Source: Nevskia sp. (lineage in GTDB: Bacteria; Pseudomonadota; Gammaproteobacteria; Nevskiales; Nevskiaceae). From it: a DNA stretch of 33,100 bases. A program made the position numbers and the translations under genes. The notes under the pieces are model-generated. The model saw only the letters and a program-made list of their open reading frames with translations, was not told where the DNA came from and did no database searches. Below, piece by piece: positions 1-33,100 of the stretch; within the stretch, counting starts at the first letter, position 1; every line of letters begins with the position of its first letter. The DNA lies in contig JADHNH010000036.1 of the NCBI GenBank assembly GCA_016779605.1, forward strand, positions 1 to 33,100, written 5' to 3'.

Positions 1-1235
<1,235 letters not shown>

Positions 1236-1314
1236 GGATACTCCGATATTTGTTCTTGGTTCACGGCATCAGGCGCTGGAGCGATTTTGGTTCAGGTCCA
1301 ACCATTCTTGGCAT

Positions 1315-1400
1315 TGTCATTACTTCGCGCAGCGAAGAATCCGGCCTCATCGATCGATGAAAGGCAAGGCGCCGGATCCTTCGCTGCGCTCAGGATGACA
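1315..1400. repeat. Imperfect inverted-repeat element between sucA and sucB
   Basis: Two arms, 1327-1345 (GCGCAGCGAAGAATCCGGC) and 1371-1389, are reverse complements over 19 bp with one mismatch. The outermost hexamers TGTCAT (1315) and ATGACA (1400) also pair. The loop holds a perfect 14-bp palindrome, TCATCGATCGATGA (1347-1360). The structure resembles a REP or small MITE-like intergenic element. The arm text (GGATCCTTCGCTGCGCTCAGGATGACA type) looks like a dispersed repeat seen in many high-GC genomes. It could also act as a hairpin that tunes the sucA/sucB transcript ratio. Confidence 0.75.
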
Positions 1401-1448
1401 GAAGCGATGGTACGCATGTCGGTCAAAATGCTCTAAGTGCTCGCGCGC

Positions 1449-4313
<2,865 letters not shown>

Positions 4314-4368
4314 TTCAGCTTCCTTGCCGCCGCGGGCGGCGGGTGTTCCGCTGCGGTGCTGCTTGGGG

Positions 4369-5280
4369 CTACTTGTTGGCGGCCTTGAGGATCTTCTCCG
4401 GGGCGCGCCAGCTGCCGGTGAGCTCGTTCAGGTAATCCTTGAAGCCTTCGGCCAGCTCGGGGTGCTTGAGCGCGTACTCGACGTTCGCCTTGAGGTAGCC
4501 CAGCTTGCTGCCGCAGTCGTAGCGCACGCCTTCGAACTCGTAGGCCAGCACGGTCTGCTCCTGGATCATCATGCTGATGGCATCGGTGAGCTGGATCTCG
4601 CCGCCGGCGCCGCGCTGGGTGCGCTCCAGCAGCTTGAAGATGCGCGGCGTCAGGATGTAGCGGCCGACCACCGCCAGGTTGGACGGCGCGTCCTCCTGCT
4701 TGGGCTTTTCCACGATGCGGCGGATCTCGCCCAGGCCCGGCCCCACCGGCTGCACGTCGACGATGCCGTAGGACGACACCTCGTCCTGCGCCACGCGCTC
4801 GGTGGCGATGACGCTGGTGCCGTACTCCTGGTAGACGCGCTGCATCTGCGCCAGGCAGGGGCGCAGGCGGCCGTCGATAAGGTCGTCGGCGAGGATCACC
4901 GAGAAGTCCTCGTCGCCCACCGCCGGCCAGGCGCACAGCACGGCGTGGCCCAGGCCCAGCGCCTCGGCCTGGCGGATGAAGATGCAGGTGATGCCCGGCG
5001 GCAGGATTTCCTGCACCGTTTCAAGCAGCTTGGTCTTGCCGCGGCTGGACAGCTCGGCTTCCAGCTCGTAGGCCTTGTCGAAGTGGTCCATGATGGAATT
5101 CTTCGAACGGCCGGTGATGAAGATCAGCTCTTCGGCCCCCGCCGAGATCGCCTCCTGCACCGCGTACTGGATCAGCGGCTTGTCGACGATCGGCAGCATT
5201 TCCTTGGCGCTGGCCTTGGTGGCGGGCAGGAAGCGGGTGCCGAGGCCGGCGACGGGGAAAACGGCTTTTCTGATGCGCAT
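4369..5280 (-). CDS. galU: UTP-glucose-1-phosphate uridylyltransferase
   Basis: Makes UDP-glucose from UTP and glucose-1-phosphate for surface polysaccharide and lipopolysaccharide synthesis. The 303-residue protein has the nucleotidyltransferase signature near the N-terminus (FPVAGLGTRFLPATKASAKEML, including the G-x-G-T-R loop). The sugar-phosphate region VEKPKQEDAPSNLAVVGRYIL lies near residue 180, and YDCGSKLGYL near the C-terminus is typical of GalU. The length matches the bacterial GalU family (about 290-305). The ATG at 5280 begins MRIRKAVFPVAG, the usual GalU start. It sits upstream of sucA on the same strand; the pairing has no obvious metabolic logic beyond central carbon use. Confidence 0.96.
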   Translation of the reverse strand: MRIRKAVFPVAGLGTRFLPATKASAKEMLPIVDKPLIQYAVQEAISAGAEELIFITGRSKNSIMDHFDKAYELEAELSSRGKTKLLETVQEILPPGITCIFIRQAEALGLGHAVLCAWPAVGDEDFSVILADDLIDGRLRPCLAQMQRVYQEYGTSVIATERVAQDEVSSYGIVDVQPVGPGLGEIRRIVEKPKQEDAPSNLAVVGRYILTPRIFKLLERTQRGAGGEIQLTDAISMMIQEQTVLAYEFEGVRYDCGSKLGYLKANVEYALKHPELAEGFKDYLNELTGSWRAPEKILKAANK

Positions 5281-5357
5281 CGGATAATCCTCTTCGGCCG
5301 CTGCTGACGGCGCGTTGACGGTGCCAGTTGGGGTCTTGTCTTCCTTGATTCGTGCCG

Positions 5358-5363
5358 ATTTTA
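5358..5363 (-). promoter_or_regulatory. Candidate -10 element upstream of galU
   Basis: The minus strand reads TAAAAT about 80 nt before the galU ATG, in the 134-bp gap after ccmI. This local stretch is markedly richer in A/T than its surroundings. No good -35 box lies at 16-18 bp, so this is only a candidate. Confidence 0.25.
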
Positions 5364-5414
5364 GCTCAGCATATCGTGGGGAATATGTTCTTCATCCTTC
5401 TTTTTTCAAGGTTT

Positions 5415-6698
5415 TCAAGGTACCGCGTGGTCGATGCGCAGCGCCAGCGGCTGGCCCGCCTGCGTGCGTTCCACCTGCAGGCTGCCTTCGAGGTCGCCGC
5501 TTTGGGCCTGCGCGGTGCCGCCGCGGCTGAGCCGGGCGGTGACCAGGTACTTGTCGAATTGCGACAGGCTCAGCGCCGGCGCCATCGCCATGCTGTCGTC
5601 CAGGCGCACTTGCAGCGGCAGGTGCGCGCCCGGCAGGCGCTGCACCGCCAGCGGCATCGGCGGGCCCGCGGCAGCCTTGGCGAAGACGAACAGCACCGCG
5701 TCCGGCGGCGCGCGGCCGGCCAGGGCGTCGTCCACGCTGATGTTGAGGTTCAGCACGGTGCCGACGGCCGCGGCGCCGGAAGCGGCCGCACCCGCGGCGG
5801 TAGCCGGCGCAGCGCCGGCGCCAGCCGAAGCGCCGGGCGCGGGGCCGGCTTCGCCCGCCGCGCCGATCTCCTGCAGGCGCGCCTGCAGCACCTCGCGCAT
5901 CTGCGGCGCCAGGTCCGGGTCGGCGGCGAGCTTTTCCCAGTAGCCGCGCGCCTTGTCGGCGTCGCCGGCCTGGGCGGCGGCGAGCCCCGCGTACCACAGC
6001 GCCTTGCCGTACTTCGGGTCGGCCGCCAGCGCGCGGTCGAACAGCTGCGCCGGCGTGCCCTGCAGGTCGCGGTCGCGGGCGAAGGCCAGGGCCTCGCCCT
6101 GGCCGGCCAGCCACTCCGGGTTGGGGCTCGCGGTGCGTGCGTTGGCTTCGGCATACGCCTTGGCCGACTCGTTGAAGCGCTGCAGGACGAAATAGGAGCG
6201 GCCCAGCATGCCCCAGCCGGTGGCGTCGTCCGGCTGCTGGCGCAGGCGCTCGGCGAGCTTGGCGACCATGCCTTCGACCTGCTGGTCCTGGCCGCGCCCG
6301 GCCGCGATCTGCCGCTGCGCCTGCCAGCCTCCGGCGAGCGCATACCAGCCGCCGGCGAATACCGCCAGCGCCACCGTCAGCACCGCGGCGGGCCACAGCC
6401 GGCGGCCGGCGGCGGCCGGCTCCGCCGCGGCGTCTTCGGCGGTGGACTCCGCCAGCAGGCGCGCGCCCAGCTCGTTCTGCAGCGCCTGCGCATCTTCCGG
6501 CGCCAGCAGGCCGGCCTGCCGCTCCTGGGCGAGCTCGTCGAGGCGGGTGCGGAACGCGGCGACGTTGGCGTTGCGCCGGCGCATGCCGCGCAGGCCGGCG
6601 CCGCCCCACCAGGGCCGCGTGGCGATGGCCGCCACCAGCAGCAGCAGCGCCGCCATCAGCGCCGCCGAGATCACCGTCGGGGAGGCCCAGCCGCTCAT
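5415..6698 (-). CDS. ccmI: Cytochrome c biogenesis protein CcmI (TPR domain)
   Basis: Last gene of the ccm operon. CcmI holds apocytochrome c through a periplasmic TPR domain and presents it to the CcmF/H haem ligase. The 427-residue product has two predicted membrane spans, about residues 9-27 and 97-116. A cytoplasmic loop between them is rich in charged residues (RTRLDELAQERQ). A TPR-like periplasmic part follows (GWGMLGRSYFVLQRFNESAKAYAEA, LFDRALAADPKYGKALWYAGLAA). An Ala/Gly/Pro-rich linker leads to a C-terminal beta-rich domain. The ATG overlaps the ccmH stop by 4 nt (ATGA at 6695-6698), which indicates translational coupling. The fused two-domain form is the one seen in many gammaproteobacteria. 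Confidence 0.9.
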   Translation of the reverse strand: MSGWASPTVISAALMAALLLLVAAIATRPWWGGAGLRGMRRRNANVAAFRTRLDELAQERQAGLLAPEDAQALQNELGARLLAESTAEDAAAEPAAAGRRLWPAAVLTVALAVFAGGWYALAGGWQAQRQIAAGRGQDQQVEGMVAKLAERLRQQPDDATGWGMLGRSYFVLQRFNESAKAYAEANARTASPNPEWLAGQGEALAFARDRDLQGTPAQLFDRALAADPKYGKALWYAGLAAAQAGDADKARGYWEKLAADPDLAPQMREVLQARLQEIGAAGEAGPAPGASAGAGAAPATAAGAAASGAAAVGTVLNLNISVDDALAGRAPPDAVLFVFAKAAAGPPMPLAVQRLPGAHLPLQVRLDDSMAMAPALSLSQFDKYLVTARLSRGGTAQAQSGDLEGSLQVERTQAGQPLALRIDHAVP

Positions 6699-7174
6699 TT
6701 CGCCTCGTCCAGGATCTTGCGCAGCGCCTCGGCATCCGGCACCGGCGGCGGCGCGGCCGACCGGCGCGCGCGCCGCACCAGCGCCAGCACCATCGCCAGG
6801 CCCGCCAGCGCCAGCAGGAACGGCCCGGCCCACAGCAGCGCGGTGCGCGCCGACAGGCTCGGCCGGTACAGCACGAACTCGCCGTAGCGGTCGGTGAGGA
6901 ACTTCTTCACGTCCTCGTCGCTGGCGCCCTTGGCGTACAGGCCGCGGATCTCGTAGCGCAGGTCGGCCGCCAGTGAAGCCTGCGAGTCGGCCAGCGACTC
7001 GTTCTGGCACACCAGGCAGCGCAGCTCCGGCAGCAGCGCGCGGTAACGCGCCTCCTGCTGCGCGTCGAGCACGATCGGCGGCTTGGCCGACTCGACCTGC
7101 GCCGCGATGTGAAACGTGGGGACCAGCAGCGCCGCGCACAGCAGGAAGCGCACGGCAAACCGCGCGGAAGGCAT
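6695..7174 (-). CDS. ccmH: Cytochrome c maturation thioreductase CcmH
   Basis: Periplasmic membrane-anchored thiol-disulfide protein that keeps the apocytochrome CXXCH cysteines reduced for haem attachment. The 159-residue protein starts with a signal peptide (FLLCAALLVPTFHIAAQ). It carries the family motif LRCLVCQNES with Cys53 and Cys56, and ends with one membrane span (about 108-128, LLWAGPFLLALAGLAMVLALV). The ATG overlaps the ccmG stop by 1 nt (TGATG). The G-rich AGGGGGG just upstream, inside the ccmG end, would serve as its ribosome site. The start of ccmH lies only 17 bp from a GGGAATC array. Confidence 0.95.
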   Translation of the reverse strand: MPSARFAVRFLLCAALLVPTFHIAAQVESAKPPIVLDAQQEARYRALLPELRCLVCQNESLADSQASLAADLRYEIRGLYAKGASDEDVKKFLTDRYGEFVLYRPSLSARTALLWAGPFLLALAGLAMVLALVRRARRSAAPPPVPDAEALRKILDEAK

Positions 7175-7722
7175 CAAGGCTGCCCCCCTCGATTCCCGTT
7201 TCCCGATTCCCGATTCCCGATCAAGGGCATGATGTTGTGTTCGAACGCCTGCTGCGTCATCGGCCCGATCTGCTTGTAGACGATGGTGCCCGCGGCGTCG
7301 AGCACGAAGGTCTCCGGCACGCCGTACACGCCCCAGTCGATGCCGGTGCGGCCGTCGGCGTCGGCCAGCACGCTTGCATACGGATTGCCGTGGCGGCCCA
7401 GCCAGGCGTGCACGTCGTCGGCCGCGTCCTTGTAGTCCACGCCCACCAGCCGCACGCGGCCGCTGCGCGCCAGCTCCATCAGGTAGGGGTGCTCGTCCTG
7501 ACAGCCGGCGCACCAGCTGGCGAAGAAGTTCACCAGCACCGGCGCGCCGCGCAGGTCGGCGGTGCGCATGCGCGGCGGCGTGCCGTCGAGCGTCGGCAGG
7601 TCGAAGGCCGGCGCCGGCTTGCTGACCAGCGGGCTGGGCACCAGGCGCGGGTCGCGCTGCAGGCCCACCATGAACAGCACCAGCAGGCCGGCAAGGACGG
7701 CGATGGGGATGGCGTAGCGCAT
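7174..7722 (-). CDS. ccmG: Thiol:disulfide interchange protein CcmG/DsbE
   Basis: Membrane-anchored periplasmic thioredoxin-fold protein that reduces CcmH or apocytochrome c. It has an N-terminal anchor (about 4-20), then the thioredoxin domain with FFASWCAGC (active-site Cys71 and Cys74), a cis-Pro loop (VYGVPETFVLD), and 182 residues in total. The active-site spacer is Ala-Gly, where many CcmG proteins have Pro-Thr or Val-Thr. The last 15 residues (IGNRESGNGNRGGQP) are encoded almost wholly by a GGGAATC repeat array, so the natural C-terminus has been replaced or extended by repeat DNA. The thioredoxin core is complete, so the protein is probably functional. The stop overlaps the ccmH start. 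Confidence 0.95.
   Translation of the reverse strand: MRYAIPIAVLAGLLVLFMVGLQRDPRLVPSPLVSKPAPAFDLPTLDGTPPRMRTADLRGAPVLVNFFASWCAGCQDEHPYLMELARSGRVRLVGVDYKDAADDVHAWLGRHGNPYASVLADADGRTGIDWGVYGVPETFVLDAAGTIVYKQIGPMTQQAFEHNIMPLIGNRESGNGNRGGQP
7191..7218. repeat. Array of four GGGAATC-type heptamers inside the 3' end of ccmG
   Basis: On the plus strand it reads GATTCCC, GTTTCCC, GATTCCC, GATTCCC, four tandem 7-bp units with one unit degenerate. It lies in the coding region and encodes the GNRESGNGNR tail of CcmG. The same heptamer recurs at 7731, 7856, 14349 and 14428. Confidence 0.9.
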
Positions 7723-7730
7723 CAGAAGCC

Positions 7731-7876
7731 GGGAATCGGGAATCGGGAATCGGGAATCGTCAAAAGCGCTGGCGACGGCTGCGGCAATGCCAGGGCGCCG
7801 GCCGCACGGCGGCTGAAGGCAAGCGAAGCTGGCGAACGGGATTTCAACAAATCCCGATTCACGATTCCCGATTCCC
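7731..7876. repeat. Inverted pair of GGGAATC heptamer arrays between ccmG and ccmF
   Basis: Four perfect GGGAATC units (7731-7758) are followed by about 97 bp of spacer. Then come three reverse-oriented units (GATTCAC, GATTCCC, GATTCCC; 7856-7876). The arrays can pair as a long hairpin. The element fills the 159-bp gap between the ccmF stop (7882) and the ccmG start (7722), in an operon whose neighbouring genes otherwise overlap by 1-4 nt, so it looks inserted. No gene is seen in the spacer. Confidence 0.88.
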
Positions 7877-7881
7877 GGCCT

Positions 7882-9858
7882 TTACGCAAGCGCCGCCTCC
7901 GACGCCTGCGCGGCACTGCGCTCGGCGGCGCGGGCCAGGCGGTAGCGGCGGTCGCTGGCGGCCAGGCCGCCGCCCAGGAACATGAGCACGCCGCCGCCCC
8001 AGATCAGCCGCACCATCGGCTTGACGTAGACGCGCAGGCTCCAGCTGCCGTCCTCGTAGCCCTCGCCCAGCGAGACGTAAAGGTCGCGCATCAGGCCGGC
8101 GTCGATCGAGGACTGCGTCATCACCGTGCCCTGCGAGGGGAACTGGCGCTTTTCCGGGTACAGCGTGGTGACCAGGCTGCCGCCGCGCTCGACGGTGACG
8201 GTGCCGCGCTGGGCCAGGTAGTTGGGGCCCTGGGTTTCCTTTTCGTCGCGGAAGGTGAAGGTGTAGCCGCCGAGGTCCGCGCCGGCGTTCGGTGCCAGCC
8301 GCACGTCCTTTTCCGCGCCGAAGCTGACCACGTAGCTCACCCCCAGCGCCCACACGCCCAGGCCGACGTGCGCCAGGGTCATGCCCCAGACCGCGCGCGG
8401 CACGCCGGCGATGCCGGCCGCCAGCGAAGGCTTGCTGCGCACGCGCTTCCACACGTCCTGCACGGCGGCGAACACGGTCCAGGCCGCCAGCAGCGAGCCG
8501 GCCACCGCGAAGGCCGGCAGCCGGCCGTAGGTGGCCAGCGGCAGCAGCACCGCGGCGACCACGGCGGCGGCGGCGGGGATGCGCAGGCGCCGCCAGGCCG
8601 GCGCCGCTTCGCCGCGCTTCCACGGCACCACCGCGGCCAGCCCCACCAGCAGCAGCAGCGGCACGATCAGCGGCAGGAACACCGCGTTGAAGTACGGCGG
8701 CCCCACCGACAGCTTGCCCAGGCCCAGCGCGTCGAGCACCAGCGGGTACAAAGTTCCGAGCAGCACGCCGCCGGCGGCCGCCAGCAGGAACACGTTGTTG
8801 AACAGCAGCAGGCCTTCGCGCGAGAACAGCTTGAGCTCGGCGCTGGTGGCGAGCCGCGGCGCTCGCCAGGCGTACAGGCCCAGGGCGCCGCCGACCACCA
8901 CCGCCATGAAGCCGAGGATGAACTCGCCGCGCGAGGGGTCGGTGGCGAAGGCGTGCACCGACACCAGCACGCCCGAGCGCACCAGGAAGGTGCCCAGCAG
9001 CGACAGCGAGAACGCCAGGATCGCCAGCAGCACGGTCCAGCCCTTGAGCAGGCCGCGCTTCTCGGTGACCGCCAGCGAGTGGATCAGCGCGGTACCGGCC
9101 AGCCAGGGCATGAACGAAGCGTTTTCCACCGGGTCCCAGAACCACCAGCCGCCCCAGCCAAGCTCCTTGTAGGCCCACCACGAGCCGAGCGTGATGCCCA
9201 TGGTGAGGAACATCCAGGCGGTGGTGGTCCAGGGCCGCGTCCAGCGCGCCCAGGCGGCGTCGAGCCGGCCGGTGATGAGCGCGGCGATGGCGAAGGCAAA
9301 CGCCACCGAGAAGCCGACGTAGCCCATGTAGAGCATCGGCGGGTGGATGGCCAGGCCCGGGTCCTGCAGGATCGGGTTCAGGTCGCGGCCCTCCTCCGGC
9401 ACCGGCACCAGCCGCGTGAACGGGTTGGAGGTGAGCAGGATGAACAGGTAGAAGCCCACGCTGACCGCGCCCAGCGCGGACAGCACCAGCGCGCTCATGT
9501 CCGCCGGCAGGCGCCGGTTGAATATAGACACGGCCAGCGTCCAGCCCGCCAGGATGGTCACCCACAGCAGCAGCGAACCCTCGTGGGCGCCCCACACCGC
9601 CGAGATGCGGTAGATCAGCGGCAGCAGCGAGTGGTCGTTCTGCGCCACGTAGGCGACCGAGAAATCCTTGGTGACGAAGGCGTAGGTCAGGCAGCCGTAG
9701 GCCACCGCCACGCAGACGAACTGGCCGTGCGCGGCGGATGTTGCGAAGCCGAGCAGGCGCGCGTCGCGGCGGCGCCAGCCGATCAGCGGCAGGCTGGCCT
9801 GCAGCAGCGCGACCGCCAGCGCGAGGATCAGGGCGAAATGGCCGAATTCGGGGATCAT
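7882..9858 (-). CDS. ccmF: Haem lyase subunit CcmF
   Basis: Large polytopic membrane protein that, with CcmH/I, ligates haem from holo-CcmE to apocytochrome c. The 658-residue length matches the family (about 640-670). There are many hydrophobic spans from the N-terminus (MIPEFGHFALILALAVALLQA) onwards. The periplasmic haem-handling WWD motif appears as WGGWWFWDPVENASF at about 225-240. A conserved AHEGSLLLWV block lies near residue 92, and the large C-terminal periplasmic loop is present before the final span. The ATG overlaps the ccmE stop by 1 nt (TGATG). The C-terminus ends just before a repeat element but is not visibly altered by it. Confidence 0.97.
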   Translation of the reverse strand: MIPEFGHFALILALAVALLQASLPLIGWRRRDARLLGFATSAAHGQFVCVAVAYGCLTYAFVTKDFSVAYVAQNDHSLLPLIYRISAVWGAHEGSLLLWVTILAGWTLAVSIFNRRLPADMSALVLSALGAVSVGFYLFILLTSNPFTRLVPVPEEGRDLNPILQDPGLAIHPPMLYMGYVGFSVAFAFAIAALITGRLDAAWARWTRPWTTTAWMFLTMGITLGSWWAYKELGWGGWWFWDPVENASFMPWLAGTALIHSLAVTEKRGLLKGWTVLLAILAFSLSLLGTFLVRSGVLVSVHAFATDPSRGEFILGFMAVVVGGALGLYAWRAPRLATSAELKLFSREGLLLFNNVFLLAAAGGVLLGTLYPLVLDALGLGKLSVGPPYFNAVFLPLIVPLLLLVGLAAVVPWKRGEAAPAWRRLRIPAAAAVVAAVLLPLATYGRLPAFAVAGSLLAAWTVFAAVQDVWKRVRSKPSLAAGIAGVPRAVWGMTLAHVGLGVWALGVSYVVSFGAEKDVRLAPNAGADLGGYTFTFRDEKETQGPNYLAQRGTVTVERGGSLVTTLYPEKRQFPSQGTVMTQSSIDAGLMRDLYVSLGEGYEDGSWSLRVYVKPMVRLIWGGGVLMFLGGGLAASDRRYRLARAAERSAAQASEAALA

Positions 9859-10337
9859 CAGCTGGGCGCCGTCACCGACTTGAACGGCGCGCAGGAGTGC
9901 TTGCCGTCGACATTGCCCACCGCCTTGGCGACATTGGGCGGCATGTAGTTCTCGTCGTGCTTGGCCAGTATCGTGCTGGCGACGAACACCTGGCCGGCCT
10001 CCATGTGGCCGGTGGCGACGACGCCCTGGCCCTCGCGGAACAGGTCCGGCAGCACGCCGTCGTAGCGCACCGGCACGGCGTTCTTGCAGTCGCTCATGAC
10101 GAACTCGATCTTCAGTCCCTCGCCGTGCTTGAGGCTGCCCCTTTCCACCAGGCCGCCGAGCTGCAGCGCGGCACCGGCCGGCAGCGTGCCCGACAGCAGG
10201 TCCGACGGCGTGTAGAAATACATCATGTTCTTGCGGAAAGCGGTGACGCCCAGCGCCGCGGCCAGGCTCACGCCCGTCACCAGGGCGGCCACCGCAACCA
10301 TGCGCTTCTGCCGCTTCGTCAGGCCGGGTCTGGACAT
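9858..10337 (-). CDS. ccmE: Haem chaperone CcmE
   Basis: Periplasmic haem chaperone that receives haem from CcmC and binds it covalently through a His. The 159-residue protein has one N-terminal anchor (about 14-31) and an OB-fold domain. The signature LAKHDENYMPP gives haem-binding His127 and Tyr131. An extra LPAGAALQLGGLVERGSL block is typical of the family. The start overlaps the stop of ccmD by 1 nt and its stop overlaps the ccmF start. Confidence 0.96.
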   Translation of the reverse strand: MSRPGLTKRQKRMVAVAALVTGVSLAAALGVTAFRKNMMYFYTPSDLLSGTLPAGAALQLGGLVERGSLKHGEGLKIEFVMSDCKNAVPVRYDGVLPDLFREGQGVVATGHMEAGQVFVASTILAKHDENYMPPNVAKAVGNVDGKHSCAPFKSVTAPS

Positions 10338-10486
10338 TATTGTTCCTCGCTGTCCGATTCGGCGCCTGCGGATAGCAGCCGCTTCAAGTCGTTGCGGCGC
10401 AGGCGCGGCGCGAACGCGTTCCAAACCAGCACCAGCGCGGTCAGCGCGTAGCTGCCCCAGATGAAAACGGCGTATTTCGGATTCAT
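10337..10486 (-). CDS. ccmD: Haem exporter accessory protein CcmD
   Basis: 49-residue single-span protein that helps release holo-CcmE from the CcmABC complex. It has the family pattern: short N-terminus, one hydrophobic segment with conserved aromatic residues (YAVFIWGSYALTALVLVWN), then a basic stretch (PRLRRNDLKRLL). The ATG overlaps the ccmC stop by 4 nt (ATGA) and the TAA overlaps the ccmE start. Identification rests as much on position between ccmC and ccmE as on sequence. Confidence 0.92.
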   Translation of the reverse strand: MNPKYAVFIWGSYALTALVLVWNAFAPRLRRNDLKRLLSAGAESDSEEQ

Positions 10487-11226
10487 GCCGCCACCCGTTC
10501 CTGCGCCCAGCGGGTGTTGCGTTCGCGCCAGAGCACTTCGTTCTGCATGCGCCGCAGCCACACCGCACCGAAGAAAAGGTAGAAACCGGCCAGGCTCACC
10601 AGCAGCGGCCACAGCATGTCGCCGCTGATTTTCGGGTTGCGCATGCCTTCGAAGCTCAGCAGGGTCGATCCCTGGTGCAGGGAGTTCCACCATTCGACCG
10701 ACTTCTTGTTGATGTAGACGAACACCACCCCGATCAGCGCCAGCCAGGCGCTGGCCCGCGCCCCGGCCCGGGGATCGGCATACGCGCGGTTGAGCCCGAG
10801 CACGCCCAGGTACTGGAACAGCAGCAGCAGCTCCAGGGTGAGCCGCACGTCCCACACCCAGTAGGCCCCCCACATCGGCTTGCCCCACAGCATGCCGGTG
10901 ACCAGGGCCAGCGCGGTGAAGCTGGCGCCCACCGGCGCCGCCGCCACCAGGGCCACCTCGGCAAGCTTCATGCGCCAGATCAGGGCGACGGCGGCGGCCA
11001 GGGCCATCGCCACGTAGATGCTCATCGACAGGGCGGCGGCGGGGACATGCACATAGATGATGCGGAACGCGTCGCCCTGCTGGTAATCCGGCGGCGCGAC
11101 GAACAGGCCGCCGTAGACCCCGGCGCCGACCAGCAGCACCCCGGCCGCAAACAGCCACGGCGCCAGCGACTCGGCAAAACGGTAAAAGGTCGGCGGTGAG
11201 GCGAGCTGGTGAAACCAGGTCCACAT
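10483..11226 (-). CDS. ccmC: Haem exporter membrane protein CcmC
   Basis: Polytopic inner-membrane protein that transfers haem to CcmE. The 247-residue protein carries the WWD motif WGAYWVWDVRL at about 119-129, plus the flanking His60 (IIYVHVPAA) expected of a haem axial ligand. There are about six hydrophobic spans. The ATG at 11226 (MWTWFHQLASPP) matches family N-termini; the longer frame would need a TTG start. It is separated from ccmB by a 172-bp gap containing a repeat element, unlike the overlapping genes downstream. Confidence 0.96.
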   Translation of the reverse strand: MWTWFHQLASPPTFYRFAESLAPWLFAAGVLLVGAGVYGGLFVAPPDYQQGDAFRIIYVHVPAAALSMSIYVAMALAAAVALIWRMKLAEVALVAAAPVGASFTALALVTGMLWGKPMWGAYWVWDVRLTLELLLLFQYLGVLGLNRAYADPRAGARASAWLALIGVVFVYINKKSVEWWNSLHQGSTLLSFEGMRNPKISGDMLWPLLVSLAGFYLFFGAVWLRRMQNEVLWRERNTRWAQERVAA

Positions 11227-11255
11227 AGATGGTGTTGTCGTCAAAAGTCACTTTT

Positions 11256-11380
11256 GCCTCTCCCTCCGGGAGAGGCCGCGCCGCAGGCGCGGGTGAGGGG
11301 CCGCCGGATCGACGAGGTGCGCACTTTACGAACACGCCGCGCCCCTCACCCCACCCCCTCCCCCGGAGGGCGGGGGGCAG
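11256..11380. repeat. Composite inverted-repeat element between ccmB and ccmC
   Basis: A perfect 9-bp stem GCCTCTCCC/GGGAGAGGC with a 3-nt loop lies at 11256-11276. The decamer GGGTGAGGGG (11291-11300) is matched by its exact reverse complement at 11342-11351. A G/C-rich stem CCCCCTCC...GGGGGG follows at about 11354-11377. The CTCTCCC...GGGTGAGGG / CCCTCACCC pattern resembles dispersed intergenic repeats of gammaproteobacteria. It fills most of the gap between the ccmC start and the ccmB stop. Confidence 0.7.
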
Positions 11381-11398
11381 GTACCCGGGAATTATCGC

Positions 11399-12067
11399 TC
11401 ATTCGACCGCATTCCGGAGCGCGCCGGCAGCGGCGAAAGGCAGCACGGTCACCGTCAGCACCAGCAGCGCGCCCAGGAAGTACAGCGGCGCGGCGTAAGG
11501 CAGCCCGGCCGCGGCGGCGCGCACCGCCCCGCCGCCGAAGATCACTGCCGGCGTCATCAGCGGCAGGACCAGGATGGGCAGCAGGATGCCGGCGCGCTGC
11601 GTGCCGACGATGAGCGCGGCGGCAAAGCCGCCGGTGAACATCAAGGTCGGCGTCCCCAGCAGCAGGCTCAGCGTCAGCACCTGCAGCGGCAAGCCCTCCA
11701 GCCCGAGCGCCGCGCCCAGCAGCGGGGCTGCGACGACCAGCGGCAGGGCGGTCAGCAACCAGTGCGCGGCGAACTTCGCCGCCACCAGCAGCGGCGCCGG
11801 GGCGTCCGCCAGCAGCAGCTGCTCCAGCGTGCCGTCCTCCAGGTCGCCGCGGAACATGCGCTCCACCGCCAGCAACGCCGCCAGCAGCGCGCCGACCCAG
11901 ACGATGGCCGGCGCAAATACCTTCAGCGCCGGATTCAGCGCCTCGATGCCCAGCGGAAACAGCAGCGCGACGATGCCGTAGAACACCAGCGGCTGCGCCC
12001 ACTCGGCCGGCCGGCGCGCCGCCAGCAGCAGCTCGCGCCGGAACACCGCCAGCGCCGGCCCGATCAC
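11399..12067 (-). CDS. ccmB: Haem exporter permease CcmB
   Basis: Membrane subunit of the CcmABCD ABC-type complex. The 222-residue protein has about six hydrophobic spans. Conserved blocks include FRRELLLAARRPAEWAQPLVFYGIVALLFPLG at the N-terminus, ERMFRGDLEDGTLEQLLL near residue 72, and PLYFLGALLVLTVTVLPFAAAGALR at the C-terminus. The start is taken as GTG at 12067, which gives the 4-nt GTGA overlap with the ccmA stop and places the conserved N-terminal block at the right distance. No in-frame ATG is suitably placed. Confidence 0.94.
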   Translation of the reverse strand: MIGPALAVFRRELLLAARRPAEWAQPLVFYGIVALLFPLGIEALNPALKVFAPAIVWVGALLAALLAVERMFRGDLEDGTLEQLLLADAPAPLLVAAKFAAHWLLTALPLVVAAPLLGAALGLEGLPLQVLTLSLLLGTPTLMFTGGFAAALIVGTQRAGILLPILVLPLMTPAVIFGGGAVRAAAAGLPYAAPLYFLGALLVLTVTVLPFAAAGALRNAVE

Positions 12068-12669
12068 GGCACCAGCTCCAGGATGCGCACCCCGGACAGG
12101 GTGTCGGGCAGCGCCTGGTGGCTGGTCAGCACCGCCGCGCCGCCGCCGGCGGCGTGCGCGGCCAGCAGTCCGGCCAGCAGCTCCACGCCGCTGCTGTCGA
12201 GCCCGGCCAGCGGCTCGTCCAGGTACCACCAGGGGCGCGGCGCCACGCACAGCCGCGCCAGCGCGGCGCGCCGGCGCTGGCCGGTGGACAGGCTGCCGCA
12301 GGGGCGGTGGCGCAAGGCGCGCACGCCGACGCGCTGCAGCGCGGCGTCCAGGCCGGGTTGCTGGCAGCCGTTGAGCGCGCACCAGAAGGCGAGGTTCTCG
12401 CGCGGGCTCAGCGCCGGGTTGAGCGCGTTCTTGTGGCCGATCCAATGCTGCTGGTGCGGCTCCGGCCGTCCGGACACGGTGCCGGCTGCCGGTGCGCGCA
12501 AATCGCAAAGCACTTCCAGAAGCGAAGTCTTGCCGGCGCCGTTGCGGCCGCGGATATGCAGGATCTCCCCCGGCGCCACGGCAAAGCCCAGCCCTTCGAA
12601 AATCGTGCGATCCCCGCGCGCGACGGCGAGATTCACGACGTTCAGGCCGGGTATGGGCAGGTTGGACAT
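12064..12669 (-). CDS. ccmA: Haem exporter ATP-binding protein CcmA
   Basis: ATPase of the CcmABCD complex, whose ATP hydrolysis drives release of haem-loaded CcmE. The 201-residue protein has Walker A GRNGAGKTS (41-49), the signature LSTGQRRR, Walker B WWYLDEPLAGLD, and a switch His in LTSHQ. The LSTGQ and short length are typical of CcmA. It is the first gene of the ccm cluster. Its upstream gap (12670-12766) contains a TAGAAT box, and the ribosome site is poor. An upstream extension of the frame is possible but lacks family similarity. Confidence 0.95.
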   Translation of the reverse strand: MSNLPIPGLNVVNLAVARGDRTIFEGLGFAVAPGEILHIRGRNGAGKTSLLEVLCDLRAPAAGTVSGRPEPHQQHWIGHKNALNPALSPRENLAFWCALNGCQQPGLDAALQRVGVRALRHRPCGSLSTGQRRRAALARLCVAPRPWWYLDEPLAGLDSSGVELLAGLLAAHAAGGGAAVLTSHQALPDTLSGVRILELVP

Positions 12670-12695
12670 GGGGTGCGGGGGAGACGAAAGCGGGG

Positions 12696-12701
12696 ATTCT
12701 A
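12696..12701 (-). promoter_or_regulatory. Candidate -10 element for the ccm operon
   Basis: The minus strand reads TAGAAT 26 nt before the ccmA ATG, in the 97-bp gap after the toxin gene. Five of six bases match a sigma-70 -10 box. The -35 position is weak, so this is tentative. Confidence 0.3.
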
Positions 12702-12766
12702 GCGAAATGCTGCAATGTCGCCGGGCGCGGCCAAAGTGCCGCACGGCCCGGGTTTCAATTCGAGCA

Positions 12767-13063
12767 TCAAGTGCGGCGCTGCCAGATCGCCGGGTCCCGG
12801 CTACCGTGAAAGACCGCGAGCACCACGATCCGCTGCGCTTGCGCGCGAAAGTACACGCTATACGGAAATCGTTCCGCCGTGACGCGGCGCGCGTCCCGGT
12901 AAACCGCGGCATAGGTCAGCGGATGCTCGGCAGCGCGCCTGATGCACGTCTGGATTTCGGCAATGAACTCGACGCCGAGTCCGGCGCCGTGGGCCTCGTA
13001 CCAAGCTGCTGCTTCTACGAATTCGACGCGAGCGGCGCGAAGAAACGCAACCGGCAGGGTCAT
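12767..13063 (-). CDS. RelE/ParE-family toxin of a type II toxin-antitoxin pair
   Basis: 98-residue basic protein with the RelE/ParE fold pattern. An N-terminal helix pair (ARVEFVEAAAWYEAHGAGLGVEFIAEIQTCIRRAAEHP) is followed by the beta-strand core (ARRVTAERFPYSVYFRAQAQRIVVLAVFHGSRDPAIW). The FPYSVYF and IVVLAVFHGSRDP blocks are characteristic of this family. Family members either block gyrase (ParE) or cut ribosome-bound mRNA (RelE); sequence reading cannot decide which. The start overlaps the antitoxin stop by 4 nt (ATGA), the usual antitoxin-first order. Confidence 0.88.
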   Translation of the reverse strand: MTLPVAFLRAARVEFVEAAAWYEAHGAGLGVEFIAEIQTCIRRAAEHPLTYAAVYRDARRVTAERFPYSVYFRAQAQRIVVLAVFHGSRDPAIWQRRT

Positions 13064-13287
13064 CGCCCGATGCGGGCGAGTGCGGATGCCTTGACTTCAC
13101 TCCACGGAACCACGTCGTCCGGGCGGGCGTCATGATCGGCGAGCCGCCGGTCCAGTTCGGCTTTCTGCGCGTCGGTCGGCGCTGGCGCGGCATTGCGTTT
13201 CGCAATATCGGTCCAGAGCGCTTCCACCAATTCAAGCTGCTCTTCCACGCTCAATCGACGGACTTGATCGAAGATATTCGCGTTCAT
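13060..13287 (-). CDS. Addiction-module antitoxin (TIGR02574-like)
   Basis: 75-residue acidic protein placed immediately before the toxin. The pattern SVEEQLELVEALWTDIAKRN...LTDAQKAELDRRLADHDARPDDVVPWSEVKA matches the small 'addiction module component' family, which neutralises RelE/ParE toxins. Its C-terminus ends in VKASALARIGR. The ATG at 13287 is preceded at exactly the -10 distance by TATACT, so the mRNA may be leaderless. Longer upstream starts give no family similarity. Confidence 0.87.
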   Translation of the reverse strand: MNANIFDQVRRLSVEEQLELVEALWTDIAKRNAAPAPTDAQKAELDRRLADHDARPDDVVPWSEVKASALARIGR

Positions 13288-13293
13288 CGGCAA

Positions 13294-13299
13294 AGTATA
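13294..13299 (-). promoter_or_regulatory. Candidate -10 box of the toxin-antitoxin operon
   Basis: TATACT on the minus strand ends 6 nt before the antitoxin ATG. Standard spacing would put transcription start on the A of the ATG. No strong -35 box is visible 17 bp upstream. Confidence 0.35.
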
Positions 13300-13484
13300 G
13301 AACGGTTCAGCCGGACGGCGCAGCGGACACGGTTGCGGACGACGCCGGGAACGGCGAGCCGTGATCCGCCAATCGATCGGGTAATGCTCCGGTTTGCAGA
13401 GTTTCATGCCGAACAACGATTTTGAGGGCGGCACGAGCTAAAATAAGCGCCTGCCCTTGTTCGCACCCTGATCTGGAATCCCGC

Positions 13485-14363
13485 TTGAGCGCCCGACTGA
13501 TCGATGGCAAGGCGATTGCCGCCCAGGTGCAGGCGCGCGTCGCCGCCGCGGTGGCCGGCCGGCTGGCCGCGGGCGGGCGGGCGCCGGCGCTGGCCACGGT
13601 GCTGGTCGGCGCCGACCCCGCCTCGGAAATCTACGTGCGCAACAAGCGGCGCAGCTGCGAGTCGGTGGGCATCCGCTCGGTGCCGCTGCACTTCGACGTG
13701 GAGATCAGCCAGGCGGAGCTGCTGGCCGCCGTGGACCGCCTGAACGGCGACGACGCGATCGACGGCATCCTGGTGCAGCTGCCGCTGCCGGCGCACATCG
13801 AGGCGCAGCGCGTGATCGAGCGGATCCGGCCGGACAAGGACGTGGACGGCTTCCACCCCTACAACCTCGGCCGCCTGGCGCAGCGCCTACCGGCCCTGCG
13901 CCCGTGCACGCCCTACGGCGTGATCGAGCTGCTCAAGTCCACCGGCGAGAACCTCTACGGCAAGCGCGCCCTGGTGGTGGGCGCCAGCAACCACGTCGGC
14001 CGGCCGATGGGCCTGGAACTGCTGCTGGCCGGCTGCACCACCACTGTGGCGCACCGCTTCACCCGCGAGCTGGACCAGGAAGTGGCGCGCGCCGAGGTGC
14101 TGGTGGTGGCGGTGGGCAAGCCGGCCTTCGTGCGGGGCGACTGGGTGCGGCCGGGCGCCATCGTCATCGACATCGGCATCAACCGCCTGCCCGACGGCAA
14201 GCTGGTGGGCGACGTGGAGTTCGAGCGCGCGCGCGAACGCGCCGCCTGGATCACCCCGGTACCCGGCGGCGTGGGGCCGATGACGGTGGCCATGCTGATG
14301 CAGAACACGCTGGAAGCCGCCGCCATGCGCCAGGCCGCTGGCGCGGCCGGGAATCGGCAATAG
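13485..14363 (+). CDS. folD: Bifunctional methylene-THF dehydrogenase / cyclohydrolase FolD
   Basis: NADP-dependent oxidation of 5,10-methylene-THF to methenyl-THF and hydrolysis to 10-formyl-THF in one-carbon metabolism. The 292-residue length fits FolD. Catalytic Tyr50 and Lys54 lie in [30 protein letters not shown] and the Rossmann loop [13 protein letters not shown] are all present, and [12 protein letters not shown] closes the fold. The start is taken as TTG at 13485 ([12 protein letters not shown]), because no in-frame ATG fits and it puts Tyr50/Lys54 at the same numbers as in E. coli FolD. The ribosome site is weak. A TAAAAT box lies about 40 nt upstream. The last residues (AGNRQ) and the TAG stop are encoded within a GGGAATC array. 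Confidence 0.95.
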
Positions 14364-14455
14364 GGAATCGGGAGTCGTAAAGGCCCGCCCCTGGAAGATG
14401 GCCGGCGACTTGCCGCTTTGCTTCTACGATTCCCGATTGCCGATTATCGATTCCC
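14349..14455. repeat. Inverted GGGAATC arrays covering the folD and SDR stop codons
   Basis: Four heptamers on the plus strand (GGGAATC, GGCAATA, GGGAATC, GGGAGTC; 14349-14376) and four in reverse orientation (GATTCCC, GATTGCC, GATTATC, GATTCCC; 14428-14455) enclose a 51-bp spacer. The left array includes the folD TAG and the right array the SDR TAA. The arms can form a long imperfect hairpin between the convergent genes, which could double as a transcription barrier. Confidence 0.88.
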
Positions 14456-15262
14456 GCCCCGAAGGGTAATCGCCTCCAGCAGCTTGTAGTAGCGCACCGG
14501 GAACAGGCGCTGGATCCAGTCGATCATGCGGGCATCCGGCCCGATCAGCACGCGCGGGTTGCCGCGCTCGACCCCGCGCACGATGGTTTCCGCCGCCTTT
14601 TCCGGGCTGGTGCGCGCCAGCTGCTCGAAGCGCGCGTCGATGGCGGCCTTGTCGGTGCGGCCTTCCGGGTCGCGGTAGATGCGCCCGTGGCGGACGATGC
14701 CGGTGCGGATACCGCCCGGGTGCACGCTGATCGCGCGCACGCCGCTGCCCTCCAGCTCGTGGCGCAGCGCCTCGGTGAAGCCGCGCACGGCGAACTTGGC
14801 GGCGTTGTAGGCGCCCTGGGTCGGGATGGCGATCAGGCCGAACACGCTGGAGATGTTGACGACGGTGCCGTCGCCCTGCGCCAGCAGGCGCGGCAGGAAC
14901 GCCTTGGTGCCGTACACCACGCCCCAGAAGTTGATGCTCATGAGCCACTCGAAATCCTCGTATCGCATTTCGGCGATGGTCTCGGACAGCGCCACGCCGG
15001 CGTTGTTGATCACCAGGTGCACCGCGCCGTAGCGGGCGGCGACTTCGTCGGCGAAGGCATACACCGCCGCGCGGTCGGCCACGTCGAGCTTGCGCAGCAG
15101 CGGCTCACCGCCGGCCAGGGCCGCGGTCTGCGCCAGCGCCGCCTCGTCGATGTCGGCCAGGGCCAGGCGGCAGCCGCGCGCCGCCAGCGTCTGCGCCAGG
15201 GCGCGGCCGATGCCGCTGCCGGCGCCGGTGACCACCGCGATGCGGCCGCCCAATGCAAACAT
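14444..15262 (-). CDS. Short-chain dehydrogenase/reductase
   Basis: Classical SDR of 272 residues. The cofactor loop TGAGSGIG lies at 12-19, NNAG at 86-89, catalytic Ser138/139 in NISSVFG, and Tyr152/Lys156 in YNAAK. The C-terminal half (HPGGIRTGIVRHGRIY, RVLIGPDARMIDWIQRLFPVRYYKLL) resembles SDRs found next to acyl-CoA synthetases in lipid or hydrophobic-compound metabolism. The substrate is unknown; Asp37 after the second strand suggests NAD rather than NADP. It starts 55 bp downstream of the acyl-CoA synthetase stop and is probably cotranscribed with it. The last two residues and the stop come from repeat DNA. Confidence 0.92.
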   Translation of the reverse strand: MFALGGRIAVVTGAGSGIGRALAQTLAARGCRLALADIDEAALAQTAALAGGEPLLRKLDVADRAAVYAFADEVAARYGAVHLVINNAGVALSETIAEMRYEDFEWLMSINFWGVVYGTKAFLPRLLAQGDGTVVNISSVFGLIAIPTQGAYNAAKFAVRGFTEALRHELEGSGVRAISVHPGGIRTGIVRHGRIYRDPEGRTDKAAIDARFEQLARTSPEKAAETIVRGVERGNPRVLIGPDARMIDWIQRLFPVRYYKLLEAITLRGGNR

Positions 15263-15317
15263 GTGCTCCCTCCCCCGTCGATTGCCGCGTGTTTCCCCGA
15301 TTACACGAACGCCCCGG

Positions 15318-17000
15318 TCACGCCGGGTGCCACACCACCACCTGCCGCTGTGCGCGCCATTCGTCGAAGTAACGGCCATAGGCCGACTCCACCGCGTTGC
15401 GCTTGATCTTGAGCGTGGGCGTGATGAAGCCGTTGTCGACGTTCCACTGCTCGCGCACCACCACGATGAAGTCCAGGTGCTCGTGCGGGTCGATCGCCTC
15501 GTTGGTCTTGCGCAGGATCTCTTCCAGCGACACGTTGAGCTCGGCGCGCAGCGCGGGGTCGTCGAAGGCCGCCGCGGCGTCGGGCGCCAGGATGGCGATG
15601 GCGAACGGCTGCGGGTGGCTGGCGCCCGCAACGCACACCGCTTCCACCTTGGGATGGGCGTTCAGCCGGCTCTCGATCGGCGACGGCGCCACGTACTTGC
15701 CCTTGGCGGTCTTGAAGATCTCCTTCACCCGCCCGGTGATGCGCAGGCGCCCCTGCTCGTCCAGCTCGCCGCGGTCGCCGGTGTGCAGCCAGCCATCCGG
15801 CTCCAGCGTCTCGCGGGTTTTCTCCGGCTCCTTGAAGTAGCCCATCATGTTGGTCGGCGAGCGCACCAGCACTTCGCCGTCGGGCGCGATCTTCTGCTCC
15901 ACCCCCGGATACGGCTGGCCGACGTAGCCGACGCGCGCCGCGCCGACCCGCGAGCCATGCGAGCAGCCGAAGTTCTCGGTCATGCCGTAGCCTTCCAGCA
16001 GCTCCAGGCCCAGGCCGCGGTACCAGTGCAGCAGCGCCGCCGGCATCGGCGCGGCGCCGCCGCCGGCGAAGCGCACCGTGTCCAGGCCGAGCTGGCGCAG
16101 GATCTTCTTCTTGGCCAGGCGGCCCAGCAGCGGAATGCGGAACAGCCGGTCGAGCTTCTCCTTGGGCATCCTGGCGAACACGCCCTGCTGGAACTTGACC
16201 CACAGGCGCGGCACCGAGATGAAGAAGGTCGGCCGCGCACGGCGCAGGTCCTGCAGGAAGCTGTCCTGGGTCTCGGCGAAGAAGATGTGGAAGCCGCTGC
16301 GGATGGCGTTGGCCTCCACCACCCAGCGCTCGGCGACGTGGGCCAGGGGCAGGTAGGACAGCATGCGGTCCTCCTCGCCGAGTCCATACAGGCTCACCGA
16401 AGGGCCGGCCGACCAGCCGATGGTATTGAAGCTGTGCATCACGCCCTTGGGCATGCCGGTGGTGCCGGAGGTGTAGACGATGGTGGCGAGCTCCGCCCCG
16501 GCGCGCACCGGCGCGCCGGCCAGCGGCGCGGTGTCGGCGACGATGCGCTCCCAACCGGTCGCGCCTTCGTCCGGCGGCGCCAGCGGCATGGCGATGCGCA
16601 GCACGCCCGCCGGCACGCCGGGCTTCATCGTCTCCCAGGTATCCAGCTTGCCGACGAACAGCGCCACCGCGCCGCTGTGCTCCAGGATCTGCCGCACCGA
16701 CTCGGCGGTGAGCGTGGGATACAGCGGCACGCTGACGTGCCCCGCCATCCAGATGGCGAAGTCGGCCATGATCCAGTGCGCGCAGTTCTTTGACAGGATG
16801 GCGATGCGCGAGCCCGGCTCCCACGCCTGCGCCTTGAGGAACGCGGCGATGCGCCGCGCCTCGTCCACCGCCTGCGCCCAGGTCCAATCACGCACGACGC
16901 CGCCGCCCATCGGCTGGGTCAGGAACGGCTTGTCCGCGCGCGCTTTTTCCCAGTGGTAAATGCGCTGCAGCGGCAGCAGCTCGGCCGCGACCTCCTCCAT
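15318..17000 (-). CDS. Long-chain acyl-CoA synthetase-like AMP-binding protein
   Basis: ANL-superfamily adenylate-forming ligase that most likely activates a fatty or related carboxylic acid to its CoA thioester. The P-loop IVYTSGTTGMPKG lies at about 173-185. LSYLPLAHVAER, the adenine-binding GYGMTE, DGWLHTGDRGELD, and the hinge RLRITGRVKEIFKTAKGKYVAPSPIE are all present. The lid-domain sequence and length (560) resemble the FAA/long-chain synthetase group. Start options are ATG at 17000 (with GGGGAG at good spacing), 17018 or 17021; I prefer 17000. It precedes an SDR in the same direction, which fits a lipid-related pathway. The exact acyl chain is not predictable. Confidence 0.9.
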   Translation of the reverse strand: MEEVAAELLPLQRIYHWEKARADKPFLTQPMGGGVVRDWTWAQAVDEARRIAAFLKAQAWEPGSRIAILSKNCAHWIMADFAIWMAGHVSVPLYPTLTAESVRQILEHSGAVALFVGKLDTWETMKPGVPAGVLRIAMPLAPPDEGATGWERIVADTAPLAGAPVRAGAELATIVYTSGTTGMPKGVMHSFNTIGWSAGPSVSLYGLGEEDRMLSYLPLAHVAERWVVEANAIRSGFHIFFAETQDSFLQDLRRARPTFFISVPRLWVKFQQGVFARMPKEKLDRLFRIPLLGRLAKKKILRQLGLDTVRFAGGGAAPMPAALLHWYRGLGLELLEGYGMTENFGCSHGSRVGAARVGYVGQPYPGVEQKIAPDGEVLVRSPTNMMGYFKEPEKTRETLEPDGWLHTGDRGELDEQGRLRITGRVKEIFKTAKGKYVAPSPIESRLNAHPKVEAVCVAGASHPQPFAIAILAPDAAAAFDDPALRAELNVSLEEILRKTNEAIDPHEHLDFIVVVREQWNVDNGFITPTLKIKRNAVESAYGRYFDEWRAQRQVVVWHPA

Positions 17001-17342
17001 GCTTCTTGCTCCCCGCATCATCGTCTCGTTATGCCGCCATCGTAACCCGAATGGACCGCAGCAGCAGCGCCGGGAGCCCGCGGCCCGGACCTGCCGGCGC
17101 GGCGGAACTATGCACGGGAACTAATTGAAAATGATCGCGGTCTTGTGCTTGGAACGTGCCGCCGGCGACCTGCCGTGCAGGAGCACCTGGCGCGCGAAAA
17201 GGAACTCGCGCGTCTTGTCCCGCCGCCGCGTCCCGCAGGAACCGGGATACGGGCGGGCCACAGCCGTCAAACACCCCGGCGCGCCCCTTTTCGGGCCGCC
17301 GCAAGCCGCCGTTTGTCTCACGAAAAGCCATGGAGGGCGTCC
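17001..17342. other. 342-bp divergent intergenic region
   Basis: Lies between the acyl-CoA synthetase (leftward) and the OmpA-family gene (rightward), so it must hold both promoters. I see no convincing -35/-10 pair. Around 17120-17135 there is an A/T-rich island (CTAATTGAAAATGAT). The stretch 17150-17330 is open in several frames on both strands, but none has a ribosome site or recognisable protein similarity. A GGAGGG ribosome site at 17332-17337 serves the OmpA-family gene. Confidence 0.5.
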
Positions 17343-18677
17343 GTGAAAAAACAACAACAAGCCGCTTCCGCAACCCGCAATGACGATCGGGCGCCGCGAC
17401 CGCCCGGCATGGGCCGCTGGCTGCGGCCGCTGGCCATGGCGGGCGCCGCAGTGCCGGGGCTCGCGGCGGCCGTCGAAGGCCCCTATTTCGGCATAGAGGC
17501 CGGCCCCAGCTGGGCAATGGGCGAAAACGCCCGGCAAAACGGCGCCGGTATCGGCACGCTGCATTTCGGCACCGGCTACTCCGGCGGCTTGGTCTGGGGC
17601 TACGCGCTGCCGCTCGGGCTGCGGCCCGAGCTGGAGCTGAACTACCGCCGCAACGACCTCAAGGACGCCACCGGCTTCGGCCTGGGCGGCCCGGTCGGTG
17701 CCGGCGGCTTCAACGACACTTATACCGCCATGGCGAACCTCTGGTACGGCTTCAGCGCGCCCAGCGGCCTGTTCAGCAAGGTGCATCCCTACTTCGGCGG
17801 CGGCGCCGGCGGGGCGTTGGTGTCGCTGCACCATCCCAGCGTAGGCGGCATGCAGTTCAACAACGCACACAACTACACCCTGGCCTACCAGGGCGGCGCG
17901 GGCGTCGAGTTCGACGTGGCGCCGGACGTCACCGTGTCGGCGGACTGGCGCTACCTGCAGACCAACCGCAACGGCTATGACCTGGGCGTTGCGGGCGGCG
18001 ACACCGACCTGCGCTATCGCGCTCAGACCGCGATGATCGGCCTGAAGATCGGCCTCGGCGCCACCACGCCGCCGCCACCACCGCCACCGCCGCAACTGGC
18101 CGAAGCACCGCCGCCGCCACCGCCACCGCCGCCGGCGCCGGTGTGCAACCCGCCGCCCGGCTTCCAGGTGGACGCCAACTGCAACATCATCCAGCAAACC
18201 CTGGTGGTGCGGCAGGTCGACTTCAAGTTCAATTCCGACCAGCTCACGGCGCCGGCGCAGGCGACCCTGGACGGGATCGCCGCCGCGCTGGCCCAGCAGC
18301 CGTCGCTGGCGGTCGAGATCAACGGCTACACCGACAACGTCGGCTCGGCCGCCTACAACCTCAAGCTGTCGCAGCGGCGCGCCGAGTCGGTGCGCAGCTA
18401 CCTGGCGAGCAAGGGCGTCAACCCGGCCAACCTCGGCGCCCACGGCCTGGGCAAGGACAATCCAATCGCCAGCAATGAATCCGCCGAAGGCCGCGCGCAG
18501 AACCGCCGTGTCGAGTTCGCCATCCGCAACGCGCCGGCCAACGTCAAGGTGGAGCAGCAGGGCGCAACGCCGGAGTCCACCCAGGCCGCGCAGCAGGACG
18601 GCCGCGGCACCGGGCACGCGAAGCACCATGCCCGGCACCACCACGTCGCGCCGCCGGCAGGCGACCAGCCGCAATGA
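17343..18677 (+). CDS. OmpA-family outer-membrane protein
   Basis: 444-residue surface protein with two domains. An 8-strand beta-barrel-type region (about 46-240) begins EGPYFGIEAGPSWAMG and contains WRYLQTNRNGYD. Two poly-Pro runs follow (about 241-265). The C-terminal OmpA peptidoglycan-binding domain (about 280-395) has VDFKFNSDQLT, INGYTDNVGSAAYN, LSQRRAESVRSYL and NRRVEFAI. The GTG start at 17343 follows GGAGGG at ideal spacing. It leaves an unusually long charged N-terminus before the signal hydrophobic stretch (WLRPLAMAGAAVPGLAAA), so a start at Met23 is possible. The tail is His-rich (GHAKHHARHHH). Its likely role is anchoring the outer membrane to peptidoglycan. Confidence 0.92.
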   Translation: MKKQQQAASATRNDDRAPRPPGMGRWLRPLAMAGAAVPGLAAAVEGPYFGIEAGPSWAMGENARQNGAGIGTLHFGTGYSGGLVWGYALPLGLRPELELNYRRNDLKDATGFGLGGPVGAGGFNDTYTAMANLWYGFSAPSGLFSKVHPYFGGGAGGALVSLHHPSVGGMQFNNAHNYTLAYQGGAGVEFDVAPDVTVSADWRYLQTNRNGYDLGVAGGDTDLRYRAQTAMIGLKIGLGATTPPPPPPPPQLAEAPPPPPPPPPAPVCNPPPGFQVDANCNIIQQTLVVRQVDFKFNSDQLTAPAQATLDGIAAALAQQPSLAVEINGYTDNVGSAAYNLKLSQRRAESVRSYLASKGVNPANLGAHGLGKDNPIASNESAEGRAQNRRVEFAIRNAPANVKVEQQGATPESTQAAQQDGRGTGHAKHHARHHHVAPPAGDQPQ

Positions 18678-18841
18678 AACCTGCGCTGCGCCGGCTGCCC
18701 TGCGGCCGGCGCGGCGCGAAGGCTGGCCGCCAGACCTGCGGTCGCAGCGGCCGCCGGGGCTACACTCCGGCTTCGCGTTGCCGGTCGAACCGGCAGCGAC
18801 ATGCAGGCCGCAGGGGCGGCACAACGGTCACGGTGCGCGCG

Positions 18842-19309
18842 ATGAAAACAACTCTGCTGCTGGCCGCGCTGCTGTGCGGCGCCGCACCCGGCGCCGGTGC
18901 CCAGGTCGCCGTGCGCTACGCCGTGAACATCCCCGGCACCTGCCAGTCCGCTTCGATCAACGGCGAAGACCACACCCGCGAATGCCGCGCCGACCACCTG
19001 GTCAACGCCGCCTATACCAATGGCCGCGCGATGTTCGCGTTCAACATGGGAACCGTGGTGGCGTTCGCCGGCAACGAGGAGCGGCAGCCCGCCACTGACC
19101 GCTACCTGCTGCGCGTCTCCAACCTGAATGTCGCCGGCACGCGGCTGCCCGCCAAAGGAGCGTGCACCGTCGAGGGCAAGCTGAAGGACCAGGCCACCGT
19201 CACCTGCCAGGCCAAGTCGCTGCCCGCCGAAGGCTCCGGCGAACCGCCGTTCGAAGCGCGCATCGTCTACCGCGCATCCGGCGAAGCGCAGCCGCTGCCA
19301 GGCAACTGA
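18842..19309 (+). CDS. Small exported protein of unknown function
   Basis: 155-residue protein with a clear signal peptide (MKTTLLLAALLCGAAPGAGAQ, cleavage probably near residue 20). The mature part is polar and has four Cys that could pair in the periplasm (GTCQSA, RECRAD, GACTVEG, VTCQAKS). I do not recognise the family. It lies 164 bp downstream of the OmpA-family gene on the same strand. A TACACT box at 18761-18766 could be its own -10 element. The codon usage and exported sequence make it a real gene rather than a shadow. Confidence 0.7.
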   Translation: MKTTLLLAALLCGAAPGAGAQVAVRYAVNIPGTCQSASINGEDHTRECRADHLVNAAYTNGRAMFAFNMGTVVAFAGNEERQPATDRYLLRVSNLNVAGTRLPAKGACTVEGKLKDQATVTCQAKSLPAEGSGEPPFEARIVYRASGEAQPLPGN

Positions 19310-19506
19310 GCCGCGCGACAATGGCGGCCAAGGCACGCCATGCCCTGGCAGTGCCTGCTCGTCGAGCGCCGCCGCAGCCGCAGGGTAAGACGCGCCGGGC
19401 ATGAAGGGCGGCCGCAGGCCACCATGCGGGGCCGCGCGCCGTTCGCCTGATGCGCTGCCGGGCGAAGTGCGCGCCTGCGGACTCCCCGGCGATTGGCTCC
19501 AGCGGA

Positions 19507-19941
19507 TCAGAGCGCCGGCGGATCGCCGTGGCGCAGCAGTTCGTTGAACTCCAGCACGTTCGAGTCCGGGTCGCGCACGAAGCAAAGCCGCCTGCGCCCG
19601 TTGGCCACGACCATCGGCCCTTCGGTGATGTGCAAGCCCCAACGCTCGAATGTCCGGAGCAGGGCATCCATGTCGTGCACTACGAACGCCGCATGCGTGT
19701 AGCCGGGCAGCTTCGCCGCGCCGTCCATGAGCACGTTGCCGTGCGGATGCGTGGCGGAAGCGTTGTAAATGAGGTGGATCCGCGCGCCCGCGTCGTTGAC
19801 CAGCCCGATGGCCTTGGCCGCGGGAGCGTCTTCGTCCGGGTCCACCCGGAAGCCGAGCCTGCCGTAGAACGCCAATGCGCGCTCCTTGTCGGCGACGCGC
19901 AGCCCCACGTGGTCGATCGCACCCACGGTCACAGCGTTCAT
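19507..19941 (-). CDS. VOC-family (glyoxalase/bleomycin-resistance fold) protein
   Basis: 144-residue vicinal-oxygen-chelate protein with two beta-alpha-beta-beta-beta modules. Probable metal ligands are His11 (IDHVGLRV), His83 (YTHAAFVV) and Glu131 (NVLEFNEL), with His56 (IHLIY) as another candidate. The DPDSNVLEF ending is typical of lyases and dioxygenases of this superfamily. Its start overlaps the stop of the M15-like gene by 4 nt (ATGA), so it is translationally coupled to, and the last gene of, the aldoxime/nitrile operon. The substrate is unknown. The context suggests it acts on an aldoxime-, nitrile- or aldehyde-derived compound. Confidence 0.85.
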   Translation of the reverse strand: MNAVTVGAIDHVGLRVADKERALAFYGRLGFRVDPDEDAPAAKAIGLVNDAGARIHLIYNASATHPHGNVLMDGAAKLPGYTHAAFVVHDMDALLRTFERWGLHITEGPMVVANGRRRLCFVRDPDSNVLEFNELLRHGDPPAL

Positions 19942-20597
19942 CGGCCCGTTCCAAGCAGCTCGATCGCTGCACCGTACAGATGCGAGTGGTCGCCCTGGAA
20001 ACCTTCCAGGTCGGCGGCCGTGAGCACTTCCTCGGAAAACGGCGCCGGACGCATGAAGGATATCTTCCGCTCGCCGGCCCCCTCGTACCAGCGGATGTTG
20101 AACGCCGCCAGCTGCTCGAAGAAGATGACTTCGTCATGCGCCGGCACATGGTCGCGGATCCACCAGGCCAGGCTCCTCCAGTCGCTGGTCTGCTGGTAGT
20201 AATCGACGTACGCCGGTATGACCACTGTCGCCGTTGCCCCCATGTGCCCGGCCGGGTCGCGCTGGTCCCAGGCATGGCGCGCCGCGTTGTAGGCGTTGTC
20301 CGCGGCCCAGGCCGACACGTCGCCGGCCTTGAACAGCTCGTGGGCAAACGCGTTGAGCCGGCAGGAGCGGAACGCGCTGCGGATGGCGACATGGCCGAAG
20401 GCGGCCTTCATCGGTTCCAGGATGCACTGGCACAGCTGACGGCCCGCTTCGATCGCCGTGTCCGGGTCGTCCGGGTAGTTCGGTACGCAGCAGAAGTTGC
20501 CGACTTCGCTGTACAGCATGTCGCGCATGAAGTAATTCCGCGACAACCTGACCCGGCCGAGCGCGGTCAGCTCGGCGATGGAGGCCGGTTTGCGCAT
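19938..20597 (-). CDS. M15-peptidase-fold-like protein, apparently lacking zinc ligands
   Basis: 219-residue cytoplasmic-looking protein without a signal peptide. The pattern RLSRNYFMRDMLYS...LCQCILEPMKAAFGHVAIRSAFRSCRLNA (about 17-83) follows the N-terminal half of peptidase M15 (D,D-carboxypeptidase-like) domains as I recall them. GHMGATATVV (117-126) sits where M15 enzymes have a HxxGxAxD zinc motif. His118 is kept but the Asp position is Val125. Near the C-terminus, IFFEQLAAFNIRWYEGAGERKISFM replaces the usual E...W-V-H block, with Arg or Trp in place of the His. It therefore looks like a pseudo-enzyme. It sits 45 bp downstream of the aldoxime dehydratase, has a GGAGA ribosome site, and overlaps the VOC gene. 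The function is unknown, and the fold call needs structural confirmation. Confidence 0.55.
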   Translation of the reverse strand: MRKPASIAELTALGRVRLSRNYFMRDMLYSEVGNFCCVPNYPDDPDTAIEAGRQLCQCILEPMKAAFGHVAIRSAFRSCRLNAFAHELFKAGDVSAWAADNAYNAARHAWDQRDPAGHMGATATVVIPAYVDYYQQTSDWRSLAWWIRDHVPAHDEVIFFEQLAAFNIRWYEGAGERKISFMRPAPFSEEVLTAADLEGFQGDHSHLYGAAIELLGTGR

Positions 20598-20642
20598 GTT
20601 CGTCTCCGCGTGGTGGATGCGCTGCCCGGAATGGCTGCGCGG

Positions 20643-21659
20643 CTAGCTGCCGCCCGCACCCAGGGCGAGGAAGCCGGTGCGGTTGTGGCAATTGACATAG
20701 TCGGCTTGCGCGGCGCCGCGCGGCACCACAAAAACCTCGTGCCACATCGGCACGTCCCATTTCTGGCCCGGCGCCATCGCCGCGGCAGCCTTGAAGAAGG
20801 CGCCGTAGATCGCCAGGTGGCTGCGGTCCGAGCGCGCCCAGTCCAGCAGATGCCCGAGCGAGGCAAACCAGGCGATCGCGTCTGCGCGTTGGATCGGGCG
20901 CCCGTCCAGGTCCTCGCCGCGGATGGCACGCGCCGCGATGCAGCCCAGATCGAAGTGCGCGGCCAGGTGCGCGATGCCGGCTTCCTTGACCGGCGCCACC
21001 TCGCGCCGGTAGACCGGCCCGCTCACCGGCGACTGGCGCCAATCCTCGTGATGCCTGGCCATGCAGATGTTGGCGGGCACGGCGGCCGATACGCGCCGGC
21101 CGCGCGTCTCCGCAGCATTGGGCAGGATGCGCTCCAGCTCCGGCCTGAGCTCCTCCTCCGTCAGGCCGGGCAGGCGGTCGCGCGCCGCGCCCCAATAATC
21201 GTGCGCGGGACAGACCTGCATGGTGCCGTGCTGCGCCACGCCGGTCTGGCCGTAGGCAGCGGGGTCGTGCGGCGTGTACAGGGTGTCCACCGCCCGGCTC
21301 GGCACTTGCACGATCTCGCGCCAGTACCCGGCATCGCCATCTTCCGGCAGCGCGTCCCAGGCGTCCTGCACGGCGGCGCTGCCGGCCCAGCGCGCGTAGT
21401 TCTGTGGGTTGAACCAATAGGCCATGAAGACCGCGTTGGTCAGGCCGGCTGCATCGACGAAGCTGCCGCGGCTCAGTTCGTCGGGGCCGTCGTCGCGGTC
21501 GAGCACTGGACGGAAGCGCTCCAGCTCCTGCGCCGCGCGCTCGGCGCTGGCCGCCTGCGCGCCGAACTGGGCGAAGCGCAGCGTCTTCACGGCCGCCGGC
21601 AGCCGCAGGTTCCACAGCTCGTAACGCGGCGGCGGGCGCTTGGGGGTATCAACGTTCAT
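20643..21659 (-). CDS. oxd: Haem-containing aldoxime dehydratase
   Basis: Converts aldoximes (R-CH=N-OH) to nitriles using ferrous haem that binds the substrate nitrogen. The 338-residue protein aligns by eye along its length to Pseudomonas OxdA as I recall it. FVDAAGLTNAVFMAYWFNP matches the N-terminal half. YWGAARDRLP carries Arg162, equivalent to OxdA Arg178. SHLAIYGAFF gives His281, equivalent to the proximal haem ligand His299. MWHEVFVV gives His307, equivalent to catalytic His320. YVNCHNRTG forms the C-terminal block. The position of OxdA Ser219 is His203 here. AGGAG precedes the ATG. It lies 48 bp downstream of the amidase, in an operon with nitrile hydratase, so its product nitrile would feed directly into that enzyme. 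Confidence 0.9.
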   Translation of the reverse strand: MNVDTPKRPPPRYELWNLRLPAAVKTLRFAQFGAQAASAERAAQELERFRPVLDRDDGPDELSRGSFVDAAGLTNAVFMAYWFNPQNYARWAGSAAVQDAWDALPEDGDAGYWREIVQVPSRAVDTLYTPHDPAAYGQTGVAQHGTMQVCPAHDYWGAARDRLPGLTEEELRPELERILPNAAETRGRRVSAAVPANICMARHHEDWRQSPVSGPVYRREVAPVKEAGIAHLAAHFDLGCIAARAIRGEDLDGRPIQRADAIAWFASLGHLLDWARSDRSHLAIYGAFFKAAAAMAPGQKWDVPMWHEVFVVPRGAAQADYVNCHNRTGFLALGAGGS

Positions 21660-21707
21660 CGACGGCTCCTGAGCCTCCGGAGGCTGCCCTGCGGCGGCTG
21701 CATGTTC

Positions 21708-23144
21708 TCATGCCGCTTGCGCCTGCAATAGCGGCGCGCGCAGATGGAAGCCGGTGCTTTGCTGGTAGGCGGCGGCGACGCCGAACAGGAAGCTTTCCGA
21801 CATCGGCCGGCCGATGATCTGCATGCCGATCGGCAGGCCGTCGCCGTCGAATCCGCACGGTACGCTGATCGCCGGCAGCCCGGTCAGGCTGGGGATGCCG
21901 GTGAAGCGCATGATCGCCGCCAGCATGTCTTCCTCGACGCCGTCCTCGATGGCCACCGTCGTCGCGCCCAGCGGCGTTGCGGTGAACGGCAGCGTCGGGC
22001 AAACGAACACGTCCACCCGGTCGAAGGCCGCCAGGAAATCGCGCCGCAGCGCGCTGCGGTATCGCTGCGCCTGCAGGTAGTGCGTCGCGGGCAGCAGCGC
22101 TCCGGCTTCGAGCAGCGCGCGCACGTCGTCGCCGTAGTCGTCCGGGCGCCGGTGCAGCCAGCGCTGGTGGTAGGTGCTGGGCTCCGCCGCCTCGACGGTC
22201 AACTGCGCGGCGATGTTGTGCTTGATGATGGGCACGTCGATCTCGAACAACCGCGCGCCCATCTGCACCAGGGTACGCAGCGCGGCGGCGACCGCGCCCT
22301 GCACCGCCGGCTGCAGGTGGCGGTCGAAATACCCCGGGATCACGCCGATGCGCAGGCCGCCGACGTCGGCCTGCTGATCGCGCCAGCGCTGCCGGAACCC
22401 GTCGTCCTCGCAGGTGGTCGGGTCCAGGCGGTCGGGCCCGGCGATGGCGTCGAACAGCAGCGCGCAGTCGGCGGCGCTGCGGGCCAGCGGCCCCGCGGTG
22501 TCCATACTCCAGGCCAGCGGCACGATGCCGTGGTTGCTCACGCGGCCGTAGGTCGGCCGGATCCCGGTCACGCCGTTGACCGCGGCCGGCAGGCGGATGG
22601 AACCGCCGGTGTCCGTGCCCAGTGCGCCGAAGCACATGCGGGCCGCCACCGCCGCGCCGGAGCCGCCGCTCGAGCCGGCGGAGAAGCGCGCTGTATTCCA
22701 GGGGTTGGCCACGGTGCCGAAGTGCGGGTTGGCGGAGGTTCCGCCCCAGGCGAACTCGTGCATGTTGAGCTTGCCGACAAAGATCGCGCCGGCCTGGCGC
22801 AGCCGCGCAGCGACGGTGGCGTCTTCCGTCGACACCGCATCGCCCAGGATCTTGCTGCCGGCCGTGGTGCGGAATCCCTTGACGGCGATGTTGTCCTTGA
22901 TCGCAAGCGGCACGCCATGCAGGGGGCCGAGGTCGTGGCCCGCGGCGATCATCAGCTCCGCCGCCCGGGCGACCTGGCGCGCCTGCGCCTCGAACACGGT
23001 GATGTAGGCGTGCAGGCGGCCGTCGACCGCGTGGATGCGCGCCAGCACCGCCTCGACCAGCTCCACCGGCGAGACCGCGCGCGATTTCACCAGCGCCGCC
23101 GCTTCGCACAGGCTCAGCTCGAGGAGGTCGGTCGCTTGCTGCAT
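21708..23144 (-). CDS. Amidase-signature-family hydrolase
   Basis: 478-residue amidohydrolase with the Ser-cisSer-Lys catalytic system. Lys83 lies in AIKDNIAVKG, the cis-Ser in FSAGSSGGSG (158/159), and the nucleophile Ser182 in TDTGGSIRLPA. Hydrolysis of the amide made by nitrile hydratase to a carboxylate and ammonia is its expected role. The ATG overlaps the stop of the small AtzG-like gene by 1 nt (TAATG), so the two are coupled. The sequence also resembles GatA/AtzE-type amidases, which work with a GatC/AtzG-like small subunit. It is probably cytoplasmic, as no signal peptide is seen. The exact substrate cannot be read from sequence. Confidence 0.93.
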   Translation of the reverse strand: MQQATDLLELSLCEAAALVKSRAVSPVELVEAVLARIHAVDGRLHAYITVFEAQARQVARAAELMIAAGHDLGPLHGVPLAIKDNIAVKGFRTTAGSKILGDAVSTEDATVAARLRQAGAIFVGKLNMHEFAWGGTSANPHFGTVANPWNTARFSAGSSGGSGAAVAARMCFGALGTDTGGSIRLPAAVNGVTGIRPTYGRVSNHGIVPLAWSMDTAGPLARSAADCALLFDAIAGPDRLDPTTCEDDGFRQRWRDQQADVGGLRIGVIPGYFDRHLQPAVQGAVAAALRTLVQMGARLFEIDVPIIKHNIAAQLTVEAAEPSTYHQRWLHRRPDDYGDDVRALLEAGALLPATHYLQAQRYRSALRRDFLAAFDRVDVFVCPTLPFTATPLGATTVAIEDGVEEDMLAAIMRFTGIPSLTGLPAISVPCGFDGDGLPIGMQIIGRPMSESFLFGVAAAYQQSTGFHLRAPLLQAQAA

Positions 23145-23413
23145 TAGGGCGACCCCGGATCGGTACGGCAGTGCCTGAACAGGGTCACCGGCAGCAGGTC
23201 GCGGCAGGCCTCGTCCTGCATCGAGGCGTTGAGCAACAGGCCGCCGGACAGCCAGGCGCGCAGGATCGGCAGCAGCGCGGCCTCGCGCCCGGGCGCCAGG
23301 GGGAGCCCCGCGGCGGCGGCCAGGGTGCGCACCGCCTCCGCGGTGAGGGCGCGGTCGAGGTTCGCCGCCTGGGCCGCCGCCCCGCCCGCCTGTTCTTCGA
23401 TGCCGTCGGCCAT
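23144..23413 (-). CDS. AtzG-like small protein (possible amidase subunit)
   Basis: 89-residue protein between nitrile hydratase beta and the amidase. The segment LTAEAVRTLAAAAGLPLAPGREAALLPILRAWLSGGLLLNA, then a C-terminal LPVTLFRH, resembles the AtzG/DUF4089 group. In the AtzE-AtzG pair that small protein stabilises the amidase, much as GatC does for GatA. The stop overlaps the amidase ATG by 1 nt, which supports a physical partnership. It does not resemble the known nitrile hydratase activators (P14K/NhlE type), although its place just after the beta gene is where such a gene usually lies. The start at 23413 leaves an 8-bp gap to the beta-subunit stop. Confidence 0.6.
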   Translation of the reverse strand: MADGIEEQAGGAAAQAANLDRALTAEAVRTLAAAAGLPLAPGREAALLPILRAWLSGGLLLNASMQDEACRDLLPVTLFRHCRTDPGSP

Positions 23414-23421
23414 GGTGATCC

Positions 23422-24054
23422 TCAAGCCTTGTCCAGGTAGCCTTCCCACAGGTCCACCACCACCGAGGCGGCTTCCGCCGTTTCGCCCCAGAGGTCGCTG
23501 CCCTTGAACTCGACGTGATACGTCGGCTCCAGCGCCGCCGGGCGCCCATGGCCGGCGGCGTCGGGAAACGGCCACTTCACGCCGGTGCGGTGCAGGATGG
23601 TGCCGTGTTTGCCGCGCACGTAGCCCGGCATCCGCGTATGGCCGGGCACGAACGCGCCGGCGACCCGCACGCGGTCGCCCACCTCGAACGGCGGCCGAGT
23701 CTCCCGCGCGGGGCGGCCCAGCCCCTGCGGACGCGCCAGCGCGAACCGCCCGCCCGCCAGCGCCTCCAGCTCGGCGTGCGACAACACGCCTTTCTCGACG
23801 TACAGCGAGGCGGTGCCGGCGACGATCCGGTCGTAATACGGCGAGGCGAAGTACTGGCGCGGATCGAGCCGTTCGATCGCGTGGCGCAGCTCGTCCACGT
23901 TGAACACCTTGAGCGTGTCGGCGCCCAGGAACAGCAGCGAATACGCCAGGTGCTCCCAGGGCTCGTGAAACACCGGCCGGTAGGCGACGGAATTGGCCTT
24001 GTGCGCCACTTTTCCGAAGCCCTGCACGCCGCCCAGGTCGTGAATGCCGTCCAT
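23422..24054 (-). CDS. Nitrile hydratase subunit beta
   Basis: 210-residue beta subunit that forms the alpha/beta heterodimer hydrating nitriles to amides. The N-terminus MDGIHDLGGVQGFGKV is diagnostic. The helical region FNVDELRHAIERLDPRQYFASPYYDRIVAG (51-80) carries the conserved Arg57 that contacts the alpha metal centre. The C-terminal beta-barrel (FEVGDRVRVAGAFVPGHTRMPGYVRGKHGTI, YHVEFKGSDLWG) is complete. The ATG overlaps the alpha stop by 1 nt (TGATG), so the order is alpha-beta. No activator gene follows it directly. Confidence 0.96.
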   Translation of the reverse strand: MDGIHDLGGVQGFGKVAHKANSVAYRPVFHEPWEHLAYSLLFLGADTLKVFNVDELRHAIERLDPRQYFASPYYDRIVAGTASLYVEKGVLSHAELEALAGGRFALARPQGLGRPARETRPPFEVGDRVRVAGAFVPGHTRMPGYVRGKHGTILHRTGVKWPFPDAAGHGRPAALEPTYHVEFKGSDLWGETAEAASVVVDLWEGYLDKA

Positions 24055-24686
24055 CAGTACCCGCCTCCGCGAAGTCCGCCGCCGGTGCCGCCCGCCGCGG
24101 GGTCGGGCCGGGCGATGCCGATCAGCACGTCCTTGGTCACGATCGAGGCCAGCTTGGCCTCGTCCCAGCCCTCGGTGCCGGCGGGACGGAACGGCAGCAC
24201 CATATAACGCGTTTCCGCCGTCGTGTCCCACACCCGGATGTCCACCTCCGGCGGCAGGTCCAGGCCCATCTCGCGCAGCACGCTGCGTGACTCCCGCACC
24301 ACGCGGGCGCGGTACTCGAAGCTCTTGTACCAGTCCGGCGGCAGGCCGAGCACCGGCCACGCGGTGCAGGAGCACAGCGTGCAGACGATCACGTTCTGCA
24401 GCGTCGGGGTGTTTTCCAGGGCGACGATGTATTCGCCCTGCGGACCGACGTAGCCGAACTGCGCGCAGGCGCTCGTTCCGTCCTTCAGCAGCAAGTCGCG
24501 GTAGCCGGGGTCCACCCAGGCGCGGGCCACCACCCGCGCGCCGTTCTCCGGCGCCCAGTCCTGCTCCATCAGCCGGGTGAAATCCTCCACGAACCCCTCC
24601 GGCACCAGGTGCCGCCGCCGCAGCGCGGCCTCCAGGGCGCGGGCCCGGTCGGCCACCGGGGCTTGCTCGAGAATCGGTCCGCTCAT
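24054..24686 (-). CDS. Nitrile hydratase subunit alpha, cobalt type
   Basis: 210-residue metal-binding subunit. The claw motif VCTLCSCTAW gives Cys102, Cys105, Ser106 and Cys107. The Thr after the first Cys (CTLCSC) marks the cobalt type, whereas iron enzymes have CSLCSC. In the family Cys105 and Cys107 are oxidised to sulfinate and sulfenate. WPVLGLPPDWYKSFEYRARVVRESR and YMVLPFRPAGTEGW are conserved. The chosen ATG at 24686 has an AGGGTGG ribosome site upstream and gives the normal length. It is the first gene of the operon and is read divergently from the AraC-type regulator. Confidence 0.96.
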   Translation of the reverse strand: MSGPILEQAPVADRARALEAALRRRHLVPEGFVEDFTRLMEQDWAPENGARVVARAWVDPGYRDLLLKDGTSACAQFGYVGPQGEYIVALENTPTLQNVIVCTLCSCTAWPVLGLPPDWYKSFEYRARVVRESRSVLREMGLDLPPEVDIRVWDTTAETRYMVLPFRPAGTEGWDEAKLASIVTKDVLIGIARPDPAAGGTGGGLRGGGY

Positions 24687-24963
24687 GCGTATCCACCCTG
24701 CGGTATTCGCGGCGGCCGTCGTGTTCCGGCCCACCTGCGTCGCCGACGATCCTAATGCCGCGCCCCGCCCGGCGGCTTGCCTGCGCCTGCCAGGCGATGG
24801 CCCAGGAATGACACGCCACCAGCGGCAGGAACGACCGGCGGAACGACACCGGCGCGCGGCCGGCGCGTCGCAGGAATCTCGCGGCGGCAGGCGCTCGCGC
24901 CGAAGCTGTGGCGCGAGCGCATAATTGCCGCAGGAGTGCCCCAGTCCGGGTTAGGCTCTGTTC
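24687..24963. promoter_or_regulatory. Divergent control region of the aldoxime/nitrile operon, with GGAAYGAC repeats
   Basis: The 277-bp gap lies between the nitrile hydratase operon and the regulator gene. It holds three same-direction copies of GGAAYGAC at 24805-24812, 24828-24835 and 24840-24847. The last two are 12 bp apart, start to start. Direct repeats of this kind are how AraC-family dimers often bind. A CATAAT box at 24920-24925 could serve the regulator gene. No strong promoter is evident for the leftward operon, which would fit activator dependence. Confidence 0.35.
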
Positions 24964-25893
24964 ATGCTGATCTACAACACGTCGAGCGTCGCCGAGAAGC
25001 ACCGCTTCGAGTTCTGGCACGAGGTGATCTGCCGGCACTTCGTTCCCGCCAGCAGCCAATACGAAAACCGGGCGGCCTTCAACGCGCGCTTCCAGACCGC
25101 GGCACTCGGGCCGGTGCACATCAGCCGGCTCACCGCGCCGCGGCACGCGTGGTCGCGCAAGCAGGTCCACGTGCGCCGCGCGCCGCACGAGGAATTCCTG
25201 CTGAGCCTGCCACTCGCCGCGGGCTCCTGCCTCGGGCAAAGCGAGCGCCAGCTCCTGCAGCGACCGGGTGAAATGGCGTTTTACGACACCGCGCAGCCGT
25301 TCTCGTACCTGCTGGAATCCGACCTCATCCTGGTCAAGATCCCACGGCACGAGATGCTCACGCGCCTGTCGGCGCCGGGCCGCCTCACCGCCACCGGGTT
25401 TGGGCTGGCAACGGCCGTCGGCCGGCTGGCGGCCGGCCTCATCCAGCAGTCCCTGGACCTCGACCTGTCCGCCAACCCGGCGGCCGCCGGAAAGATCGGC
25501 TCCTCGCTTCTGGACGCCACCGCGGCGGCCATCGAGCTGGAGCTGCTGGGCGGCGCCGACACCCGGCCGAGGCAGGCGATCCGGTTGGAGCAGATCAAGC
25601 AATTCGTGGCCGCCCGCTTGGCCGACCGTGGCCTGAGCGCCGAAAGCATCGCCGCCCGCCACAACATCTCCGCCAGGACCCTCAACCGGCTGTTCGCGCT
25701 GGAAGGCACGACGCCGATGCGCTGGGTCTGGGAAACGCGCCTGCAAGCCTGCCACCGGCAGTTGAGCGCCGCCCGCCCCGGCCGCGTGACCGACGTGGCG
25801 CTTGCCTGCGGCTTTTCCGACCTTTCGCACTTCTGCCGCGCCTTCAAAGCGCACTTCGGGGTATCGCCGGGCGCCGTGGCCAAGCGGCATTGA
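24964..25893 (+). CDS. AraC-family transcriptional regulator (NitR-type)
   Basis: 309-residue regulator. An N-terminal AraC-binding-2-like effector domain (about 1-200, HRFEFWHEVICRHF, HEEFLLSLPLAAGS, GEMAFYDTAQPFSYL) is followed by the double helix-turn-helix (about 205-309, LSAESIAARHNISARTLNRLFALEGTTPMRWVWETRLQ and VTDVALACGFSDLSHFCRAFKAHFGVSPG). AraC proteins of this architecture control nitrilase and nitrile hydratase operons and respond to nitriles or amides. The divergent placement strongly suggests control of the 19507-24686 operon. The effector here is unknown; an aldoxime or nitrile is the natural guess. Confidence 0.92.
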   Translation: MLIYNTSSVAEKHRFEFWHEVICRHFVPASSQYENRAAFNARFQTAALGPVHISRLTAPRHAWSRKQVHVRRAPHEEFLLSLPLAAGSCLGQSERQLLQRPGEMAFYDTAQPFSYLLESDLILVKIPRHEMLTRLSAPGRLTATGFGLATAVGRLAAGLIQQSLDLDLSANPAAAGKIGSSLLDATAAAIELELLGGADTRPRQAIRLEQIKQFVAARLADRGLSAESIAARHNISARTLNRLFALEGTTPMRWVWETRLQACHRQLSAARPGRVTDVALACGFSDLSHFCRAFKAHFGVSPGAVAKRH

Positions 25894-26064
25894 CGCGGCA
25901 TCCCGGCGGCGCGTCGGCGCTGGCTGCCATCGCGGTTTCCACATGTCCTTGACGCCGGGTGCCGCCGCTGCTCTGGGCGCGCCGTCGCCCCGCCCGCTAC
26001 CGCCCGAAGCAACCGGGGGCGAGCTCCGCGACCGGCATCTTGTTGCCCGGGCCACCGGGCCCGC

Positions 26065-26943
26065 TCAAGCCGCCTGCGTCGCGGCGCCGTATTCGCGCAA
26101 CACCGCGTCGAATACCTTGGCGAACGTGTGCACGTCGCCGGGCCAGCGCGCGGAGACGTAGTTGCCGTCGCGCACCACCCAGGCCGGCGCGCTGTCGGTC
26201 GGAGTGTCGCGCAGCAGGCCGCCGGTCTTGGCGAAGTGGTGCGGCGCATCGCGCGGCACGTCGAGGAAATCCTCCGGCGCGGCCAGGGCGCGGGTGACCT
26301 CCTGCTGCACGCCCATGTACCCGCGCGGCTGGCCCGGCGCCTCCGGGTAAGTGCGGTAATAGTCCGGGTCCCAGAAGCGGGCCAGGTACCGCGTCAGCGT
26401 CCAGCCGGATTTTTCCAGGGCCCAGGTGAGCGCCGTGGTCTTGCGCCCGTGCAGCACCGGGAGGCCGGTGCGGGGCGAACGGCTGCGCGCCGCCAGCAGC
26501 ACGCCGTGGCACACCGCCGCCACCGGCTTGCCGCTGTCGAAAAACGCACCGACGAAGGCTTGCAGCGCCTCGCTTTCGAGGTAGGGGCGCATGCCCTTGG
26601 CGTGCCCGCCGGGCAGCAGCAGGCCGTCGTAGTCGGCCACCCGCAGCGCGGCGTACGCCAGCGGTGCCAGGAACGCCGGATCGCGTTCCATCTCGCGGTA
26701 GGCGCGACGTGCCGGGGCCTGTGCGCGCAGCGCCAGCCCGATCAGGCGCAGCTTGCGCAACACCGGCACGAAGCCCCAGGGGTCCAGCCCTTCGCCGCTC
26801 AGCATCAGGGGGTCGGCATAGGCACGGCGGCCATCCGGGGTGGCGAAATGCACGGCATGGCCGGCCTCGCGCAGGATCTTCCAGCTCACCGCCGCCTCGG
26901 TGGGATCGAAGCCGCGGCTCGGCAACGGGATGAGGACGTTCAT
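26065..26943 (-). CDS. DJ-1/PfpI-family protein
   Basis: 292-residue class I glutamine amidotransferase-like protein. The nucleophile elbow AAVCHGVLL gives Cys145 and His146, and LLLPGGHAKGMRPYL is the upstream acidic-loop region. Family members include chaperone/deglycase, glyoxalase III and isocyanide hydratase enzymes. It is longer than a typical DJ-1 (about 190), with extra sequence at 45-100 and a C-terminal extension (RDAPHHFAKTGG, WVVRDGNYVSARWPGDVHTFA). That resembles the larger Hsp31/type-1 glutamine-amidotransferase-like group. The ATG at 26943 begins MNVLIPLPSRGFDPTE. It converges on the AraC gene and is divergent from the DsrE-like gene. Isocyanide hydratase activity would suit the nitrile neighbourhood, but nothing in the sequence proves it. 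Confidence 0.85.
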   Translation of the reverse strand: MNVLIPLPSRGFDPTEAAVSWKILREAGHAVHFATPDGRRAYADPLMLSGEGLDPWGFVPVLRKLRLIGLALRAQAPARRAYREMERDPAFLAPLAYAALRVADYDGLLLPGGHAKGMRPYLESEALQAFVGAFFDSGKPVAAVCHGVLLAARSRSPRTGLPVLHGRKTTALTWALEKSGWTLTRYLARFWDPDYYRTYPEAPGQPRGYMGVQQEVTRALAAPEDFLDVPRDAPHHFAKTGGLLRDTPTDSAPAWVVRDGNYVSARWPGDVHTFAKVFDAVLREYGAATQAA

Positions 26944-27039
26944 GCGCGCAGCCTCGGCCGGGAATCGGATAAACCGCATCGTAACGCAGCCGGCCAGCGA
27001 GGCGGCCTGATAGGCTTAGCGCTCGCAAGGGAGGAACCT

Positions 27040-27717
27040 ATGAATAATCCGACACTTTCGCAGGATCGCCGCGACTTCCTCGGCGGCATGGCCGCGGCCA
27101 CGGTGGCCGCCGTCGGCCTCGGCGCGCTGGCGCCGGCCGCAGGAGCGGCGGAGGCTGCCGCTGCGGCCGGCACCGACTTCGTACGCTGGCTCGACACCAT
27201 CTCCGGCAAGTACAAACAGCTTTACGACGCCCCCGCGGCCAACCACGGCCTGCCGCTGGTTTGGTCGCATGTCTTCCTGCTCACCGGCGCGCCGGGCTAC
27301 GGCGTAGCCGAAAGCGAGCTGGGCGTAGTGGTGGTGCTGCGCCACTCGGCGATCCCGCTGGCGATGGGCGACGCGGTATGGGCGAAATACAAGCTGGGCG
27401 AGTACCTGGACATCGCCGACCCCGCCACCAAGGCGCCCGCCACGCGCAATCCCTACGCGCACATCAAGCCGGGCGACATGCCGTTCCCGGAGGCCGCGCT
27501 GGAGAAGCTGGTGGCGCGCGGCGTGAAGTTCGCCGTGTGCGGCGCGGCGATCGGCTTCCACAGCGCGCACATCGCACAGCGCCAGGGGCTGGCTGCCGAC
27601 GCGGTGAAGCAAGACCTGCTGGCGGCGGTGCTGCCGGGCGTGCAGGTGGTGCCGTCCGGAGTGCTCGCCGTCAACGGCGCGCAGTCGCGCGGCTGCGCCT
27701 ATTGCTTCGCGGGCTGA
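27040..27717 (+). CDS. Tat-exported DsrE-like protein
   Basis: 225-residue protein with a twin-arginine signal ([10 protein letters not shown] followed by [20 protein letters not shown]). It is therefore expected to be exported folded to the periplasm, perhaps with a cofactor. The mature part resembles DsrE/DsrF-like sulfur-relay folds in [11 protein letters not shown] (Cys167) and [12 protein letters not shown]. It ends in an unusual GCAYCFAG tail, with Cys219 and Cys222 as a CXXC pair. GGGAGGAA precedes the ATG at good spacing. It is divergent from the DJ-1-like gene. The function is unknown; it might handle reactive sulfur or redox in the periplasm. Confidence 0.8.
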
Positions 27718-27735
27718 GGCAGGCCTGGATGCGGC

Positions 27736-27761
27736 CGGCCGATCCGGTTGCGGATCGGCCG
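27736..27761 (+). terminator. Hairpin terminator after the DsrE-like gene
   Basis: A perfect 11-bp stem CGGCCGATCCG / CGGATCGGCCG with a GTTG loop lies 19 bp after the stop. It is followed by CCGTTTCATC. The T-run is short, so efficiency is uncertain. It lies between convergent genes and could serve both. Confidence 0.6.
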
Positions 27762-27766
27762 CCGTT

Positions 27767-28432
27767 TCATCTGTCGTCGCCCAGCAGGTTCTCGTAAACG
27801 TAAGCGCGCAGGGCGAGCTTCGACGCTGCGTCGATGTCGGTGAAGCGGATGCCGTAGCGGCGGCCGTCGGCGGCGGTGTCGGCGTAAGCCACGGTCACCA
27901 CGCCGTCCACCGCGACGGTCTGCTCTTCCATCTGCTCCATCGGCAGGCTTGTGCCGATCCGCACGCGGCCCTGCCCGCTGTTCAGCGCCAGCGCCGTCTG
28001 CAGCAGCGCGCCCGAGGTGCTGAGGTCGCTGAGCGTCGCTGCCGCAGCTTCCGACCAGCTGCCGCCGGTCAGCTCCTGCCGCACCGACGCGGCGAGGCTC
28101 GTCGCCACGCGGCGCGCCCCCCGCACCACGACTTTTTCCAGGTGCTCTGGGTAGCTCAGATGCAGGTAGGCGTAAGGCTGCATGCAGCTGCGCAGCACCC
28201 GGCAGGGAAACGCCAGCACGCGCTTGCGCAGGAACGAGCGCGCAACGAAGCCCTGTCCGTCGCGCAGCAGCACCAGCGAGTTGTGCTCGGTGGGCGCGGT
28301 GACCAGCACGCTGCCGCCGGTCAGCAGGCCGATCACCTGCACCTGCAGCCGCGGCCGGCCCTCGTCCGGCGCGAACTGGAGCTGCAGCGGATCGCCGGGC
28401 GCGAGGTCGATCTTCTCGGCAGGCTGCGCCAT
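27767..28432 (-). CDS. PilZ-domain protein, YcgR-like
   Basis: 221-residue protein with an N-terminal YcgR-like domain ([29 protein letters not shown]) and a C-terminal PilZ domain. The c-di-GMP signature appears as RGARR near residue 114 (RxxxR) and [11 protein letters not shown] further on (the D/N-x-S-x-x-G motif). YcgR-type proteins act as c-di-GMP-dependent flagellar brakes; other PilZ proteins control polysaccharides or pili. The ATG at 28432 begins MAQPAEK. It lies 32 bp downstream of etfA and is the last gene in that run, so its expression may follow the ETF genes. Confidence 0.88.
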
Positions 28433-28464
28433 GCCCCGCCCCGGCGACAACGGCCGCGCCGGCT

Positions 28465-29406
<942 letters not shown>

Positions 29407-29478
29407 GTTCATTCCTGTATGTACGTCCTGTACCAGCACCGGTCGTCCGTGACCGGATTGTTCAAAAAGGCGAAAAAG

Positions 29479-30225
29479 CTAGACCAGGCCCTTGGCCTTG
29501 AGGGCGGCGACCAGCTCGTCGACGGTCTTGACCACGATGCCCTTGCCGCGCTTGGGCGGCGGGGCGGTCTTGGTGGTCTTCAGGCCGGCGCCGGGGGTGA
29601 CGCCGAGGGAGGCAAAACTGACCGCCTCGATCGGCTTCTTCTTGGCCTTCATGATGTCGGGCAGCTTGAGGTAGCGCGGCTCGTTGAGGCGCAGGTCGGC
29701 GGTAACCACCGCCGGCAGGTCCACCTCGAGCGTCTCCAGGCCGGCGTCCACTTCGCGCGTCACCACCGCCTTGGAACCGTCCAGCTCAACCTTGGACGCG
29801 AACGTCGCCTGCGCCAGGTCCAGCAGCGCGGCGACCATCTGGCCGGTCTGGCTGGCGTCGTCGTCGATCGCCTGCTTGCCGAGCAAGAACAGCTGCGCGC
29901 CTTCCTTCTTGAACACCGCGGCCAGCGCCTGAGCCGCGGTCAGCGGCTGGATTTCGCCCTCTTCCTTGACGTGCACCGCGCGGTCGGCGCCGAAGGCCAG
30001 CGCCGTGCGCAGGGTTTCCTCGCACTTGGCGCCGCCGACGGTGACGGCGATGATCTCGGTGATCTTGCCTTTCTCCTTCAGGCGCATCGCCTCTTCCATG
30101 GCGATCTCGTCGAACGGATTGACGCTCATCTTGACGCCGTCGGTGACCACGCCGGACTGGTCCGGCTTGACCTGGATGCGGACGTTGTAGTCCACCACGC
30201 GCTTGACGCTCACCAGTGCTTTCAT
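29479..30225 (-). CDS. etfB: Electron transfer flavoprotein subunit beta
   Basis: 248-residue AMP-binding subunit, partner of EtfA. It starts MKALVSVKRVVDYNVRIQVK and shows MSVNPFDEIAMEEAMRLKEKG, LGKQAIDDDASQTGQM and LPAVVTADLRLNEPRYLKLPDIMKAKKKP, which hold the conserved docking and nucleotide-binding blocks. The length is normal. It lies 76 bp downstream of the carbonic anhydrase gene. Confidence 0.97.
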   Translation of the reverse strand: MKALVSVKRVVDYNVRIQVKPDQSGVVTDGVKMSVNPFDEIAMEEAMRLKEKGKITEIIAVTVGGAKCEETLRTALAFGADRAVHVKEEGEIQPLTAAQALAAVFKKEGAQLFLLGKQAIDDDASQTGQMVAALLDLAQATFASKVELDGSKAVVTREVDAGLETLEVDLPAVVTADLRLNEPRYLKLPDIMKAKKKPIEAVSFASLGVTPGAGLKTTKTAPPPKRGKGIVVKTVDELVAALKAKGLV

Positions 30226-30301
30226 GCTTCCTTCCCAAAATGGACTTCGTGTCCAAGCCACCGGGCACCCGCGCCCGGACGAATGAATGTGAATGAAACG
30301 G

Positions 30302-30985
30302 CTACCGCGCCGCCAGCGGCGCGACGATCCGCTCGCGGCGGGAGGTGAACTCTGCCGCACTGCCCACGCAAAAGTCCAGATCGCGCACGCAGCCGTCGCG
30401 CAGCCCGTAGACCCAGGCGTGCACCCACAGCGGCTGGCCGCGCTGCCACGCGTCGCCGACGATGGTGGTCTCGCACACGTGCATCGCCTGCACCACCGAG
30501 TTGAGCTCGCACAGGCGGTCGGCGCGGCCGTCGCCGGCGGGGACGGCCGCCAGCTCCTGGTGGTAATCGTTGGCGACGTCGCGCACGTGGTGCAGCCAGT
30601 TGTCGGCCAGGCCCACGCGCTGCTGTTCCAGTGCGGCGCGCACGCCGCTGCAGCCGTAGTGGCCGACGACGATGACGTGCTTGACCTTGAGCACGTCCAC
30701 CGCGAACTGCAGCACCGACAGGCAGTTCAGGTCGGTGTGCACCACCACGTTGGCGATGTTCCTGTGCACGAACACCTCGCCCGGCGGCAGGTCGATGATC
30801 TCGTTGGCCGGCACGCGGCTGTCGGCACAGCCGATCCACAGGTACTCCGGCGACTGCAGCTTGGCGAGCGCGCCGAAGAAACCGGGGCGCTGCTGCTCGG
30901 TGCGGCGCGCCCAGGCGCGGTTGCGTTCCAGCAGGTGTTCGAGCTTGGGCACGGGGCTGATCGTCCGTTTCGGAGGCTGCGGCAT
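30302..30985 (-). CDS. Beta-class carbonic anhydrase
   Basis: Cytoplasmic zinc enzyme that interconverts CO2 and bicarbonate. The 227-residue product has CADSRVP (Cys53, with the Asp55/Arg57 dyad), FVHRNIANVV, and GHYGCSGV (His109, Cys112). The three zinc ligands are thus complete, which fits the Can (E. coli-type) group. The ATG at 30985 adds a short Pro-rich lead before VPKLEHLLERNRAW; a start nearer Val12 would match most relatives. It is placed 23 bp after ETF-QO and before etfB, all on the same strand. Confidence 0.95.
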   Translation of the reverse strand: MPQPPKRTISPVPKLEHLLERNRAWARRTEQQRPGFFGALAKLQSPEYLWIGCADSRVPANEIIDLPPGEVFVHRNIANVVVHTDLNCLSVLQFAVDVLKVKHVIVVGHYGCSGVRAALEQQRVGLADNWLHHVRDVANDYHQELAAVPAGDGRADRLCELNSVVQAMHVCETTIVGDAWQRGQPLWVHAWVYGLRDGCVRDLDFCVGSAAEFTSRRERIVAPLAAR

Positions 30986-31008
30986 GCGGCGAGCCGCGCG
31001 CCGGCGGT

Positions 31009-32667
31009 TCACATGTTGGCGTAGTTGGGGCCGCCGGAGCCTTCCGGCGCCACCCAGGTGATGTTCTGCGCCGGGTCCTTGATGTCGCAGGTCTTGCAGT
31101 GCACGCAGTTCTGCGCGTTGATCTGGAAGCGCGGCGCGGCGCCTTCCGACACCACCTCGTAGACGCCGGCCGGGCAGTAGCGCTGCGCCGGCTCGTCGTA
31201 CAGCGGCAGGTTCTTGCCGATCGGCACGGCAGGATCGGCCAGCAGCAGGTGCACGGGCTGGTCTTCCTCGTGGTTGGTGCTCGACAGGAACACCGAGGAC
31301 AGCTTGTCGAAGCTGATCACGCCGTCCGGCTTGGGGTATTCGATCTTGCGGCTCTGCGCCGCCGGCTTGAGCGTGGCGTAGTCCGGCGTGTTGTCGTGCA
31401 GGGTCACCGGGCCCTTGCCGCGGAACCAGTTCTGGTCGACGTAATTGAACGCCGAGCCGAACAGCACGCCGAGCTTGTGCATGGCCGGGCCGAAGTTGCG
31501 GTCGCGGTACAGCTCGTCGTACAGCCAGCTCGCCTTGAAGCTCTCCGGGTAAGCGGCCAGCTCGTCGCCGCCCTCGCCGCCGGCCAGCAGCGCCGCGGCC
31601 GCCGCGTCGGCGGCCAGCATGCCCGACTTCATCGCGGTGTGGCTGCCCTTGATCTTGGAGAAGTTCAGCGTGCCCAGGTCGCAGCCGATCAGGGCCCCGC
31701 CCGGGAACACCATCTTCGGCAGCGAGTTGAAGCCGCCCTTGCAGATGGCGCGCGCGCCGTAGGACACGCGCTTGCCGCCTTCCAGGTACTTCTTCATCAC
31801 CGGGTGGTGCTTGATGCGCTGGAACTCGTCGAACGGCGACAGGTAAGGGTTGCTGTACGACAGGTCGACGATCAGGCCGGCGTAGACCTGGTGGTTTTCC
31901 AGGTGATACAGGAAGAAGCCGCCGGGATTGGCGCTGTTCAGCGGCCAGCCGGCGCCGTGGATCACCAGCCCCGGCTCGTGCTTCGCCGGGTCGATGGTCC
32001 ACAGCTCCTTCAGGCCGATGCCGTAGTGCTGCGCGTCGGAATTTTCGTCCAGCCGGTAGCGCTTGATCAGGCGCTTGCCGAGGTGGCCGCGGCAACCCTC
32101 GGCAAACAGCGTGTACTTGGCGCGCAGCTCGATGCCCGGGGTATACACGCCTTCCTTGTGGTGGCCGGCGCGGTCCACGCCCATGTCGCCGATCTGCACG
32201 CCGCGCACCACGTTGCCTTCGTCGACGATCACTTCCTGGGCGGCGAAGCCGGGGTAGATCTCCACGCCCAGCCCCTCGGCCTGCTGCGCCAGCCAGCGGC
32301 ACAGGTTGCCCAGGGAGATGATGTAGTTGCCCTCGTTGTGCATGGTGCGCGGCACGAACATTCCGGGCGTCTTGATGCCCTTTTCCGGGCCGGTGAGGAA
32401 ATACACCTCGTCGCGCGCCACCGGCGTGTTCAGCGGGGCGCCGAGCTCCTTCCAGTTGGGGAACAGCTCTTCCAGCGCGCGCGGCTCGAACACCGCGCCC
32501 GACAGGATGTGCGCGCCGACCTCGGAACCCTTCTCGACCAGGCAGACCGAGATTTCCTTGCCGGCGGCGGCGGCGGCCTGCTTCAGGCGGCAGGCGGCGG
32601 ACAGGCCGGACGGGCCGGCGCCGACCACCAGCACGTCGTATTCCATGACATCGCGTTCAACGCTCAT
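31009..32667 (-). CDS. Electron transfer flavoprotein-ubiquinone oxidoreductase
   Basis: Membrane-bound FAD and [4Fe-4S] enzyme that passes electrons from reduced ETF to ubiquinone. The 552-residue protein begins with the FAD-binding loop VVGAGPSGLSAACRLK and VCLVEKGSEVGAHILSG. The quinone-binding region NPYLSPFDEFQRIKHHP lies in the middle. The cluster cysteines are Cys498 (YCPAGVYE) and Cys521, Cys524 and Cys527 (NCVHCKTCDIKDP). The ATG at 32667 (MSVERDVMEYDVLVVG) matches relatives; the second ATG at 32646 is possible. It is the first gene of a run ending in the PilZ protein. Confidence 0.97.
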   Translation of the reverse strand: MSVERDVMEYDVLVVGAGPSGLSAACRLKQAAAAAGKEISVCLVEKGSEVGAHILSGAVFEPRALEELFPNWKELGAPLNTPVARDEVYFLTGPEKGIKTPGMFVPRTMHNEGNYIISLGNLCRWLAQQAEGLGVEIYPGFAAQEVIVDEGNVVRGVQIGDMGVDRAGHHKEGVYTPGIELRAKYTLFAEGCRGHLGKRLIKRYRLDENSDAQHYGIGLKELWTIDPAKHEPGLVIHGAGWPLNSANPGGFFLYHLENHQVYAGLIVDLSYSNPYLSPFDEFQRIKHHPVMKKYLEGGKRVSYGARAICKGGFNSLPKMVFPGGALIGCDLGTLNFSKIKGSHTAMKSGMLAADAAAAALLAGGEGGDELAAYPESFKASWLYDELYRDRNFGPAMHKLGVLFGSAFNYVDQNWFRGKGPVTLHDNTPDYATLKPAAQSRKIEYPKPDGVISFDKLSSVFLSSTNHEEDQPVHLLLADPAVPIGKNLPLYDEPAQRYCPAGVYEVVSEGAAPRFQINAQNCVHCKTCDIKDPAQNITWVAPEGSGGPNYANM

Positions 32668-32962
32668 TGGGTTCCTGTTTTTCTGGTGCCTGGGCCTGGG
32701 CGGGGCGCGATCCGCGGCGGCGCGTCGCAAAAACGGGGGTCAGGACGCGAATTGTACCGCCTGCGCAGGCCTTGGCGACTGCCGCCCCCCGCGGAAAACG
32801 TGCCGCCGCCGCACATGCAAGTGCAATTTCATGGGCGTGAAGAATAAAACGTATGTAAGCATACCATTCATGCGCGCCTGCGAAAATGCGCTGCGGCCCG
32901 CCCCGCGCCCGGCCAGGTTATTTGCGCCCGTTAGCGTTCATTTGCGCACCGGATCAACACGC
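32668..32962. promoter_or_regulatory. ETF-QO upstream region with palindromes
   Basis: This 295-bp non-coding stretch contains a minus-strand TACAAT -10 candidate (32751-32756). Just upstream of it on that strand is the perfect 12-bp palindrome GCCTGCGCAGGC (32759-32770), in the spacer position where a repressor would act. About 80 bp further up is GTATG-TAAG-CATAC (32851-32864), a TetR-type-looking inverted repeat. No ORF is seen. Confidence 0.35.
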
Positions 32963-33100
32963 TCAAACCAGCCCGCGCGCCACCGGCACCGGGAAGTCCA
33001 GCAGCATCTGCGCAAACGCCTTGCCCTGCGGATCGGTGCGCAGCGAGCAGGCGCCGCCGCCGCCGAGGGCGTTGTACAACATGAAATTCAGGCTGTTCGA
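32963..33100 (-). CDS. C-terminal end of a probable AtuA/DUF1446-type protein (5' part outside the window)
   Basis: The 45 residues before the stop at 32963 read SLNFMLYNALGGGGACSLRTDPQGKAFAQMLLDFPVPVARGLV. The L-N-F-x-L-x-x-A-L-G-G-G and S-L-R-x-D-x-x-G-K pattern matches the C-terminal end of the AtuA-related family as I recall it. AtuA proteins take part in catabolism of acyclic terpenes such as citronellol and geraniol. That would suit the ETF genes nearby, since such routes produce acyl-CoA dehydrogenase electrons. With only the tail visible, the function remains tentative. Confidence 0.6.
   Translation of the reverse strand, partial: SNSLNFMLYNALGGGGACSLRTDPQGKAFAQMLLDFPVPVARGLV

Follow-up and report, generated by a model that had tools for sequence, protein, structure and literature searches.

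The window analysed here is a 33,100-nucleotide stretch of a Nevskia sp. contig. Seven genes run on its minus strand from 24686 to 19507, and an AraC gene stands on the opposite strand. The first two genes of the run encode nitrile hydratase (NHase) alpha and beta and share one base (TGATG). They are succeeded after 8 bp by a small gene, which in turn has one base in common with an amidase gene (TAATG). An aldoxime dehydratase (Oxd) gene lies 48 bp further on, the widest spacing in the run, and another 45 bp separate it from an M15-like gene, which overlaps the last gene, encoding a VOC protein, by 4 bp (ATGA). All of the genes and junctions are thus as described in the initial annotation, which had proposed a seven-gene unit held together by overlaps and short gaps, with a divergent AraC gene. 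GC3 across all seven genes is 0.87-0.96. The window gave no hits in an Rfam scan at gathering scores or in a tRNA scan. No sigma-70-like promoter was detected in positions 19150-25100, including the divergent intergenic region, and terminator-like sites there were not above shuffled sequence. For this reason we infer co-transcription of the seven genes from their spacing alone.

The divergent regulator (24964..25893, plus strand, 309 aa) is of the AraC/XylS type, with matches to PF14525 (AraC_binding_2, 67.5 bits) and PF12833 (HTH_18, 75 bits). Its top NCBIfam match is FeaR, at 123 bits and under the cut-off of 199. Homologs were found in a groundwater MAG (64% identical) and in Panacagrimonas (53%). 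The 277 bp between the regulator and the operon (24687..24963) are expected, from position only, to contain both promoters and the operator of the regulator, by which the operon would be controlled.

Four enzyme families were matched, all at scores far above the Pfam cut-offs, and Oxd and both NHase subunits are encoded in one co-directional run. This bears out the earlier proposal of a complete aldoxime to nitrile to amide to acid gene set in a single co-directional unit; the reading is sound, and the pathway is of a known kind. The Oxd (20643..21659, minus strand, 338 aa) matches PF13816 (Dehydratase_hem) at 196 bits, and its nearest solved chain is phenylacetaldoxime dehydratase 7f2y (165 bits). 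The NCBIfam aliphatic Oxd model is matched at 166 bits, far under its cut-off of 600. The substrate is probably an arylacetaldoxime, which the heme enzyme would convert to a nitrile. NHase would then form the amide, and the amidase-signature enzyme would yield the carboxylate and ammonia.

The cluster is rare in the genus, the order and the class sample. A match to the Oxd was found in 1/18 genomes of the genus, which is the source genome itself, and in 4/85 genomes of the order, namely the same genome, two from the Panacagrimonas group (59-60% identity) and one with a weak match of 66 residues. In the class sample 8/369 genomes, again including the source, contained a match, two of the eight being weak (E above 1e-4). 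One might suppose that the whole cluster was recently acquired from outside, as the failure to find Oxd in the other 17 genus genomes searched would suggest. However, the GC of the cluster genes (0.66-0.76) fits that of the window (0.70) and the nearest full clusters belong to the same family, and we consider recent acquisition rather doubtful. At the groundwater MAG locus the cluster is decayed: NHase is lost and Oxd mostly so, leaving a remnant of ~37 genuine residues (tblastn). A low-threshold search there for NHase remnants gave a best E of 0.028, which was not counted.

NHase alpha (24054..24686, minus strand, 210 aa) matches PF02979 (NHase_alpha) at 255 bits and TIGR01323 at 281 bits, the latter over cut-off. 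Its nearest solved chain is Rhodococcus 2ahj_A, at 290 bits and 67% identity over 189 residues. Likewise, beta (23422..24054, minus strand, 210 aa) matches TIGR03888 over cut-off (229 bits), NHase_beta_N (108 bits) and NHase_beta_C (100 bits), and is nearest to 2ahj_B (262 bits). In a tree of alpha, the window sequence groups with 2ahj, the Rhodococcus iron enzyme, and a Burkholderia alpha with support of 100/100. Both subunits therefore belong with the iron-type lineage of Rhodococcus N-771 alpha and beta, the tree covering alpha. The metal motif of alpha is CTLCSCT, followed by AWP. According to the accessible part of a genomics paper, the cobalt-type motif is CTLCSCY and the iron-type motif CSLCSCT, both are strictly conserved, and the choice of metal is linked to the motif together with a matching helper protein (PMC2770081). 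The window motif departs from both. Its CTLCSC part is cobalt-like while its last residue is not that of CTLCSCY, and relative to CSLCSCT it has Thr where Ser stands. Among the tree rows, this Thr is found in 3/3 members of its own branch, in 21/21 with CTLCSCY and in 0/2 iron-type references. Because both subunits are nearest to the iron enzyme and alpha lies inside its clade, we regard CTLCSCT as a hybrid motif. It may have precedents, the motif of Comamonas Ni1 (4fm4) being outside the alignment set compared.

The NHase had initially been called Co-type on the basis of the motif. That assignment was dropped, given that the nearest solved chains and the alpha tree are of the iron type, and that neither a cobalt-type accessory nor an iron-type activator was found. 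No operon protein matched the NhlE/P14K-type accessory family (TIGR03889). Nor did the source genome as a whole yield a match to this family, in a search in which no control genome gave a match and the positive control was one protein run with another tool. The cobW-family had three matches in this genome, none of them on the contig of the window; one was read as HypB, another as a methylmalonyl-CoA-mutase-type protein and the third as Ffh. In 3/3 iron-type comparator loci, the end of beta is adjoined or overlapped by an open frame that contains CxCC and a P-loop. The same script detected no such frame, as expected of a COG0523-type activator, in the whole window or at two Panacagrimonas loci. 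A maturation gene could have been missed, the source assembly consisting of 188 contigs at 95% completeness. By these comparisons the NHase descends from the iron-type lineage and carries a cobalt-type Thr, with no recognisable COG0523-type activator. Its maturation probably requires no chaperone of its own, and cobalt may be the metal it takes.

A simpler account is that this is an ordinary iron enzyme in which the Ser-to-Thr change is neutral and iron is inserted chaperone-free; such insertion has been reported in E. coli for the Comamonas testosteroni Ni1 enzyme. The iron-type lineage of both subunits is consistent with this, as is functional E. coli expression of an iron-type hydratase without its activator, described in the accessible part of PMC7329996. 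The same source notes, however, that the Comamonas Ni1 genome does carry an activator gene. Moreover, the distribution of the Thr given above and the strict conservation ascribed to both motifs argue against neutrality. We put the ordinary iron enzyme somewhat short of an even chance. As this branch of NHases combines an iron-type body with the cobalt-type residue, and searches for the two known helper genes were negative, it would separate the contributions of motif and helper factors to metal choice.

The amidase (21708..23144, minus strand, 478 aa) matches PF01425 at 407 bits. Its nearest solved relatives are GatA (303 bits) and the biuret hydrolase AtzE (6c62, 252 bits), and NCBIfam models for AtzE and indoleacetamide hydrolase are matched under their cut-offs. 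Between beta and the amidase lies a gene for a small, probably helical protein of 89 aa (23144..23413, minus strand), for which neither Pfam nor NCBIfam gave a match at E 0.001. Homologs were found in 4/4 close clusters; both Panacagrimonas clusters have theirs between beta and amidase, and that of the groundwater MAG precedes the amidase. In a fold search with its model (pLDDT 72), 3/5 matches were to chains C or F of GatCAB/GatFAB, all of them weak (E 7 to 9). A search of its profile against PDB sequences gave four matches at E 0.7 or worse, none of them GatC, and a plasmid search with the protein gave none at E 0.1. AtzE is insoluble without AtzG, as stated in the accessible part of PMC6219798. 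Homology of the small protein to AtzG (PF13318) is not taken as proven, as hmmscan gave no match and hhalign a probability of 1.4%. The AtzG-like family was not detected in 21 relatives, where no control gave a match either, and had two matches in 114 class genomes.

This protein could conceivably be a new NHase maturation factor, given that its gene directly follows beta in the window and in both Panacagrimonas clusters, the place which the activator-like frame occupies in the three comparators. Yet the gene is still next to the amidase at the groundwater MAG locus, which has lost NHase, the protein alignment has no invariant cysteine, and the known accessory family is not matched. A maturation factor is on this evidence quite unlikely. 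Most likely, the 89-aa protein is a non-catalytic amidase partner working like GatC or AtzG. As in the AtzE-AtzG and GatA-GatC pairs, a small gene lies directly upstream of an amidase-signature enzyme; unlike in those pairs, the small protein has no AtzG profile match and its fold matches to the GatCAB small chain are weak.

At the limits set, Pfam and NCBIfam (E 0.001) as well as PHROGs and PADLOC contained no match to the M15-like protein (19938..20597, minus strand, 219 aa), and recognition of the M15 link requires profile comparison. Against members of PF08291 (Peptidase_M15_3), hhalign gave a probability of 98.1% (E 1.3e-13) over the N-terminal 89 columns. Searching its profile against PDB sequences gave nothing up to E 10. 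Counting against the homology, Foldseek with its model had no solved match at E 0.001; the first VanY-like L,D-carboxypeptidase came at rank 18 (E 4.1). The places of the zinc ligands (H, D, H) were read by motif from alignments, in a region largely outside the profile match. H108 is kept, the place of Asp appears to hold T or C, and that of the last His N167. Of the initial M15-like label, then, the homology stands, while the zinc ligands seem largely gone: by its profile the protein is related to M15 peptidases but diverged, and it probably lacks the zinc site. The N-terminal half, with its SxYRS...N motif, is shared with Peptidase M15 and with endolysin PHROG 894, which relatives of the protein match and the window member does not. 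The window protein is set apart by the apparent replacement of two of the three zinc ligands and by the place of its gene in a metabolic operon. Membership of a known defence system was considered for the family and is unsupported, PADLOC giving no match for 7/7 proteins at E 0.1.

The VOC/glyoxalase-superfamily protein (19507..19941, minus strand, 144 aa) matches PF00903 (Glyoxalase) at 55 bits and, weakly, glyoxalase I structures. Its homologs, at 50-59%, are from Sphingobium and Gluconobacter plasmids, and no aldoxime gene is annotated in the two regions viewed. Recurrence of the two extra genes was assessed at 20 other Oxd loci. This count leaves aside three loci with weak or short Oxd and 1.5-kb flanks (L014, L022, L023), which had no M15-like or VOC match, a Streptomyces plasmid locus known from annotation only (L033), and repeats of counted places. 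The idea that the pair belongs with the cluster survives for the M15-like gene, present at 1/20 loci, with no recurrence of the VOC gene (0/20). The single M15-like homolog adjoins the decayed operon of the groundwater MAG and is 78% identical. These low counts, and the lack of Oxd in the other M15-like neighbourhoods viewed, are what would be seen if both genes were chance passengers at the operon end, with no role. Against this, the M15-like gene remains in the groundwater MAG when NHase and most of Oxd do not, and its dN relative to the window (0.155) is below that of each of the other three genes compared (0.192 for the amidase, 0.271 for AraC and 0.413 for the small protein). Moreover, it overlaps the VOC gene by 4 bp in the window. 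We find the passenger explanation somewhat unlikely. The M15-like and VOC proteins would instead be auxiliary and might bind a reactive by-product or detoxify it, a role suggested only by the neighbours of a few distant relatives. Constrained as it is in a metabolic operon, the M15-like protein would be a first handle on its family.

Taken together, these data point with good confidence to an AraC-regulated catabolic operon, with enzyme activities predicted from sequence, that would take aldoximes to acids by way of an iron-lineage, cobalt-Thr and probably chaperone-free NHase, with a probable 89-aa amidase partner and putatively auxiliary M15-like and VOC proteins. A more far-reaching scenario is an iron-to-cobalt switch, in which the NHase gained the cobalt-type Thr, lost its iron chaperone and loads cobalt chaperone-free, an M15 pseudopeptidase and a GatC-like amidase partner being recruited to aldoxime catabolism in the same operon; this we think unlikely. 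The branch could offer activator-free hydratases paired with Oxd and amidase, of use in cyanide-free nitrile and amide synthesis.

Within the literature text outside subscription papers, no word beginning CTLCSCT was found and 'aldoxime dehydratase' did not occur with 'peptidase M15'. In the text portions available, the only co-mention of aldoxime dehydratase, glyoxalase and nitrile hydratase concerned a fungal genome; the accessible part of one review contains neither M15 nor glyoxalase (PMC8955678), and that of another lacks glyoxalase (PMC11568032). The nearest full clusters are those of Panacagrimonas perspica and a Panacagrimonas MAG (L034, L035), which share AraC, amidase, small protein, NHase beta and alpha, and Oxd, the large proteins being 53-83% identical, and have the same hybrid motif. 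They differ in that Oxd is divergent from the NHase genes, AraC shares the strand of the amidase and comes after it, and no M15-like or VOC match occurs within the flanks examined. The Pseudomonas/Rhodococcus-type cluster is described in the same part of PMC8955678 as Oxd, amidase, iron-type NHase and a P47K/Nha3 activator. It has the same three steps and an iron-lineage NHase, and AraC is divergent from Oxd in 2/3 of its comparator loci viewed (L127, L128). In contrast, the window has the motif Thr, extra 89-aa, M15-like and VOC genes and no activator that could be found. Its gene order also differs, as had been claimed: 3/4 comparator loci are Oxd-first, the fourth (L109) having NHase on the other strand, whereas here NHase is first and Oxd fifth. 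The plasmid cluster of Pantoea sp. At-9b resembles the window in its divergent AraC-type regulator, Oxd, amidase and NHase, arranged as regulator, then Oxd, transporter, amidase, NHase, accessory, CbtB and CbtA. Particular to the Pantoea cluster are the cobalt-type CTLCSCY motif, the accessory (TIGR03889, 88 bits) and the CbtA/CbtB genes.

Seven consecutive open reading frames run along the minus strand of the window from 24686 to 19507. In 5′ to 3′ order they encode nitrile hydratase (NHase) alpha and beta, an 89-aa small protein, an amidase, aldoxime dehydratase (Oxd), a diverged M15-peptidase-like protein of 219 aa (M15-like) and a glyoxalase-superfamily protein (VOC). An AraC gene is divergent from them (24964-25893, plus strand), and the cluster described in the initial annotation is real. 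Junctions are either overlaps of 1, 1 and 4 bases or gaps of 8, 48 and 45 bp. A promoter and terminator scan gave nothing above shuffled sequences; a single transcript for the seven genes is inferred from their spacing. The gene set proposed for conversion of aldoxime to acid is complete: all four enzymes (NHase alpha and beta, amidase and Oxd) fall in the expected families (Pfam/NCBIfam-type matches), and their membership fits this pathway. We regard the cluster as an aldoxime-to-acid operon that is complete and of a known type, with its genes in an unusual order. It lies in a 4.08-Mb assembly of 188 contigs that is 95% complete. A DJ-1/PfpI-family gene (26065-26979, minus strand; ThiJ_like, 70 bits) is convergent with the AraC gene. 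Elsewhere in the window, reading by eye, we take 1449-4313 to be 2-oxoglutarate dehydrogenase E1, the minus-strand run at 5400-11340 a cytochrome c maturation cluster and 13422-14363 FolD.

The closest solved relative of Oxd is phenylacetaldoxime dehydratase 7f2y (165 bits; the other two solved Oxds scored 128 and 111). For the amidase, the models for AtzE and for indoleacetamide hydrolase each give a match below the respective cut-off, and among solved structures GatA is nearest and AtzE fourth. Taken together, these matches make an arylacetaldoxime a fair candidate for the substrate. The best regulator model for the AraC gene is FeaR, also below cut-off; FeaR controls aromatic-amine catabolism.

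The NHase had been called Co-type, a call which rests on its motif and is not borne out by its relatives. Both subunits are nearest to Rhodococcus 2ahj chains (alpha 290 bits, beta 262 bits; best cobalt-labelled chains 234 and 119). We take 2ahj to be the iron NHase of strain N-771, consistent with its motif CSLCSCT. A tree built from 26 alpha sequences places those of the window, both Panacagrimonas genomes, Burkholderia cenocepacia and 2ahj in one clade (100/100). Within it the window and both Panacagrimonas alphas carry CTLCSCT, and Burkholderia cenocepacia shares CSLCSCT with 2ahj; the other 21 rows carry CTLCSCY. The pattern C[ST]LCSCTxWP was found in 3 genomes of a 398-genome phylum sample, with Thr in the window and Ser in the other two. 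A passage in PMC2770081 describes CSLCSCT (iron) and CTLCSCY (cobalt) as strictly conserved. Judged by sequence, the enzyme combines marks of both classical types.

PMC2770081 also places the genes for the activator (Nha3) and the accessory protein (NhlE) adjacent to their respective NHase genes. In each of three loci (the two Ser-motif loci and Burkholderia), a single open frame carrying CxCC and a P-loop adjoins or overlaps the beta end. The identical test was negative for the window in its entirety, for both Panacagrimonas loci and for the groundwater MAG aldoxime locus. TIGR03889 had no match in the window's own genome, nor in any control genome; a single protein used as positive control, the Pantoea accessory protein, scored 88 bits. 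Three cobW-family matches in the genome are, by eye, HypB, a methylmalonyl-CoA-mutase-type protein and Ffh. Chaperone-free NHase function has precedents: PMC7329996 describes functional expression of the Comamonas Ni1 iron NHase without its activator, though the activator is present in the genome, and PMC7193024 reports that a Rhodococcus iron NHase loaded with cobalt retained 5.9% of activity.

Oxd is rare. By protein search, and counting the window genome, it occurs in 1/18 genomes of the genus, 4/85 of the order (one a weak 66-residue match) and 8/369 of a class sample (two weak). A scan of 84,980 species genomes, a collection that may omit the window's own record, used two short peptide patterns, which detect only kin retaining those peptides, and gave 10 loci (2 Panacagrimonas, 7 Streptomyces and 1 groundwater MAG). 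All window proteins were searched by tblastn (E 0.001) against 20 distinct non-window Oxd loci (L024-L032, nine; L036-L042, seven; L112, L109, L127 and L128), several truncated by contig ends. Of the two genes singled out as extra in the initial annotation, M15-like was found in 1/20 of these loci and VOC in 0/20. A further Streptomyces plasmid locus has, by annotation only, a nitrilase-family gene and neither M15-like nor VOC.

The closest clusters are those of Panacagrimonas perspica and a Panacagrimonas MAG, from the same family as the window genome (Nevskiaceae, per tree listing), whose large proteins are 53-83% identical to those of the window. AraC, amidase, small protein (detected by translation in the MAG) and NHase beta and alpha lie on one strand, whereas Oxd is on the opposite one. 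The groundwater MAG (JACQWY010000038) retains AraC (64%), amidase (73%), M15-like (78%) and the small protein (67% over 60 residues), with about 37 C-terminal residues of Oxd left and no match to NHase alpha or beta at the locus. The extra M15-like gene is thus common to the window and a second, decayed cluster. Between the two, dN is lowest for M15-like (0.155; amidase 0.192, AraC 0.271, small protein 0.413), and dN/dS, rough because dS is 0.8 to 1.9, is 0.08, 0.22, 0.25 and 0.52, respectively. These values point to constraint on M15-like at a locus that lost two enzymes. Elsewhere, the groundwater MAG has a cobalt-motif NHase alpha gene (L075, 7729-8301), where the search match crosses one TGA.

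Profile comparison of the M15-like family with Peptidase_M15_3 members, which themselves score 56-78 bits with PF08291, gave a match probability of 98.1% over the N-terminal 89 columns. Of five scanned relatives, four match PHROG 894 (endolysin) with E-values of 0.001 or better, the lowest being 3e-9; the closest relative reaches only 0.035, and the window protein has no match. Every sequence in the family alignment keeps an RSxxR...N motif and one His; the putative Asp place holds T or C and the putative last-His place N, these places being assigned by reading. A structure model of good quality (pLDDT 84) gave no significant solved match in Foldseek. In a tree of 20 members, the window, groundwater MAG and Shinella sp. 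HZN7 plasmid proteins group together (100/100). In the latter two, PNPOx-family genes (43-44% identity) lie downstream (L031 9560-10549 and L006 8490-10547), with a glutathione S-transferase gene intervening in Shinella; the MAG PNPOx-family protein matches PF01243 below cut-off. Ten plasmid records match M15-like, and of six neighbourhoods examined, those other than Shinella hold NACHT (L007 1229-6666), dynamin-family, GatCAB or unnamed genes. Another relative lies beside WYL-like and DUF262-like frames (L105 6294-10083; one genome, named by eye), and 12 viral-classed contigs (L081-L092) carry family members. The WYL-like/DUF262-like and NACHT neighbours and the viral-classed contigs suggest mobile or defence-island origins; PADLOC matched 0/7 family proteins scanned.

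VOC homologs (50-59%) are found on plasmids. The gene of one overlaps a glutathione S-transferase gene in Gluconobacter oxydans; no such gene lies within 8 kb around the homolog of Sphingobium CAP-1. The Gluconobacter and Shinella neighbours hint at handling of reactive intermediates.

The small protein has no family match, and an alignment of four sequences has 15 invariant columns. Its AlphaFold model is helical (mean pLDDT 72), and three of five Foldseek matches, all three weak (E 7 to 9), are chains C or F of GatCAB/GatFAB entries, taken as GatC and GatF. A PDB sequence search returned no GatC, and profile comparison gave no match to AtzG. As set out in PMC6219798, AtzE is insoluble in the absence of AtzG, its non-catalytic partner, and the pair is thought to derive from GatCA. 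The AtzG gene lies upstream of atzE, and that of the small protein precedes the amidase gene in 4/4 clusters; the small protein is probably an amidase partner.
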